A DNA stretch of 64,000 bases from the NCBI GenBank assembly GCA_016931075.1, contig JAFGFF010000300.1, positions 1 to 64,000 of the forward strand. The letters run 5' to 3'. The notes under the pieces are model-generated. The model was not told the origin of the DNA, searched no databases, and was given only the letters and a program-made list of their open reading frames with translations. Of this stretch, positions 1 to 64,000 are shown in pieces. How positions within the stretch are numbered: position 1 is the first letter of the stretch; the number at the start of each line of letters is the position of its first letter. The translations under genes and the position numbers were made by a program. The stretch is from Pirellulales bacterium. GTDB taxonomy: Bacteria > Planctomycetota > Planctomycetia > Pirellulales > Thermoguttaceae.

Positions 1-567
1 GACCGCAGCCGGGCTGAGAAACCGGCCTCGGACCGTGGAGAGACAATTTGAACAGCGTGCCGGCAGGAACCCGCCGGGGGCCCAAGCAGAGTTACGTCCG
101 CCCGGGACCGCCCGGCGTACCTGTTTCCCGTCGGTTCAAAACGCGGCCGTGGGTACCCCACGTTAAACGGCCGGTTCGAGTCGTCTTGCCGTCGTTGCCC
201 CGCTTCGGCCGACACGCCTCAGTTTATTGTGGGCTGTTCGGTTTAGGAACAGCCCGATGGACTCCAATCGTTCGATTCACAGCACCTAAGAAAAGGCACC
301 ACCGACCCGAATCACGCCCCCATTTTACCCGCCCCCAGACTCTTGTCAAACGCCGCTTTGAGAGTAAAACTGGCGTTCAGCGCCAGGTCCGCGCGCGGCG
401 TGCCGCTGGCTTGTTCAGTCATATTTTCGAGCCCATGAACATACTTATTGATTCCGGCATAGTCAATGTTCGTGCTTCACCGCCGATGGGCGCTTCGCGG
501 CCTGATCGGCTCCCCCGGTTAGTGGAAAACGTTCATTGGCAATGCAGACCTCAATAACACGATTAAC
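1..567. other. Region without a recognised gene
   Basis: No convincing protein is encoded here. The plus-strand frame open from 48 to 557 gives an arginine- and proline-rich, low-complexity product with no domain or signal, as expected of chance open frames in GC-rich DNA. The only clear structure is the hairpin at 231-255. The stretch precedes the WD40 lipoprotein gene and may hold its promoter, but I see no well-formed -35/-10 pair. Confidence 0.5.
231..255. other. Perfect 9-bp hairpin
   Basis: GGGCTGTTC (231-239) pairs perfectly with GAACAGCCC (247-255) around a 7-base loop. No T-run follows on either strand, so it is not a standard intrinsic terminator. It could be the 3' end structure of a gene lying left of the window, or a protein-binding dyad. 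Confidence 0.45.
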
Positions 568-1563
568 ATGCAACGTTTCGTACTCCTCCTCGGGCTGACG
601 GCAGCCTCCGTCGGTTGTGATGGTTCCTCGCAATCAGCGAGTCCCCACCACTGCCAGAAGGCGTTCGTCGGTCACTCGGGCTATGTGTGCACAGTGGCAT
701 TCACGCCGAATGGAAAGCAACTGATTTCCGGCGGCGCGGACGGCAAGATTAAGTTCTGGTGCGTCGACTCTGGAGAATGCCAACGGACTCTCGACGGGCA
801 TGCGGAATGGGTTCATTCCGTGGCCATCAGCGCCGATGGCAAATTCCTCGCTTCCGGCGGACGAGACAACCTTGTCAAATTGTGGGATATTGCGACTGGC
901 AAGCTGTTGAAAACCTTTACCGGTCATTCCGGACTCGTCAAGTCCGTGGCGTACAGCCCTGACGGCCGGCTACTGGCTTCGTGCGGAGGAGACAAATCCA
1001 TCAGAATATGGGACATTGCCTCCGGCGAGGGGCTGAAGACCATCGACTCGGACAGCTTTTTCACCCTGTCGATGGTTGTCTTTACACCCGACAGCAAGCA
1101 AGTGCTCTTGGCGGGCGACTCGCTCCAGTTGTGGGATATCGAGACCGGGACATGCGTCTGCACGTTCGACGGCCATTCTGATTCCGTCGGCGAGGTGGCC
1201 ATTAGCCGAAATGGCCGATGGATCGCCTCTGTGGGCTCCTATACCGATCGCTCATTGCGGCTGTGGGACGCGAAATCGGGGGATTGCCTCTGGATGCGCG
1301 AATTCACTGAACAAGACGGTGAGCGGGCCGCCTGGACAGTGACCTTCGCCCCGCAAGACGACGTCCTCGTCAGCGGCCAGTTCGACGGTTCCATCAAGTA
1401 CTGGGACGTGAACACGGCTGAGTGCCTTTGCACCGTCGCCGCGCACACAGAAAGCGTGTCTTCTGTGGCTGTCGATCTCAAAGGGGGCTATCTTGCATCG
1501 GGAAGCTGGGACAAAACCATCAAATTGTGGAAACCTCCATCGGCCAAGACCACCGGGCAATAG
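568..1563 (+). CDS. WD40-repeat lipoprotein
   Basis: This 331-residue protein has a short hydrophobic N-terminus ending in a lipobox-like L-T-A-A-S-V-G-C (Cys17), so it is probably lipid-anchored after export. Seven WD40 repeats follow from about residue 33 to the end, with typical GH...W/D dipeptides such as KLWD, RIWD, QLWD, RLWD, KYWD and KLW, and 'SPDG'-like turns. Seven repeats make one complete beta-propeller, normally a protein-binding platform. No enzymatic domain is attached. Export of a WD40 domain is unusual in most bacteria but common in planctomycetes. No clear ribosome-binding site precedes the ATG, so the exact start is less certain than the identity. The partner is unknown. 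Confidence 0.9.
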   Translation: MQRFVLLLGLTAASVGCDGSSQSASPHHCQKAFVGHSGYVCTVAFTPNGKQLISGGADGKIKFWCVDSGECQRTLDGHAEWVHSVAISADGKFLASGGRDNLVKLWDIATGKLLKTFTGHSGLVKSVAYSPDGRLLASCGGDKSIRIWDIASGEGLKTIDSDSFFTLSMVVFTPDSKQVLLAGDSLQLWDIETGTCVCTFDGHSDSVGEVAISRNGRWIASVGSYTDRSLRLWDAKSGDCLWMREFTEQDGERAAWTVTFAPQDDVLVSGQFDGSIKYWDVNTAECLCTVAAHTESVSSVAVDLKGGYLASGSWDKTIKLWKPPSAKTTGQ

Positions 1564-1685
1564 GACGTACAGGAAGCTATCCTCATTGACGACATCCATG
1601 CACATGGATAAGCAAAAGGGGCTCTGGTTGAGCGTGAAAACGAACTCGTGTCCCTGATACAACACTACAAACAAGACATACAGCG

Positions 1686-2927
1686 ATGACATACGCCCGA
1701 AGTCTCACACACCTGGTTGCCCTGGTCCTGATTCTTGCCTCCACGCCGCTTTTAGCTGACACAAATGACATGGCGGCGCAGCGCAAGCTCTACGCCGCGC
1801 GGCATCGGCGGATCATTATGAATAATGATGGAAACGACACGCTGGGGACGTTGCCGAGCGAGAAGCATACACCAGAGGCATTTTTGGCGAGGAGGACGGC
1901 CGGGTTGGTGGGCTCGCAGGTGGATGCGATCTTCTATTGCGACGGGATTTTCGCGGTGTATACGCACCGGAGCGAGGAAACGGAGCGGCGGCGGGCGGCG
2001 TCCGGGGGGCGGGAGTATTGGGCGGGCGAGCTCATCGAGAAGGGCGGCAAGGACCCGTTGGAGATCATTACCGACTGGGGGCACGCGCACGGGATCGAGG
2101 TTTTTTGGTCGATGCGGATGAACGACACGCACGACAGCAGCCCGGCGTACGCCAAGATCATGCCGCGCTGGAAGAGGGAGCATCCCGATCTGATGATGGC
2201 GCCGAAGCCGACCCGATTTCCGTACGGCAGCAGCCGGTGGTCGTCGGTCGATTATGGCAAGGCAGAGGTCCGCGACAAGGTATTTCGGATCCTGCGCGAC
2301 GTGGCCACGCGCTACGACGTCGACGGCCTGGAGCTGGATTTCCTCCGCCACCCGATGTTTTTCAAGCCGCAACTGCTGGGCGAGCCGGTCACACAAGAGC
2401 ACTGCGACAGGATGACCTCGCTGTTGGCCCGGGTTCGGGCCATGGCCGACGAGGTGGGCCGGCGGCGCGGGCGGCCGGTGCTGATCGCGGTTCGCGTGCC
2501 CGACAGCGTGAGGTACTCGAAGGCCATCGGCCTGGACCTCGAGGCCTGGTTGAAACGGGACCTCGTCGATCTCCTGATCGGTGCGGGCCAGATCCATCTC
2601 GAACCGTGGAAAAACCTGGTCGCGCTGGGCCGGCGCCACGGCGTGCCGGTCTACGCCGGCCTGTCGCCCGCCCGACTGGAACCCCGCTCGGGCGACCGGG
2701 CACTCGACCTCCCGCTCTGGCGCGGCGAGGCCCTGCGCGCCTGGGACGCCGGCGTCGACGGCGTCTCCACCTTCAACGTCTTCGATCCCGCCAGCCCCGT
2801 CTTCCGCCAGATCGGCGACCCCTTCGTGCTGCGCCGCCTTCCCCGCCGCTATCAGTTCATCCCGGGCAAGAAGGGCTACCTGAACCGTCTCAAGGGCGGC
2901 GAGAAGTACGTGGTTCCTGATGAATAG
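1686..2927 (+). CDS. Secreted glycoside hydrolase-like protein (GHL10/DUF187 type)
   Basis: A 413-residue protein starting with a signal peptide (hydrophobic core about residues 8-22, ending ASTPLLADT). The body reads as a (beta/alpha)8 barrel of the GHL10 type: an early IIMNNDGND strand, VDAIFYCDG, HGIEVFWSMRMNDTHD and DVDGLELDFLRHP, where acidic residues at strand ends are candidate catalytic groups. Related proteins are putative carbohydrate-active enzymes, many without proven substrates. The setting, with fucosidase and GH43-like genes in the same window, fits polysaccharide use outside the cytoplasm. The ATG at 1686 has only a weak ribosome-binding site. I am confident of the fold class, not of the substrate. 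Confidence 0.85.
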   Translation: MTYARSLTHLVALVLILASTPLLADTNDMAAQRKLYAARHRRIIMNNDGNDTLGTLPSEKHTPEAFLARRTAGLVGSQVDAIFYCDGIFAVYTHRSEETERRRAASGGREYWAGELIEKGGKDPLEIITDWGHAHGIEVFWSMRMNDTHDSSPAYAKIMPRWKREHPDLMMAPKPTRFPYGSSRWSSVDYGKAEVRDKVFRILRDVATRYDVDGLELDFLRHPMFFKPQLLGEPVTQEHCDRMTSLLARVRAMADEVGRRRGRPVLIAVRVPDSVRYSKAIGLDLEAWLKRDLVDLLIGAGQIHLEPWKNLVALGRRHGVPVYAGLSPARLEPRSGDRALDLPLWRGEALRAWDAGVDGVSTFNVFDPASPVFRQIGDPFVLRRLPRRYQFIPGKKGYLNRLKGGEKYVVPDE

Positions 2928-3174
2928 CAATCGTACTTAGCAATGGCTGGCTCTGGGGATTCGCAATAGGTATCACTTAGAGTCGATTTCATCGACATGG
3001 ATCATGGTTATTCCGCTGTGTGCCGGGCAGAAACAGGCTATCGCACAAGAAATGGACTGCCAGGAGGACGACTTCTTTCCACGATTCGGGTATCATGGGG
3101 GCGATCGGCATTCTCAGACAGGGCTGGCCCCCGGGAACAGCCTTTCCTCGACGAAGGCGGGGAGGTGCCTCATC

Positions 3175-5064
3175 ATGAAACGGATCTTCTTCATTAGTGT
3201 CGCCGTGGCGGCCATCCTTCTTATGGCCCCGGCCAGGCTGACGGCGGCGATCGACATTCTTGTCGATGATCGTTACGACTCCAGCGGATTCTTTGCACCC
3301 GGTTCGGATGCGCGGAATACGTTGGAGGTTGCCATCAGCTTCTTCGAAGCCTTGCTCGATGACGATCTGACCGCGATCGAGTCGGATTCGACAAATCGGT
3401 TCGATATCCATTTACTCCAGCCCGACACGATCCAGTGGGTTACCATTGAAGACTTCGACGTTCCGGCTGACACACTGTTCCTCTTCGTCGGTGCTCTCGA
3501 TTTGCCTGGGACCACTCTCGGGGCGGCAGGCCCCGGCAGGTGGGATAGTCCTTCCGAAGACCAGGAATGGCTCGATAATGCCACCACGCGCGGCCAGGGA
3601 ACCGTGGCCGATACGACGGGCGACACGGCGATCGACTTCGCGCCGTGGGGTGGAATCATGACCATTGATTCGGGAACGATCTGGAACTACCGTGCCTCGG
3701 AAATGCCCGATCAAGGTGAGACCGACTTGTACACGGTCTTCCTGCATGAACTAGGGCATCTGTTGGGTATCGGACTCTCGGATTCGTGGAAGAACCTGCT
3801 TGAGGACGAGAGTTTTATCGGAACGCATTCCATGGCCGTACACGGCGGGCCTGTACCGCTACAGCCCGTCATAAAAAAGCACTGGGCCGGGGGAACCACC
3901 AGTCAAATCTACGGCGGTTCATTGTCGCAGGAAGTGAGTATGGCGCCGTCGGTCAATAAGGGAGACCGCAAGCTCTACACGGACCTGGACGTCGCGGGGC
4001 TCGATGACATCGGATGGGACACGAAACGGCCGGCGATCTGGGAGCCCGCCGGCGATGGAGCCTATGGCGATTTGGCCAACTGGAGCATTGGCGAGAAGCC
4101 GACCACGGATGACATCGTCTGTTTCGACGGAAATGGGGCTCATACTGTTTCGTTCTCAGCGGAGGAGAGCGTTTGCAGGGTATTCATCGAGAAGGCCGAT
4201 GTGACGCTCGATCTGGGAGGCAATCGTTTCACGGTCGATTTCCTGGAAGCGATGGATCCTGGCGCCACACTTACCATTCAGAATGGAACGCTGCAATTGC
4301 GCAGTTACGCGTCTCTGACGCACCATGAATCACTCCGTGTTGGAAATGGAGGCATGCTCCAATTGGACGGAGTGGTCAATAACACGGTGGTTCTAGGGGA
4401 AGGCGGAACCTTGACGGGAACGGGAACGATCAAAGGCAGCGTGACGGGTAGCGGTTGCGTGAGCCCTGGGGACAGCGTCGGAACGCTGAAAGTAGAAGGG
4501 GACTGTGCAAGCGATCGTATCTTCATTGAACTCGCGGGTACAACACAAGATGTAAACTACGACTTGTTGTCCGTTGACGGCTTGTGTTGGCTCGATAATG
4601 AATTGGAGATCGTGCTCCAAGACGGATTCGTTCCCTCCCTCGGCGACCAGTTCACGATCATCCAGTACGGCGACCGAAGTGGCGTTTTTAACACGCTGGC
4701 CGGGATCTCGCTACCCAACGGCCTGATTCTCATGCCGGACTATGGGCCCAACGCGGTCACTCTTTGGGCAACGACGATAGGCGACGTGACTTTCGATGGG
4801 CTGGTCGACATGGACGACGCGCGAGTGCTGGCCGAGCACTGGCTGCAAACCACCGCCGGTCCGTTCCTCCAAGGCGACCTGAACGGCGACGGCTTTGTCG
4901 ATGACCTGGACGCTTCGATCCTGGCCGCCAACTGGGGGACCGAACCGCTGCAGCCGGCCGTGCCCGAGCCGTCGGCGTTGTTGCTGGCGCTGGGGGCACT
5001 CGCGACATGGCGGTTCCGGCCGAGACGAGCCACGAATTCGGCCGCAAACTGCGACTTGGGATAA
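3175..5064 (+). CDS. Secreted zincin with beta-roll repeats, dockerin-like module and PEP-CTERM anchor
   Basis: Start chosen at ATG 3175 because GGAGGTG (3161-3167) lies 7 bases upstream and a signal peptide follows at once; the frame is open further upstream. The product is 629 residues. The zinc motif H191-E-L-G-H195-L-L-G lacks the His expected three residues after the Gly (Leu instead); a KKHW motif with His236 may supply the third ligand, as in leishmanolysin-like zincins, followed by an SMAPS Met-turn and GLDDIGWD. Residues about 350-500 contain glycine-rich autotransporter-type repeats. Near 540-595 come two Asp-rich dockerin-like loops (GDVTFDGLVD, GDLNGDGFVD). The C-terminus VPEPSALLLALG plus an arginine-rich tail is a PEP-CTERM sorting signal, which implies exosortase processing. 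The substrate is unknown. Confidence 0.88.
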   Translation: MKRIFFISVAVAAILLMAPARLTAAIDILVDDRYDSSGFFAPGSDARNTLEVAISFFEALLDDDLTAIESDSTNRFDIHLLQPDTIQWVTIEDFDVPADTLFLFVGALDLPGTTLGAAGPGRWDSPSEDQEWLDNATTRGQGTVADTTGDTAIDFAPWGGIMTIDSGTIWNYRASEMPDQGETDLYTVFLHELGHLLGIGLSDSWKNLLEDESFIGTHSMAVHGGPVPLQPVIKKHWAGGTTSQIYGGSLSQEVSMAPSVNKGDRKLYTDLDVAGLDDIGWDTKRPAIWEPAGDGAYGDLANWSIGEKPTTDDIVCFDGNGAHTVSFSAEESVCRVFIEKADVTLDLGGNRFTVDFLEAMDPGATLTIQNGTLQLRSYASLTHHESLRVGNGGMLQLDGVVNNTVVLGEGGTLTGTGTIKGSVTGSGCVSPGDSVGTLKVEGDCASDRIFIELAGTTQDVNYDLLSVDGLCWLDNELEIVLQDGFVPSLGDQFTIIQYGDRSGVFNTLAGISLPNGLILMPDYGPNAVTLWATTIGDVTFDGLVDMDDARVLAEHWLQTTAGPFLQGDLNGDGFVDDLDASILAANWGTEPLQPAVPEPSALLLALGALATWRFRPRRATNSAANCDLG

Positions 5065-5610
5065 TGGTGTTTGTGTGATTTTTTATTGAAGGCGGCATTG
5101 CCAATGGACGGTTTCCACGGCCTACGGGAAGCCGATCAGACCGCCGTCCATGGTCTATGTAACCTCGATTCATGTTTAAGTGCCGACACTGATGCGTTCG
5201 TTTTATCACCCGGCCGTTCTGGCAGCCCTTGACCTCCCGGTGGGAACGGAAGAAAGCGACAGGACGGATACTCGACACGACGCTTTGGGGCATGTCTGCG
5301 CCCGTTGGTTCGCGGCTTCGCGGCATGCTCCTAGCGGTCCTCCGCGCGGCAAATGCGACGTCATGGCCTCCTTGACGGCACCGGGCCACACATGTTAGTG
5401 TGCAACGTGTGGTGACGTCTTCAAAAAGGGACGTTCTGCCGGCCCACCTGTTCGCCTCCTGCCCGCGGTCCTGCCCATTTTGCCTTGAATTGGCCAGTGC
5501 GATTTTTTTATGGGCCTGTAGGCGACGCGTCAACGAGGGTTGACGCAAAACATCTTTAGAAATCGCCCTGGGCGAACGTTGAAGACCGACTCCGAGACGG
5601 AGGAGAAATT
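5065..5610. other. Intergenic region with hairpins
   Basis: No gene recognised. Short open frames here have no RBS or protein-like character. It contains an 8-bp dyad ATGGACGG/CCGTCCAT at 5104-5111 and 5144-5151, and a perfect hairpin at 5527-5546 just before the next gene. It separates the PEP-CTERM zincin gene from the transglutaminase-fold gene and probably carries the promoter of the latter. Confidence 0.5.
5527..5546 (+). promoter_or_regulatory. Perfect 8-bp hairpin in the leader of the transglutaminase-fold gene
   Basis: GCGTCAAC (5527-5534) pairs with GTTGACGC (5539-5546) around a GAGG tetraloop, 64 bases before the GTG start at 5611. It could be a dyad operator or an mRNA leader structure. 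It is not a terminator, because A-rich DNA rather than a T-run follows. Confidence 0.4.
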
Positions 5611-8268
5611 GTGATTCCGGTAAAGTCATTCGGTTGGTTGCTGTGCTTGACGATCACGCTTTGCCTGGCGAGCCGTGCCGCGTGGGCGTTGGACAAGACC
5701 CGAGCCCAAACGAATTCGGACCGGGGTCCCATCGGGACGCCGATTGGGCAGCCGATCGACCTCGAGGGCAACCCGAATCTGGAAGGCATTGCCTTTGATT
5801 GGCAGGGCGAAAGGCTCTATGTGCTCAATGACGTCGAGAACAACGACGACGGCAAGGCGAAGGCGGGCGACGAGATTCAGGTCTATGGATACAATCCAAC
5901 CGGGCCTGAGTTGAAGCTAGTCCAGTCGTTCCGTGTCCCGGTAGATCCAATCGCAGGCAAGCATCTCACCAGCGGCCGGGGGCTGGCCTTTGCCGAGCAG
6001 TCGGGCCGGCGGGTGCTCTACACGCTCGAGTCGCAGTCCAACGGCTCGAAGGACGCCGACGGAAAGGCCAACTTCACCTCCCGGCTCTGGCGGATCGATT
6101 GCACCGATCCGGACAAAGCGAGAGTCCAGACCGTCGATCTCAACCAAGACACTTTCGATCTCCGCGGCGCGCAGGTGTTCGACGTGGCGTGCGACCGGCG
6201 AGGTCGGATCTTCATTACCTTCGACGATTCAAAACGGCCCGCCAGCCTGACCGAACAACGGGCACGAGGCATCCTGCGGTTCCAGGCCCAAGGAGAGCCG
6301 AATAAAAAAATCCTGCCTGCCAACGGAAAAACGCCGGATCACCACAACCTGGGCATCACCGTCATCGAGGTGGACGGCCACGAGTACCTCGTCTGCTCGA
6401 TCGAGGAACTCACGAACAACCTGGACCAGGAGATCTACGCGGCCGAGCCCGAGGCCGGGCGAGGGCTGTTCAAGTTCCCCGCACCGCCTTTAATAAGCAA
6501 TCTCAACACCGAGCGGCGCCTGGCCTACGGGGCCGGGGTGCTTTGGGTCGCTCAACAGCGCGAGGGGCCCGACCGGGTTCAACGGGTCAACATCAAGGAT
6601 AATCCCTTCGCGCCGATCGTCGGTTACAAGCGTCCCCGGCGAATCCGAGTCACGATGACCAGCACGGCCGTTTGCCCCGAGGGCCAGAACCGCGGCGCGA
6701 TCGACCACAACTTCGGCCATCCGCTCTCGACCGACATCCTGCCGAGCCAGGGCGGCTTTTTTGACGAGGACGCGTTCCAAATGAAGGTCACCGTGCCGAA
6801 GGGCGCCCCGGCTCAGTCCGGCGAGAAGCGGCTTCTCACGCATATGCCGCTGAAGGATCCGTCTTCGCTGAGCCGGCTCACCAGCGCCCATTACCCGGCC
6901 GGCACGAAGAACCACGGCACGTACAAGACGGTCTATGAGGCGGCCTTCTGGACACGGGAATACCGCCACTGCGTCTATCCGCACCTGACCAGCAACTCGT
7001 TGGGCATCCTGAAGGACACCGATTTTCGCCTGGGTCATATGAAGAAGGGCGACCCGGCGATTCCCGACAGCCTGCCGCGATTCCACTGGACCCACCAGGA
7101 GCGGATTTTCGAGGACTTTATTGCCCGAGTGAAGGCCTACACGCGCGAGAAGCACGGCGTCGACGCCAACTTGAACGACACCTACTGGGCCGCCCGAAAT
7201 GTGTCGGAATACATCCGCGACAACTACAACTACCCCGCCCCGCCGGCCAGCGAAGGCGGGTCGGGCGATTCACGCGGCAATTTCGTGGACTACGACAATT
7301 TTCACGTCGCCAACGGGCCGGCCGTCTACAAGATGATCATGACCGATCCGCGATTCAAGATCGAGCTGCACAACCGGCGGTCCGGCTGCATGGCCGCGGG
7401 CGGCGTGTTCCTGGCCGTCATGCGGTACATGGGTTACCCCGCCCGATGGATCGGCACTTCGCTTCAAGAGGAGACGTCGCCCGACAAGCCGCACGCCAAC
7501 GGGATTTTTTACGACCTGAACGAAGACGGAATGTTCAACGGCGACGATACGATGGACATGGTTCACGGCCACTACACGAACGAGGTCTATCTCGGCCCGG
7601 ACTACGGCTGGCAGCGGTTCGACGCCACGCCCAAAAAGCCAGACGACCGCGACGGCGACGGCCTGGACTACGACGACTTCGGCTACATCCATTCCCGCGA
7701 CCGCCAGTACGAGTTGATGAAGCGAAAGATCACCTCGGGGCACGATCCGAAGGCCGTCGCGAGCAGCCTGGGCGTTGGGTACAACGAATATCTATTCAAC
7801 CACTCACGCCCTCGCACGCCCGACTGCGCCACGACATCCGTTTTCCACAAGGCCACGGGGGTGTACACCAGCGCCTGCAAGGGAGGGCAGTGCTACGATT
7901 TCCTTATGGACATCGAACTGCCCGGCCGGGTGCGCGGCCGACACGCCTACTGCTGGTTGCCTTGTTTGACATTCGACGTCACGGTCAATGACGGACGACC
8001 GGTGATCGGCGAGAACACGGTCACGTTCAAGCCTCGCGGTCCCTGGGCCCAATTCGAGCCTGGCGCCCGGGTGGGGATCGTCCTACGCAAGGTCGAGCGA
8101 GGCACGATCAAGAGCCGGGTGCTGAAGACCGACATCCCTTGGAACAAGGGATCCGAGAGCGTCTGGATCCCTCGGGCCACGCGCGGCAAGTCGATTCACC
8201 TCCAGGTCCGCAAGATCGGGCCCGAGGAGTTCATCGGCGGGGCCTCGCCCGAGTTCAGCCTTCCCTGA
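5611..8268 (+). CDS. Secreted transglutaminase-fold protein with N-terminal propeller-like domain
   Basis: An 885-residue protein with a GTG start supported by GGAGGAG at 5599-5605 (spacing 5). The signal peptide ends near residue 26 (SRAAWA). Residues about 35-320 resemble an esterase-like/phytase-like beta-propeller (NLEGIAFDWQGERLYVLND, then strand-rich segments). A transglutaminase core follows with a readable triad: Cys593 (SGCMAAGG, followed by GYPARWIGT), His654 (HYTNEVYLG) and Asp671 (GWQRFDATP). An Asp-rich insert (DLNEDGMFNGDDTMD) sits between Cys and His and may bind calcium. The C-terminal 100 residues form an all-beta domain. The fold could act as a protease, amidase or crosslinking enzyme; the reaction is not decided by sequence. 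Confidence 0.82.
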   Translation: MIPVKSFGWLLCLTITLCLASRAAWALDKTRAQTNSDRGPIGTPIGQPIDLEGNPNLEGIAFDWQGERLYVLNDVENNDDGKAKAGDEIQVYGYNPTGPELKLVQSFRVPVDPIAGKHLTSGRGLAFAEQSGRRVLYTLESQSNGSKDADGKANFTSRLWRIDCTDPDKARVQTVDLNQDTFDLRGAQVFDVACDRRGRIFITFDDSKRPASLTEQRARGILRFQAQGEPNKKILPANGKTPDHHNLGITVIEVDGHEYLVCSIEELTNNLDQEIYAAEPEAGRGLFKFPAPPLISNLNTERRLAYGAGVLWVAQQREGPDRVQRVNIKDNPFAPIVGYKRPRRIRVTMTSTAVCPEGQNRGAIDHNFGHPLSTDILPSQGGFFDEDAFQMKVTVPKGAPAQSGEKRLLTHMPLKDPSSLSRLTSAHYPAGTKNHGTYKTVYEAAFWTREYRHCVYPHLTSNSLGILKDTDFRLGHMKKGDPAIPDSLPRFHWTHQERIFEDFIARVKAYTREKHGVDANLNDTYWAARNVSEYIRDNYNYPAPPASEGGSGDSRGNFVDYDNFHVANGPAVYKMIMTDPRFKIELHNRRSGCMAAGGVFLAVMRYMGYPARWIGTSLQEETSPDKPHANGIFYDLNEDGMFNGDDTMDMVHGHYTNEVYLGPDYGWQRFDATPKKPDDRDGDGLDYDDFGYIHSRDRQYELMKRKITSGHDPKAVASSLGVGYNEYLFNHSRPRTPDCATTSVFHKATGVYTSACKGGQCYDFLMDIELPGRVRGRHAYCWLPCLTFDVTVNDGRPVIGENTVTFKPRGPWAQFEPGARVGIVLRKVERGTIKSRVLKTDIPWNKGSESVWIPRATRGKSIHLQVRKIGPEEFIGGASPEFSLP

Positions 8269-8318
8269 AACACGTTTAGAAACTGTTCACGGATCGGAGA
8301 AAGTTGCGGAGAACGGGG

Positions 8319-8465
8319 GAATGGACATGATTTACAGGATTAACAGGATGGCGCTTTGAACGGTCTTTCTTTCTGCCTCCTACTAGCATTAATTCGGCCC
8401 TGTTACTGCATAGCGACCGTTTTCGCAGACAACAATCCTGTTAATCCTGTAAATCATGTCCATTC
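8319..8465. repeat. Perfect 31-bp inverted repeat with 85-bp spacer
   Basis: Bases 8319-8349 and 8435-8465 are exact reverse complements over 31 positions. The arm contains an internal near-repeat (ACAGGATTAACAGGAT). The element fills the gap between two plus-strand genes. A short frame opening at 8356 inside the spacer has no convincing RBS. In RNA it would form a long stem; in DNA it could extrude as a cruciform. No transposase or target-site duplication is visible. It may be one copy of a dispersed palindromic repeat family. Confidence 0.85.
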
Positions 8466-8570
8466 TTCTCCCCAGAAAACGCGACTGTACGCTCTGGTGA
8501 TGCAAGGGAGTCGATTCCCTGTGAACGGTATCCAATATTATTACCCCCTTTTTCATCGAAAGAACGTCTC

Positions 8571-11462
8571 ATGACGAGTATGAGTACGCGATCGACGTTC
8601 GTCACCAGTCTGATTATCCTGTCGATTCTTGCCATGAGCATTGGCTCAGCTCGCGATTCGGTCGCAGCGGAGGCGCTGCCGACGCCGGGGGAGCTTTGGG
8701 CCCGGTGCCAAAAGACGCTTCCGCCGTTCGCCTACGACGTGGTGAAGGACGAGGTGGTCGCGTCCGACACGGATCCGCGTTTGAAGCTGCGTCGGATGGA
8801 GGTCCGGTTCGTCAGCCAGGAGGTTAACGGCGTCAAGATGGGCCACGACGCGGTCCTGTTCATCCCGGCCGACCCGAGCGTGAACGCCTCGCCCAAGCGA
8901 CGTGGCAAGGTCGTCGTGGTTGCGAGGAATTATTCCGACCACACGCTCGTCGGCAACTGTGCCGAGCCCATCGCCGCCCGGACGGGCTACCCGACGATGT
9001 GCGTCGACATCCCGGGCGACAAAGACGGCAAGGAAGGCGAGATGTACTGGCTCACCGGCCTGCGAACGCTGGCCCGGGATACGCACGATCCCATGAACTT
9101 CGACCTGTTCCGCTGCGCCGTGCCATTCGTCCGAGCGTTGGACGTGTTTGCCGACGTTTTGAAAGAAAAGAAGATTCGGGCCATCATCGGCGGGCATAGC
9201 AAGCGCGGTTACTACGCCTACACGGCCGCCGCCATCGATCCCGAGCGCGTCGCGGGCGTCGTCTACCTGGGCTGCGAACGGCTCTTCACCAACGACGAGA
9301 AGTACCCCGACGTGTCGGTAAGCCCGTTTTTTTCCAAGGACGAAAAGTACCCGAAATGCCTCGTGCCCTTCACGACGCAAAAGTACGTGAAATGCCCCGT
9401 TCTCTACCTGGGGGCAACGAATGAGGCCGGGTTCACGATGTTCAACATCAACGAACTCGTCGGGCGGATGAACGACCCGTGGACGATCGAGTACATCCCC
9501 AACTACCGGCACGCCTCGCGGAGCGAGAAGCAGTTCATCGATTGGCAAATGTGGGTCGCCCACGTGTTCGACGGACGGCCGATCACGAAGATCGGCAATT
9601 TGAAGGCCGAAAAGATGCCCAAGAGCACGGTCTTTCGGGCTGACGTCGAGTCGCCCAACAAGATCCTCCAGGTCAAGCTCTGGTACGTCTACTGCGACGA
9701 CGTCCCCTACTGGCGCGACCTGATGTGGTATCCCGCGCTGATGCGAAAGGGGGACGGCAACCGATACGAAGCACGCCTCGGTGGCAATCCGCCCGACGCC
9801 TGGTTCGTCGAGGTGAAGGACATCGCCGGCGGTTTCCCGGGCTTCGTCAGCAGCCTGCCGCAAAATCTGACCGGCAAGCCGGCCAAGGAACGAAACGCCC
9901 GGCGGCCCCGCAACTGGGCGATGCAGAGCGCCGCCGTAGCGTCGAACATGACATCGTCACCGGAAGCGTATCGACATTTCGTCGAAGCTCGAAAACTCCG
10001 TGATCATGGCCTGCGAGACCAGGCCATCGCGTCCTACCGGAAAGCGATACGGCTCGATCCGGATTTCGCGCACGCCTATTGGGAGATGGGCATGACCTTT
10101 TCGCAGCGGTCTCTGGAGGGATACCGCAAAAAAGCCGATGCCCTGCGGCGGGCCATCGAGCTCTCCGACCGGCTGTCGCCCCAGGACCGCTGGATCTTGC
10201 GGGCCGACTACCATTCGATGACGCGGTACCGATACGCTCAGGCGCTTGAAGCCTACCAGCAGTGGCTCCGTCTGGCCCCTGACGACGCTCGGGCTCATTG
10301 GGGCTTGGGGGCTCTGTACTACGACATCGAGGAGTGGGACAAGGCCGCGCGGGAGTTCGAGTTCGTCATCAAGTCGGTGGACGACTCGCCCTCGGCGTAT
10401 CTGACCTTGGCGCGGACGTATACGAATCCGGGCTGGTACGACAAGGCGGAAAAGGTTCTCAACGTCTGCCTCGACCGCAAAGGCGAGAATCTGAGCGTTT
10501 CGCTTGCTCTGGCCGGGGTTCTTCAATGCCAGGGCAACTACGACGGCGCTCACCGGGTCATTCGGCGGACCCTTGCACAGTATCCTCGCAGCGGATCCTG
10601 CCTCGCGGCTGAAGGAGATGTCTTTTTTTATAGTGGCGATTTCAAACGAGCCGAAGGCCAGTACCAGAAATTGTTGAATGACAAACGGCCCGACTGCCAC
10701 GCCCTGGGGTTGGATCGAATGGCTGGGCTGCGGCTCGTGCAAGGACGGTTCAAGGAGGCACGAGAGTTGACCGAACAAGCGGTCGACCGTGCCCGACGGC
10801 GGGGCGATAGGAACACGTTGCGAGACCGGCTCTCCCTGCTTGCCACCTTGGACGCCCTGACCGGCCGGCCGCAAGAGGCGATCGAGAAGTGGGACGAGCT
10901 GTGGGAGACCACCTTGCAGGACGAAGAACTCGAATGGCAACGGTTCATCGTCTACTCGAAGGGGCTCCTCTACGCCGAAACCGGCCAGCTCGATCTGGCC
11001 TTGAAGGAAGCCAAGAAGCTAGAGGACCTCGTCGCTAAAGGCGTTGATAAGAAAAAGAAGAGGCTTCTCTTACATCTGCTGGCGGTCGTCGAGCTCAAGC
11101 GGAAGAATTACACCCAGGCCGTCAAGCACCTCGAAGAGAGTCTGCCGATGATCAGCGCCCGCTCCCGCCTGAACATGGCCGTGGCCAATACGCTCGCGGA
11201 AGCCTATTTCCGGACGGGAGATATCAATAAGGCCCAGCAGCAGTACGAACGCATGGCCGCCTTCCCCCGCGGCCGCGACTTCTATGGAAACCTGTTCGCC
11301 CTGCGTCTTTACCACCTGGCCAAGTGCCATGAAGCCCAGGGCCAGCCCGATCTTGCCCGGCGATGCTATCAACAGTTCCTGACCCTCTGGCAAGACGCCG
11401 ACCAGGGCATTCCAGAAGTGGCCGAGGCCTCGAAGAGACTCGCGGAACTGAAAAGTCACTGA
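8571..11462 (+). CDS. Exported alpha/beta-hydrolase (PhoPQ-activated type) fused to TPR domain
   Basis: A 963-residue fusion. After a signal peptide (hydrophobic about residues 9-24, AEA near 34), residues 40-440 form an alpha/beta hydrolase resembling PqaA/PhoPQ-activated pathogenicity-related proteins. Ser210 sits in a GGHSKRGYY nucleophile elbow, a LYLGATNE segment lies where the acid residue is expected (Glu rather than the usual Asp, by inference), and His314 is in NYRHAS. Residues about 460-960 are tetratricopeptide repeats (for example YRKAIRLDPDFAHAYWEMG), about a dozen helical hairpins. The N-terminal domain could be a peptidase or esterase and the TPRs a binding scaffold. The fusion of the two is unusual. 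Two in-frame ATGs (8571, 8580) are possible starts. Confidence 0.8.
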   Translation: MTSMSTRSTFVTSLIILSILAMSIGSARDSVAAEALPTPGELWARCQKTLPPFAYDVVKDEVVASDTDPRLKLRRMEVRFVSQEVNGVKMGHDAVLFIPADPSVNASPKRRGKVVVVARNYSDHTLVGNCAEPIAARTGYPTMCVDIPGDKDGKEGEMYWLTGLRTLARDTHDPMNFDLFRCAVPFVRALDVFADVLKEKKIRAIIGGHSKRGYYAYTAAAIDPERVAGVVYLGCERLFTNDEKYPDVSVSPFFSKDEKYPKCLVPFTTQKYVKCPVLYLGATNEAGFTMFNINELVGRMNDPWTIEYIPNYRHASRSEKQFIDWQMWVAHVFDGRPITKIGNLKAEKMPKSTVFRADVESPNKILQVKLWYVYCDDVPYWRDLMWYPALMRKGDGNRYEARLGGNPPDAWFVEVKDIAGGFPGFVSSLPQNLTGKPAKERNARRPRNWAMQSAAVASNMTSSPEAYRHFVEARKLRDHGLRDQAIASYRKAIRLDPDFAHAYWEMGMTFSQRSLEGYRKKADALRRAIELSDRLSPQDRWILRADYHSMTRYRYAQALEAYQQWLRLAPDDARAHWGLGALYYDIEEWDKAAREFEFVIKSVDDSPSAYLTLARTYTNPGWYDKAEKVLNVCLDRKGENLSVSLALAGVLQCQGNYDGAHRVIRRTLAQYPRSGSCLAAEGDVFFYSGDFKRAEGQYQKLLNDKRPDCHALGLDRMAGLRLVQGRFKEARELTEQAVDRARRRGDRNTLRDRLSLLATLDALTGRPQEAIEKWDELWETTLQDEELEWQRFIVYSKGLLYAETGQLDLALKEAKKLEDLVAKGVDKKKKRLLLHLLAVVELKRKNYTQAVKHLEESLPMISARSRLNMAVANTLAEAYFRTGDINKAQQQYERMAAFPRGRDFYGNLFALRLYHLAKCHEAQGQPDLARRCYQQFLTLWQDADQGIPEVAEASKRLAELKSH

Positions 11463-11528
11463 CGCTCGATCCGAACCGGTTGACAACCGACATTGTACAT
11501 CGAAACGACACACACGGAGCAAACCACC

Positions 11529-11858
11529 GTGACTGCCGGCAACTCATCGCGGATGACACGGGAGAAAAAGACCCTCCTGGCCATGATCCGGATCTACTGC
11601 CGCGCCCAGCACGGCTCGCGCGGCGGCTTGTGCCCTGATTGCCAAGCGTTACAGGACTACGCATTGGCGCGCCTGGGCCGCTGCCCTTTCGGTGCAAAGA
11701 AGCCGACGTGTGCACAGTGCACGGTCCACTGTTACAAACCGCAGATGCAACGCCAAATCCGCGACGTCATGCGTTTCTCCGGACCTCGCATGATTTTCCG
11801 GCGCCCGATCCTGGCGATTCGGCATCTCTTGGACGCTCGGCGAAGCAAGAAAAAGTAA
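11529..11858 (+). CDS. YgbA_NO family (nitrous oxide-stimulated promoter) cysteine-rich protein
   Basis: A small basic protein of about 109 residues with the family's pattern: MTREKKTLLAMIRIYCRAQH, LCPDCQALQDYA, RCPFGAKKPTCAQCTVHCYK and VMRFSGPRM. The cysteines and histidines probably bind a metal. The name comes from E. coli YgbA, induced by nitrosative stress; the biochemical role is not settled. I chose the GTG at 11529 because GGAG (11516-11519) lies 9 bases upstream. An ATG at 11493 and an ATG at 11553 (just at MTREKK) are alternatives. It follows the TPR-hydrolase gene by 66 bases on the same strand. Confidence 0.85.
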   Translation: MTAGNSSRMTREKKTLLAMIRIYCRAQHGSRGGLCPDCQALQDYALARLGRCPFGAKKPTCAQCTVHCYKPQMQRQIRDVMRFSGPRMIFRRPILAIRHLLDARRSKKK

Positions 11859-11899
11859 CCGACCGGCCGTTCCATGAATAGCCGATCCTCATCAAGTGC

Positions 11900-12955
11900 C
11901 TACTTCGCCCCCGGCGCCGGCTTCTCGTCCGGAGCTTGTTTACCGGGCCAGTCCCATGTCTGGAGGTCGTCGCTCCAGGCCACCGCGAGCGAGGCGCGGC
12001 GGTGGGCGGGCAGCTTGCTCTTCTGGTCGCCGTGGAAGAACATCAGGTATTTGCCGACGCCCGGCTCGCGGGTCAAATCCAGAACCGTCGCCGCCGTGAG
12101 CCGTTGGGCCGCCCAGGGCCAGTCCTTCTGGCCCAAGGTCAGCAGTTGGACGTCCTTGCCCCATCGGTCCGGACGCCGCGAGCGTTTGACGCCGATCCCG
12201 TTGCGGGGCGAGTGGAACATGACGTACTCGTTGTTCTGGCGGATCACCGTGACGTTCTCGCCGGCCGGGGCACGACCGACGTAGGTCCAATTCTTCAGAT
12301 CGTCGGAGAACGATATGCTCACGCCTTTCTGCTTGTAGAAACACCACCATCGGCCGGGCGTGTCGGCGTCCTGGAGCAAGTAGGGATCGATCATCCGGCC
12401 CATCTTTTCGACAGGCACGTCTGGGCCCTTGACGGCCAGCAGTTCCGGCTCCGACCAGTCGACCAGGTTCTTGCTCCGCATGATGAACAGCCGGCTGTCG
12501 GCGTTGCCAAACGTTTCCTTGTTCGGCGTGGGATAGCTTTGCAGGCAGAGGACCCATTGCCCACCGAACCGCACGACGTTGCCCGGGCTGGAGTAGTTGA
12601 GCCGGCGATCGCGAGGCGTGAGCGCTTTGGGCTTCGACCAGTTCAACAGATCGTCGCTGGTCGACATGGCCGTCCTCACATAGTATCCCCCGTCCTCGGC
12701 CGCCTCGCCGAGCGTGAAGTACAGGTAGATCTTCCCTTCGTGATACACGGCCGCCGGATCGCGGTAGGCATGCTTGGCGTTGCCGTGAAAAATGACCGGC
12801 GAGGTTACTTTCCGGACATCCAGGAAGCCGCGTTTTGAACTCGATCCGGCGGTCACAGCGGCCGGTTCGTTCCCGCCAACCGCCGTCTCTCCCCACCCGA
12901 CGACCGCCGCCGTCGCCACGAGCCCTCCGAGCACTGCCTTGGAAAACCGGTCCAT
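11900..12955 (-). CDS. Exported GH43-like five-bladed beta-propeller protein
   Basis: A protein of 351 residues. The start at 12955 is preferred because a GGGAG ribosome-binding site precedes it by about 9 bases on the minus strand; an in-frame ATG at 12982 would add 9 residues. A signal peptide follows (KAVLGGLVATAAVVGWG). The remainder has GH43/clan-F-like repeating blades: YRDPAAVYHEGKIYLYFT (candidate general base Asp), TSDDLLNWSKP, DSRLFIMRSKNLVDWSEP, MIDPYLLQDAD (candidate pKa-modulating Asp) and FSDDLKNWTYVG. The family includes arabinofuranosidases and xylosidases, but some members lack activity and the acid Glu is not obvious here. Substrate unknown. Confidence 0.85.
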   Translation of the reverse strand: MDRFSKAVLGGLVATAAVVGWGETAVGGNEPAAVTAGSSSKRGFLDVRKVTSPVIFHGNAKHAYRDPAAVYHEGKIYLYFTLGEAAEDGGYYVRTAMSTSDDLLNWSKPKALTPRDRRLNYSSPGNVVRFGGQWVLCLQSYPTPNKETFGNADSRLFIMRSKNLVDWSEPELLAVKGPDVPVEKMGRMIDPYLLQDADTPGRWWCFYKQKGVSISFSDDLKNWTYVGRAPAGENVTVIRQNNEYVMFHSPRNGIGVKRSRRPDRWGKDVQLLTLGQKDWPWAAQRLTAATVLDLTREPGVGKYLMFFHGDQKSKLPAHRRASLAVAWSDDLQTWDWPGKQAPDEKPAPGAK

Positions 12956-13070
12956 TTTTCTTATCTCCCGATAGGTAATCATTCACGCCTTAGGGCAACG
13001 CAGCAGACCTCAATCCTACTGCCGGGAACCCTCGTGGGCAAATGTGCCATCGGCTCCACTTCGCGCGTGC

Positions 13071-13087
13071 CACTGGCTCTGCCAGTG
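13071..13087. other. Short hairpin between two minus-strand genes
   Basis: CACTGGC (13071-13077) pairs with GCCAGTG (13081-13087) around TCT. No U-tract follows on the minus strand, so termination after the sigma-factor gene is not shown. The motif GTGCCACTGGCTCTGCCAGT resembles a dispersed repeat I associate with planctomycete genomes, from memory only. Confidence 0.4.
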
Positions 13088-13208
13088 CTTTCTGTGGATG
13101 GCCTGGAAAACAGGTTTCTGGCGAAGCTATCGCGAAAACGCGATTATGCCAAGAAGCTTGGGAAAGGGAGACGATGAGACCAACTCCAGGTCCAACGCTT
13201 ATCGCTCC

Positions 13209-14648
13209 TTACGCGCTCCGCACCGCGACAAGCCCTTCTTCCGCCGCCGGCTCGCTGGGGCTCGGGATGGGCGGGTCGATCAGTTCGTAGAGGCGGGCGG
13301 CGCAGTCGGGCTGTTGGAGCTTGCGAAGGGCGTTCGACTCGATTTGCCGGACGCGCTCGCGAGAGACGGAGAAGGCCTGGCCAATGCTGCGAAGCGAGTG
13401 GGGCGTTCCGTCTTCCAGGCCGAAGCGGAGCCGGAGGAGTTGCGACTCGCGGTGCGAGAGGCCAGCCAATGCCCGATCGAGCCGCGATTCGAGGATCCGA
13501 TGCATGGCCTCGCGGCCCGGGTCGTAGTGGCGGTGGTCTTCGAGGCTTTCGCTCAGACGGGTTCGGCGGCGATCGTCGAGTGGTTCGTCCAGCGAGCGGG
13601 GCGCCTGGCTCATCCGCAAGGCCGTTCGGGTTTTGTCGACCGTAAGACCGACCGCCGCGGCCGTTTCCTCGGTCAGCGGCATTCGGCCGTGCTTCTGGGT
13701 GAGCTGATGGGTTGCCTCGCGGATTTTGGTCATTCGATCGTTCAGATGGGCCGGGACGCGGATGGTTCGGGCGTGGTCGCTCATCGCCCGGGTGATCGCC
13801 TGGCGAATCCACCACGTGGCGTAGGTGGCGAATTTGAATCCCCGATCGACGTCGTACTTGTCGGCCGCCCACATCAGGCCCGTGTTGCCCTCCTGGATCA
13901 GATCAACGAAGCTGACGCCGTGGCCCCGGTAGCGCTTGGCGATCGACACAACCAGCCGGAGGTTGGCCGAGACCAGGGTCCGACGCGCTTCAAGGTACTG
14001 GTCGAGCCACCGTTGTGCCCGGGCGAGCCGCCGGCGCAGGGTCGACGGGCTTTCGAGCGTCAGACGCATCAGGTGTTCGAGTTCCTGGCGTCGGGCCGAC
14101 AGGAGGACGTCCGCGTCGGAACGTATTTCGAGACGCCGGACCTCGGCGGCCAGGTGGTCCATCCGTTCGGAGAGCTGCCGCACGCGGTTGAACATCTGGC
14201 GGACGTGATGTTTGCGCAGGCTGACCTCTTCGACGAGCCGGACGGCCTTCTTCCGCCGCGAGGCGATCCGCCGCCACGCGGCCCGGCAGTCGGCGGCCGG
14301 GAAGTCGCGATTCATCAAGCATTCGAAATCGTCCCGGTTCCGCTCGAGCAGGTGGCCGAGCGTCCGGAGGTTGGGCACGAGCCGCTTTCGAAGTCGGTTC
14401 TTCTGCGCGACGTCGCCAAGAGGCACATCGAGCACGCCGTCCAGACGCGTCGGGCCGTCCAGGGCGTTGCGCAGCAGGCTGGCCGCCGCCTGGAGCACGT
14501 GGTCGTTGCCCAGGACGAGCCGGCGAAATTTTCGCCGCGCGACCGACATCCGGCGAGTCAGCGCAATCTCTTCCTTGCGACTCAGCAGCGGGATATTGCC
14601 CATTTGCTCCAGATAGACGTCAACGGTTTCCGAGTAGCTGCCATTCAT
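13209..14648 (-). CDS. RNA polymerase sigma-70 family factor (group 1/2 type)
   Basis: A 479-residue sigma factor. Region 1.2 is seen at residues 8-32 ([19 protein letters not shown]). Region 2 lies near 230-300 with the classical [36 protein letters not shown] and [17 protein letters not shown] core- and -10-binding stretches. Region 3 follows ([25 protein letters not shown]). Region 4 carries [10 protein letters not shown] and the helix-turn-helix [21 protein letters not shown] long, poorly conserved, basic stretch of about 190 residues lies between regions 1.2 and 2, similar in position to the non-conserved region of RpoD but different in sequence. It lacks region 1.1, so it may be an alternative rather than the principal factor. 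The 3' tail is acidic and short. Confidence 0.93.
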
Positions 14649-14800
14649 GCGAGTGCGTGGGGATGGGGGGGTTCGGAATTAGGGCCAAGGGAGTCGAGTT
14701 TTCTACCGGGGTATCAATGCAATAAGCCCACAGTATCTGGATGCGCCGCGGATTGTGGATTTTGGAATCGGATTGGGGGCCATTGCAGCGCGGACGAAAA

Positions 14801-14850
14801 TCGGCCAGCCGGGGACGCAGAGGCGTCCCCTGGGCACGATGGCTGGCCGA
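14801..14850. other. 18-bp bulged hairpin
   Basis: Outer stem TCGGCCAGCC (14801-14810) pairs perfectly with GGCTGGCCGA (14841-14850). Inner stem GGGGACGC (14811-14818) pairs with GCGTCCCC (14823-14830) around an AGAG loop. The only interruption is a 10-base bulge (14831-14840) on one side. It lies about 150 bases before the sigma-factor start, within a possible leader. Structured RNA, a terminator for the upstream operon lacking a T-tract, or a repetitive palindrome are all possible. Confidence 0.6.
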
Positions 14851-15174
14851 TGACAGGGAAATCGCCTCTTCTCCTACGCAGACGTTTCTACAGTGGGATT
14901 CGAGCGGCGGTTCACAATATCGGGCTCGATCGGCGGAAAAATACAACGCGCGAATTGCCCTGTCGCCCCCATGCCGCCCGGTTTGAAGCAATGTTTCCGC
15001 TCAAAGCTCGATCTTTCACCCCCCGCCGCTTCTCTGCCGGGGGGGTTAAGCAGATCCGCCTTCCGACCATAGATAGGACGCCCCAGCCCCCCGATTCGTT
15101 CCTCGAAATGTTGAGGAAAATTTCGGAAGACGGTCTATTTCGGGGGGGTGTGAAGGAGAGGGGACGTGAAGGAG

Positions 15175-15398
15175 GGGACCACGAAACACACAAAATACAC
15201 GAAAGAAGAGGGGCCTAGCCTAGGGAAGGAAACGTGCCCTGGTTCCGCGGGGTCATTGGAATAGAGCTGTGCTACATACGAACCAATAGACCAAGACTCC
15301 TTCTATTTCTTTCGAATGTACGGCACTCCAACTCGGATGAAGGAACCTTTCGCACAAGAAATCTTTTTTCGTGTATTTCGTGTGTTTTGTGGTTCCTT
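15175..15398. repeat. Imperfect long inverted repeat
   Basis: The arm near 15178-15206 (ACCACGAAACACACAAAATA followed by CACGAAA) is an imperfect reverse complement of 15363-15396 (TTTTTTCGTGTATTTCGTGT followed by GTTTTGTGGTTCC). Roughly 28-30 positions match with a few mismatches and a one-base shift; about 160 bases lie between the arms. It resembles the organisation of the 31-bp repeat at 8319-8465, but the sequence differs. No coding potential is evident between the arms. Confidence 0.65.
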
Positions 15399-15409
15399 TT
15401 ACTGGGGGC

Positions 15410-15898
15410 TCAGCGGGAGGCGGCGTAGCGTTCGGCGAAGTCGAGGACCCAGCGGTCGATCAGTTCGGTGAAGGAGGTCAAATCGACCTCGGCAAGGAGT
15501 TGATAGTGGTTGTGGCTGAGGATTTCCTTGTTCCGGACGGTCCCCTTCGTGGCCAGGTCCAGGACGAAATACTCTGAGAGAGGCCGGACGACGATCTCCA
15601 ACCGGCTGAAGTAGTTCGCGCGGCGGCGGTTCGCGTCGACGCCGACGTCGTCCCGGCTGACCGCGCCGCCCCAACCCTTTGGACCGACGATCGTCTCGTA
15701 GCGGAAGCCGGGGAAGTGTTCGGGCAGGCTCTTCAGGCAGGCTTCGATCTTCTCGGAGAGTTCGAGTTGATACTCGCGATGCAGGCGGCGCAGCTCTTCT
15801 TCGTTGAGTTTGGCTTCGTGTTCGGCGCGGGCGCGGGCGTCTCCGGCGCGGTTTCCTCGTTCAATGGCCTTGGCCAGCCGCTCTTGAAAATCCATCAT
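15410..15898 (-). CDS. Conserved hypothetical protein, probably translated with tex
   Basis: A soluble protein of about 162 residues with a charged, helical N-terminal half (about residues 1-60, LAKAIERGNRAGDARARAEH and so on, likely coiled coil) and a beta-containing C-terminal half with LDLATKGTVRNKEILSHNHY. Its start is only 15 bases after the tex stop codon on the same strand, so the two are probably cotranscribed. No signal peptide, membrane segment or known domain is evident. I do not recognise a function. Confidence 0.8.
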   Translation of the reverse strand: MMDFQERLAKAIERGNRAGDARARAEHEAKLNEEELRRLHREYQLELSEKIEACLKSLPEHFPGFRYETIVGPKGWGGAVSRDDVGVDANRRRANYFSRLEIVVRPLSEYFVLDLATKGTVRNKEILSHNHYQLLAEVDLTSFTELIDRWVLDFAERYAASR

Positions 15899-15913
15899 CG
15901 AAGCCGTGTGTTG

Positions 15914-18900
15914 TCAGATTTGGTCTTGCGACGCTTCTTGGTGCTGGCCCTGATCCGTGTCCTGGCCCGAGGCCGTCTGTTGATCTTGACTCTTTTCTAG
16001 GCCCTGGTCGTTGTCTTGCGCCTGATCCGTGTCTTGAATCTGGTCCTTGGCCTCTGGGGCGTCCGCCTTCTCTTCCTTCTTCGCGGAGTCATCTTTGAGT
16101 TCGTAGAATTGGGCCAGGTCGCCGAAGGTCCGCATCGGTTCGGCGCCCGACTTCATCTTTTCGGTGATCGGGACGAACGGCTTGGGACGCGCCTTGGGTT
16201 TGTAGGAGGGCTTGGCCGGTGGACGGCCCTTGCCTCGGGGGCGTTTGGAGAACGGCTTCTTGCCGTCGGACGGGCGGCGGGATTCTTTGTCTTTACCGGC
16301 CGGGCGTCCTTCGGGCTTGCCGCCCTTGCGCCGGTCGGGCCGTTGCCGCTCGGGGCGTTCCGGCTTGGGTGTGCCGGGCGGAATCATCGTCAACGAGACG
16401 CGCCGGCGCTGCTTGTCGATCTCGACGACCCAAACCCGGACCACGTCGCCCACGGCCACGACCTCGTGGGGATCGGCAACGTACTTGTTGGCCAGCCGGC
16501 TGATGTGGACCAGGCCGCTGTCGTGCATTCCGATGTCGACAAACGCCCCGAAATCGACCACGTTCAGGACCGTGCCGGTCAGTTCCATCTCGGGCGTGAG
16601 GTCTTCGAGTTTCAGGATGCCTCGCTTGAACACCGGAGCGGGCAAATCTTCGCGAGGGTCGCGGCCGGGCCGAGCCAGTTGGGCCAGGATGTCGGCCAGC
16701 AGCAACTCGCCCACCTGCATTTCGGCCGCCATCGCCTTGACGTCGACCTGGCCCGACTGCTGCGCCAGACTGGCCACTTTCTCCTTGTCGGCCAGGTCTT
16801 CGACCGCATGGCCGAGCTGGCCGAGCACGCGGGCGGCGACGTCGTAGCTTTCGGGATGGATCCAAGTCGCGTCGAGCGGTTGATCGCCGCCGGCGATTTT
16901 CAGGAACCCGGCCGCCTGGACGAACGTGGCGTTGCCCAGCCCGGCCACTTCCTTGAGTTGCTCGCGGTTGCGGAACGGCCCGTTTTGCATCCGGTGTTCG
17001 AAGAGCCGCCGGGCTGTGAGCTGGTTCAAGCCCGACACGCGACGCAGCAAGGCCGTGCTGGCCGTGTTGACGTTCACGCCGACGTAGTTCACGCACGATT
17101 CGACGACGTCGTCCAGCGACGTGTGGAGGTGTTTCGCCTTCACGTCGTGCTGGTACATGCCCACGCCGATGCTGGGCGGGTCGATCTTGACCAGTTCACT
17201 CAGCGGGTCCTGCAATCGCCGGCCGATCGAGATGGCTCCGCGGAGCGTGGCGTCGTAGTCGGGAAACTCTTCGCGTCCGAGCCGGCTGGTAGAGTAGACG
17301 CTGGCCCCCGCCTCGTTGGCGATCACGTAGGCCAGGCCCCGACCGGCAAGCTCTTCTTCGAGCATCTTGGCGAAGAAGTCCTCTGTCTCGCGGCAGGCCG
17401 TGCCGTTGCCGATGGCGATAACCTGCAGCTTGAAGCGGTCGATCAGGTCGAGGACCGTTTCCTTGGCCTTTTGGCCGCGGCGCGACTTGCCGACCAGATA
17501 GATGACGCCGTGCCCCAATGGGTTGCCGAACTGATCCAGGGCGACCAGCTTGCAGCCGCTGCGGTAGCCCGGGTCGACGGCCAACACCCGATGGTCGTGA
17601 ATCGGCGGCTGGAGGAGCAGGTTGCGCAGGTTCCGGGCGAACACGGTCACCGCGTGGGCTTCGGCCTTCTCGGTCAGCTCGCGGCGGACTTCGCGCTCCA
17701 GGCTCGGCAGGATTAATCGGGCGAGCGCGTCGCGGGCACAACCTCGTAGGAATTCGATGTGCGGATGGTCGACCGGGATGAGGACCTCGTCGGTCGTCTT
17801 TTCGATCGCATGGAGGTCGATGTCGATCTTCACCCGAAGGACCCGGCTCCGCTCGCCCCGGTTGATCGCCAGGATCCGATGCGGCGGCACCCGCCGGACC
17901 GCCTCGCGGTAGTCGAAGTAGTCGCTGAACGCCTTCAGACGTTTTTCTTGCGCCTGCTTGCGTTTCTCCTGGGCTTGTTTCTTTTTCAACTGGGCCGCGG
18001 TGAGCTTCTTTTCCTTGGCTTGGGGCGCCGGGGGTTTGGGAGGAGTCTCCTTCGCAGCGCTCTCCGCGCTGGACGCGTCCGCTTCTGGAATACCTCCCGA
18101 GCCGGATGCGTCCGCTTCCGGTTTGTCCGGCGCGGCAGGTTCACTCGATGCGACGGTTTCTGGTTCGGTCGGCGCGACTGATTCGGTTGATGCGTCCGAT
18201 TCAGCCGCCGTGTTGGATTCGTTTGCGGGCGCGGCGCCTTCCGGTGGTTCACCAGAACCGGAAGCGGACGCGTCCGGCGCGGGGGTGGATGTCGCATCCG
18301 AGTCTACTGGATTCGTATCGGCCGTTTCTGGAGCCGGTTCTTCCGGAGCGGGCGTTTCCGCGCTTGCCGTATCAGCGGCGGCGGTTTCCGGCTCGGAGGC
18401 GTCAACGTCCGGTTCTTTCGGCGCATCCGGTTCGCTTGGCGCGCTGGCCTCTGCTTGACTTGTCGCGGCGGGTTTGCTCGTCGTGTCGTCGGGACCGGAA
18501 GCGGGCGCCTCTGGTTCCTTCGTCTCGGTGACGATCTGGGTGCAGATCAGCTTGCCGGTCCGTTGGACGATCTCGCGGAGCTTTTCGCGCAGCTCGGCCG
18601 ACTCGCTGAACTGTTCGGCCAGGATGTGACCGGCCCCCAGCAACGCGTCGGCGGCGGTCAGGACGCCCCGGTCTTCGCTGACGAAGTCGGCCGCCCGACG
18701 GTCCAGATCGGCGCAGGTGGGATTCGCCGCGAGGATCTCGTGGGCAAGCTCCTCGAGTCCGCGAGACCGGGCCAGCGTGGCCAGCGTCTGCTTCTTCGGC
18801 TTGAAGGGCAGGTAGAGATCTTCAAGCCGCTTTGTGGTCGAGGCGGCTTCGATCCGCTTGGCGAGCGATTCGGTCAGCTTGCCTTGGGCTTCGATCGAGC

Positions 18901-19129
18901 GGAGGATCGTCTGCTTGCGCTCGGCCAGGAGCCGCAGCTTGGCCAAGCGGTCCTGGATCCGCCGGATCTGCTCCTCGTCCAACCCGCCCGTCTGGTCCTT
19001 GCGATAGCGCGTGATGAAAGGGACGGTGTTGCCTTCATCGAGGAGTTCGACCGTCGCCCGAACCTTGGGCAAGGGGAGGCCGACATTCCGCGCCACGTTC
19101 TGTAGATTGATCGCCGCCGTGTCACCCAT
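15914..19129 (-). CDS. tex: Tex family S1 RNA-binding protein with large low-complexity insert
   Basis: A 1,071-residue Tex/YhgF homologue, compared with about 720-780 residues for usual members. The N-terminal helical domain starts at once (VGLPLPKVRATVELLDEGNT, FITRYRKDQTGGLDEEQIR, DLYLPFKPKK). The YqgF/RuvC-like domain has VLAVDPGYRSGCKLVALD and VIAIGNGTACRETEDFF. A helix-hairpin-helix region follows (GVNVNTASTALLRRVSGL, GLGNATFVQAAGFLKI), then an S1 domain near residues 845-925 (GTVLNVVDFGAFVDIGMHDS). Two additions are odd. About 170 residues rich in Ala, Pro, Glu, Asp and Ser (about residues 200-375) are inserted before the DYFDYREAVRRVPPHR segment. After S1 come a basic Lys/Arg/Pro tail and an Asp/Gln-repeat end (residues about 1030-1071). 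Family members act in transcription and RNA binding in the cytoplasm. Confidence 0.95.
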   Translation of the reverse strand: MGDTAAINLQNVARNVGLPLPKVRATVELLDEGNTVPFITRYRKDQTGGLDEEQIRRIQDRLAKLRLLAERKQTILRSIEAQGKLTESLAKRIEAASTTKRLEDLYLPFKPKKQTLATLARSRGLEELAHEILAANPTCADLDRRAADFVSEDRGVLTAADALLGAGHILAEQFSESAELREKLREIVQRTGKLICTQIVTETKEPEAPASGPDDTTSKPAATSQAEASAPSEPDAPKEPDVDASEPETAAADTASAETPAPEEPAPETADTNPVDSDATSTPAPDASASGSGEPPEGAAPANESNTAAESDASTESVAPTEPETVASSEPAAPDKPEADASGSGGIPEADASSAESAAKETPPKPPAPQAKEKKLTAAQLKKKQAQEKRKQAQEKRLKAFSDYFDYREAVRRVPPHRILAINRGERSRVLRVKIDIDLHAIEKTTDEVLIPVDHPHIEFLRGCARDALARLILPSLEREVRRELTEKAEAHAVTVFARNLRNLLLQPPIHDHRVLAVDPGYRSGCKLVALDQFGNPLGHGVIYLVGKSRRGQKAKETVLDLIDRFKLQVIAIGNGTACRETEDFFAKMLEEELAGRGLAYVIANEAGASVYSTSRLGREEFPDYDATLRGAISIGRRLQDPLSELVKIDPPSIGVGMYQHDVKAKHLHTSLDDVVESCVNYVGVNVNTASTALLRRVSGLNQLTARRLFEHRMQNGPFRNREQLKEVAGLGNATFVQAAGFLKIAGGDQPLDATWIHPESYDVAARVLGQLGHAVEDLADKEKVASLAQQSGQVDVKAMAAEMQVGELLLADILAQLARPGRDPREDLPAPVFKRGILKLEDLTPEMELTGTVLNVVDFGAFVDIGMHDSGLVHISRLANKYVADPHEVVAVGDVVRVWVVEIDKQRRRVSLTMIPPGTPKPERPERQRPDRRKGGKPEGRPAGKDKESRRPSDGKKPFSKRPRGKGRPPAKPSYKPKARPKPFVPITEKMKSGAEPMRTFGDLAQFYELKDDSAKKEEKADAPEAKDQIQDTDQAQDNDQGLEKSQDQQTASGQDTDQGQHQEASQDQI

Positions 19130-19736
19130 GAAACGCTGTGCTCAATCGAGGAAAGATCGCGAGAGGTCGCCGGCTGGGGGCTCGCCACGGCGCGCCGTCT
19201 CCCGATCGAGGTGCGGCCGGGGGGTTGGTCCGAGGACCGCATTCCCCAACCTGGTTGACTTGGCCGGTTTACGGGCGGCTGTGCTGGCAGGGCGGCCGCC
19301 ACGAAACCAGTTGTCGGAAAAGCGTCTCCCCCTTCCTCGGCCGACTGGACCGAGGTTTCACGCGGAATAACAACGGATCCGGCCACGATCCCGGCTGTTG
19401 CACTCCCCACCGGCAGGGAGTCGGCCAACTTGGACTGTAGCGCATCGCCAGGGCCTTGTCAAGGTTCCGGCCCTCGGTCGCCGGAGGCCGAAAACGCTTA
19501 CCAACAGCATGTTACCGGCGAGCGGATGCCGATACCCCCACCCAAAAAGACCGATCAGGACGTTGCTATCTTGCCCCGCTTCACCACTCCAACAGGATCG
19601 GTTGGAAGAAATCGCATTTTCCGCGAAATAGATCAAATCCGTAGGACCTTCATGCCGATAAAGGGACCGCACAGGGTGGGCACGTGCAAGCGCGAGCGCG
19701 CACGCAAGAACACCCTAGACAGAAGGAATATCTGGC
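19130..19736. other. Divergent intergenic region between tex and an 82-residue gene
   Basis: About 600 bases with no recognised gene. It must contain the tex promoter (minus strand) and that of the small plus-strand gene. The short frames on both strands have poor composition and no RBS. I see no strong dyad or terminator. Confidence 0.45.
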
Positions 19737-19985
19737 ATGAGGCCAAGTCATCTTCGTATCTATCATGGTCCTGGTGGCGAGACGGGCGGTGTGGACGTAA
19801 CCACGGCGACTTCAGCCCGCGATTCGGTCACCGTCCCTCTGATGGACATCCTGCCCCTGCTAGGCGACGCCGTTCGTTCCGAGCGGACCTGGCTGCGGGA
19901 CTTCGAAGATGACGAGATCACGATTTCGATGGACCTCTACGAAGTGATCCTGGCCTACCAGCACTATCGCCGCCCGTCGGCTTGA
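19737..19985 (+). CDS. Small acidic hypothetical protein
   Basis: An 82-residue protein with an AAGGAA ribosome-binding sequence about 10 bases before the ATG. The C-terminal half is well ordered and acidic (RDFEDDEITISMDLYEVILA followed by YQHYRRPSA), suggesting a short alpha/beta or helical fold. No signal peptide, cysteines or known motif. It stands alone between divergent neighbours. Function not recognised; reality supported by the RBS and by sequence character unlike the shadow frames around it. Confidence 0.6.
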   Translation: MRPSHLRIYHGPGGETGGVDVTTATSARDSVTVPLMDILPLLGDAVRSERTWLRDFEDDEITISMDLYEVILAYQHYRRPSA

Positions 19986-20111
19986 AACACGGAAAAACTG
20001 GGGCACAGGGGTGGACCGGGCGCTCGTACATCCGACTCGGGATGGGTGGATATCATCCGTCACCGAGCCGAATGCACAAGCGTCCGGTTTCTTTTTTATC
20101 ATCACCTCAGC

Positions 20112-21302
20112 TCAGAACTCATCCACCGGGGTCGATCGGACCTCGGGTTCTTCTTCCGCTTCGGACGCCTCGGCCGCTTCTTGCTCGGCCTGTTCGGCTT
20201 CCTTGAGGTCGCGTCGGACCGTCTCGTCGCACACCCAGGCCAAACGTCCCAGCAGCCGGAAATAGAGGAACTCGGTCGCGACCAGAATCATGCCCGTGGC
20301 CAGCGACGCCATGATCACCACGCTGATCAGACCGACGAGCCCTTCGAGCGCCTCGGCGACCTTCCACGTGCCCCAGAACAGTCCAAAGGCCGCCGCGCCC
20401 AGCAGGCCGGATTCCACGTAGAACACGATCCACGTCCACCAGCACCGGATCATGCTCCAGAGGACGGCCGTCGTCAGCGGCATGAATGGGCTCTGCGCGT
20501 CGAGCGTGGAGAGAAGGACAACGGGAAAGAGCAAGTGGCAGCAGAGCACGAACCGAAGCCAGCCCGGGTCGTCCAGCAGATACCCCAGCCCATGGGCGAT
20601 GCCTATGGGAATGAGGAGGACGACGAACAGATGGAACGCATCGCTGGCCCAGTCGAGCCAGACGGCGTCAGGCCAGTTTTCGATTTTCTTGTTGCCGGCG
20701 GCCGAATCCTGCAGCACGGCCAGCCCGTAGGCCGACGCGGTGACGGTCCAGAGGAGCCCCAAGAAAGCGGCGGCGCAGGCGATCAACAGCCCCATGACCC
20801 GCAACACGGCCAGAAGAAGCAGCCTTGAGTTCGGCAGGCCTGGCACCGAACCGGCCCCGGAGGCCGCCATGATGGCCGCCGTCAGAACAAAACCCAGCGT
20901 GACGCCCGCGGACGCGGAGAGCACGCCCCAGCGGATCAGCATCGGCAAGCTGCCGAAGCAACTCAGCACTCCTTGGATCATCGGGAAGCGGGGTAGCTTG
21001 GGCCGCTCGGAATAAGACGCCGCCGGTTTGTCCGAGTCATCTTCACCTGAGTAGTCCGACTCCTCTTCCGGCAAGAGAACCGGGACGACAGGTCCCGAAT
21101 GCTCCTTGGGATCCAGAACCCCGTAGACGTCACGAACGGCGTATTCATCCGGCGGCGAGACGGGCTCGGGCGAGGGCACCTCGACGATCGCCTTGCACTT
21201 CGGGCACGGGAACCGCCCACCCGCCGCGGAAGCCTTGGCCCGGAGCATGGCCCCGCAGCCCGGGCAGGCCCAACGCAGCGTCTGCTCATTCGGCTCCACC
21301 AT
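20112..21302 (-). CDS. Multi-pass membrane protein with N-terminal zinc ribbon
   Basis: Start at 21302 chosen because GGGAGG lies about 7 bases upstream; the frame is open 150 bases further but without RBS. The 396-residue product begins with a zinc ribbon, CPGC (residues 12-15) and CPKC (about 30-33), of the MJ0042/zinc_ribbon type. An acidic linker of about 70 residues follows, then about six hydrophobic segments between residues 110 and 360 (for example LLIACAAAFLGLLWTVTASA, MASLATGMILVATEFLYF). The end is a short Glu/Ala-rich cytoplasmic tail. Zinc ribbon plus membrane domain is frequent in planctomycetes and has no assigned role. Confidence 0.85.
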   Translation of the reverse strand: MVEPNEQTLRWACPGCGAMLRAKASAAGGRFPCPKCKAIVEVPSPEPVSPPDEYAVRDVYGVLDPKEHSGPVVPVLLPEEESDYSGEDDSDKPAASYSERPKLPRFPMIQGVLSCFGSLPMLIRWGVLSASAGVTLGFVLTAAIMAASGAGSVPGLPNSRLLLLAVLRVMGLLIACAAAFLGLLWTVTASAYGLAVLQDSAAGNKKIENWPDAVWLDWASDAFHLFVVLLIPIGIAHGLGYLLDDPGWLRFVLCCHLLFPVVLLSTLDAQSPFMPLTTAVLWSMIRCWWTWIVFYVESGLLGAAAFGLFWGTWKVAEALEGLVGLISVVIMASLATGMILVATEFLYFRLLGRLAWVCDETVRRDLKEAEQAEQEAAEASEAEEEPEVRSTPVDEF

Positions 21303-21742
21303 CGGCCGCCTCCCGCAAGCCGGGTATGGTTCCCCAAAGATGACCCCACAGGGCACCGTTGATCCTAACGGAACGGCATTTCTCGTCAAGCCAAGGCTTC
21401 GGGCGTTGTTGGTGTCATCAGAAGTAGCAACACCCCAGAGCTGGAGGGCCACGCTCCATCGTGGCCGGGCTAACGGGCTGGAAATTGTGAGGAAAATGGA
21501 AAATAATTGGCAAGGTGATGAGGGTCGTTGGCCAATGGGCTAAAGCTGTATGCGAGAACACCGAGCCCGGCATGGCGGTCACTCATGAAGAGCTTTGGGA
21601 GCAGGCCCGTCGCAATGCCAAGAAGTAGCGTCTCCCTTCGATTTCGTCCACTTGTTGTCCAGGAAATCCAAAATTCGCACGCGTTTTTACGACGTGTGGT
21701 CCTGAAGGTGTATCCCTTACCAGAACCGCTGACAGGTGCGCC
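21303..21742. other. Intergenic region with small hairpin and possible microprotein
   Basis: Lies between the minus-strand zinc-ribbon gene and a plus-strand membrane-protein gene. A 7-bp hairpin GGCCACG/CGTGGCC sits at 21447-21453 and 21460-21466. A 36-residue frame at 21518-21628 is the only protein-like segment. Promoters for both flanking genes are expected here but none is distinct. Confidence 0.45.
21518..21628 (+). CDS. Possible 36-residue microprotein or gene remnant
   Basis: ATG at 21518 opens a 36-residue frame with amphipathic character, ending THEELWEQARRNAKK. An AAGGTG sequence lies almost directly against the ATG, and a GTG at 21515 is also in frame. The TrpGlu-rich helix followed by a basic end looks protein-like, and could be the tail of a decayed gene rather than an independent one. 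No homology is claimed. Confidence 0.25.
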   Translation: MRVVGQWAKAVCENTEPGMAVTHEELWEQARRNAKK

Positions 21743-22312
21743 ATGATGTCTGTCTTCTATGTGCTGGCGATAGCCTTTGTCTGGGGCTGGGTTCCAGTGG
21801 GCATCATTGGATTGGCGCTACTCATTCGGGCCTTTCGGAAGAAGAGGGGGTATTGGGGGGCGGCTTGGTTTCTGGTATTAGCCGTGGTTTGGTCGTCCCA
21901 GACTTTGCGGTACAGGTCGCTGCCGAGCGCTTTTGGTTCACGAAGTCACACAATGCGTTCAGTTGATGGACATCTCGAAGCGGGCCTGATTCAGCAGGGA
22001 ACTCACACAGACCTATTGGTGCGTCGCGACGACGTAGAACATATTGTCAGGCTGCGGGCCGGGTTTCACCGGCCCGATCGTATCTTCTGGATGTACGATG
22101 AAAAAGCAATCGGCGTGGACTATGCTGATGACTGCCCTGTCGATGACAAGATCGTTTACTTCGACCTGTTTTTCAGAGACCCAATGACACTTACAAAGGA
22201 AGACGGGGAGAAGATGCGCTTTGCAAATCCTCTGACTCCCGAAGAACAACAGGCTTTCGAACAAACCAAGCAGGCAGTGTTGAGAGGGGAAACGCGCCAA
22301 GACCCGCCTTAA
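21743..22312 (+). CDS. Hypothetical protein with N-terminal membrane segments
   Basis: A 189-residue protein with two hydrophobic stretches near the N-terminus (about residues 4-28 and 37-50, separated by the basic FRKKRGYW), then a soluble domain of about 130 residues rich in acidic and aromatic residues (DRIFWMYDEKAIGVDYADDC, LTPEEQQAFEQTKQAVLRGE). An AGGTG lies 5 bases upstream of two adjacent ATGs. Its stop is 53 bases from the convergent TraB-like gene. No known family recognised. Confidence 0.65.
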   Translation: MMSVFYVLAIAFVWGWVPVGIIGLALLIRAFRKKRGYWGAAWFLVLAVVWSSQTLRYRSLPSAFGSRSHTMRSVDGHLEAGLIQQGTHTDLLVRRDDVEHIVRLRAGFHRPDRIFWMYDEKAIGVDYADDCPVDDKIVYFDLFFRDPMTLTKEDGEKMRFANPLTPEEQQAFEQTKQAVLRGETRQDPP

Positions 22313-22320
22313 TCAAGAAC

Positions 22321-22347
22321 CCCGAGCCCCCAGTCCCGAGCCCCCAG
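22321..22347. repeat. 14-base tandem repeat, two units
   Basis: CCCGAGCCCCCAG occurs twice, at 22321-22333 and 22335-22347, separated by one T, in the 53-base gap between two convergent genes. Probably slippage-derived; no function inferred. Confidence 0.6.
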
Positions 22348-22365
22348 CCCCTAATCCCCGCCCGG

Positions 22366-23355
22366 CTAGGGCTCGCTCCGGCTATCAAGCTTCCAGGCGG
22401 GCAGCCAGCGGATGCTCTGACGGGTGAGGCCAAAATCCTTTTCGAGACGCTTTTCCATGTCGGCCATGTGACCGGCGCCGTAGAAGATAGCGATCTTCTT
22501 CTTGCCCGCCTTGAGTTGCTTTTCCAAGCCTTCGAGGGCCTTCTTGTTGCGTTGCGAGATGATCGACGAGCCCTTGGGGCCTTCCATCGCCTGGACCAGC
22601 CCACCCATGTCGGCCATCTGTTGGGCGAACGCCCTGCGCAGCGCCAGGGCCTGGTCCTCGGCGAACAGGGCGGCCATCATTTGGCCGTTGCTGCCGCCCA
22701 TCGGGTCGCCCGACTCCCGCGCGATGGCGTAGCCCATGGCTCGGGCGAACATGGCGACGAGATTCTCTTGCCGGCTGCGCATCGACTCGGCCAGTTCGGA
22801 GGGCGACATGTCGGCGTGGACCAGATTGGGGCGATGGTAGTCGATCCCGTCGAGTTGGTGCTTGAGCTTCAACATGCTGGTCAGGCCGTTTTGGAGGCCG
22901 GAGATCGGATTGCTCGACGGCATGCCCGGCTCGGGCCGCGAGCCCTCCGGGGCGATCAGTTCGTAGAGGACCACGTCGTAGTTTTTGAACTCCTGGTTGA
23001 GCTTCTCATAGTAGCTTGGCTCGCCTACGTGGACCGCGCCGATCAGATCGACCGTCGGCCCATCCTTCCGCTTGGCTGGGTCGGCCGGGGCGAACCGTCC
23101 GATGGCGATCTCCAGCGCTTTCAGCTTTCCCCGGGCGTCCTTGGTCACTCGCATGTACTGCGACGGCTGCTTCTGATTCGCCCCTTTCGCAGGGGTCTCC
23201 TTCTTCTCGTTCTTTTGACCCTTTCGGGCTTCGACGACCTTGCGGATGGCGGTGGCCGACGACGAGTCCGGCTTTTCGCTGGGAGAACAGGCCCCCTGAG
23301 TGCAAGCCCAAAGGGACAGGGGAAGGGCAATGGCCCAGGCTCGATAGGTTTTCAT
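22366..23355 (-). CDS. Exported TraB/GumN-like protein
   Basis: A 329-residue protein with a signal peptide and Cys residues near the cleavage region (SLWACTQGAC), so possibly a lipoprotein, although the lipobox is not canonical. A charged low-complexity linker (residues about 35-68) precedes the TraB/GumN-type domain: VDLIGAVHVGEPSYYEKLNQ, DVVLYELIAPEG, and near the end KIAIFYGAGHMADMEKRLEK. The two His-containing motifs and the YELI glutamate match the conserved sites of the TraB/TIKI superfamily, some members of which are metal-dependent peptidases. Activity here is inferred only. The gene is divergent from the autotransporter gene. Confidence 0.85.
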   Translation of the reverse strand: MKTYRAWAIALPLSLWACTQGACSPSEKPDSSSATAIRKVVEARKGQKNEKKETPAKGANQKQPSQYMRVTKDARGKLKALEIAIGRFAPADPAKRKDGPTVDLIGAVHVGEPSYYEKLNQEFKNYDVVLYELIAPEGSRPEPGMPSSNPISGLQNGLTSMLKLKHQLDGIDYHRPNLVHADMSPSELAESMRSRQENLVAMFARAMGYAIARESGDPMGGSNGQMMAALFAEDQALALRRAFAQQMADMGGLVQAMEGPKGSSIISQRNKKALEGLEKQLKAGKKKIAIFYGAGHMADMEKRLEKDFGLTRQSIRWLPAWKLDSRSEP

Positions 23356-23764
23356 GGTGAGCAGCCTTATTCCGCGTTGGCGTTGGATGAATTGCCTCGT
23401 CCAGATTATAGCACCGCCAGACGATTCGTGCCCCTGGGCCGCGGCGGCCGGATTGGCCGCATCTGCTTGCCAGACATGGTTTTCCGCCTTTGCAGATCAA
23501 ACAGGAAAGACCTTTCCTCCATCCAATTGTCCCCCTGTATCCCGCAGTCATCGCAAATGCGCGAAATTGCCCGCCTTTCCTTTTCGTTAAAGAGGTGTGC
23601 TGCTCCCGTTCCAGCGTCCGATAACCCTAGGGGATCTACTCCTTTACGAACGTTTCCGTTCATCCCGGGCCTGGTGAGGCAAGGCTCGCACAAGGACACA
23701 AGTTTCTCAGATCTGCTTAATTAGACAATCCGCAGTTCATTTCTGCACGGTTGAATACCTGGTC
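23356..23764. other. Divergent promoter region of the TraB-like and autotransporter genes
   Basis: About 400 bases with no convincing gene. It must carry both promoters. I note a short GAACG/CGTTC dyad near 23648-23661 and an AT-richer stretch just before the autotransporter start (about 23700-23760), but no consensus promoter. The ribosome-binding site for the autotransporter is weak. Confidence 0.45.
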
Positions 23765-26700
23765 ATGACGACGATCGACTTTTCACACGGCCGACACCTC
23801 CTGGCGCGGGTGATCCTCCTTTTGGCAGCGGTGTTCTCGGGGCTGACGATGGCCGTCGGCGCCGACATTGACATCACCAATGCCGATGAGACCGTCTCAG
23901 CCTATCCGAATGTGGACAATTTCACGTTTCGCAGCGGAGCAGGCAACACGGGTCAACTGATTGTTGCACAAGGGGCGGCGCCCGCGGCTACCCTGGCCGG
24001 CAATTTGACCCTCGAACGGGACGCCGCGGTCCGGTTCGACGGCACGTTGACCTACTCGGCCCTGGTTGCCGCCGCTGCGCGAAGCCTGGACCTCGGGGGG
24101 AACACGTTCACGTTTCTGAATAACCAGGGTGGGGCAGTTAATCAGCCGTTCAACGTGTTCTTCGGCGACATGGCGGGGGGAGGCACGTTCGCCGCCGCGA
24201 CCAGCGGACAGATCCTATTGCGCGGTTCGACGCCCGGCGATCCCACGGCCCAGTCGATCATCCTGCATCTCAACGGCGGGCAGTCGAACAACAACGGCAG
24301 CAACGTCCTGTTCGACTTTCATGGCGGCGGCCTGAGCGTCGACAATGCGCTTTCCCTACCGCAAACGATCACCGTTGTCGCCAAGTACGGCGCGGCCGTG
24401 ATGTTGCCCACCGACGGAACCACCATTGGTTCGAGCTTTTCCTATCAAGTCGATTCGGACAGCGGCAACTGGACGAACACGGGCGGGATGATGATCCTCG
24501 GCGACCTGACGCCTGGGTTGATTGTGCCCGCCAACGTGACCTATAGCGGAGCCGTCACCTACAACGGCACCAACTACGTCGACAACTACGGCCAGGCGTG
24601 GGGCCAGGCGACTGTCCTGGTCGGGGCGGGCACGTTCCGCTATGCCGATTCGGTCTTCGCCGACACTGACGCCCTGGCCGTTGGCGGCGGACGTAACTTC
24701 CTAACCGGAGCGATCGACCCCACGACCCGAGCGACCCTGGTCATCGTCAACCAGAGTAATCTGGACAGCCTGCCGACTAACCTGGGCTTCTGCGGCGGCA
24801 AGATCGACCTGACCGCCTTGGGCGGCACGGTCAATCTGACTGGCTTCAATCTGGCGGCAATCAACGTCGACACGGGCCCCGGCGATCCGTTCCCCGGCGG
24901 CGGGTCGTTGATCGTCAACGGCGCGGTTCCCGTCGTCGTCCAGATCGACGGCGTCGGCCTGTTGACGCGAGACGGCTTTCTCACCATCGAACGCAGCGGC
25001 GGCGCCAGCGCCGTGACGCTCGAAGTCGATTGCGGCGGCGGGCTGGTCGATCCGAGCAGCTTCGCCGGGTTCCTGTTGCCCACCGGGGCTACTGTCCGGT
25101 TCACGAACGTCACAGGCGACACGGTCGTCTCAGGCAACCTCGAAGGGAGCGGCTCGGTCGACGCCGAAGGGAAGAACCTGACGCTCGGAAGCAACGTCGA
25201 CGCCGATCAGCCGTTCGACGGCACGTTGGCCAACGTCGACGCCTTGAACAAGACCGGCACGGGCAAGACCGAAATCGGCAACGGCGCGACCGTCACGCCC
25301 AACTCGGCACAGGTTTCTCAAGGGGAATTGAGCGTCCAAAACGGCGCCACGTTCAACCTCAACGGCGGGGCCGGCACCTTGTCGGTCAACTCGGGCGGCG
25401 TCTTGTCGGGCGACGGAACGATCCAGGGCAACGTCGTGCTCGGCGGAGGCGGTTGGCTCAAGCCGGGCAATTCGATCGATGTCCACACGACCAACGGAAA
25501 CTTGACCCTGCAGAGCAACGGCGGCATCGAAATTGAAATCGTCGGGCTGCCCGGCGGACAGACCACGGGTGTGCCCGGTACGGATAACGACGTCGAACAC
25601 GTCACCGGCACGCTGACCGTCCAAAGCGGCGGGCGAATCCACGTTACCGAGGACAGCACGAGCGTCAACCCGTTCAAGGCGGGAGACCGGTATTACTCGC
25701 TGGTCGGCGAAGCGGGCATCGTCAATTCGGGCGGGCTCACGATGACCGACGACCTGGCCGGCGTGACCATTGATCAGTTCGGCGTTGAGAACACGACGTT
25801 CAATATCTCGGGCGGTCCGGTGACGGGCGATTGGCTCTGGTTCACGCTGATCGAAGGATTTTCCGCACAAACACCCAACGAGAGCCACGCGGCCGCTTAC
25901 ATCCTGTTTCAACATGGCTTGGGCGAGATGGGCGCCCTGTACACGGCGCTGGACGGATTGGATTCCCAACAACAGGCGGCGGCGCTTGGGACCCTGTCGG
26001 GCGAGTCGCTCGTCTCGGCCCAATCGCTCTCGATGGCCTCGGGACTTCTTCGTCTGCGGGTGTTGCTGAATCAGATCCGTCCGAGGACCTCATTCGACGA
26101 CGTCCTGCCCCGGTTCGCCGGTGCTGGTCAATACAACGGGATCGTCCGTGCGCAGAACTGCGGTTGCCCGGCGTGGAACGGCTGGGCATCCGGCTACGGC
26201 GCCGGCGGTTCGGTGCATGGCAGCCGGCAGACCAACTCGGTCAACACGTCCGTCGGCGGGCTGGTTACGGGCATCGATCGCCTGTTGTCCGCCGACACGC
26301 GGTTGGGCTTCTTCTACGGCTACGGCCACGTCAGCGGCAACTTCGACGCGCTGCAATCGATCAGCCGGATCGAGAACCATTTCTTCGGCGTCTACCTGAC
26401 GCGTCGGATGGACGATTGGTACTGGTTGAACACATTCGGAATGGGCTACGACGCCTACCGGTCGCGACGCCGCGTCGCCGTCGGCCCTCTGGTCGAGTCG
26501 GGCCTGGCTACGAATGACGGCTGGCAATCGCTCGTCTACTGCGAGTTGGGACGCGATCTGCCCTGGCGCCGCGCGATCCTGCAACCGTACTTCGGCCTGG
26601 AGTACGTCTATCTCCGTCAGAACGCGCTGACCGAAAACGGCGTCGTCGCGCCGAATACGGCCCTGGCCATGAACCCGATCGTGGATCAGGCGCTCCGCAC

Positions 26701-27013
26701 GCATCTGGGCGGGCGGATTTCGTTGCAGTCTTCCTGGCACGGGTACGGCAGCATGACCGAGTTCCGGGCCGCCTGGATGCACGACATGCTCGACGGCGCC
26801 GCGCCGATCACCGCCATGCGATTCGCCGGCGTGCCTGGCGGAGCCACGTTCGCCGTCAACGGCGCTGACTTGGCGCGCGATTGGTGTTGGCTCGGGACAG
26901 GCATCCAGTGCCAGTTGTCCGGCAATGCCAAGGTCTTCGTCGACTACGATCTGCTGATCAACGACCGGCAGTCGTTACACACCGGCAGCGGCGGCCTGGT
27001 CGTGCTGTGGTGA
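23765..27013 (+). CDS. Autotransporter (type V secretion) with beta-helical passenger
   Basis: A 1,082-residue protein in classical autotransporter order. A signal peptide ends near residue 33 (FSGLTMAVGA). A long glycine-, asparagine- and threonine-rich passenger follows (about 34-700) with PATR-like repeats such as FNLNGGAGTLSVNSGGVLSG and GNVVLGGGGWLKPGNSIDVH. A linker helix is seen near 720-780, then an outer-membrane beta-barrel domain (about 795-1082) with alternating aromatic strands (NHFFGVYLTRRMDDWYWLN, ILQPYFGLEYVYLRQNAL). The protein ends in GGLVVLW, the terminal aromatic expected for BAM-assisted insertion. The passenger has no recognisable enzyme. Such proteins are typical of proteobacteria. 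The gene is followed by a clear terminator. Confidence 0.9.
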   Translation: MTTIDFSHGRHLLARVILLLAAVFSGLTMAVGADIDITNADETVSAYPNVDNFTFRSGAGNTGQLIVAQGAAPAATLAGNLTLERDAAVRFDGTLTYSALVAAAARSLDLGGNTFTFLNNQGGAVNQPFNVFFGDMAGGGTFAAATSGQILLRGSTPGDPTAQSIILHLNGGQSNNNGSNVLFDFHGGGLSVDNALSLPQTITVVAKYGAAVMLPTDGTTIGSSFSYQVDSDSGNWTNTGGMMILGDLTPGLIVPANVTYSGAVTYNGTNYVDNYGQAWGQATVLVGAGTFRYADSVFADTDALAVGGGRNFLTGAIDPTTRATLVIVNQSNLDSLPTNLGFCGGKIDLTALGGTVNLTGFNLAAINVDTGPGDPFPGGGSLIVNGAVPVVVQIDGVGLLTRDGFLTIERSGGASAVTLEVDCGGGLVDPSSFAGFLLPTGATVRFTNVTGDTVVSGNLEGSGSVDAEGKNLTLGSNVDADQPFDGTLANVDALNKTGTGKTEIGNGATVTPNSAQVSQGELSVQNGATFNLNGGAGTLSVNSGGVLSGDGTIQGNVVLGGGGWLKPGNSIDVHTTNGNLTLQSNGGIEIEIVGLPGGQTTGVPGTDNDVEHVTGTLTVQSGGRIHVTEDSTSVNPFKAGDRYYSLVGEAGIVNSGGLTMTDDLAGVTIDQFGVENTTFNISGGPVTGDWLWFTLIEGFSAQTPNESHAAAYILFQHGLGEMGALYTALDGLDSQQQAAALGTLSGESLVSAQSLSMASGLLRLRVLLNQIRPRTSFDDVLPRFAGAGQYNGIVRAQNCGCPAWNGWASGYGAGGSVHGSRQTNSVNTSVGGLVTGIDRLLSADTRLGFFYGYGHVSGNFDALQSISRIENHFFGVYLTRRMDDWYWLNTFGMGYDAYRSRRRVAVGPLVESGLATNDGWQSLVYCELGRDLPWRRAILQPYFGLEYVYLRQNALTENGVVAPNTALAMNPIVDQALRTHLGGRISLQSSWHGYGSMTEFRAAWMHDMLDGAAPITAMRFAGVPGGATFAVNGADLARDWCWLGTGIQCQLSGNAKVFVDYDLLINDRQSLHTGSGGLVVLW

Positions 27014-27065
27014 TCAGGCGGAATTGGCTCACGCCGACTGCTGGGTAATCGTTGTCCCTCTACGT

Positions 27066-27093
27066 GCTTACCCTGAATAGGGTAAGCTTTTTT
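27066..27093 (+). terminator. Intrinsic terminator after the autotransporter gene
   Basis: GCTTACCC (27066-27073) and GGGTAAGC (27080-27087) form a perfect 8-bp stem with a 6-base loop, followed directly by six T (27088-27093). It lies about 50 bases after the stop codon and separates the autotransporter from the next PEP-CTERM gene. Confidence 0.9.
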
Positions 27094-27205
27094 CTTGTCA
27101 GGAAACGAACTCGATCGGGAAAGGCAATTCCGGTGAACAGGGGAAACCGTTCTTTGTGCGGATGCGGACATCTGATCGATACAGTTGAGAAGAAAGGGGA
27201 AGCCC

Positions 27206-28030
27206 ATGGTCTCGATACCCTCGAAGTACATCGCACTCTCTGTCATTCTCTTTGCCGCGCTGGGGCTCTTGCCGGGTTCTGCTTTGGGCAGCTTTTACGT
27301 CGGCGGAATGCTTAGCGCGAGCAACGTACCCGGCCCAGGAACAACGACGACCTTCGGACCGTACGATGGTATGTCCTATCTTGCGAAATCCGAGTCTCTC
27401 GTGGGAGCGGAAGCCAAGTTCATCGCTGATCTCAACAACGCGTCCTTGAGCACGTATGCTTCGGCAGTCGCTTTCCCGTTCGATAGGGCACGGAGTCGGG
27501 CCATGATGGGAGACGTCCTCACCTTCACCGTGCCAGCGGGCATGTATGCAAACGGAGTCCAAGCGGTTTTTGACGGGCACGTGGACGGAACGATCTCGAA
27601 GGGAATCAATTTTGCCACCAGCCAGAGCGTGTTTTTTGCGGTTGGAGATGGTTCGTTCTATCATGACACGTTCATCCGGGCTTATGATACCGATGGCGTG
27701 TTTGGCGAGAGCTTCCAACTCGTGGAACAGCTTGTAGCACCGGGCGAAACGCTTACTGCAGACACCATGTTCTTGGTGTCCTTCGACGCCTATATGCTGA
27801 GTGTGGCCGAAACCGGACCGGATTCGAATCAACTCGTTGATTTCTACAACACCGGCGCGATTACCGGCGTCGTGGCCACCGACGGCACAGCGGTCCTCGA
27901 AGACGTGACATGGACGTCAGAGTCGGGCTGCTTCCTTGCCGGCAACAGCACGATTCCCGAGCCGTCCACCCTGCTGATCTGGGGTATCTTCAGTGTTTTG
28001 AGTGGAATCGCCGTCTGGCGGCGACGGTGA
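27206..28030 (+). CDS. PEP-CTERM secreted protein
   Basis: Start at 27206 is chosen because AGGGGAAG precedes it closely and a signal peptide begins there (YIALSVILFAALGLLPGSAL); the frame is open 21 bases further. The 274-residue product has a beta-rich central domain without a recognised family and a C-terminal IPEPSTLLIWGIFS plus VWRRR, a PEP-CTERM signal for exosortase sorting. No exosortase gene lies in the window. It is followed by the fucosidase gene 162 bases downstream. The function of the body is unknown. Confidence 0.88.
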   Translation: MVSIPSKYIALSVILFAALGLLPGSALGSFYVGGMLSASNVPGPGTTTTFGPYDGMSYLAKSESLVGAEAKFIADLNNASLSTYASAVAFPFDRARSRAMMGDVLTFTVPAGMYANGVQAVFDGHVDGTISKGINFATSQSVFFAVGDGSFYHDTFIRAYDTDGVFGESFQLVEQLVAPGETLTADTMFLVSFDAYMLSVAETGPDSNQLVDFYNTGAITGVVATDGTAVLEDVTWTSESGCFLAGNSTIPEPSTLLIWGIFSVLSGIAVWRRR

Positions 28031-28192
28031 CTCCCAAGTCACGGCGATGTTTCGTTCCGGCCCTTTTGCCGCGATTCGGGTGTCGCCAATTTCTTGCCGA
28101 CCGCCTCCGGCGGCTAGTTGCTTCCCCCTTCTGGCTGGCGTAGAATGGGGGCTCCTACCCGGTTAGACGTCCCCCCTCAAGGAGCACCCACA

Positions 28193-29977
28193 ATGAGACG
28201 AGTCGACCTTCTTTCTGCTGCGCTGATTCTGCTTCTGATCGGTTCGCTTGCCCCAGCAGCCGACGCCCCAATTGCCGACGGAGCCAAGGAACTCAAAAAG
28301 ATCCCGCCGCTGGCCCAACGGGCGAAGTGGTTCGAGCACGACCGGTTCGGCATGTTCATCCACTGGGGCGTCTATTCGGTCGAAGGCCGCGGCGAATGGG
28401 TCCGGACCACGGCCAAGATTCCACTCGATGAATACAACAAGCTCCACCCGAAGTTCAATCCCAAGGATTTCAACGCTGAAGAGTGGGTCCTGTTGGCCAA
28501 ACGGGCCGGCCAGAAGTACATCGTGATCACGACCAAGCATCACGACGGCTTCTGCATGTTCGACTCGAAGCTGACCGACTACACGATCATGAACACGCCG
28601 CTGAAGCGTGACATCTGCAAGGAGCTGGCCGACGCGTGCCGCAAGCACGATATGAAGCTCGGATTCTACTATTCGATCATGGACTGGCGCCACCCGGACT
28701 ACGTCCCGGTGCGAGGGTGGGAGAAGAACCGCTCGACCAAGGACGCCAAATTCGAGCGTTATGTCGAGTACATGCGGGGCCAGATCCGCGAACTGATGAC
28801 CGGCTACGGCCCGATCGTGGCCCTCTGGTTCGACGGCGGTTGGGAGCACACCAAGCCGGCCGACAAGAAGGCGTTCAAGGAAATCATCGACATGGCCCGG
28901 CAGCTTCAGCCGAACCTGTTGGTCAACGATCGGGCGGCGATCGGCGGCGACTACAAAACGCCCGAGCAGCAGATCCCGGCCACCGGAGTCCTGATGCCTG
29001 ACGGCCGACCGGCCATGTGGGAAGTCTGCATGACAATGAGCAGCGGCCAGGGCTCCTTCCCCCCGACCGGCTGGTGGGGCTACGATAAGAATGAAAAGGC
29101 CTTCAAACCGACCGAGGAGCTGTTGCACAAACTGGTCGATATCACGAGCAAAGGGGGCAACTTCCTCTTGAACGTCGGGCCCACGCCCGAGGGCGTTATC
29201 CGCGCCGAGGAAACCGAACGCCTCGAGGCGGTCGGCCAGTGGATGGTCAAGCATGGCGAGTCGATCTACGGCACCACCGCCAGCCCCTTCCGGCTCTTGC
29301 CCTTCTTCGGTCGCGTGACGACCAAGGGCAACCGGCTCTACGTCCATGTGTTCGACTGGCCGACGGACGGGAAGCTGGTTCTGCCGGGGCTGAAAACCCT
29401 TCCCACTAAAGGGTTTATGCTTGGCCAGCCCGAGGCCCAAGTTACGGCCGCCGCAGGCGAGCGCGAGGGCCTGCCCGAGGTCGTTTTGACCCTGCCCAGC
29501 GACCCGACCGACCCGATCGACAGCGTCGTCGTGCTCGATTTCGACGCCACGCCCCAGGTCGAGCCCCTGGTGCTTCGCCCAGGCAAGGACGGCCGCCTGG
29601 TCCTGCCGGCCGCGTTTGCCGAGATCCAGGCCCAACACGGTCAGAAGGCCAGGCCCATGTCCGAATCGGGCCGCACCTACGTCGGCAACTGGCGAAACCC
29701 ACGCGACGTCGTCGCCTGGCAGATCACCATGCCCAAGCCGGGCAAATACACCGTCAAACTAAACGCCCGCCCGGCGTCGAAGGAGGCCGTCGGCCAACGC
29801 GTCGTCGTCGAGTTCCGCAAGCAAAAACTTGAAGGCAAGGTCACCCCCGACGGCGTCAAGCTCGCCGGCCGCCTCGACCTCCCCGCCGGCAAACACACCC
29901 TCCAGGTTCGCCTCCTCGACGCCAAACCAACCGAGCCCCCGGTCCTCGACCTGTTCGGGCTAGAATTGGCACCGTAG
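28193..29977 (+). CDS. Secreted GH29 alpha-L-fucosidase
   Basis: Start at 28193 (AAGGAG 8 bases upstream, then a signal peptide ending near ADA, residue 23). The 594-residue protein has the GH29 N-terminal signature WFEHDRFGMFIHWGVYSV, a KYIVITTKHHDGFCMFDSK segment and the nucleophile-bearing ALWFDGGWE with Asp214. A GGNFLLNVGPTPEG motif follows. Residues about 340-594 are beta-sandwich domains, the last resembling a carbohydrate-binding or fucosidase C-terminal module. It should remove alpha-L-fucose from fucosylated glycans such as algal or animal polysaccharides. Overlapping hairpins lie right after the stop codon. Confidence in the family is high; linkage is not decided. Confidence 0.95.
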   Translation: MRRVDLLSAALILLLIGSLAPAADAPIADGAKELKKIPPLAQRAKWFEHDRFGMFIHWGVYSVEGRGEWVRTTAKIPLDEYNKLHPKFNPKDFNAEEWVLLAKRAGQKYIVITTKHHDGFCMFDSKLTDYTIMNTPLKRDICKELADACRKHDMKLGFYYSIMDWRHPDYVPVRGWEKNRSTKDAKFERYVEYMRGQIRELMTGYGPIVALWFDGGWEHTKPADKKAFKEIIDMARQLQPNLLVNDRAAIGGDYKTPEQQIPATGVLMPDGRPAMWEVCMTMSSGQGSFPPTGWWGYDKNEKAFKPTEELLHKLVDITSKGGNFLLNVGPTPEGVIRAEETERLEAVGQWMVKHGESIYGTTASPFRLLPFFGRVTTKGNRLYVHVFDWPTDGKLVLPGLKTLPTKGFMLGQPEAQVTAAAGEREGLPEVVLTLPSDPTDPIDSVVVLDFDATPQVEPLVLRPGKDGRLVLPAAFAEIQAQHGQKARPMSESGRTYVGNWRNPRDVVAWQITMPKPGKYTVKLNARPASKEAVGQRVVVEFRKQKLEGKVTPDGVKLAGRLDLPAGKHTLQVRLLDAKPTEPPVLDLFGLELAP

Positions 29978-29980
29978 ACC

Positions 29981-30047
29981 CCGGGTGTGATTTCTAACGA
30001 CATCCCCCACGGGCGTCACACCCGGCCCTCCCGGAAGTGACGCCCGT
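29981..30047 (+). terminator. Overlapping, mutually exclusive hairpins after the fucosidase gene
   Basis: The segment 30009-30025 can pair in two directions. CCGGGTGTGA (29981-29990) pairs with TCACACCCGG (30016-30025) over 10 bp. ACGGGCGTCAC (30009-30019) pairs with GTGACGCCCGT (30037-30047) over 11 bp and is followed by CGACTTTTCTT, a weak U-tract. The stems share 30016-30019, so only one can form. The arrangement begins 4 bases after the stop codon. It is consistent with a 3'-end terminator, with an alternative fold that may be chance. Confidence 0.5.
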
Positions 30048-30083
30048 CGACTTTTCTTGACCGGCCCCCGATCCTCTTCGTGC

Positions 30084-30105
30084 TAACGGCCTATTAACGG
30101 CCTAT
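30084..30105. repeat. Tandem direct repeat, two units of 11 bp
   Basis: TAACGGCCTAT at 30084-30094 is followed immediately by an identical copy at 30095-30105. Eleven bases is near one helical turn, so a protein-binding site is possible. It sits 27 bases before the TTGACA at 30132. Confidence 0.6.
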
Positions 30106-30270
30106 TGAAAAGGAGACGCCCTCGCTCTGACTTGACAAGCAGTTCGAGCGGATGATGATATTTTAGGAATAACCAGGAAGCTCGTATGCCAGGCTCCTCA
30201 ACAGCTCGAACTTTTCTGGCGCTTCTCTCGCGTCAACTCCTTGCGTCACGCGGATTTAGCCAGTCATTGA

Positions 30271-30305
30271 GTGTAACCGATCTCGGCCTGCCAGCGATCC
30301 GTAAC
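30271..30305. repeat. Diverged direct repeat, copy A
   Basis: This 35-base segment matches 31620-31655 except for one indel and six substitutions, all of them transitions. The two copies lie on either side of the minus-strand gene at 30527-31564 in the same orientation. They may be remnants of a mobile or integrated element. No transposase or integrase is visible. Confidence 0.5.
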
Positions 30306-30526
30306 AACGCTATCCGCGACTCGAACGTTTCATCTGCAAGCGGCTGGTCCTGCGGGCCTGCCGGCTGGCCGAGCGTGATGCGAAACGAAAAGAAAAAGCC
30401 GGGCGGTTGGGGATTCGGGCACCGCCTTGCCGTCTCCAGCCAACAGGCAATACGCCTTGACCCGGTACTGAGTATGTAGCTTTTGTTCGATCACAGCCAC
30501 GCCCAGCGGAACAGCAACAGCACTCA

Positions 30527-31564
30527 CTAATCGGATTTCAGCGCATCAACCTCGTTGGTCGTCAGTCGAGGCCAAGTAAACTCCACAAAGCCATTATCGA
30601 GAGGCTTCGAGGGTTCAGGCTGCGTATAGGCTGTCACCGCTGCCTCGTGGAGTAATAGAGACCAGCATCCGTCCGGATCAATGAACTCTGGTTTTCTGAT
30701 CGGAACGAAGGCAAGTTCGACGGCCGTGTTTTTGCTCAAATCCGCACCGATTGCCGGTCGCTCGGATATGAATAGCACCTTGTGGCGTGTTGCTAGTGCA
30801 AACGAATTTTTGTACCGTATTCCCTCATCAAACCGCCTCTGAATCCTCGCGGGACATGCGTTGAGCGTGATACGCATTGCTTCCTCGCGGTGTTCCTCCG
30901 CAAACGGTGCTCTTGGTATCGCGATGCAACGAAGAAAACGGTTTAGCCGGTGAAGTTCCTCGGGCGTAAACTCCATGGCGCGCGCAAGACGCACCGTCAC
31001 ATCGGCCAGACGGTCCACGCCCTGATGTTCGGGTGTATCACAATTCCCATTATAAAACAGGATCGTGACGTCTGGCCGTGAGTCGTCTGCAATAGCTCCA
31101 GTTTCGACAACCACCTCAATAAGAATCTTCCCATCCCCGACGCGAGTGAAGTCGAAACGGGCTTCAATAAAGCCAGGAGCTTGGTGCAATTGGCGCATGG
31201 AAAGCAGTCGGCCCGCGTCAAGGACTCTTTGGTTTGGCGACCACAAGCCTTGTTTCGCGAGACGATCGATGAACGTAGGCAACGCGGCTCCCGGCCGTAG
31301 AGCCTCGTGAATCGGCGCCAATCGACCCCAATCGTCGGCTTGGTTTGGCGGGTTCGCTCGTGGAGCGATCGAACTGTCACCATCGTCGGAATCTCGCAGT
31401 CCGTCTTCGCTTCCGACGGAACTCACGGCCTCCTCTTTCACCCGCTCGAAACGGCTGTAAGGCTCGGATGGCGTTACTGATGTCGCGGCGGCAAACGCCA
31501 AGGCGACAAGAACCCCGACCGCGAAGGAAACAGCGGCCACCAACGCTATACCAAGCCGAGACAC
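30527..31564 (-). CDS. Membrane-anchored hypothetical protein
   Basis: A 345-residue protein with one N-terminal hydrophobic segment (residues about 4-28, IALVAAVSFAVGVLVALAFA), a charged linker (about 40-75, DSDDGDSS), and a soluble domain of about 260 residues with mixed alpha/beta character (RVLDAGRLLSMRQLHQAPGF, FTPEELHRLNRFLRC, WSLLLHEAAVTAY). No catalytic motif recognised. It is flanked by two diverged direct repeats and is orientated opposite to the neighbouring genes, which could mean separate acquisition. Function unknown. Confidence 0.7.
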   Translation of the reverse strand: MSRLGIALVAAVSFAVGVLVALAFAAATSVTPSEPYSRFERVKEEAVSSVGSEDGLRDSDDGDSSIAPRANPPNQADDWGRLAPIHEALRPGAALPTFIDRLAKQGLWSPNQRVLDAGRLLSMRQLHQAPGFIEARFDFTRVGDGKILIEVVVETGAIADDSRPDVTILFYNGNCDTPEHQGVDRLADVTVRLARAMEFTPEELHRLNRFLRCIAIPRAPFAEEHREEAMRITLNACPARIQRRFDEGIRYKNSFALATRHKVLFISERPAIGADLSKNTAVELAFVPIRKPEFIDPDGCWSLLLHEAAVTAYTQPEPSKPLDNGFVEFTWPRLTTNEVDALKSD

Positions 31565-31619
31565 ATGCCTGCCCTCATTCAGGCCCTAGAATCCACCGCG
31601 CGACTCGCGCCAACGCCAA

Positions 31620-31655
31620 GTGTAACCCGACCTCAGCCTACCAGCAATCTGCAAC
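31620..31655. repeat. Diverged direct repeat, copy B
   Basis: Partner of 30271-30305 (one indel, six transitions). In one frame both copies encode a similar short peptide, (T/P)DL(G/S)LPAI(R/C)N, which suggests they descend from a coding sequence. It lies just beyond the start of the minus-strand hypothetical gene. Confidence 0.5.
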
Positions 31656-32377
31656 GGGAGTGACTGCAAATCAGGCAATACCCCCTGTCGGTGGATATTT
31701 CTTGCCCGGTCCAAATCTGTCTTCTAGCTGCCAGAGGGTCGTTATTGGCGCGGTGAAGGTGCTGCTGGATTGGGTGGAAATTGGGAGGAAACCGTGTTTA
31801 TGGGCTGGCCAGGGCCCTCCCTTTGGTTTTCTGCTTTCCTCTTTCGGGGTAGATTCTCGCCACACCGTCCAGCGATGTCAATGCGTCCGTCCGATTCACC
31901 GATCCGCCCACCTTTGGAAGTCGCGGGCTAGTCGGATTATGTCGATTGTAACTCTTGGTGGTTGCTGCCTAGCCACGCTGGGGAACATCTTAGGGAGCTT
32001 AATGTAATCCGTCAGTCAGGTTCTGGTCGTAGGGGCTTGGGTCAGGAAAATCTAGCCCGAAAGGTGGGTTGGATTGAGTCGCACAGGTGGTGTCTCGCGC
32101 GTATAAAGGCCGGATAATCGGCCTGCTTGTCACGGGCTATATGATGCCCACTCAAATTGATGGCCATTCTGGCTGCCATGGGAGCGGACTGGGGCGTTTG
32201 TCCGCGAGTCCGAAATGGCGTTATCCCGAGTCCTGAAAACACCCTACGGCGACGGGAAAAGGCTTGACGGTTTTGGAGCGCCCGATCATGATAAACTGGT
32301 GACTTTGGTAGTTTCAGGGAATCGGTAGGGGCTCTCCCAGCGATCGGGGAGCGGGACCGATTTTGGGGGCTTTGTAT

Positions 32378-32407
32378 TTGACACGGTCGCGAAGCTTGGT
32401 ATCTAAT
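32378..32407 (+). promoter_or_regulatory. Sigma-70-like promoter for the TIGR03032-giant gene unit
   Basis: A perfect TTGACA (32378-32383), an 18-base spacer and TCTAAT (32402-32407, one mismatch to TATAAT) form the best housekeeping-type promoter I see in the window. It faces the TIGR03032 gene at 32843 and would give a leader of about 430 bases. No operator-like dyad overlaps it. Confidence 0.45.
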
Positions 32408-32842
32408 CACCGTATTGGGAAGATCCCGGCCAAACCTGAGCAAGGCAGAGGCTTGACGGGGTGCTTCCCAGTGAGGCACGAGACATGAGAAGAGTCGTGC
32501 GTGGCGCGCCGCGGTCGCGGGTGCGTTGGCGGGGAGAGCGTCTTTTCGATGGCCGATCAAGGGCACGGCCTGCGGACGCTTGTTTTTCTCTTTGCAACCC
32601 GCCCAGCGAGGATTCCGCTCTGGGGCCATGGCATGCGATGGTAGGCCAGTTGCTGCTTGCCTGGCGCCGCGTGATGACGCTTCTCGGCTTGCCGGCCGGA
32701 AGGCAACTCTGCCCGGCACTGCAACCTTCATGCAACCGCCCTGCCGGTCCGCGAAGGCGGATTGCTTCCATTGTCCGTCGGGATGCCTGGCGGGCGTACT
32801 AGCCCTTTTTCTCCCTTCCAATTGGGACATACAAGCGAGCGT

Positions 32843-34054
32843 ATGAGTCAACCGAGTCCAACGAAGCCTCCCATTCGGATCGAATGCGCGTCGAGCGCTG
32901 CATTTGGCGCGTGGCTTGCGCGCGCTGGGGGTTCGTTGGTGGTCAGCACGTATCAGGCGGGCAAGGTCGCCGTGATCGGGTGGGACGGGGCCCGGGTGTC
33001 CCTCTTGATGCGGGAGTTCGACAAGCCGCTGGGCATGGCCGTGCGGAACGGCCAGATGGTGTTGGCCACGCGGAACGACATCCACTTGCTGGCCAACGCG
33101 CCTTTGCTGGCGGCCGACTATCTCGAAGACAAGCCCGGCCGGTACGACGCGCTCTATTTGCCTCGCACGACGTTCCACACGGGCGATTTGAACACGCACG
33201 ACGTGGCGTTCGCCGGGGACGACCTGATTCTGGTCAACACGCGGTTCTCGTGCCTTGCCCGATTGAGCGTGGAACACAACTTCACGCCGTTCTGGCGTCC
33301 GTCGTTCGTGACGGACCTGGTGCCGGAGGATCGCTGCCACTTGAACGGGTTGGCGATGCGGGACGGGCGTCCACGATACGTGACGGCGTTGGGCCAGACC
33401 GACTCGCCCGGCGCTTGGCGAGAGAAGAAAGCAACGGGCGGGGTCGTGATTGACGTCGAGGCGAACGAGATCGTGACGGCCGGGTTGGCGATGCCTCATT
33501 CGCCCCGGTGGCACGACGATCGCCTTTGGGTGCTCAACTCGGGCGCGGGCGAGCTGCTGGTAATGGACCCGCAGGGCGGAAAGCCCGAGGTCGTTTGTCG
33601 TCTGCCCGGCTATTTGCGCGGGCTGTGCTTCGTCGGCCACCATGCCGTGGTCGGCTTGTGCAAGATTCGCGAGAAGCACATTTTTGGCGGGCTGCCGGTG
33701 CAAGAGCAGAACTCGAAGCTCTTGTGCGCGGTGGCCGTGGTGGACCTCCGGGCGGGCCGGGAGGTCGGCATGTTCGAGTTCACGGCAGGATGCGAGGAGC
33801 TCTACGACGTGCATTTTTTGCCGGGCGTAACCCGGCCGATGATTCTCAACCTGGACAAGGCGGCCTCGCGCGAGGCGATGACCAATCCCGAGTCGTCGTT
33901 CTGGCTGCGTGGAGGCGTGGAGCCCGAGGGAGAGGAACCGTCGGCAGGCGGTCTCGGCGGCAAGGCAATTTCTCCGGCGTTGGCTGACGAGTCCATGGCC
34001 GGGGAACTGGAACAGACGGGCAACGCATTTCCGGATTCCGGAATTCAACGCTGA
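32843..34054 (+). CDS. TIGR03032 (DUF4915) family protein
   Basis: About 403 residues from ATG 32843 (MSQPSPT); the frame is open further upstream but family members begin near this point. The RBS is weak. Family-type segments are present: GSLVVSTYQAGKVAVIGWDG, FDKPLGMAVRNGQMVLATRN, HDVAFAGDDLILVNTRFSCL, CHLNGLAMRDGRPRYVTALG, MPHSPRWHDDRLWVLNSGAG and GYLRGLCFVGHHAVVGLCKI. Repeated strands with Asp/Gly turns suggest a beta-propeller. No signal peptide, so probably cytoplasmic. The biochemical role of the family is not known to me. The stop lies 12 bases before the next gene's ATG, so cotranscription with the giant protein is very likely. Confidence 0.9.
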   Translation: MSQPSPTKPPIRIECASSAAFGAWLARAGGSLVVSTYQAGKVAVIGWDGARVSLLMREFDKPLGMAVRNGQMVLATRNDIHLLANAPLLAADYLEDKPGRYDALYLPRTTFHTGDLNTHDVAFAGDDLILVNTRFSCLARLSVEHNFTPFWRPSFVTDLVPEDRCHLNGLAMRDGRPRYVTALGQTDSPGAWREKKATGGVVIDVEANEIVTAGLAMPHSPRWHDDRLWVLNSGAGELLVMDPQGGKPEVVCRLPGYLRGLCFVGHHAVVGLCKIREKHIFGGLPVQEQNSKLLCAVAVVDLRAGREVGMFEFTAGCEELYDVHFLPGVTRPMILNLDKAASREAMTNPESSFWLRGGVEPEGEEPSAGGLGGKAISPALADESMAGELEQTGNAFPDSGIQR

Positions 34055-34066
34055 GGACAGAAGAAG

Positions 34067-37000
34067 ATGTCGCTTTACCGATTGTCGAAGCTTCGCAGCA
34101 TGGCATCCGCGGTGGGAAGACTGGGCGGCCGACTCGGCTTGAGTCGCTTTGGCCGTGGCGAAGGCCCGGGCCGTTCCGGCCGGAGCGTAACAGAGCGATC
34201 CTATCGCCATTTGGCGGTCGATCCGCTCGAGCAGCGCCAACTGTTGAGCGTCACGCCGATGTCGCCCTACGACATGTTGGCCAACGAGTCGTTCGGCGGC
34301 ATCGTGGACAAAACCACACTGACGAGCACTCCTTCGCAATGGACCCAGGCGGGCCAATCGTTGGCCGTGGACGATGACGGCGATTTCGTCGTCGTGTGGA
34401 CGCGTCAGGATCCGGTGCTCGACCAGAATGGCGATCCCATCATCGATTGGAATACGGGCGAAGCCTGGTCGGACCAGAACGTCTACGCGCGATACTACAC
34501 GGACGAAGTGCAGCGGATCACATTGCCTGACGCGCTGGCGGTTGACAACGTCGGTGGCGCCTACGGTCGTTTCTCGCTGACCGTGGGCGGCAACGAGGTT
34601 CAGAAACTGACCGTGACGTCGACGTACGAACCGTACATGCCACAGTCTCCGATAATGGGCCAGTTTAACGTAGGATTCGACGTGAACGGCGACGGTACGA
34701 TCGGGTCGGGCGAGAACTACCCTCTGGTCTTCAACGAAACGACTATTACCGAGAACGCCCACCGGTTGCAGGTGCTCTTGCAGGGCATGGGAGGCGCGTT
34801 GATCGACGCCGAGGTCGAAGCGCTCAACGCGCGAGAGTATTTGATCCATTTCGGCAAGGAGTCGCACGGCCTCAATCAGCCGGAGATCGTGATCGATCCG
34901 AGTTTCGTCAACTTTTCTTCCGGCTTTTATCCCGCGGCGGTCATTTCGACGGTCAGCGAGCCGTTCACCATCGAAAACATTCCCGTTTCGCACAACAATC
35001 CCGAAGCGACCGCTAGCGTGCTCGAGCAGATATTCCTGCAGACCACGCGGGATCGTTACGTTGCTCCAGTTTCCGTGGGTTCGCCCCAGACAGCTCCCCT
35101 CATCTCCCGCTATGCCGACTGGCGGATATCCGTGACGCCTGTCGACGGGAGTCTGACGCAATTCGACGTTACTTTTGTCGGCGCCACGAGCAAGACGAAC
35201 CAGCCGGAAATGGTATTCGCGAAGGCGGACAATGATCTGGGTCAGTCCTTCCTCGGATCGTCGCAGATCGACGTCACGACGATCAAGGAGCCGAGTCCCG
35301 AGTTCCGCGTGAACGATCCGGAACCGGAAGACGACTTCACCCCCTGGCCGGACAAACTCGACCAATACGAACCGGCCGTGGCCATGGACGCCGACGGCGA
35401 TTTCGTCATTACGTGGACTAGCGAAGTGGGCCACGCGGAGAACGACGCGAATTCGACCGATATCTACGCGCGTCGTTTCAGGCCGGCGGGCTGGACGGAG
35501 CATCCCGAGTTCGTGCTCGAGGACGGGACCGAAGTTCAATCAGTTGTCCCCTTGGGATCTCAGTTCCTTGTCAATTCGTTCATGACGGGCGCGCAAGGCC
35601 AGCCGGCGATCGGGATGGACTACGACGGAAACTTCACGATTGCTTGGGCCAGCACCGCCCAGGAGGTCAGTCACTTCAACCGCATCGGGGCCCAGCGCTA
35701 CGATCGAGACGGCAACCGGCTTGGCACCGAGTTCATTGTTGTCGATCCGGACAACAACATAGACACCAACATCCACTTCGATCCCTACGTTTCGATGAGC
35801 GACGAGGGACATATCCTCTTCACGTGGAGCCAAACGACCAATCCAGCCTACCAAAACATCACAATCAAGGCGCGACTCTACGCACCCGGCACCGTCGACT
35901 TCTACGATTTCCGCCCTCTGGACACCATCACCTGGGAGGTGGCCCAGGGACAGAACTCGACCTCGTCGTGGGACGCGGACAACGACTTCCTCATCAGTTG
36001 GAACAACAGCGAGGACAACGACAACATCGGCGCGACCTCGCACGGCGTATTCGCCGAGATGTACTATGTGTATCAGCAGGAAGTCTTGGTCGACAACGTG
36101 CCTGATTTGCAGCTCGTCCCGGTTCTCATCCGGGACAAGTTCCGGGCCAACAGCGCCTCGTTCCCACCGCTGGGCAACACGGATTGGCCCGGCGATCAGG
36201 TCGGCTCCCAGGCTTTGCTCGATGCCGACGGCGACATCGTCATCACCTACGGTGGCTATGGTCCCGACGTGTCCGATGACAGCATCATGTTCGGCAGCTA
36301 TTACACCGATCTGATCAACGCCAACAAAAACGCCGACCTGCTCCCGCTCTTCAACCCGCTGATCGACGGTCTGATTCCGGTGGGCGGTATATCAGGCGGC
36401 GTGGATGCCGAGATCGAAGACATCCTCTATCAGGCGGTGAATAGCTTGGCGCCGACCGGCGTCATCGACGCCCTGTTGGCGGAGAAGCTTGGACGACTCC
36501 GCGCCATTCTCGAGTCCCGTGCAAACCTTATTCGAGGCGAAGCCAACGGCGTTCTCTTCAGCCGGTTCGATGCCGATTCCGTCGGCAACGATCCCGTGAA
36601 CGTTCTGGCCAGCGATAGTGTTGCCAACGCCCAACGCGACGGTCACAACGCGCGCTACATCATTGAAATCCACCGGACCATGAATTCGGGTTCTTTCACG
36701 GTCACGCTCACCCATCCCTTCAGAAATGGCAGCCAGACCGTCACCATCACGCCGGTCTACGACGCCGCCGGAATCGAAGTCGTTCCGGAAGCGACGCGAG
36801 CGGCCATTGAACTCGCATTGCGCAATGCAACCATCACAGGCTTGAATTGGCTCCCGGATCCGGCGCCCGATGATGGATCGACGGGCCCGGTCGATGTGCG
36901 ATGGGTGCAACTCCCTGAACTGCAGGCCCGCGACTTGACGCCCTGGCCGCTGGATCGGCCCGACGACCTCTACTATGTCTATGAAGTCACGTTCCAGGGC

Positions 37001-40000
37001 GAATGCCACGATCTGGCCATGGGCTTGTCGCTCGGCAACAGCAGCTTGGAGGATACGAATCAGGGTTATGGAAGGATAGCGCCGTACATCTATGAGTACG
37101 AGACGGGCGATCCGGGAACGATTCAGGACGGAGTCTCGGCCGGAATCGAGCCGGACGGGGACTACGTCATTGCGTGGACCCAATGGGAAAGGACCGTTGA
37201 CGGAACTGAAACGAACTCGAACATCTACTTCCGTGAATTCAACGAGGGCACCGACACGGTCGGCCCACGGCTGACCGATTTCCTGCAAGCGGACGGCACG
37301 CGGCTGAAGGAAAACGAGCAGATCACCGGGGAGGTGTCGTACGTCATCGTCACGTTTGACGAGGAGTTGATGACGTTCGATCCGCTCTATCCGGAGTCGA
37401 ACGCCCTGACCCCGGAGAACTGGGCGTTGATGATGGACGGCATGGACGGCGTCGAGATCACAGGAGGAATCAGCCAAGTCTACTTCGGCATGAACAAGTC
37501 GGCCGATCCGGACCTAGTCGCGCAGTACGGCCTGAACCCGCTCGGTTCGAACAAGTGGGAGGCCGTGCTGATCCTCGACGGCGATCCGGCCGAAGCAGGC
37601 GACCAACCATTGGGTAACGGCCAATACGCCATCGTCGCCAAGCACTCGTTGCGGGACGTTTCGGACAATCCGCTTGGCCGGTTCGGATATGACCTCAATG
37701 GTCAGGACGTTGGACGCGAGTTCTTTGTTCTGCTACCCGGCGGAGTCGAGACCCCGGTCAACGATCAGACGGCGGGCTCTCAGGAGGTCGTCGACGTCGG
37801 CCTCAGCCCGAGCCTTTTCCCCAATAGTCCGCAAGCCATTGCCGGCGACGTCGACAGTGACTATGTGGTCGTGTGGGTCGACGAGGAACCGGGACACGAA
37901 GGAGTCTACGCGAAGCTCTACACGACGCGCTGGTTCGAGAACGCCTCGGGCAAGCGGCAATCGGTTGTTACCGAGGTGGAGCCGATTAACCCGGCGACGG
38001 GATCGCCTTGGACGAACAACGAGATTCTGATATCGACCGACCCGACGGCCGAATACGCATCGGTCGCTCGGGACGGGGATGGCGATTTTGTCGTCACTTG
38101 GTCGGCCAAGACCACGTCGGGAGATTGGAACGTCTGGTATCGCCGTTTCGACGCGATGGGACGGTCGCTGGACGACGCGCCCAAGAAGGTCAACACCGAG
38201 ACCGATGGCGCGCAGCGGTTCGCCGCCGTGGCCATGGACAACGACGGCGATTTCACCATCACGTGGCAGAGTCAGGGCCAGGACGGCAGTGGTTACGGCG
38301 TCTACGCGCAGCGGTTCACCCGCGAGGGCTTGCGGCTAGGTGGTCTGGACGAGATCCAGGTCCTCTCGATCGTCGGCGATCCGTCCTTTGCCGAGTTTGC
38401 CTTGAAGTTCAACGGCCAGGTGACCGGTTCGATCAGCTACACGGGCGACCTGGAAGACTTGGCTGTCCGGATCGAACAAGAATTGGCCGCATTGGGAGTC
38501 GAGGTCGAGGCTTGGGTGCCCGGCGAAACGGACCATCAGGTGTACATCCGCTTTGTCGGCGAGGACGGTCGCGCCGATCAATCACCGATTTTGTTCGACT
38601 ACGTGACCATCCCGCCGAGCGGGAAGCTCAAGTTGAGCACGCTGGTCGAGGGCGAGGTCAGCGAGTTCCAGGTGGCCGACACGACCGAAGGCAACCAGGT
38701 CTTCCCGTCCATTGCGATGGACACCGACGGCGGGTTTGTCATCTCGTGGACGTCTTTTGGCCAGGATGGAGACGCGCCTTACGAAAGCAACATCTACGCG
38801 AAGCAGTATCCTGGGAACGATCTAGTCTTGCGTCAACTCGATGTCCTAACGCATGGTTTGGGCCTAGAGCATTCCGATCCCTCACGGATCGGCAAGCCCT
38901 ATATCGTGACCGCAACCAACAATCCGGACGACGTGCTGGTTACTCCAGGCACCGGGTTTGACGGCGTGGTTCGAGTTGACAACGACCTTGGAAGCGGCAG
39001 CGGGTCGCTTTTAACTTCGGGACACCACATTCTCACCGCCGCGCACGTGGTGGTCGATGAGTTTCTCGATCCCTTGCCGAGCAACACGATAACCGTGTCG
39101 TTCTTCTTGCCCGCAGGAGAAGTGATTGTTCCCGTTTCTGAGGTCTATGTCCACCCCGACTACGACGGCAATTTCCTGAACGGAAACGACTTGGCCATTC
39201 TCGTGCTGGCGGAAAACGCGCCGGTCGGGGCTGAACGGTACGACATCTACCGTGGAACAGACGAAGTCGGCAAGGAGTTCGAGAAATATGGTTACGGCCT
39301 CACGGGAACCGGGCAAAACGGAACCGATGAATCCATTGAAAGCGGCATCCGGCGAGGTGGAGAGAACAAGTTTGACGCACTAGGATCGCAGATCGAAATA
39401 TCTGCCTTGACGCTGGCATATGACTTCGACAATGGCCAGGTGGCTAATGACGCTTTGGGAGTTAAATTCGGTTTCCCCGACTTGGGTCTAGGCGATGAAG
39501 AGATTTGCGCCGCGCCTGGCGACTCTGGAGGCCCCTCCTTCATCAATGGCCTGATCGCTGGTGTCACCGCCGGTGGATACTCCGTGGACACCGGTGGTAA
39601 CACGGACATCGACAACACACCACTCAATTCCAGCTTCGGTGAAATTGGCATTGACATACGAGTTTCAGCCTACGCCGATTGGATCGACGCGGTTGTGGTG
39701 AGCAGCACGCCAGAGTTCCTCGTGAATCAACGGCTTTCTGGCGACCAGAAATGGTCGGACGTCGCGCTGGACGCGGATGGTGACTTTGTGATCACGTGGA
39801 CCAGCTACGGTTGGGACGGCGGCGGCAATGGCTACGGTTCCGGCTTCTGGGGCGAGAACGGCATCTTTGCGCGGCGATATACAAAAGAAGCAGACGCATT
39901 CGGCAACGAGTTCCAGGTGAATACGTTCACCGAGGACAACCAGCAGCATTCGCAAGTGGCGATGGACGCTGACGGCGACTTCGTAATTACTTGGGAGAGT

Positions 40001-43000
40001 TTCCAGGAGCGGCCGGTGCCCAACACCGGACCCGATTCGCCTGACAGCTACGGCATCTACGCCCAACGCTACGCCCGCAATTCTCAGATCGGCGTTAACC
40101 CATTGCTTGGACCATTCGGCGAAATCGGCGGCGAGCTGCACATCAACGGGACCATGCTCGGCGCCCAACGGTTTCCGTCCGTCACACTCGATGGGACGGG
40201 CGACGCCGTGTTCGTGTGGTCGGGCAACGGCTTGGGAGATATCGACGGAATCTTCACGCAGCGTTTCGAGAAACCCCTCGACGACGCTGGGCCGATCGTC
40301 ACGGACGTGCACAACGTGCTCCTCGACGCGGGAACAGCCATCGATGTGGAAGCTGTGCTGGACAGCCAGATCCTCTACTCCGAAGTCAGTTCCTTCGTGG
40401 TCACCTTCGGAGAAAATCTCAACACGGAATTCGAGGACCATGGTCCACACAGCGTGCTCAATCCAGATCATTGGCAACTCGTCCAGATTCTCAACGACGG
40501 GACGCACCAGGTTATCGAGGACGCGATTGCCCTAGTTGAATTCGGGCTGAACCGAGCGCTCCTCTCGGGTGTTGCTACCCAGTCGAGTAATAAGTACGAA
40601 GCAGTCATCACGTTCGACCGTGACGCAACGGTTCCCGGCGAACAGCCGCTCACCGACGGCGACTATATCCTTACCATCCGGGACGACATCACCGACCAGT
40701 TTGAAAACAGCTTGGATGGTAACTACGATGGCGACCCGGGCAGCGATTTCGAGTTTACCTTCACGGTCCTGACCTCGGCTAGCGAGACCCTGGTCAATGA
40801 TGAAACCATCGGCGATCAGGATGTCATGGACGAGGATCAGCCGATCGAAGAGACTCCCAACAGTCCTCAATCGGTTGATTCCGACGCCGACGGCGACTAT
40901 GTGGTCGTGTGGAGGAGTGAAGGCCCGGATACGGGCATCTACGCCCAGCTCTACGACGCGCTCTGGTTCAAGAATGCCGAGGGAAATCGGGAATCGCTTA
41001 TCAGCGAAAGCGGGATCATCGACCCGATTACACACAATCCTTTGGTGCAAAACATCCTGGTCACGGACGATCCGACGGCGACCTATGCCTCGGTGGCGAT
41101 GGACGCCGACGGTGACTTCGTCGTGACGTGGACGGCCTACAAGGAGGTCCGCGACAACGCCGGCAACATCGTTCACGATCCATACACCGGGCTGCCGTTG
41201 ACTGAAGCGAACGTCTATGCCAAATGGTTCGACGCTACTGGCAAGGCCGGCACCGATGAAATCCAACGGATCACCTTCAGCGACATCCCAAAGACCAGCG
41301 GAGCCACCGGGACACTGAAACTCGGTTTTAATGGGAGCATCACCACCGACATCAACGTGACCCTCTCGCAGGATCCGGCGACGCTGGCGGCTTTGGTCGC
41401 CAACATCAAAGCCAAGTTGCTCGCGTTGGGAATAGACGTGTCCATTGAGCTGGGCGACATCTGGGACACGACCAATGACGATACGCTCTTCAACGTTTCA
41501 GTGGTGGCCCGGTTCCAAGGCGCGGACAGCGAATTGGACCAGCCGGAGATCTCGCTCGAGGATGTGGTTTGGAACGGCACGCCAATTACGACCACGATCG
41601 AGACGGCTTTGCAGGGCGTCAGCGGCGAAGCCTTCCGCGTCAACACCGAAACGGAAAACGACCAGAAGTTCTCGACGATTGCCATGGACCACGACGGCGA
41701 TTTCGTCATCGCTTGGCAGTCCGACGGACAGGACGGCAACGGCGCCGAGGTCTACGCGCAGCGTTACAATCGCTTCGGCAAGGCACTGGGCGTGGTGGAC
41801 GAGCTGCAAGTCATCAGTTTCAACGGGAACCCGACCGGCACGTTCACGCTCGATTTCGGCGGGCTCACGACCGGCCAGATTGCCTTTAACGGCGATGCCA
41901 CAGCCACGGCCACGGCCATCCAGACCCAGTTGGAGTTGCTAGGACTGGAAGTTGAGGTCGAAGCGATCGGCGACGCCGACATCGAGGTTCGCTTTGTTGG
42001 CGCCGACGCCGGCAAAGATCAGGCCCCGTTGTTGGTGGCCAGCAAGAACATCTCCGGAGGCCCGCGAGTCGACATTGTCACGACGACCTCGCAAGACGGC
42101 CGGGCGGGTGAGTTCCGGGTCAACCAGGCCACCGAAGGAGATCAGCTCTTCCCAGCCGTGGCCATGGACGCGCGTGGCAACTTCGTCGTGACTTGGACCT
42201 CGTACGGGCAGGACGGCGATGCCGAGGATGAAACGAACATCTACGCCCGACAGTTCGTCTGGATCGACGACGTGGACGGGGAGCACACCGTCAACAGCGG
42301 AAGTGAGTTCCTCGTTAACCAGGCGATCCTCGGTGATCAGCGATGGTCGGCTGTGGCGATGGATCAGCAGGACGATTTCATCATCACCTGGACGACTGTC
42401 TCGCTCGGTGATCCGGGAGACGACGAAATTATCGGCTCTGAAGGGCAGCAAGATATCTTCGCAAGGCGATTCCTCTTCCAGATCTCGACCGAGGACACTC
42501 CTGTGGAACCGGTTCTGGCCGCCGATGAATTTCAGGTCAACACGTTCACGCGTGGCACCCAGCAGCATTCGTCGATCTCGATGGACGCCAACGGCGACTT
42601 CATCATTGGGTGGGAGAGTTTCCAGGACCGGCCGATGCCTCCGTTAGGCGTGTTAAACGTGCCCAACAGCTTCGGCGTTTTCACACAGCGCTATTACCGC
42701 CGTGAGATGCTCGGTCTGGCTGGAGGTCCCAATGGCGAACTGGGGGTCGAGACTGAGATCAACGGCACCGTCAACCGTGATCAGCGGCTGCCGAGCGTCG
42801 CGTTGGACGACACGGGCGATCTGGTGGTCGTGTGGAGCGGTACGGGCGAGTTGAAGGGCCAGGAAGATGATCAGGGCGTCTATTATCGGCACTTCGACCA
42901 GGTGGACGACGAGGCCGGGCCCACTGTGACCGACGTGGCCAACGTGTTCGATCCGGAGGGCGGTCCGATTCTCATCGAACCAGTCGTCTACGATCAGGAG

Positions 43001-46000
43001 ATCGACTCACTCGTGACTCGGTTCGTAGTCACCTTCAGCGAAGATATGAACGCTCTGTACGGCGATCTGGGCGCCCACAGCGTGACCAATCCGAATTTCT
43101 GGCGTCTGGAGAAGAACGACGACGTGATTGTCGGCGGCATTCACTCAGTGCAGTTCGGTCTGAATCAGGCTTATCTGTCGGGATTGAGCGAGACCCCGAG
43201 CACGAAGTACGAGGCGATTGTCACATTTGACTTGAATCCGCTCACGCCCGGCCTGCAACCGCTAGATGACGGTAAATATCTCTTGAGCGTCCGGCCGGAC
43301 ATCAAGGACAAGTTCGGCAACTCGCTGGACGGAGACCTGGACGGCGAAGTGGGCGGGACGTTCAGCCACGAGTTCATCGTGCTGGTCGGTGAAGGCGGAG
43401 ACACGCCGATCGACCAGAATCCGGTGATCAACGGCCGGACGTTCCCCGAAACGCCCGGGGCCGTTGACGTGGACGAAGACGGAGACCACGTCGTCGTGTG
43501 GACCGGCTATGACGCAACGATCAATCGGGACCGCGTTTTCATACGGGTCTTTAATGCCGACGGCGAGAGTTCCAGCCTGCTTCTGCCTGTTACCCCGACC
43601 ACCGAAACCGTGTCGGACGCCTTCGACGACGATATCCAGCGCTATGCATCCGTGGCGACCGACGCCGACGGCGATTTTGTGGTCACGTGGACAAACTACC
43701 GTGATGCCGACAACAACACGGCCAACGGCCACGAGGAGGTCGACGTCTATGCCCGGCGGTACCAGGCCGACGGAACCCCGATCGGCAGCGCATTCCGCGT
43801 AAACACGCATCTGAAGAACGAGCAGAAGTGGTCCAGCGTGGCGATGGATCCCGACGGGGATTTCGTCATCGCGTGGTCGAGCTACGGCCAGGAGGACCCG
43901 AACCAGTTTAGCTACGGCATTTATGCCCGACGCTACGATATGTTTGGCCGGGCCCTGGGGTGCGAGTTCCAGGTGAACGTGACCACCGGCGGCGACCAGC
44001 AGTTCCCGAGCGTGGCGATGGACGCCAACGGCGCGTTCGTCATCGTCTGGCAGAGCGACCAGAACGGCGTCGGCGACGACATCGTCCTGCGTGAGTTCAC
44101 CTCCTCAGGTGCGCCGGTGATCGGTCCCCGCGGCGGCGAATACGTTGTCAACGACACTACTGACGGTGACCAGCGTTACCCCGACGTCGCAATGAATCTC
44201 AGCGGCGACACCTACGCGGTGACCTGGTCGAGTTCGCAAGGGACCAACGATCAGAGCGGATTCGGCATCTACACGAAGTCGTTCAATCGACTGGACGCCA
44301 CCGAATTGAACGTCACCTACGGCTACCAGGGCTTGCCGGTGGACTTCGACGACTTGACACAAGTCTGGGTGCCGATTGTTGTCGACCAGAACTTCACGAT
44401 CCGCGACGTGAACGTACGATTGACGATCTCGCACGACGACCCATCCGACTTGATGGTCCAGTTGATTGGTCCCGGCGTGATCGATCCGGCTGCGGGGATT
44501 CCAGCGGGAGTGGTTGTTGCCACGTTATTTGACGAAGTACCCCGGCAGGGAGACGAGGATGGATACACCAGCGGCGGCCCCAACGGGACGGATTTTGACC
44601 GGACCGTCCTGGACGACGAGGCCGACCTGTTGATCACCGACGTCGACAACGGGGTTCTTCCGCCGTTTACCGGCGAATTTCGACCGCAGGAACCGCTGGC
44701 CGTCTTCGACGGCGTTCAAGGCCAAGGTATTTGGTGGTTGCGGATTATCGACCAAGACCCGCCGAGCGATCCTGACGTTTACATCGACGACGAAGGCATT
44801 CGTCACAAGTACGTCGACGGCGGCCGGTTGCGGACCTGGTCGCTCGAGTTCACGCTCGACCCGGTGGCCGCTTCGCCCGAGACGCTCGTCAACACGACGA
44901 CCGAAGGGAACCAACTTTATTCGTCCGTCGCGATGGATCACCAAGGCAACTTCATTGTGGTTTGGAGCGGCTACGGCGATCAGGAGGATCAGGAAGACCA
45001 CTCGCAATACGGCGTCTTCTCTCAACGGTTCAACGCGGCCGCCAGCAAGCAGGGAGACGAGACTCGCCTCAACGCGGCCACGCAAGGAATGCAGTGGGTG
45101 CCGTCGGTTGGCATGGACGGTGAGGGTAACTTCGTCGCCGTCTGGACGGGCGTGGGAGTGGATCCTGCAACTATTTCTTCGCTCTACAGCTACGTCAGTG
45201 CGAACCATGATCCACAAGCGGACATCGACGGCCCCATCGTCAGCGGTGTCGAGCTGGTTGACGGCACGGTCCTGCTCGATGGGGGCGTCGTCGGGGTCAA
45301 CCTGACCTCGATGATCATCGCCTTTGGCGAAGATTTGTCCACGAAGGAGATCGTGGTTGGCGGAGAAAGGACTCCAGCCCTCGAAAGCATCCTGAATCCG
45401 AACAACTGGGTCCTGCAACGCAACGGGACCGAGATTCTTGGCGCTGTCTCCGACGTCGCCTTTGTCTGGGATCCCGATCTGCGGCGTTACCAGGCCGAGG
45501 TGACGTTCGACGGAAACGGCATGAGCACCGGCACCCCCGGTTTGGCGACCGGAGACTACACCCTGACGATCCGAAGCCTTGTCGAAGACCTCAGCGGCAA
45601 CTCGCTGGACGGCGACTACGATGGGCAGGCGGGCACCGCGCCGAGTTCCTTCGGCTACGACGGATTCCATATCCAGTTCAGCGTGCCGTCGCAAGATGAC
45701 GTGCTCGGACCCGAACGACGCGTCAGCGAGGATCCCGAGTACTATCAGACACTGTCCGAGCCTTTGGGTACGGGCTTCGCCCGGGAAACGACCAACACGT
45801 CGGTGGCCGTCGACAACGACGGCGACTATGTGGTTGTCTGGACCAGCTATGGCCAGGATGATCCGACCGATCCGAACGGAGCGGGCGTCTACTTCCGGCT
45901 GTACGACCGGAATGACACCCAGATCCTTCCCACAACTCGAGTCAATAACATCACAACCGGCCACCAACGCAACGCGTCGGTGGCAATGGACGCCGACGGC

Positions 46001-49000
46001 GATTTCGTCGTCGTCTGGGAGGCCAAGGGCTCAAACGGCACATGGGAAGTCTATTCCCAGCGGTTCAACGCCGCGGGCAACCGAATCGATAATTTGCGCG
46101 AAAACCGCCTCGACCAGGACCCGAACCGCAACCAGTCCGGCGTTGAAGACATCGAAGTCCTGGTCAACTCGACCATTGCCAACGAGCAGTACAACCCGGC
46201 TGTCGCGATGGACGATTTCGGCAACTTCATCGTCGTCTGGGGCACAGCCGGCCAGAACTTCAGCTACTTCAACAACATCTTCGCTCAACGGTTCGACTAT
46301 CACGGCCAACCGGTCGGTGAAGAGTTCCAGATCAACCAGGTCGACGAACCCGGCACCAACGGGCCGGGAATGGTGCCCGACTTCCGGGCCAACCCGACCG
46401 TGGCCCTGGGCAACGACGGCACTTTCGCCGTGGCGTGGGACCAGTTGGTGGAGCAGATCTCCGGCGCGGTCAGCGACACGAACATTGTCGTTCGGTTCTT
46501 CGACGCCGACGCTCTTCCGACCACGGATGAAATCCAAGTCAATGCGGACGAAGTCACTACCCGCGACGCTTCGCATGATGATCCCGAGGATGCAACAGGT
46601 GGAACCGATATCACCCGACATGCCCGCAACCCGCAAGTGGTCATGGGCACGGACGGCACGGTGATCGTGGCCTTCGAGTCGTATCAGGACAACGATTTCA
46701 CGGGCGGCGAAGACGGCCCGGACAGCTACGGCATCTACTACCGACGATTCGCCGCGGACGGCACTCCGCTGACCGACGGTGTCCAGCAAGCCAATACGGT
46801 CATCACCGACGACGGAGCTGTACCCGCACAGACCGCGTTGGCAAACCAATTCGCCTACGCCCAGGTCAACGCGGCCATCGGCATCGACGCTAACGGCGAC
46901 TTTGCCATCTTCTGGAACGGAAACGGCGCCAACGGGCCCGATCCGCTCGATCCGGAAAACCCGGACCTGGTCTCCGGACACGATTCGGACGGGGTCTTCG
47001 GACGCTGGTTCAGCTCGGGCTCCGACACGATTCTTTCACTGCCCACCACCGTGCAGATGCGGGTCAACCGGACGATCGGCGGCGTGCAGCAGTTCCCGTC
47101 GATCGGCATGGAACCGGATGGCGACGTGATCGTCGTCTGGGCCGGAGCCGGTGTGGGTGACCAGCACGGCATCTTCTCGCGTCGCTATGACAATACGACC
47201 GACACGGCCGGTCCCTTGGCCACTGAACTGCGACTCGGCGATGTCGACGACTGGATCGGCGAACCAAACCGTCTGCTAGGCGACGGCGACAACGTCTACG
47301 GCAACCCGAATTCCCTCCTGGTTGTCTTCGACGAAAATCTGAACACCGAGATGAGCGGCCCCGGTGGGACTCCCGGGCTCCACAGCGTTGAGAACGTGAA
47401 CAACTGGGCCCTGGTCAACGGCCGGAACGAAGAACTCGACGGCGCCATCCATCACGTCACGTTCAGCTTCGACACGACGCTGAACAAGTGGGTGGCTGAA
47501 GTCTTCTTCAGCGACGGCGCCGGCGGTGCGGGCGCATTGGCCAACGGGACCTACACACTGGTCGCAAGGACCGAAATCCAGGACCTGATGGGCAACGCCT
47601 TGGGTTTGACTGGCTACCGTCCCAACGGCACCGGCACGATCCTGGCCGTCCCGGTCGATCCGGACAATCCGGACGGCCCGACCGAGCCCATCCCGCTCGA
47701 TCCGGTGACCAGCCAGCGCGGCGGTTTCGGATTCCTGTTCCGGGTCAACAGCACGGTTCCCGGCTCGGCTCCGTGGGGTGACGTTGACCAGCAGGTCAAC
47801 ACGAACAATGACGGGATCCAAGACGCCGCGGCGGTGGCTCGCAATTCCTTCGGCGAATCGGTCGTGGTTTGGGTAGACTACGCCGAGATTCCCGATCCCA
47901 ACGCCGATCCGGATGATCAAAACCCGCCGACGATCCTCGATGCCAACATCCGGGCGCAACGGTTTGACCGCTATGGCCGGATCCGCGGCGAAGAAATCGC
48001 CGTGAATAGCCTGACCACGGGCGATCAACTCGATCCCGACGTGTCCATGGACGACCAGGGCAATTTCATCGTTGTCTGGTCCGGCGTGGGCGAGGAGTTG
48101 ACCGAGCTGGCGGGCATTTTCGGTCAGCGGTTCGACAGCGACGGCAACGCACTGGGCGGCCAGTTCCGCGTGAACCAGTATATCAATAGCATCCAAGACG
48201 AGCCGGCTGTCGCGATGAATCGCAACAACAGCAACTTCGTCGTTACCTGGACGAGCTTCGGCCAGGACGGCAGCCGTGACGGCGTCTACGCCCGCGAGTA
48301 TCTCCTCAGCGGCCAGCCGGTCGGCAACGAGTTCCGCGTGAACACGCGGACACAAGGCGCCCAGGGCACGCCCGACGTGGCCATCGACGGCACCGGCCGG
48401 TACGTCATCACCTGGGCGAGCGAAGAGCAGGACACGAGTGGTTTAGGTGTCTTCGCCCAGCGTTACACCTGGGGCGCGGTTCCCGTCGGCGCCGAGTTCC
48501 GTGTGAACACGACACAAATGGCCGATCAGTTCGATCCGGCCGTGGCGATGAACGATCATGGTTGGTTCATCATCACCTGGACCAGCGAGCAGGACGGCAG
48601 CGGCTACGGCGTTTATGCCCAACGCTACAACGAGCAGGGCGCCAAGCTGGGTGGAGAGTTCCGCGTCAACACGACAACCGTCCATGACCAACACCAACCG
48701 GCCGTGGCCATGTCGAACGACGTCTTCGTCGTCACGTGGACCTCGTTCAACCAGGACTACCCGCAGGATGAAGATGTCCGTGACAACGGCGTCTACGCTC
48801 GGATGTTCAACGTGGCCGATGGGTCCGACTACGTCGATCCGCGTGTCGGGTTGGTAGGCGAGTTCCAGGTCAATGCGTTGACCGAAGGGGACCAGTCCAA
48901 TCCGGACGTGGCGATGGATGCTGAGGGGCACTACAGCATCGTCTGGTCCGGCCAGGACGCCGACTATATAGCCCCCTCCGTCGCGCCCCAGGATCCGAAT

Positions 49001-50491
49001 CAGGGCAATCAAGGCGGGGAAGAAGAGGAACCGCCTCGTGGCGGCGAGCCGGGCGAGCCGGTCCCGACGGCCATCTACTGGCGCCTGGTCGACCCGCCCG
49101 CTCTTGAAGTCGGTGACACGGGAACGACCGAGATGGTCGTTCAAGGGACCGCGGGCAACGACCTGTTCGAGTTCATCGGCGGGATGGTGCCGGGTAGTTG
49201 GATCGTCAGACTCAACGGCCAAGTGCTTCATGTAAGCAGCAACATCGACGCGGTCCGATTTGTCGGAGGAGCCGGACAGGACACGGTCCGCTTCACCGGC
49301 TCGAGCGCCGATGACACGGCCCAACTGTGGCCAGACCACGGCACGGTCGCCAGCCAGTATTACACTGTGCTGGCCGAGACCGTCGAGTCGATCACGGTTA
49401 CGGGCGGTGGCGGAACGGACACGGCTCATCTGCACGACGCGCTGACGGGCGATCTGTTTATTGCCGGACCGGAGTCGAGCAGCCTGACCGGCACCGGGTT
49501 CTCGTTGGTGGCCGAGTTGTTCGAGTCGGTCCACGCCTACGCGGATGCAGGTGGGTCGGACATCGCCAAGCTGTACGACACGTCGGGCAACGACACCTTG
49601 ACCACCTCGCCTACCCTGACCGAGATGGCGGACAGTCAAGGCCTTTATCTTGCGGCCGCTCATGGGTTCGAGTTTGCCTATGGTTACTCGACCGCCGGAA
49701 CCGACTCCGCCAAGATGTACGACTCGCCCGGCAAGGACTCGTTGCTAGCCACGGCTGATTATGCAAAGTTCACCGGTACCGGGTTCCTCACGATGGCCGA
49801 CGGGTTCCGATACGTGCAGGCATTCTCAGACGCCGGTGGAGCGGACGTGGCTACACTGCATGGCTCGGCCGGCAACGACAAATTCGAGGGTCATGCTGAT
49901 TTCGCCAAGTTCTACTCGAATGAGGCCTCCTATGCGTTCTCCAATATGGTGACCCACTTCGAGAACGTCGTTGCTTCCGGCGACCCGAACGGTAACGACA
50001 CTGCACAATTGCTTGGTTCAGCCGGCGACGACATGTTTGTGGCCGGACGTCATTACGGCAAACTGTTCGGCGACGGATTCAATATCCGGGCCGACTTCTT
50101 CCGATCGGTGACCGGTTATGGCAACGGCGGCGACGGAGACATCGCCCAACTAGTCGATTCGGAAGGAAACGACACGCTCGAAGTCTATCCGGACTATGTC
50201 CAGCTCTTCGGCGCGGATTACTTGAACCGGGCTTTCGGTTTCGCCAACATCGACGCCCGAGCGACGTCAACCAGCAACGATCACGACGTGGCGACGTTCT
50301 ATGATTCGGAACAATCGAACGAGTATCTCGAAGCTGAAGACAATTGGGCGAGGATTACCAGCGAGGACTATTCGTACTTGGCCGTCAGCTTCGAAAAGGT
50401 GACTGCCCATTCGTCGAACATGGGAGACAGAAAGCGGATCACACCGGAAGTCGACTTCGTGCTCGCCCTGGGATTGTGGCAAGACGAATAG
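34067..50491 (+). CDS. Giant LEPR-XLL repeat protein with inserted trypsin-like protease and P-domain
   Basis: A 5,474-residue protein. The basic N-terminus carries LEQRQLLS at residues 54-61, the LEPR-XLL type motif of giant planctomycete proteins. From about residue 75 to 5,000 it consists of roughly forty units of about 45-70 residues with a core such as MDADGDFVITWTSYGQDG and a GIYAQRY-like end. They form six blocks separated by five Ig-like domains opening with D..GP.VTDV-like strands (37257, 40285, 42912, 45226, 47208). A trypsin-like domain (His1660, Asp1708, Ser1820) and a convertase P-domain (about 3419-3600) interrupt the blocks. Eight repeats of about 50 residues end the protein. 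The Asp-rich turns suggest calcium binding. It is probably exported or displayed at the surface, although no ordinary signal peptide is seen. Likely cotranscribed with the TIGR03032 gene. Confidence 0.93.
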   Translation: MSLYRLSKLRSMASAVGRLGGRLGLSRFGRGEGPGRSGRSVTERSYRHLAVDPLEQRQLLSVTPMSPYDMLANESFGGIVDKTTLTSTPSQWTQAGQSLAVDDDGDFVVVWTRQDPVLDQNGDPIIDWNTGEAWSDQNVYARYYTDEVQRITLPDALAVDNVGGAYGRFSLTVGGNEVQKLTVTSTYEPYMPQSPIMGQFNVGFDVNGDGTIGSGENYPLVFNETTITENAHRLQVLLQGMGGALIDAEVEALNAREYLIHFGKESHGLNQPEIVIDPSFVNFSSGFYPAAVISTVSEPFTIENIPVSHNNPEATASVLEQIFLQTTRDRYVAPVSVGSPQTAPLISRYADWRISVTPVDGSLTQFDVTFVGATSKTNQPEMVFAKADNDLGQSFLGSSQIDVTTIKEPSPEFRVNDPEPEDDFTPWPDKLDQYEPAVAMDADGDFVITWTSEVGHAENDANSTDIYARRFRPAGWTEHPEFVLEDGTEVQSVVPLGSQFLVNSFMTGAQGQPAIGMDYDGNFTIAWASTAQEVSHFNRIGAQRYDRDGNRLGTEFIVVDPDNNIDTNIHFDPYVSMSDEGHILFTWSQTTNPAYQNITIKARLYAPGTVDFYDFRPLDTITWEVAQGQNSTSSWDADNDFLISWNNSEDNDNIGATSHGVFAEMYYVYQQEVLVDNVPDLQLVPVLIRDKFRANSASFPPLGNTDWPGDQVGSQALLDADGDIVITYGGYGPDVSDDSIMFGSYYTDLINANKNADLLPLFNPLIDGLIPVGGISGGVDAEIEDILYQAVNSLAPTGVIDALLAEKLGRLRAILESRANLIRGEANGVLFSRFDADSVGNDPVNVLASDSVANAQRDGHNARYIIEIHRTMNSGSFTVTLTHPFRNGSQTVTITPVYDAAGIEVVPEATRAAIELALRNATITGLNWLPDPAPDDGSTGPVDVRWVQLPELQARDLTPWPLDRPDDLYYVYEVTFQGECHDLAMGLSLGNSSLEDTNQGYGRIAPYIYEYETGDPGTIQDGVSAGIEPDGDYVIAWTQWERTVDGTETNSNIYFREFNEGTDTVGPRLTDFLQADGTRLKENEQITGEVSYVIVTFDEELMTFDPLYPESNALTPENWALMMDGMDGVEITGGISQVYFGMNKSADPDLVAQYGLNPLGSNKWEAVLILDGDPAEAGDQPLGNGQYAIVAKHSLRDVSDNPLGRFGYDLNGQDVGREFFVLLPGGVETPVNDQTAGSQEVVDVGLSPSLFPNSPQAIAGDVDSDYVVVWVDEEPGHEGVYAKLYTTRWFENASGKRQSVVTEVEPINPATGSPWTNNEILISTDPTAEYASVARDGDGDFVVTWSAKTTSGDWNVWYRRFDAMGRSLDDAPKKVNTETDGAQRFAAVAMDNDGDFTITWQSQGQDGSGYGVYAQRFTREGLRLGGLDEIQVLSIVGDPSFAEFALKFNGQVTGSISYTGDLEDLAVRIEQELAALGVEVEAWVPGETDHQVYIRFVGEDGRADQSPILFDYVTIPPSGKLKLSTLVEGEVSEFQVADTTEGNQVFPSIAMDTDGGFVISWTSFGQDGDAPYESNIYAKQYPGNDLVLRQLDVLTHGLGLEHSDPSRIGKPYIVTATNNPDDVLVTPGTGFDGVVRVDNDLGSGSGSLLTSGHHILTAAHVVVDEFLDPLPSNTITVSFFLPAGEVIVPVSEVYVHPDYDGNFLNGNDLAILVLAENAPVGAERYDIYRGTDEVGKEFEKYGYGLTGTGQNGTDESIESGIRRGGENKFDALGSQIEISALTLAYDFDNGQVANDALGVKFGFPDLGLGDEEICAAPGDSGGPSFINGLIAGVTAGGYSVDTGGNTDIDNTPLNSSFGEIGIDIRVSAYADWIDAVVVSSTPEFLVNQRLSGDQKWSDVALDADGDFVITWTSYGWDGGGNGYGSGFWGENGIFARRYTKEADAFGNEFQVNTFTEDNQQHSQVAMDADGDFVITWESFQERPVPNTGPDSPDSYGIYAQRYARNSQIGVNPLLGPFGEIGGELHINGTMLGAQRFPSVTLDGTGDAVFVWSGNGLGDIDGIFTQRFEKPLDDAGPIVTDVHNVLLDAGTAIDVEAVLDSQILYSEVSSFVVTFGENLNTEFEDHGPHSVLNPDHWQLVQILNDGTHQVIEDAIALVEFGLNRALLSGVATQSSNKYEAVITFDRDATVPGEQPLTDGDYILTIRDDITDQFENSLDGNYDGDPGSDFEFTFTVLTSASETLVNDETIGDQDVMDEDQPIEETPNSPQSVDSDADGDYVVVWRSEGPDTGIYAQLYDALWFKNAEGNRESLISESGIIDPITHNPLVQNILVTDDPTATYASVAMDADGDFVVTWTAYKEVRDNAGNIVHDPYTGLPLTEANVYAKWFDATGKAGTDEIQRITFSDIPKTSGATGTLKLGFNGSITTDINVTLSQDPATLAALVANIKAKLLALGIDVSIELGDIWDTTNDDTLFNVSVVARFQGADSELDQPEISLEDVVWNGTPITTTIETALQGVSGEAFRVNTETENDQKFSTIAMDHDGDFVIAWQSDGQDGNGAEVYAQRYNRFGKALGVVDELQVISFNGNPTGTFTLDFGGLTTGQIAFNGDATATATAIQTQLELLGLEVEVEAIGDADIEVRFVGADAGKDQAPLLVASKNISGGPRVDIVTTTSQDGRAGEFRVNQATEGDQLFPAVAMDARGNFVVTWTSYGQDGDAEDETNIYARQFVWIDDVDGEHTVNSGSEFLVNQAILGDQRWSAVAMDQQDDFIITWTTVSLGDPGDDEIIGSEGQQDIFARRFLFQISTEDTPVEPVLAADEFQVNTFTRGTQQHSSISMDANGDFIIGWESFQDRPMPPLGVLNVPNSFGVFTQRYYRREMLGLAGGPNGELGVETEINGTVNRDQRLPSVALDDTGDLVVVWSGTGELKGQEDDQGVYYRHFDQVDDEAGPTVTDVANVFDPEGGPILIEPVVYDQEIDSLVTRFVVTFSEDMNALYGDLGAHSVTNPNFWRLEKNDDVIVGGIHSVQFGLNQAYLSGLSETPSTKYEAIVTFDLNPLTPGLQPLDDGKYLLSVRPDIKDKFGNSLDGDLDGEVGGTFSHEFIVLVGEGGDTPIDQNPVINGRTFPETPGAVDVDEDGDHVVVWTGYDATINRDRVFIRVFNADGESSSLLLPVTPTTETVSDAFDDDIQRYASVATDADGDFVVTWTNYRDADNNTANGHEEVDVYARRYQADGTPIGSAFRVNTHLKNEQKWSSVAMDPDGDFVIAWSSYGQEDPNQFSYGIYARRYDMFGRALGCEFQVNVTTGGDQQFPSVAMDANGAFVIVWQSDQNGVGDDIVLREFTSSGAPVIGPRGGEYVVNDTTDGDQRYPDVAMNLSGDTYAVTWSSSQGTNDQSGFGIYTKSFNRLDATELNVTYGYQGLPVDFDDLTQVWVPIVVDQNFTIRDVNVRLTISHDDPSDLMVQLIGPGVIDPAAGIPAGVVVATLFDEVPRQGDEDGYTSGGPNGTDFDRTVLDDEADLLITDVDNGVLPPFTGEFRPQEPLAVFDGVQGQGIWWLRIIDQDPPSDPDVYIDDEGIRHKYVDGGRLRTWSLEFTLDPVAASPETLVNTTTEGNQLYSSVAMDHQGNFIVVWSGYGDQEDQEDHSQYGVFSQRFNAAASKQGDETRLNAATQGMQWVPSVGMDGEGNFVAVWTGVGVDPATISSLYSYVSANHDPQADIDGPIVSGVELVDGTVLLDGGVVGVNLTSMIIAFGEDLSTKEIVVGGERTPALESILNPNNWVLQRNGTEILGAVSDVAFVWDPDLRRYQAEVTFDGNGMSTGTPGLATGDYTLTIRSLVEDLSGNSLDGDYDGQAGTAPSSFGYDGFHIQFSVPSQDDVLGPERRVSEDPEYYQTLSEPLGTGFARETTNTSVAVDNDGDYVVVWTSYGQDDPTDPNGAGVYFRLYDRNDTQILPTTRVNNITTGHQRNASVAMDADGDFVVVWEAKGSNGTWEVYSQRFNAAGNRIDNLRENRLDQDPNRNQSGVEDIEVLVNSTIANEQYNPAVAMDDFGNFIVVWGTAGQNFSYFNNIFAQRFDYHGQPVGEEFQINQVDEPGTNGPGMVPDFRANPTVALGNDGTFAVAWDQLVEQISGAVSDTNIVVRFFDADALPTTDEIQVNADEVTTRDASHDDPEDATGGTDITRHARNPQVVMGTDGTVIVAFESYQDNDFTGGEDGPDSYGIYYRRFAADGTPLTDGVQQANTVITDDGAVPAQTALANQFAYAQVNAAIGIDANGDFAIFWNGNGANGPDPLDPENPDLVSGHDSDGVFGRWFSSGSDTILSLPTTVQMRVNRTIGGVQQFPSIGMEPDGDVIVVWAGAGVGDQHGIFSRRYDNTTDTAGPLATELRLGDVDDWIGEPNRLLGDGDNVYGNPNSLLVVFDENLNTEMSGPGGTPGLHSVENVNNWALVNGRNEELDGAIHHVTFSFDTTLNKWVAEVFFSDGAGGAGALANGTYTLVARTEIQDLMGNALGLTGYRPNGTGTILAVPVDPDNPDGPTEPIPLDPVTSQRGGFGFLFRVNSTVPGSAPWGDVDQQVNTNNDGIQDAAAVARNSFGESVVVWVDYAEIPDPNADPDDQNPPTILDANIRAQRFDRYGRIRGEEIAVNSLTTGDQLDPDVSMDDQGNFIVVWSGVGEELTELAGIFGQRFDSDGNALGGQFRVNQYINSIQDEPAVAMNRNNSNFVVTWTSFGQDGSRDGVYAREYLLSGQPVGNEFRVNTRTQGAQGTPDVAIDGTGRYVITWASEEQDTSGLGVFAQRYTWGAVPVGAEFRVNTTQMADQFDPAVAMNDHGWFIITWTSEQDGSGYGVYAQRYNEQGAKLGGEFRVNTTTVHDQHQPAVAMSNDVFVVTWTSFNQDYPQDEDVRDNGVYARMFNVADGSDYVDPRVGLVGEFQVNALTEGDQSNPDVAMDAEGHYSIVWSGQDADYIAPSVAPQDPNQGNQGGEEEEPPRGGEPGEPVPTAIYWRLVDPPALEVGDTGTTEMVVQGTAGNDLFEFIGGMVPGSWIVRLNGQVLHVSSNIDAVRFVGGAGQDTVRFTGSSADDTAQLWPDHGTVASQYYTVLAETVESITVTGGGGTDTAHLHDALTGDLFIAGPESSSLTGTGFSLVAELFESVHAYADAGGSDIAKLYDTSGNDTLTTSPTLTEMADSQGLYLAAAHGFEFAYGYSTAGTDSAKMYDSPGKDSLLATADYAKFTGTGFLTMADGFRYVQAFSDAGGADVATLHGSAGNDKFEGHADFAKFYSNEASYAFSNMVTHFENVVASGDPNGNDTAQLLGSAGDDMFVAGRHYGKLFGDGFNIRADFFRSVTGYGNGGDGDIAQLVDSEGNDTLEVYPDYVQLFGADYLNRAFGFANIDARATSTSNDHDVATFYDSEQSNEYLEAEDNWARITSEDYSYLAVSFEKVTAHSSNMGDRKRITPEVDFVLALGLWQDE
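37745..42905 (+). repeat. Two parallel higher-order blocks in the giant protein
   Basis: Blocks at 37745-40280 and 40785-42905 show the same order of submodules: a 'VDSDxDYVVVW' unit, a TA(E)YASV unit, a VNTETxxxQ(R/K)F unit ending in a DE(I/L)QV module, a GDQ.FP unit, a FLVNQ unit, a FQVNTFT...QQHS unit, a 'GDAVFVW/GDLVVVW' unit, then an Ig-like domain. They look like an internal duplication of about 700 residues. The main difference is the protease inserted only in the first. Confidence 0.75.
38812..39705 (+). other. Trypsin-like serine protease domain inserted in a repeat
   Basis: Residues about 1583-1880 of the giant protein. SGSLLTSGHHILTAAHVVVD gives the catalytic His1660, NDLAILVLAE gives Asp1708, and APGDSGGPSFINGL gives Ser1820 in the GDSGGP motif. 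All three catalytic residues are present. The insertion starts just after NIYAKQYP and ends at PEFLVNQRLSGDQ, where the matching repeat at 42236-42325 has only about 20 residues. Confidence 0.88.
44320..44865 (+). other. Proprotein convertase P-domain inside the giant protein
   Basis: Residues about 3419-3600. The jelly-roll P-domain signature is seen in NFTIRDVNVRLTISHDDPSD, DLMVQLIGPG, a central aromatic/Asp segment and a closing GIWWLRIIDQDPP...WSLEFTLDP. P-domains normally follow subtilisin/kexin catalytic domains. None precedes this one; the only protease in the protein is trypsin-like and 1,600 residues away. Confidence 0.8.
49115..50420 (+). repeat. Eight ~50-residue repeats at the C-terminus of the giant protein
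   Basis: Units of about 48-52 residues with the pattern D(T/I)A.L.DS.GNDT......Y..L.G.GF...A..F..V.AY...GG. recur about eight times (for example DIAKLYDTSGNDTL, ADVATLHGSAGNDKF, DIAQLVDSEGNDTL). The regular GND/GGxD turns recall calcium-binding beta-roll repeats but are longer than RTX nonapeptides. Confidence 0.8.
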
Positions 50492-50566
50492 ACACCCGGA
50501 GGTTGGACGCGGATGCAGCGCGGCCGTTGTTGTGAGGAATAAGTCGACGAAAGAGGAAATTGACCG

Positions 50567-50611
50567 ATCAGGGCGGATGGCGGAAACGCTCCGGCCGCCG
50601 CCCTGATTTTT
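50567..50611 (+). terminator. Intrinsic terminator between the two giant genes
   Basis: ATCAGGGCGG (50567-50576) pairs perfectly with CCGCCCTGAT (50598-50607), followed by a run of T (50607-50611). The loop has further GC-rich pairing. It lies 76 bases after the stop of the first giant gene and 118 bases before the start of the second. Confidence 0.85.
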
Positions 50612-50728
50612 GACATATCGAGGGTCCGTTTTTCACGGATTCTGCCAGATAAACAAGACGTTCGACAAGACACGCGGTCTGCCTAGGGCCGGTGTCATGA
50701 TCGGCCTTTTGCTTGAGGAGACTGAGGC

Positions 50729-53700
50729 ATGATGATCTGGGACGCAGTCCGCCGGTTTTCTGGGATCGGAAAGCGAGGAAAGTCGTCGCGGCCGCTCCAG
50801 CCGACGCGTTCGCACCGTCGCGAGTTGACCGGCTCGCTCCGCGGACGTGACCTGCGAGTCGAGCAGTTCGAGGACCGCGTGTTGCTGAGCATCAGCCCCA
50901 CAGGGCTGGATGACCTCGGCTACTTCAGTTCCTCGGTCATCAACGCCATCGAGCGAGTGACCGACCTGAATACGTACGATACGAACGATTTGAACGCCGT
51001 CCGGGAGTGGGTCGTCGGCCTCAGCGGCTCGGCCCTGTCCAACCCGCGCAACTATGCGGCATCGATGCAGGCCGATTACCTCGGCCCCACAACACTTCTC
51101 GCAAACACGTCCATATGGGAGTTCTCCGAGTACACGGACGCGCAAACGATCATCGACACCTTGGATTCGGCGACGAACGTTTTATTCGCCTATCCGCTAG
51201 TGGGTGAAACATTTGTTCCGCTATTTATGCCGAACGATACACTCTTCAGTGAGCAGTGGCACTTGATCAACACGGGGCAGAGCGGTGGAACCCCCGAGGT
51301 TGACGCGAATGTCGAAGTAGCCTGGGATTATGTGACCGGGGCGGGCATCGTGATCGGTGTGGTGGACGACGGCGTCGAGGTAGAGCATCCCGACCTGGCG
51401 GCGAACATGCGGCTCGACCTGAGCCATGACTGGGCTGACGGTGACGACGACCCTACACCACCGCCAGGCGAGGACGGATTCTTCGGAGACAACTATGCTC
51501 ATGGCACCTCAGTGGCTGGAGTTGCTGCTGGGGTTGGCAACAACGATCTCGGCATTTCGGGCGCCGCTCCCAATGCCAACATTGCTGGCCTCCGCTTGGA
51601 TTACAACCAGGACTGGACCGACACGATGTTGGCCGGGATTTTCTCGCACCAGAACCAGGAAATCGACATCTATAACAACAGTTGGGGTCCCACCGGGGGA
51701 CTCTATACTCGCGGTCCTCTCACAATGGCCGCGTTGGAAAACGCGGTCCTCAACGGGCGTGACGGATTGGGCAATATCATCACCTTCGCAGCGGGGAACT
51801 CTCGCGAAGAAGGAGATAATGTCAACCTCAACCAACTGGCCAATTCCCGCTACACGATCGCTGTGGCGGCCCTCAACCACAATGGCACTTATTCGTCATA
51901 TTCCACTCCCGGCGCTTCCCTCTTGATTTCGGCGCCGTCCAGTGATATTGCTGATTATGAGACTGTTTGTGGTATCTATACCACCGACCGAGTTGGTGAT
52001 GAAGGCTACAACACCGAATTGGGGCCGGGAGACGACGATCCCCTGAATGACCTGAACTACACGTCCACCTTCGGAGGGACTTCGTCCGCCACACCGCTCG
52101 TCTCTGGGGTCATCGCGCTGATTCTGGAGGCGAACCCAGGTCTGACCTATCGCGATGTCCAACACATCCTGGTCGAAACGGCTGTGAAGAACGACGCGAC
52201 CAGCACCGAGTGGGCATTAAACGGGGCCGGCTACCATGTGAGTCATGACTACGGCTTCGGCCTCGTTGATGCGGAAGCAGCCGTACAAACCGCCGCCGCG
52301 TGGACCAACGTGGGACCGGAACGCTCCGACTCCAGTGGTGTCATTCAAGTGGACATGGCGATTCCCGACGGCTCCACCATCAACCTCTCGTCAACAACAA
52401 CACTCGACAATACTGTCGATTCGATCGAGTGGGTAGAGGTCACCTTTGATGCTACACACGACTATCCGGGTGACCTTGAAGTCATCCTCGTCTCCCCGAG
52501 CGGGACGGAATCACGCTTAGCCGAGGTGAATACCAACTCATGGTACTACTATGACTGGGCCGGTTATGCGCAGTGGACCTTCACGACCGCCCGGTGTTGG
52601 GGGGAATCGGCTCTTGGGGAATGGACCCTGAAGGTCCGCGACGGGGATACCGGGGGGGAGGGAATTTGGAATTCGTGGGAGTTGAAAGTCTACGGACAGA
52701 ATCTGAATGGCGAGGACCCAGGTCAACAGCCAAGCACGGTGTCCTATTGGCCGGAACTGGTCGCCGTGTTGCCCAACGAGGGTGACAAGATTCACGACGG
52801 CGACTCGCTGCAGATTGCTCCACGTGAACTCACCTTCCAGTTCAATGAGCGACAAGAAATCGATCCCGAGACGGTCGGCGCGATTCGAATCGTCCGGAGT
52901 GGCGGCGACAATGTAATCGGTAACGCCAATGACATTCCGATCGAATACGGCTGGATCGGGATCGGCGAATTGCCAAACGAAGTCGTCGTCCGGTTCGCGG
53001 ATGCGTTGCCCGACGACCTCTATCATATCACCATCATCGGCGACGGGCCTGCCCCCTTGACCAACATCCAGGGCGCCCCATTCCATGAGGGCCAGAACCA
53101 GAGCCTGGAGTTTGACTTGGATCTCGGCGCCCAAATCATCGCGGTGGTGCCACAGCCGACGTCGCGGGACGCCTCAGGCAATTTGCAGCAAAGCCGTGAC
53201 ACGATCGAGGTCTACTTTAATGACGATGAACTGGCCTACGATTCCGTCACCAACACGTCCTTCTACCGGCTCGCAAAGACCCAAGAATCCGCCAACCCTG
53301 GAGACGACGAAGGGTTCAACCCCATTTCGGTCACCTACGATCCGGTTGCCAATAAGGTGATCTTGACGTTCGCAGACGATCTGGCCAAGTTAACCTCCGC
53401 GGGCACCAACGGGGGTACGGGCGCGTTCCACTTGCGTATTGGGAACGAATACCGGGAGATCCCGGTTGCTGCGGTGCAGGCTGAGTTGGTGGCCGACACG
53501 TTCGGGGCAGCGTACAACACGGCGGACATAATCGGTTCGTTGGGTGGTGTCGGCTTGGCCGAGAGTCTCATCATCTCGTCGATTATCGAACCCCAACCGT
53601 ATGATCTGGTCTGGCCCGGCTCACTCGACGAACCCGGCCACCGCGAGCTTCCCAGCGCAGCGGAAATTGAAGCCCACTACGGCGCCGGATACTACGCCGG

Positions 53701-56700
53701 CGACTCAGAATATGGCGTTGCTCGATTCTACTACAACTTCAAGCAGAACCTCGGCGGCAGCTTCAAAAATATCATTACCAATACCCAGAAGCAGCGCGCC
53801 CGCGAAATCTTTGAACTCTACGGCGACTACCTGGGAATCGAGTTCATCGAGGATACGACCGGTACGCGAGGTTTCACGGTCGCCACGGGCGACATGCGAG
53901 TGCTGGATCCATACATTCCAACCGGACCGGGCGGTGTTATTGGTTTGGCCGGGGGCGGCATTGCCATCATGGACGGGGCGGAAACGCTGCTCTGGGGCGA
54001 CAGTGAGTATGGCGGGGCCTGGTTCCGAACAGCCATGCACGAAATCGGGCACCTACTCGGCCTGGGACACACCTACGATCTGCCAGCGTACACCGTGATG
54101 GGCTCGGGCGAGCAGCCGGAGTTCGAGGACCTCGGGTCGGTCTACTACCTCGGCAGCAGTGAGGCGATCCTGCCTGGCCAAGAGGACCTTATCCACGGCC
54201 TGCACATCTATCGTCCCGACAGCACGGACGTCGACGTTTATGAGTTCACACTCGACGCCAATGGCGTGTTCAGCGCCGAGATTACCGCCGAACGGCGCGA
54301 AAACTCGAGCCTGCTGGACAGCCTCATGACGATCTACGACGCTGACGGGCAGATGATCGCGCGCAACGACGATTACTACAGCGAAGACTCGTACATCGAA
54401 CTTGAGCTTCACGCCGGGAAGTACTATGTCGCCATTAGCAGCACGGGCAACGACGAATTCGACCTGAATGTCCCCGGCAGCGGAATCGGCGGGACTTCTC
54501 AAGGCGAGTATGACCTCCGTCTGACTTTCTTGCCAAAACTCCTTTCAGATGGAACGGGCGGTGTCGACCACCTCGTCGACACGACCGGCACACGCTTCGA
54601 TGGCGATGCTAACGGGGTGCCCGGCGGCGTCTACAACTTCTGGTTCAACGTCCAGCAGGAAGAAGACACTCTGTTCGTCGACAAGATCGCCGCGACTGGT
54701 GGAGACGGCTCGTTGGCTCATCCGTTCAGGAACATCGACGACGCCCTGGCAGTTGCACAGCCCAATCAAATCGTCCGGATTGTCGGTAATCACGATCGGA
54801 CATTCCTTGACCAGGTAACCTACGACGTTGGAGTTAATCCCAACAGCGTGGCCGTTGGAGACTTCGATGGCGACGGCCTGGCTGACATCGTGTCGACCAG
54901 CGAGTTCGGCGAAACGGTGAATGTTCTGTTCCGCCATATCGACGGCACGGTCCGCGCGCTGAGCACCTACAACGTAGGCAAGGTCCCAGCGGGTGTTGCA
55001 GTGGGCGACCTGAACGGAGACGGAGCGCTGGACATCATTGTGGCCAATTCGGGCAGCGCCAACGTCTCGATCCTCTACAACAACGGGAACGGAACCTTTG
55101 CCAACCAGGTCACGCGATTTGCCGGAAGCGGCGCCACCGCTGTGAGCCTGGCCGATCTTGACGGTGACGACAAGCTCGATATCGTCGTGGCTAACAAGAA
55201 CGACGACAATGTCGGCGTTCTGCTCAGCAGCGAAGCCGCCATCTATGCCGATCAAGTGGTCTATCCCTCGGGTAACGCGCCCCACGCGCTGGCACTGGCG
55301 GACGTGAACAACGACCTGGCGGTCGACATCATTGTCGCCAATGCTGGCGATGCGGGTGATCCGGCCAGCGCTGGCATCAGCGTCTTGCTGAACAACGGCG
55401 ACGGCACGTTTGGTCCGGCGGTCCCGCTCGACATGAACGCCGGCGGTGACACGGTCCCGAACTCGGTTGCCGTGGCTGACATGGACGGTGACGGCATGAA
55501 TGACATTATTGCCGCGCTGGTCATTAACGCGCAGCCCGACGTCGTGGCCATCTACTCGGGGGCCGGCGACGGTACGTTTGCCGCGGGAGTACACTACGTC
55601 ACAGGCAACAACCCGAAGACCGTCGGCGTAGCCGACCTGGATGCTGACGGTGTCTTCGATATCGTGACCTCCAACTCCGGTGACAACAACGTCTCGGTTC
55701 TCTTCGGTATCGTCGGCGGGACGCTTGAATCGCCTATCAACTACGCCGTCGGCACCCAGCCGCGCGGGCTTGCCCTGGCCGATCTGGATGGAGACACGCG
55801 CCCCGACATCGTCACGACCAACTATGCCAACCAGCGTCTTTCAGTCCTCCTGGCTCGACGGGACAAGGCATACGAAATCGGCCAGGACCTGCTCCAAAGT
55901 CCGCTGGAGGACGGCTGGAGGATGGAGATTCCCAAGGGCGTGACCGTGATGGTTGACGCCGGGGCCGTGTTCAAACTCCGCTGGGCCAACATCGACGTCG
56001 GAAGTTCCTCTCACGGGATCGACCGGAGCGAAGGCGCGCTCCAGATCCTCGGGACACCCGAGCAAAGCGTCTACTTCACTTCATTCCATGACAAATCGAT
56101 CGGCGAAGACCACGCAGCGCCGGATCTTTTCCCGATGGGATCGGACTGGGGCGGATTGGTTTTCCGCAATGACTTGGACTACGACACCGCGTTCGAACCG
56201 GGGACACCTCACCGTGTGCTCGAAACCGAAGGGATCTTCCTCAACTACGTCAACCATGCCGAATTCCGCTACGGCGGCGGTCAGGTCATGGTCAATGGCC
56301 AGACAGATGTCTACAACCCGATCCACATGATCGAGGCCCGGCCGACGATTTCACACAACCTGCTTCTCTATAGCGCCGACGCCGCGATGTCGGCCGATCC
56401 GGCCAGCTTCGCCGATACGAAATACCACGGTTTTGACGAGACCACGGAGACATATTACACCAACGAGTACGAGCGAATCGGCCCGAAGATTCATGGCAAC
56501 CGGTTGATGGAAAACAGCATGAATGGGTTGTTCGTCCGCATCGACACCGAAGCAGGACAGCCGATCCGGGAACTGGAAGTCCCTGCTCGGTGGGATGATA
56601 CCGACATCGTCCATATCGTCTCCGAAAACCTCTTCATTAGCGGTACCCCAGGCGGCCCGACCGTCAAGGCGGGAGTCGAGGGCCTGATCGCGCGGCCTGA

Positions 56701-59700
56701 TGCTAGATTGAAGATCGACCCGGGCATCTTCGTCAAACTCGACCACGGCCGTTTCGAGGTCGAGATGGGCGCTCAATTAATCGCCGAGGGTCTGCCCGGC
56801 TACCCAATCGTCTTCACATCGTTGTTTGACGATCGGTACGGGGCCGGGGGAACATTCGACACAACGAGCAACGAAGACCACGCCGTGGCCGCGCCAGGAG
56901 ACTGGGGTGGCATCTACTTCTCGCCGATTTCGAAGGGCTCGATCGACGAGGCACTGATCGCCTACGCGGGTGGTGTACTGCGTATTGAGGGAGACACCGA
57001 TGCGGTGTTCAATCCCATTGAAATCCACCAAGCCGACGTCCGGCTGACCAACAGTTCGGTCGAGGACTGCGACAGTTCGCTGGCCGACCCGACGGACGAC
57101 CGCAACGGACGCGGCACAATCGTGCCGGCGGCCATTTTCATCCGCGGCGCACAGCTAATCCTGATCGACAACGTCATTCGCGACAACAACGGTCCAGCCA
57201 TCAGTGTCGATGCTAATTCGCTGACCGCCGACTACCGACCCGATTCCGGACGCAGTTCCAACTTCCTCTCGGCCTTTGAAGGCTACCCGGATAACTACGG
57301 GCCGCTGGTGCGCGAGAACCGTCTTCACAACAACACGCTGGACGGCATGGTTATCCGCGGCGCCGTGCTCACCACCGAAAGCGTTTGGGACGACAGCGAC
57401 ATCACGCACATCCTGCTCGATGAGATCGTGGTGCCCAACTTCCACACCTACGGTGGACTGCGACTGCAAAGTGGCCTGGACGAAAGTCTGGTCGTCAAGC
57501 TCAGCGGTGAGTCGGCCGGCATCACCGCGTTGGGTACGCCCCAGGAAATCACCGATCGGATCGGCGGGACGCTCCAAATCATCGGAACGCCCGGTTATCC
57601 AGTCGTTATGACCTCGCTGGCCGATGACTCGGTCGGGGCCGGCGTCGACCCGTGGGGTCAGTCACAGCGCGACGCTGACAACGTCAACGAAACGCCTGTC
57701 CCGGGTTCGTGGCGCGGCATCACGCTCGAACGATATGTCAACGACCGGAACGTCGAAATCATCCGGGAATGGGAAGGAGCGGCCGGTTCGACCGCCGACC
57801 TCAACGGCAATCCAATCAAGGCACAGATCGTCGGGCAATTGGCCTCGCTCGAACACGCCAGCGACGACAACCTGCGCCTGGGCTTCGACATCCGGGGCTT
57901 CATCCGCGACGACGATCCCACCGATAAGGACGTCTACGGCTTCACGGCCCGAGCAGGCACGGAAGTCTGGATCGACATCGATCGGACAACTCTCGGCCTG
58001 GACTCGATCATCGAATTGATCGACGCCAATGGCAACGTCTTAGCCAGCTCCGACGATTCCTGTCTCGAAGAAGGTCAGGTTATTCAGCCCGGTGGCATTG
58101 CCCGATTGATGAACCGCGACACGTGGGACATCAACGACATGTACACCACCAACCCGCACGATGCAGGAATGCGTTTGATCCTGCCGGGCGCGGGGGGCGA
58201 GTTGCGGACCTACTACGTTCAGGTGCGGAGTGTCGACGGAGCCAGCAGCGGGGCCTATGAACTTCAGATTCGTCTCCAGGAGCTTCAGGAAATCGCCGGT
58301 TCGACGATCCGCAATGCCAGTATCCGTTACGCGGTCAATGGCATCGAACTGGTCGGCCTGCCCGTTCATTCTCCCATCCTCGGCGAGACGACCGAGGTGG
58401 AACTCACGACGACCTACTACGATCAAATCGAACTGGACGGCCAGGACAACGATATCATTGTCACGGCCATTCCCGGCTCGATTGCCGATCAGGGACGCAC
58501 GAATATCTACTTCACGGCCAATACCGGCGTCGGCGCAGGCGCGATTGCCACGTACCTTCCGCCGCTGCAGCAGTTGTCCGTGCAAATCAATCCGGGCGTC
58601 ACAACCGCGCAGGCGATAATCAACGCGATTAACAATGTACAGTGGAATGGCGCTTTCGCGTTCACCGCACAGCTTGATCCCAGTGAGGTGGACAACGATC
58701 CGTATGGTTTGATCGCACCCATCGGAACGGTCATCGAAACGGGTTGGGTCGGCGTGACAGGCAACGGCGTCAACGACATCCTCGACGGGGCCGAACCGCT
58801 GGGCAACATCCTGCAGAGCGATCGGGCTGCAGTCCTCGTCGGCGGCTATATCAGCGACGCCTGGGATGTCGACTGGTACTCGTTCAACATCGACCTGGAT
58901 CAGGTCCAGGGGACGGGCAACATCCAGTGGCCGACCATTTTCGACCTCGACTATGCCGACGGCATGGGCCGGCCTGAACTGACGTTGTACGTCTACGATT
59001 CGGACTACAAGTTGGTCTACACGAACTCCGTTTCGAACGTCGACGACGACCAGCCCGGCCCGACCGGCTCCGGCGTGGACGACCTGATGCGCGGCAGTGC
59101 CGGAGTGAACGATCCGTTGATTGGCCCGGTCCGCCTGCTTGCCGGAGAGTCAGGTCCCGATCCGGAAGACGAGAACATCTATTACGTCGCCGTCGTGGCG
59201 GCCGGCAACACGGCCCGGGCGCAACGCCAGGACGTCGCGCGTCGCGAGCCGGTCAACTCGATCGTCCGCATTAACGAAGACCATCTGCAGATGTCCATGA
59301 TGTCGGGCGTGAACACCGAGACGTCCATCCTTTGGGATACGTCTGGTGGGGAACTCAACGTCCACGTCGACGACCATCACCTCAACGACGTGGTCCTGTT
59401 CGTCTCGACCGGCAGCGACCTGATCACGATCGACCCGTTGACTGGCACCCTCGAGACGGACGTGACCGGGCCGAACGTGCTGTTGCCCGACTCTCCCGTG
59501 ATCCAGTACGGCGACTTGGCGATGCGCAACGATGGCCGGCTGATGAGTATCGTTCAGAACGCCAGTGTCGCAGGTGATCGCAACCCATTCAATGGGAGCT
59601 ATCGCGAACTCTCAACCGGCGATGGCAGCTTGGTAATCGACAATGATGACGGTATTGTGGCGTACCACGTCAAGGACACTAGCGCGGAGAAGCACGAACC

Positions 59701-62700
59701 GGGATTGACGTACCACGCAATCGTGCCCTGTAACGGGGACACACAACGTCGCTTCTGGGCAGTGGCGACGTCGACGGCTGACGTGAGCGGAACGACCTGG
59801 AACAACACGAATCTGATCTACCTCATGGACGCCGAGGGCAACGCGATTAAGCCACCGAACACGAAAGGCGACGATCGTCTTCCGAGCAAGGTGCTGCCCT
59901 ATTTCTGGCTCGATACACGGACCGCCGCGGGAATAACCGACCCGAATGAGCCTACCCCTCAGATCACCGGCCTAACCTATGTCGACGGCACCCTCATCGC
60001 GGTGGATGACGGGGGGCGAGTGTACAAGGTCACGGGGATGGACAACCCCAACGGGTCAGGTGGTTTCACTGAAGTCGACCCGGATAGCGCTCCCAAGACA
60101 GTAGAGTATCCTTCCGGTGGGGACTCGCCGACCTCGCTGACACTTCTAACGGTCGAACTCGAGGACGGGACGACGGGCAACGACTTGGCCACGCTGAAGG
60201 GCTACACGTCGATCGAGTTCTCTGGATTGGCTCTGGGGCCGCAGAACATCGAGGATGGAGCCTACGCTTCGACGCTCTTCGCCACGGCCGCCGTCGATGA
60301 AGGCGGAGCACAATCGACCCGGATCTTCGCCTTTACCATCGAAGGCAACGCGATCGTCATGGCGCCGGTCTTTGTCGACACGCAGTCCGACATCACTCTG
60401 GTCGATCCAGACGGGAATCCGCTCGGATTCAACACCACGGGCCTGGCGTTCTCCAATATCGACTACAATCTCTGGCACATGACCAGCAACCGAGGCGACG
60501 GTGGCGCCGACGACGAGGTGATCACCGGGTTGAACGAACCGGGCCACGGAATCGAAATCGCTCCGGACGACAGCCGAACTCCCCCGTTCTATCGCGAATC
60601 GGGTTCCAGCAGCTTCTGGTTCGGCCTGGAATATGGCATGCCGGGAACGGTCAACGCGTACGATTATGGGTCGAGGGTGAACTCCGACGCACTGGACACC
60701 TACGACATCCCAGGCGGGGCCAATGGCGCCCTGACCACCGATGCCTTCAGTCTGGTCGGCTACGAAGCAGCCGACCAGCCGACGATATTCTTCAACTACT
60801 ATCTCGATACGTACAACAACCCGGCCAATCAACCCAACCCGTACACAGACTCGATCCGAGTATATATCTCGGTCGACGGAGCCAACTGGGAAATGCTGGC
60901 GTCGAACATTCCGAACGACGGCGTGACCTTGTTGCGAGACAGCATTCCCGGCACTTCGCCCAATCCCGTCCCGGACTTCGTTGACGCAGACAAAGATGCT
61001 GACCCGAACATCTGGCGTCAAGCCATGATCGGCCTGGGTAGCTACGTCGGCTTGGACAACCTTCGGCTCCGGTTCGAATTCGACACGGCCGCGAGCGTGA
61101 ATGTGGGCGTCGACTACCAAGGCCAGCAGACGTTCCTGCGGGCCGTACCGGCCTGGGGGATTTACGACGGCGCTCCACTGGATGGACAACGCATCATCAT
61201 TTCGGATCCTCTGGATCCGGATCCGAACTACCAAGTCAAGTATTTCGAGATCGACATGGGTTACACGCTCGTGGCGCCGAACTCGGCAGGCCGAGCGATT
61301 CCCGATGGCGAGAGCTTCACGATCACGGGTCCGACCGAATTGGGCAACACGGCCACGATCTTGTTCGAGTTCGACAAGGACAACCACCTGTACAATACGC
61401 CCGGCAGCGCCGGTGTCGACATGGTTGTCGCGCTGCCCATCAGCAACGCCGACTCCGCTTCGACCGTTGCCGAGCTAATCACCAACGTGGTCAGCAACGT
61501 GTTCATCCCGACGGATGATCCGGACAATCCGGATAAGTTCGCCGTGTATGCCGTCCAAAACGACTCGTGGGTACTTTTCAGCTCCAACATCATCGACGAC
61601 GTCGACGCAGACGGGTTGACGCAGGATCTCGGCCCGAATGCGCTTCCCGGCGCGACTGAGCCGGTCATGGTCATTGGGTCCAGGCCAGGCGTAGAGTCCA
61701 ACAACGCTGGTGACACGGAAGAGAACTACAGGATCTTGATTGAACCGGACATGACGGCCGCCCAAGTAGCCGAGCAAATTGCTCTGGTGTTGGATCAAGA
61801 GTTGGCCGTGAAGGATATTGACGGCAACAGCATGGACGTGCCCGACCTGTTCACGTCGGTAAAGTTGAACGAAGACCTGATCCAATTTATGACCATGTCG
61901 GACGGCATGCCGATACCTTCGTTCCGCCAGATCATTGACGCCGGCGTGCTGGGATACGGCCTTGTCTTCCCAGGAGAGGGCGAAGCACCGCAGCCGGGCA
62001 GCCCCGGCACGAATTTCACCTGGAACCTCCGCGGCCAAGACAACAACTTCGAAGGCTTCTACCTCGACGATGTGGTCATCGGCTTCATTGAGCGGGGCCA
62101 GATGTTCACCGACATGAATCCCAGCCGCGACATGCGGCCGAGGCAGCCTTCAACGGAAATCACCGAGGGGTACTATCAACTCGAGATCCGTACGGCCAGC
62201 GAATACGGCACGGGTGTTTGGGACACGAACGACCGGCACACGGAAGTCATCACCATCGAAGCCCCTTCGGCAACCCAGATCGTCCACCGTCAGACGTTCG
62301 TCGTTTACGATGGCGTCAACTCGCAGACGTTCCAGTTCATTGCCGAGCCCGGCGACGAACTCAACCCGACGTTCTTGAACGTTGAACCGGACGAAGGCGC
62401 GATCGCGATCTTCTACCAGCACGGGGAGACGGCAACCGAGATTGCCGAGAAGATCACCGACGCCATTAACAACGCAGCGTCCATCAAGACCATGGCGACG
62501 ATGATCGCCACGAGCAACCGGGTCGAATTGGCCGATGCGACATCCGTCGAGAATATGGACTCGCTCGTCTTCTCCAACGACGGCGAACATCCCGTCACCA
62601 TGGAACTGCTCGACCTGAATCCGCCGCTGGATCCGACAGTGGATCCGATAACCGACGTGGTGACGGTCAACGAGTTCGACGGAACCGTCACCGTTTACAT

Positions 62701-64000
62701 CGATAACATCAGCTCCTTCACGAAATACGACGTCGGCTACCTGCCTTCCGATCTGGCGATCGACGACATCGACAACGACGGTTTCCTCGATCTCGTAGTC
62801 TCAAACTCGGGCGACGACACCGTTTCGATTCTGCTGGGCAATGCCAACATCCGAGGCACGTTCGAGAGCCAAATCGTCTTCGGGGTGGGGCACAACCCGT
62901 CCGGCGTCGCCGTCTTCGATCTTGACGGCGACGGCAACCTCGACATCGTCACCTCGAACAAGAGCGACAACACGGTCTCGATCCTCTACGGTCTGGGCGA
63001 CGGGAACTTCTTCCCCGGCGACACCGTGGCCGTCGGGCTGGCTCCGCTGGACGTCGCCGCGGGCGATATCGACAACGACGGGATGGGAGATATTGTCACG
63101 GCCAACTCAGGTGACAACACCGTCTCGTTACTCAAAGACGTCGGCGGTGGAATCTATGCCCTGTCGACCTATCAGGTCGGGCGCATGCCCGTGGCCGTGG
63201 TCCTGGCTGAACTCGACCCGGATCAACCGGCCAACCCCGATGATCCGCCCCCACCCCAATGGCTCGATATCCTCACAGCCGACCGGGTTGATGGAACCTT
63301 GACGGTTCTGATGAACGACCGGGCCGGCGGCTTCGGCGACCCGCGGGCGTACGATGCCGGGGAAAGCCCGGTCAATATTCACATCGACGACGAGAATGGT
63401 GACGGCAGGCCCGATGCGTTTGTGGCGAACTACTCGTCGAATCAGGCAAGCATCCTGATCGGGACAGCTAATGCACAAATGATGTTCCAGGCGCCTCAGT
63501 CTTATTCGGTGGTGCAATACGGGCCGTCCGCTGCCGGTTTCGGCGATCTGGACGGCGACTTCATTCCCGACCTCGTCACTTCCAACTACCGCACCAGCAC
63601 CATCACGATCCTTCCTGGCGCCTTCGGTTACAACCCCATGTTTGCCATCGTCATCGGCACCGGGGACGATATCCTGCGCCTGCTCCAGGGCGACGAGAAC
63701 CGGTTCCGCGACCAGGGTCAGGTGATCATCGCCGCCAACGAGGTGCTCTACTCGGCCGAGTACGGCATCAAGGCGGCGCCGGCCGAGCGTGATTCGTGGC
63801 CGCACACGGGCTCGACGGCTCCATTGCGTGAGGTGAATCAAAAACGGCTCGTGCCCGGATTGACCATCGAGAACAACCTCGTCGTCGGCAGCGGTGAGGC
63901 TGGCATCTACTTCGGCGGAGACTACGAAACGGATGCGCCCGATGCGGCCGTGCCGTTCGGCCGGATCATCAACAACACGGTCTACGGCGGTGATCCTGTC
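50729..64000 (+). CDS. Giant LEPR-XLL kexin-like and metzincin protease with propellers and beta-helices (3' end outside window)
   Basis: ATG 50729 (GAGGAG at 50715-50720, spacing 8) opens a frame without a stop to the window edge: 4,424 codons, C-terminus missing. Residues 44-54 are a VEQFEDRVLLS LEPR-XLL-like motif. A kexin-type subtilisin domain follows (Asp213, His258, Asn357, Ser452), with a P-domain at about 529-661. After Ig-like segments comes a metzincin at about 970-1140 (HEIGHLLGLGHTYD, Met-turn 1124). PPC-like domains lie near 1164-1268 and 2382-2520. A right-handed beta-helix begins with a DUF1565-like segment (about 1314) and continues after the first FG-GAP block (1362-1712). 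The second FG-GAP block spans 3963-4301 and another beta-helix segment follows. The protein is probably extracellular and calcium-rich. It is likely transcribed from its own promoter after the terminator. Confidence 0.95.
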   Translation, partial: MMIWDAVRRFSGIGKRGKSSRPLQPTRSHRRELTGSLRGRDLRVEQFEDRVLLSISPTGLDDLGYFSSSVINAIERVTDLNTYDTNDLNAVREWVVGLSGSALSNPRNYAASMQADYLGPTTLLANTSIWEFSEYTDAQTIIDTLDSATNVLFAYPLVGETFVPLFMPNDTLFSEQWHLINTGQSGGTPEVDANVEVAWDYVTGAGIVIGVVDDGVEVEHPDLAANMRLDLSHDWADGDDDPTPPPGEDGFFGDNYAHGTSVAGVAAGVGNNDLGISGAAPNANIAGLRLDYNQDWTDTMLAGIFSHQNQEIDIYNNSWGPTGGLYTRGPLTMAALENAVLNGRDGLGNIITFAAGNSREEGDNVNLNQLANSRYTIAVAALNHNGTYSSYSTPGASLLISAPSSDIADYETVCGIYTTDRVGDEGYNTELGPGDDDPLNDLNYTSTFGGTSSATPLVSGVIALILEANPGLTYRDVQHILVETAVKNDATSTEWALNGAGYHVSHDYGFGLVDAEAAVQTAAAWTNVGPERSDSSGVIQVDMAIPDGSTINLSSTTTLDNTVDSIEWVEVTFDATHDYPGDLEVILVSPSGTESRLAEVNTNSWYYYDWAGYAQWTFTTARCWGESALGEWTLKVRDGDTGGEGIWNSWELKVYGQNLNGEDPGQQPSTVSYWPELVAVLPNEGDKIHDGDSLQIAPRELTFQFNERQEIDPETVGAIRIVRSGGDNVIGNANDIPIEYGWIGIGELPNEVVVRFADALPDDLYHITIIGDGPAPLTNIQGAPFHEGQNQSLEFDLDLGAQIIAVVPQPTSRDASGNLQQSRDTIEVYFNDDELAYDSVTNTSFYRLAKTQESANPGDDEGFNPISVTYDPVANKVILTFADDLAKLTSAGTNGGTGAFHLRIGNEYREIPVAAVQAELVADTFGAAYNTADIIGSLGGVGLAESLIISSIIEPQPYDLVWPGSLDEPGHRELPSAAEIEAHYGAGYYAGDSEYGVARFYYNFKQNLGGSFKNIITNTQKQRAREIFELYGDYLGIEFIEDTTGTRGFTVATGDMRVLDPYIPTGPGGVIGLAGGGIAIMDGAETLLWGDSEYGGAWFRTAMHEIGHLLGLGHTYDLPAYTVMGSGEQPEFEDLGSVYYLGSSEAILPGQEDLIHGLHIYRPDSTDVDVYEFTLDANGVFSAEITAERRENSSLLDSLMTIYDADGQMIARNDDYYSEDSYIELELHAGKYYVAISSTGNDEFDLNVPGSGIGGTSQGEYDLRLTFLPKLLSDGTGGVDHLVDTTGTRFDGDANGVPGGVYNFWFNVQQEEDTLFVDKIAATGGDGSLAHPFRNIDDALAVAQPNQIVRIVGNHDRTFLDQVTYDVGVNPNSVAVGDFDGDGLADIVSTSEFGETVNVLFRHIDGTVRALSTYNVGKVPAGVAVGDLNGDGALDIIVANSGSANVSILYNNGNGTFANQVTRFAGSGATAVSLADLDGDDKLDIVVANKNDDNVGVLLSSEAAIYADQVVYPSGNAPHALALADVNNDLAVDIIVANAGDAGDPASAGISVLLNNGDGTFGPAVPLDMNAGGDTVPNSVAVADMDGDGMNDIIAALVINAQPDVVAIYSGAGDGTFAAGVHYVTGNNPKTVGVADLDADGVFDIVTSNSGDNNVSVLFGIVGGTLESPINYAVGTQPRGLALADLDGDTRPDIVTTNYANQRLSVLLARRDKAYEIGQDLLQSPLEDGWRMEIPKGVTVMVDAGAVFKLRWANIDVGSSSHGIDRSEGALQILGTPEQSVYFTSFHDKSIGEDHAAPDLFPMGSDWGGLVFRNDLDYDTAFEPGTPHRVLETEGIFLNYVNHAEFRYGGGQVMVNGQTDVYNPIHMIEARPTISHNLLLYSADAAMSADPASFADTKYHGFDETTETYYTNEYERIGPKIHGNRLMENSMNGLFVRIDTEAGQPIRELEVPARWDDTDIVHIVSENLFISGTPGGPTVKAGVEGLIARPDARLKIDPGIFVKLDHGRFEVEMGAQLIAEGLPGYPIVFTSLFDDRYGAGGTFDTTSNEDHAVAAPGDWGGIYFSPISKGSIDEALIAYAGGVLRIEGDTDAVFNPIEIHQADVRLTNSSVEDCDSSLADPTDDRNGRGTIVPAAIFIRGAQLILIDNVIRDNNGPAISVDANSLTADYRPDSGRSSNFLSAFEGYPDNYGPLVRENRLHNNTLDGMVIRGAVLTTESVWDDSDITHILLDEIVVPNFHTYGGLRLQSGLDESLVVKLSGESAGITALGTPQEITDRIGGTLQIIGTPGYPVVMTSLADDSVGAGVDPWGQSQRDADNVNETPVPGSWRGITLERYVNDRNVEIIREWEGAAGSTADLNGNPIKAQIVGQLASLEHASDDNLRLGFDIRGFIRDDDPTDKDVYGFTARAGTEVWIDIDRTTLGLDSIIELIDANGNVLASSDDSCLEEGQVIQPGGIARLMNRDTWDINDMYTTNPHDAGMRLILPGAGGELRTYYVQVRSVDGASSGAYELQIRLQELQEIAGSTIRNASIRYAVNGIELVGLPVHSPILGETTEVELTTTYYDQIELDGQDNDIIVTAIPGSIADQGRTNIYFTANTGVGAGAIATYLPPLQQLSVQINPGVTTAQAIINAINNVQWNGAFAFTAQLDPSEVDNDPYGLIAPIGTVIETGWVGVTGNGVNDILDGAEPLGNILQSDRAAVLVGGYISDAWDVDWYSFNIDLDQVQGTGNIQWPTIFDLDYADGMGRPELTLYVYDSDYKLVYTNSVSNVDDDQPGPTGSGVDDLMRGSAGVNDPLIGPVRLLAGESGPDPEDENIYYVAVVAAGNTARAQRQDVARREPVNSIVRINEDHLQMSMMSGVNTETSILWDTSGGELNVHVDDHHLNDVVLFVSTGSDLITIDPLTGTLETDVTGPNVLLPDSPVIQYGDLAMRNDGRLMSIVQNASVAGDRNPFNGSYRELSTGDGSLVIDNDDGIVAYHVKDTSAEKHEPGLTYHAIVPCNGDTQRRFWAVATSTADVSGTTWNNTNLIYLMDAEGNAIKPPNTKGDDRLPSKVLPYFWLDTRTAAGITDPNEPTPQITGLTYVDGTLIAVDDGGRVYKVTGMDNPNGSGGFTEVDPDSAPKTVEYPSGGDSPTSLTLLTVELEDGTTGNDLATLKGYTSIEFSGLALGPQNIEDGAYASTLFATAAVDEGGAQSTRIFAFTIEGNAIVMAPVFVDTQSDITLVDPDGNPLGFNTTGLAFSNIDYNLWHMTSNRGDGGADDEVITGLNEPGHGIEIAPDDSRTPPFYRESGSSSFWFGLEYGMPGTVNAYDYGSRVNSDALDTYDIPGGANGALTTDAFSLVGYEAADQPTIFFNYYLDTYNNPANQPNPYTDSIRVYISVDGANWEMLASNIPNDGVTLLRDSIPGTSPNPVPDFVDADKDADPNIWRQAMIGLGSYVGLDNLRLRFEFDTAASVNVGVDYQGQQTFLRAVPAWGIYDGAPLDGQRIIISDPLDPDPNYQVKYFEIDMGYTLVAPNSAGRAIPDGESFTITGPTELGNTATILFEFDKDNHLYNTPGSAGVDMVVALPISNADSASTVAELITNVVSNVFIPTDDPDNPDKFAVYAVQNDSWVLFSSNIIDDVDADGLTQDLGPNALPGATEPVMVIGSRPGVESNNAGDTEENYRILIEPDMTAAQVAEQIALVLDQELAVKDIDGNSMDVPDLFTSVKLNEDLIQFMTMSDGMPIPSFRQIIDAGVLGYGLVFPGEGEAPQPGSPGTNFTWNLRGQDNNFEGFYLDDVVIGFIERGQMFTDMNPSRDMRPRQPSTEITEGYYQLEIRTASEYGTGVWDTNDRHTEVITIEAPSATQIVHRQTFVVYDGVNSQTFQFIAEPGDELNPTFLNVEPDEGAIAIFYQHGETATEIAEKITDAINNAASIKTMATMIATSNRVELADATSVENMDSLVFSNDGEHPVTMELLDLNPPLDPTVDPITDVVTVNEFDGTVTVYIDNISSFTKYDVGYLPSDLAIDDIDNDGFLDLVVSNSGDDTVSILLGNANIRGTFESQIVFGVGHNPSGVAVFDLDGDGNLDIVTSNKSDNTVSILYGLGDGNFFPGDTVAVGLAPLDVAAGDIDNDGMGDIVTANSGDNTVSLLKDVGGGIYALSTYQVGRMPVAVVLAELDPDQPANPDDPPPPQWLDILTADRVDGTLTVLMNDRAGGFGDPRAYDAGESPVNIHIDDENGDGRPDAFVANYSSNQASILIGTANAQMMFQAPQSYSVVQYGPSAAGFGDLDGDFIPDLVTSNYRTSTITILPGAFGYNPMFAIVIGTGDDILRLLQGDENRFRDQGQVIIAANEVLYSAEYGIKAAPAERDSWPHTGSTAPLREVNQKRLVPGLTIENNLVVGSGEAGIYFGGDYETDAPDAAVPFGRIINNTVYGGDPV
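51180..52710 (+). other. Kexin-like subtilisin (S8) plus P-domain
   Basis: Catalytic residues: Asp213 in IGVVDDGVEVEHPDL, His258 in NYAHGTSVAG, oxyanion Asn357 in AAGNSREEGD, Ser452 in FGGTSSATPLVSG. The double Asp (DDG) and the following P-domain (residues about 529-661, DYPGDLEVILVSPSG ... GEWTLKVRDGDTG) are the kexin/furin arrangement. All active-site residues are intact. Confidence 0.92.
53640..54150 (+). other. Metzincin metalloprotease domain in the second giant protein
   Basis: Residues about 970-1140. HEIGHLLGLGHTYD supplies His1104, Glu1105, His1108 and His1114, with Gly1111 and a following Asp1117. The Met-turn is YTVMGSG (Met1124). The zinc site is complete, in contrast to the zincin at 3175-5064. 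Confidence 0.88.
54812..55862 (+). repeat. Seven FG-GAP/VCBS blades (first propeller) in the second giant protein
   Basis: Seven units of about 45-55 residues, each with a core such as SVAVGDFDGDGLADIV, GVAVGDLNGDGALDIIVANS or TVGVADLDADGVFDIVTSNS. Seven is the number of blades in an integrin-type beta-propeller. The flanks are VRIVGN before and RRDKAYEIGQDLL after, apparently parts of one beta-helix module. Confidence 0.85.
62617..63632 (+). repeat. Second block of seven FG-GAP/VCBS blades
   Basis: Six clear units (for example DLAIDDIDNDGFLDLVVSNS, GVAVFDLDGDGNLDIVTSNK, DVAAGDIDNDGMGDIVTANS) and one degenerate first unit (ITDVVTVNEFDGTVTVYI) also make seven. The block ends at ITILPGAFGYNP and is followed by a conserved beta-helix segment (NRFRDQGQVIIAANEVLYSA). 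Confidence 0.75.

Follow-up and report, generated by a model that had tools for sequence, protein, structure and literature searches.

NalP, EstA and AaaA are autotransporters that carry enzyme passengers. Two surveys of the type Va class name Proteobacteria, Fusobacteria and Chlamydiales, and the string 'planctomycet' is absent from the texts searched (PMC9289746, PMC3419190). From the PVC superphylum, nine autotransporter-barrel outer-membrane proteins of Akkermansia muciniphila have been described by proteomics (PMC4960237), and a 2012 paper argued that planctomycetes possess an outer membrane, complete with BamA and LptD (PMC3422733). Our search of open-access papers gave no report of a planctomycete autotransporter, and figure 7 of PMC4793230 may show some in its distribution of secretion systems. 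Here we describe a gene in a 64,000-nucleotide stretch of a Pirellulales genome (the window; contig JAFGFF010000300.1 of assembly GCA_016931075.1) whose product is very probably a classical autotransporter (type Va) indigenous to the Planctomycetia.

The gene (positions 23765-27013, forward strand, as are its parts and the zincin gene described below) is one open reading frame (ORF) with an ATG start and encodes 1082 residues. Its N-terminus has a basic and hydrophobic stretch and a cleavage-like V-G-A site at residue 33, which by inspection of the sequence we read as a putative Sec signal peptide (residues 1-33, cleaved between VGA and DID; 23765-23863), and residues 12-23 form a helix in our full-length model, at low confidence. 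There follow a passenger region without a known domain by Pfam and NCBIfam (23864-25321); a cap module preceding the linker (residues 520-697; 25322-25855), delimited by our alignment A6, by matches within the organism's own genome and by the start of a match to the NCBIfam EprS model NF051851 at residue 518; an alpha-helical linker, with four helices in the full-length model (residues 704-771; 25874-26077); and the translocator barrel (residues 805-1082; 26177-27010). The barrel matches PF03797 over residues 807-1062 and profile positions 2-255 of 255, with 156.9 bits against a cut-off of 26 (E 1e-45), and this is the single PF03797 match at E<=0.001 in the genome, a 6.06 Mb draft of 491 contigs with completeness 93.94 and contamination 2.95. 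The protein ends in ...TGSGGLVVLW, with W1082 as its aromatic last residue; this C-terminus is the last barrel strand, and the PEP-CTERM model PF07589 is absent from the protein at E<=0.1 in the Pfam scan. The original prediction, made from the letters of the window, had called a complete type V autotransporter with a signal peptide, a linker and a barrel ending in GGLVVLW. Each of these parts was recovered by inspection, modelling or profile search, and together with the passenger they bear out a type Va architecture.

AlphaFold2 models of residues 690-1082 and of the full length were built from eight sequences. The former is of modest confidence (pLDDT 57.7, pTM 0.57) and shows helices in the linker and twelve strands that are each at least nine residues long. 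Searched against the PDB with Foldseek, it retrieved autotransporters throughout ranks 1-13, and VIA-align gave Z scores of 27.8 for NalP (264 residues, 2.9 A), 26.8 for EstA and 25.1 for AaaA. Rows 1-18 of the VIA-align comparison are autotransporters, the lowest at Z 18.6. A KdgM porin, the first protein of another kind, comes just below them at Z 17.8, so part of the score reflects any outer-membrane barrel. A profile of 38 planctomycete barrels (A2) matched 18 PDB sequences, all of them autotransporters or constructs of autotransporters, with EstA best at 3e-39 and AaaA, NalP and EspP also among them. A barrel model that failed to close had been named as one result that would count against the assignment; the model obtained resembles the 12-strand translocators, and what it provides, at its modest confidence, is likeness rather than closure. 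A porin-like or decayed barrel that has lost passenger export might be argued from the single copy and from an N-terminal passenger with no match to a known family, but the frame is open over 1082 codons, the glycine and aromatic positions are conserved in alignments with relatives and the last strand is intact there, and on these grounds we reject decay as very unlikely. In our barrel tree an aromatic residue ends 78 of the 79 planctomycete barrels and all nine of the proteobacterial ones; the one planctomycete exception is a domain cut short, and its ORF ends in W.

The original prediction had described a repeat passenger, and this was not confirmed. Over residues 32-690 the best ungapped self-match scores 54, inside the range of 36-59 for the best matches in 15 shuffles (one above 54), while the same ungapped comparison yields 2619 for L084, a relative whose PATR array is genuine. 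Neither PATR nor TIGR02601 has a match in the autotransporter at E<=0.1 in the Pfam and NCBIfam scans, and the TIGR04393 repeat model of NCBIfam is likewise without a match. Upstream of the cap module Pfam matched nothing, NCBIfam matched nothing before residue 518, and Pfam autochaperone models gave no match to the cap module itself at E<=0.1. In the full-length model (pLDDT 51.6) confidence is below 50 over residues 1-348 and the structure is beta-rich only at about residues 430-700; block-mean pLDDT is 68-89 over residues 491-700, except for dips to 53-56 near 591-610 and 631-640. A Foldseek search with this model placed the autotransporter Ssp at rank 23, a weak match over 228 columns (E 6.7e-3). 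Our best guess is that the passenger would remain attached at the cell surface and serve as a stalk for adhesion or matrix binding; the Pfam scan found no subtilisin or other protease domain in it.

The cap module, a stretch of about 180 residues just before the linker, also occurs in eight other ORFs of the same genome. Alignment A6 brings together its copies in the window autotransporter and in L081-L087, seven relatives, and when used as a profile against the genome it found nine places: the autotransporter (E 5e-40), a zincin encoded at 3175-5064 of the window (E 1e-12, with the module at 4351-4611) and seven more (4e-17 to 3e-4). One of the eight other ORFs, L128, is cut by a contig end, and the remaining seven, the zincin included, end in tails that by inspection are PEP-CTERM-like. 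Three of these seven tails pass a curated PEP-CTERM cut-off (PF07589 in L126 and L127, TIGR02595 in L124 and L126), those of the zincin, L121 and L125 fall short of the cut-offs, and L123 matches no PEP-CTERM model at E<=0.1, its tail being read by eye. Of the seven, five have a dockerin match above the cut-off (L121, L123, L124, L127 and the zincin). For the zincin the dockerin scores 29.4 bits (cut-off 22.9), and two further matches fall below their cut-offs, PEP-CTERM at 17.4 bits (20.7) and matrixin at 23.4 (24). The genome as a whole has two exosortase genes and at least 113 PEP-CTERM matches (from scoring 150 of 226 candidates), against one autotransporter barrel.

The passenger had further been said to resemble this zincin in its repeats. 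What survives of that likeness is the cap module and not any repeat: direct BLASTP between the two proteins is weak (E 0.026), so the shared-module claim rests on the A6 profile search, and the EprS profile is matched in the same place by the autotransporter (profile positions 468 on) and by the zincin (473-530). These matches also bear on the contig itself. With a draft of 491 contigs and a contamination value of 2.95, it might be supposed that binning had brought in a contig that is not planctomycete, but the same contig bears the zincin with its cap module, dockerin and PEP-CTERM-like tail, a kind of protein also present on other contigs of the genome, and isolates of the group have the same barrel subfamily. 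Contamination is therefore rejected, and we consider it extremely unlikely.

Zincins seem not to be confined to one type of ending. Both the window zincin and L121, which has a dockerin and a PEP-CTERM-like tail as that zincin does, resemble the NF038122 metalloproteases (E 3e-8 and 6e-11 respectively, below the 80-bit cut-off). At another Pirellulales locus, L086, a zincin-like passenger is followed by a barrel of the autotransporter family (121.6 bits). That passenger has a HEIGH motif, seen by eye, and matches NF038122 (E 3e-5) and matrixin (E 0.039), both below cut-off; BLASTP against the window zincin aligns the cap module at E 6e-4 and the enzyme portion at E 0.002. Across the genome most copies of the cap module are followed by a dockerin and/or a PEP-CTERM-like tail and one is followed by the barrel. 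The module is predicted to be in general use among the beta-rich proteins that this organism exports, and its position before either a PEP-CTERM-like tail or a barrel suggests one exported scaffold with either of two C-terminal addresses; the simplest reading of the sequences would be that a single folding cassette can be combined with different C-terminal addresses. A broader proposal, which we offer tentatively and with less than even confidence, is that the Pirellulales may equip the beta-rich proteins that they export with a single interchangeable folding cassette and vary what follows it, either a dockerin/PEP-CTERM tail (exosortase) or an autotransporter pore, that NF038122-like zincins may thereby cross between the export routes (the window zincin and L121 as against L086), and that the pore may be inserted here by a two-piece BamA. 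The sharing of repeats between type V and PEP-CTERM proteins has precedent in NCBI's TIGR04393, the 'T5SS/PEP-CTERM-associated repeat', and in this genome L123 is over the TIGR04393 cut-off and L124 over that of TIGR02601. The present analysis adds the module adjoining the linker, which within a single genome is followed by endings of two kinds. The shared module also opens a comparison of two export routes on one scaffold in one cell.

The presence of an autotransporter had been taken to support a true outer membrane, with absence of BamA as a finding that would speak against the whole assignment. The genome search found one Omp85/BamA barrel (150.8 bits) with a POTRA ORF adjoining it, and a marginal LptD match (23.7 bits at a cut-off of 22.4, covering 63 of 384 positions). 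TamB, which is reported to help some autotransporters, was not found in this genome by a search that was positive in 6 of 14 control genomes. The Omp85 barrel and the POTRA ORF, with LptD marginal, are consistent with a true outer membrane. By what is known of the family, the autotransporter would be exported by Sec, and the C-terminal barrel strand ending in W would effect the hand-over to the BAM machine. The passenger would then cross the nascent barrel with its C-terminus leading. Once outside, the cap module (residues 520-697) would be the first part to fold and would pull the remaining passenger into a beta-rich stalk, and the helical linker would plug the pore.

The BamA of this genome is encoded by two ORFs, a 593-residue POTRA protein with four PF07244 stretches and a 560-residue Omp85 barrel. 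The POTRA ORF has its own signal-like start and ends in TAG, the ATG of the barrel ORF comes at once, and the N-terminus of the latter is lipoprotein-signal-like (VGVVGC). Among 37 distinct BamA loci that we compared, 24 are fused, 11 are split and two are cut by contig ends; several were chosen for short frames, so the split share is not a frequency. This set leaves aside L061 and L067 (shorter copies of L136 and L134), L060 (the own locus, kept as L135) and L137 and L138, which are exosortase loci with no barrel. The split loci belong to ten genomes, this one and nine order-level relatives, in six families. In most of them the two frames overlap, so that a sequencing frameshift is possible at any single locus, and that reading is weakened by a hydrophobic stretch before the barrel in every split barrel ORF (best 12-residue mean 1.46-2.71, as against 0.47-1.73 in fused BamA linkers, a slight overlap). 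On a quick tree the split label is clustered, yet two to five changes are required. Our search of open-access papers gave none on a split BamA; the split form would offer a test of whether the insertase requires covalently attached POTRA domains.

The PF03797 family is widespread, if patchy, in planctomycetes. It is over cut-off in 18 of 60 close relatives, in at least 45 of 392 genomes sampled across the phylum and in at least 61 of 397 Planctomycetia genomes, and at E<=0.001 the corresponding counts are 19, at least 54 and at least 64; the phylum and class counts come from scoring no more than six candidates in each genome. Within the organism's own family, 10 of 36 sampled genomes have a match at E<=0.001, with up to 20 places in one. 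Isolates of Rhodopirellula and Roseiconus carry relatives of the autotransporter at 28-40% identity, and two of them, Rhodopirellula maiorica (L082) and Roseiconus nitratireducens (L087), repeat the whole architecture. When alignment A3 was used to scan named genomes through one peptide pattern, it gave seven loci, planctomycete throughout (Rhodopirellula sallentina, R. maiorica, Roseiconus nitratireducens and four MAG loci), in a search that favours planctomycetes since the pattern was made from planctomycete sequences.

A barrel tree was constructed from 88 rows and 278 columns, with 79 planctomycete barrels and nine proteobacterial barrels, the latter all from plasmids, and without Verrucomicrobia or Chlamydiae rows. 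Four duplicates were dropped beforehand: L001 (a copy of the window), L083 (of L005), L084 (of L022) and L086 (of L015). L020 and L097 had no usable barrel domain and stand outside the tree; L097, E. coli Ag43, was intended as an outgroup and gave no A2-profile match at the limits used. The barrel phylogeny, which the original prediction had proposed as a check, puts the window barrel inside supported (starred) clades of 9, 23 and 41 rows, each all-Planctomycetia, and the nine proteobacterial rows lie outside all three; several rows have long branches, two of them in the 9-row clade. Trees that forced the window barrel together with nine, six or three proteobacterial rows were rejected by the AU test (p 1.8e-5, 0.003 and 0.02), the first value carrying in addition the cost that the nine rows are not one clade. 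The nearest row to the window barrel is R. maiorica at 39% identity, against at most 28.6% for plasmid records among the matches listed (40 of 83).

Composition gives mixed evidence on transfer. The autotransporter gene (GC 0.640, GC3 0.824) is similar to the upstream TraB-like gene (0.627, 0.827) and to a fucosidase gene (0.629, 0.821), and lies above the gene directly downstream (0.568, 0.676) and the zincin (0.585, 0.693). A recent horizontal transfer from a proteobacterium could draw on that excess of GC3 over the downstream gene, on the patchy spread seen in 10 of 36 same-family genomes and on other same-family barrels in distant parts of the tree. Given such barrels elsewhere in the tree, several lineages of barrel exist side by side, and there may have been exchange within the phylum. 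The all-Planctomycetia clades, the AU rejections (with nine outgroup rows, all plasmid-borne) and the higher identity to R. maiorica than to the listed plasmid matches argue against an import from outside, however, and we reject it as quite unlikely. The suggestion that an autotransporter here indicates transfer is thus not supported by the tree or by the breadth of the family in the Planctomycetia. The type Va autotransporter seems, from its phylogeny, to have been long resident in that class rather than recently imported, and the presence of a well supported Planctomycetia branch in Rhodopirellula isolates makes surface export in the phylum directly testable.

Set beside the described systems, the window protein is like the EprS/Ssp autotransporters (NF051851; PDB 8e7f) in that residues 518-1073 match EprS at E 6e-28 and Ssp is a weak Foldseek match, and it differs in its sub-threshold score (97 bits against an equivalog cut-off of 1700) and in having no subtilisin domain in the Pfam scan. 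With the translocators of NalP, EstA and AaaA it shares the fold (Z 27.8, 26.8 and 25.1), EstA being the best PDB profile match, whereas identity to the window barrel is 14-16% over the aligned part and enzyme passengers of the kind that these proteins carry were not seen. The TIGR04393/TIGR02601 PEP-CTERM proteins are linked to it through L123 and L124, cap-module ORFs of the same genome that match these repeats, and the window protein departs from them in matching neither repeat and in ending in a barrel. The autotransporter-barrel proteins of Akkermansia muciniphila are alike by description and differ in their host, which belongs to the Verrucomicrobia.

Directly 3' of the autotransporter, and on the same (+) strand, lies a gene for a small PEP-CTERM-like protein (window 27185-28030), the product of which matches PF07589 at 16.8 bits, below the cut-off of 20.7. 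A zincin-like passenger and an autotransporter barrel were found joined in one protein of a Pirellulales MAG (locus L086, 3598-6816); the zincin-like part is N-terminal and carries the motif HEIGHLLGM, and the passenger matches NF038122 with an E-value of 3e-5, below the cut-off. The own genome (G000) encodes a second NF038122-like zincin on contig C218 (locus L121, 1183-3135), with the cap module, a dockerin (42.6 bits) and a PEP-CTERM-like tail. Contig C164 of the same draft holds a PATR-bearing ORF with the cap module (21-266; loci L116 and L128), broken off within that module by the contig end.

The window also contains a single ORF of 5474 aa (34067-50491), which was scanned for domains in two pieces. 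Residues 1644-1873 form a trypsin-like domain (E 1e-10); besides this and a sub-threshold CopC match, the two-piece scan gave no further match at E<=0.001.

Autotransporters are numerous in some planctomycete genomes: the 4.2 Mb draft of a relative (G009) has them at 20 places, and many genomes of family f53 carry at least six each.

In the own genome BamA is divided between two ORFs, one with the POTRA domains and the other with the Omp85 barrel (contig C323; locus L135, 1744-5205), and we saw the same arrangement at loci L064, L079, L129-L132, L134, L136, L139 and L140. The split barrel ORF has its own signal, lipoprotein-like or Sec-like. Among 37 distinct loci, several of which were chosen for short frames, 11 have a split BamA and 24 a fused one, and the remaining 2 are truncated by contig ends.

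Follow-up and report, generated by a model that had tools for sequence, protein, structure and literature searches.

Why a single bacterial chain should carry two proteases of different fold, and whether the first of them activates the second, is the question raised by the last gene of the window, the 64,000-nucleotide stretch of Pirellulales DNA analysed here. A sequence-only reading had described a 4,424+-codon gene crossing the window edge, with a kexin-like serine protease and a metzincin in one polypeptide, and had proposed that the former could activate the latter in cis. We show that Pirellulales giants of this kind have a conserved backbone, an exchangeable N-terminal slot and repeated decay of the backbone metzincin. 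The relevant features are as follows.

34067..50491, + strand: neighbouring giant of 5,474 aa with a trypsin (S1) domain; triad H1660, D1708, S1820 present
50729..64000, + strand: giant gene, window part (ORF), continuing on the same contig to 71425
50861..50890, + strand: LExR-type motif VEQFEDRVLL, left border of the slot (NCBIfam LEPR-8K, 12.7 bits against a cut-off of 17)
51338..52261, + strand: S8 subtilase catalytic domain, slot occupant (D213, H258, N357, S452)
52424..52687, + strand: P-domain of the S8 module (Pfam)
52745..53728, + strand: two Ig-like (Big_5-like) domains, start of the backbone (profile A1; Big_5 match in relative L057)
53771..54100, + strand: backbone metzincin, intact (HEIGHLLGLGH and Met-turn VMG)
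54176..54553, + strand: PPC-like domain after the metzincin (profile A1; PPC matches)
54776..55888, + strand: FG-GAP/VCBS-like repeats (Pfam FG-GAP_3, 1e-54, and alignment of relatives)

The open reading frame at 50729..64000 (+) is stop-free for 4,424 codons in the window, and its end was located on the same contig at position 71425, giving 6,898 aa with no internal stop; the description of a long gene running over the edge was thus borne out. The added suggestion that stop-bounded gene callers would miss it does not hold, as the giant is merely cut by the window edge. The half beyond the window contains NIDO, SdrD_B-like, Calx-beta and four GEVED domains. Codon-position GC is even over the entire gene. 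A relative in G037 is collinear with it along 6,497 aligned columns (52.6% identity); the S8 and metzincin domains therefore belong to one chain, and a frameshift between them, named earlier as a possible refutation, is excluded. Together with a relative of 6,789 aa in a one-contig genome (G024), this near-full collinearity also rules out an assembly artefact.

Both active sites are complete, and the first reading was right that one polypeptide holds two proteases of different fold, each with its site intact. Asp213, His258, Asn357 and Ser452 are all present under the numbers first given to them, as is the P-domain; residues 204-511 match Pfam Peptidase_S8 (9e-48) and residues 566-653 match P_proprotein (1e-20), with furin and kexin as best solved relatives of the whole S8-P module (1.5e-67). 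The term kexin-like is justified for fold and P-domain but not for specificity, because furin D258, D264 and D306 stand opposite a gap, an Arg and Asn368 in an alignment read by eye. Across all S8 domains compared, the catalytic residues are intact, the one lacking Asp being on a contig that starts late. In the metzincin, His1104, Glu1105, His1108, His1114 and Met1124 were likewise confirmed. Residues 1015-1117 match Pfam Matrixin at 7.8e-5 and 23.0 bits in the window part, against a curated cut-off of 24, and at 29.3 bits, over that cut-off, in the genome search; the best solved relative is MMP-12 (4e-6). AlphaFold models built from three or four sequences reached a pLDDT of only 48 for the metzincin and 38 for the other model, so the fold of the metzincin and of the pro-region rests on sequence. 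Foldseek matches to furin and kexin were discounted, as they derive from a poor-pLDDT model.

Would the serine protease then activate the metzincin? Both sites are intact in the window chain and in 15 of the 18 S8-P chains of the tree set, as such an arrangement would have it. However, the chain has five cysteines only, none of them from 624 to 2113, so that the cysteine switch known from the propeptide of vertebrate MMPs is absent; dibasic pairs are lacking from 30 to 1189, leaving no such site between the domains, and the furin specificity acids are missing as described above. Relatives argue in the same direction. The metzincin is intact in 35 empty-slot chains without any S8 domain, and it is dead beside an intact S8 in the other three of the 18 S8-P chains, in one of which (G055) S8 and metzincin lie on two contigs, apparently halves of one gene. 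Activation in cis is therefore very improbable, and it was dropped as leading model on this motif, specificity-residue and relative evidence. More generally, two intact sites in one chain need not mean an activation cascade.

The pairing was also called rare, and it does look unusual, but it is not a one-off. S8-P and metzincin occur in one chain in 18 genomes of the window organism's family, the window genome included and one chain cut inside the metzincin by a contig end also counted. In other Pirellulales families, S8-P chains and backbone chains are encoded by different genes, as in G119. Whether a known widespread family has this order, the second refutation proposed, has a divided answer: the backbone does form a widespread family, apparently undescribed, but the S8-P fusion was found in only one bacterial family sampled.

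The backbone runs in the order of two Ig-like domains, metzincin, PPC, FG-GAP and beta-rich repeats, NIDO, SdrD-like, Calx-beta and GEVED, with the FG-GAP/VCBS-like stretch varying in length among relatives. A profile of its first four domains (two Ig-like, metzincin, PPC) has matches in 179 of 397 Pirellulales genomes, several in some of them, and in only 14 of 294 genomes sampled across the phylum, where four outside the class match the PPC end alone. A scan of named genomes found relatives in one Pirellulales MAG and one Thermogutta MAG, besides a third, partial one. Altogether, 120 of 198 relatives match some part of the giant.

Scored against profiles of exported planctomycete proteins (LEPR-XLL/Planc_extracel), the LExR-type motif stays below the curated cut-off, at 12.7 of 17 bits in the window giant and 18-24 of 25.5 bits in relatives. 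Between this motif and the first Ig-like domain of the backbone lies a slot with sharp junctions, and its content is exchangeable. In 57 of 95 backbone chains it is empty, the motif being followed directly by the backbone. In the window giant it holds the furin-fold S8 with its P-domain; elsewhere it holds a C25 gingipain with propeptide (L074, 1.5e-64), an M36 fungalysin with FTP propeptide (L109, 1.4e-134), a second kind of S8 (L088 and L089), another metzincin (L055, with L056 as a weak case), a PhoPQ_related hydrolase (L117, 7e-114) or a Vps10-like propeller (L057 and L081-L083; 4e-12 in L082). An M10 matrixin with PPC occupies it in L105, L113, L122, L128, L129, L136, L137 and further chains, the assignment of L113, L114, L128 and L137 being made from sequence and close likeness to profile-scanned chains. 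Most occupants are thus complete endopeptidases, and those of the C25 and M36 types bring their own propeptides.

On a backbone tree of 95 rows (quick LG+G4, with 21 open forks), the slot underwent at least 16 changes, and seven of these fall in the window's family. A single clade of S8-P chains is rejected (p-AU 2.7e-6, lnL difference 177), and the C25 chain and two empty-slot chains nest among S8-P chains with 98-99% SH-aLRT. The nesting of the C25 chain suggests that S8-P was there replaced or lost and not only gained. The S8 tree, which bears on a single origin of the fused S8-P modules, is itself poorly resolved.

The metzincin, which is built into the backbone, has decayed repeatedly. 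In 28 of the 95 backbones it lacks zinc or catalytic residues, through about 15 separate losses on the same tree, and dead versions read for example QGIGLLLGLGY (G055) and EAIGHLLGLGY (G005). As a separate observation, a related chain of ~10,025 aa (L064, G010:C8) has an intact S8-P and a dead metzincin.

Could the protease in the slot serve the chain itself? In this explanation, the N-terminal protease would be a maturase: after export it would cleave its own giant, or the neighbouring one, into functional pieces, much as large bacterial surface proteins and polymorphic toxins are processed by peptidases of their own. Being N-terminal it would emerge first, its catalytic residues are kept intact, and the trypsin giant lies directly upstream with a C-terminal region in common, the last 450 residues of the two being homologous. 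However, S8, C25, M10 and M36 peptidases of unrelated specificity, and non-peptidases as well, interchange on one backbone, so precise self-cutting is less likely than display of an enzyme that is free in its exact specificity; and since most chains have no slot occupant, chain cutting by the occupant cannot be generally needed. Taken together, we regard self-processing as unlikely.

The association of the two giants is itself recurrent. Immediately upstream of the giant, G037, G069, G013 and G055 also have the C-terminal end of a homologue, and the upstream neighbour in G037 has at least two trypsin domains. Both giants finish with a VDF...G-x-W tail, which is also seen in near relatives, and this C-terminal region may be a sorting or anchoring signal. 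The homologous regions, at L005 9819-11426 and at the C-terminal end of 34067..50491, are also found in near-relative giants. A BBP7 outer-membrane barrel gene follows directly after the giant (L005 11886-13115) and, by similarity search, also in G069; it was not near the other giants checked, and no general role as export partner is claimed for it. Elsewhere in the window, 3004..5064 encodes a metzincin-like protein (HELGHLLGIGLSD, third histidine missing) with a dockerin and a PEP-CTERM-like tail, and 23765..27013 encodes an autotransporter beta-domain protein (1.1e-45).

We therefore favour, with a probability of about 0.5, an exported and surface-displayed giant with a fixed frame, an exchangeable N-terminal enzyme and proteases that work side by side. 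The surface-type repeats were counted for display, as was the absence of any strongly hydrophobic segment in the chain. According to this model, the chain would be exported, presumably by means of the LExR motif, and would stay attached to the cell surface. The S8 domain would remove its own pro-region and then work as an endopeptidase tethered to the surface on the distal end of a long stalk, where it would probably digest outside proteins, either as food or in competition. The backbone metzincin would be an old core domain and an optional second protease, acting beside the S8 domain and not in an activation cascade with it, and decayed copies may be retained as structural or binding domains. 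Two of the occupants, the hydrolase and the propeller, are not known peptidases, so the term displayed protease may be too narrow.

Domains such as FG-GAP, PPC and GEVED are commonly shuffled, and the same two occupants could speak for ordinary domain shuffling in fast-evolving giant surface proteins, with repeated enzyme fusions and no common role. Planctomycetes are, moreover, rich in giant genes (PMC5177795). Against this, unrelated lineages use the same insertion point and most of what they insert are extracellular endopeptidases, and we consider shuffling of this kind distinctly unlikely. Returning to the display model, there are slightly better than even grounds to see the Pirellulales backbone as a chassis, whose dedicated N-terminal socket repeatedly received extracellular enzymes of unrelated kinds, for the most part endopeptidases, which between them use at least three types of catalysis (serine, cysteine and zinc), while its own metzincin repeatedly became a pseudoenzyme. 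The slot family offers natural experiments, as chains with one and the same stalk but with S8, C25, M36, M10, a hydrolase or an empty slot could be set side by side with respect to substrate, niche and processing.

Each of the domains, and giant planctomycete genes as such, are already known; the backbone/slot family is apparently undescribed. Among open-licence papers on two-protease chains, on LEPR-XLL/Planc_extracel and on gingipain with giant planctomycete proteins, none describes it. The window giant has its size class, phylum and presumed surface location in common with known giant planctomycete genes, but in the literature searched no family was found described that joins a built-in metzincin to an interchangeable protease at the N-terminus. 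For two peptidase families in one prokaryotic chain there is a precedent in the Thermopsin-subtilisin fusion NP_394205.1 (PMC2605481), which differs in being archaeal, in its peptidase families and in lacking the giant's backbone. Furin (1p8j), Kex2 (1ot5) and Aeromonas ASP (3hjr) are the best sequence matches of the S8 module and have catalytic residues and P-domain in common with it, whereas the giant's S8 is without the furin specificity acids and heads a chain of 6,898 aa. With matrixins (M10A, MMP-12) the metzincin shares HExxHxxGxxH, the Met-turn and the sequence match of 4e-6, but it has no Cys-switch and the domain is often dead in relatives. Polymorphic toxin systems (PMC3482391) resemble the giant in combining a conserved frame with exchangeable modules and processing peptidases. 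In those systems, however, it is the C-terminal toxin that varies and an immunity gene is present, whereas the giant shares its C-terminal region with near relatives and varies in the N-terminal module.
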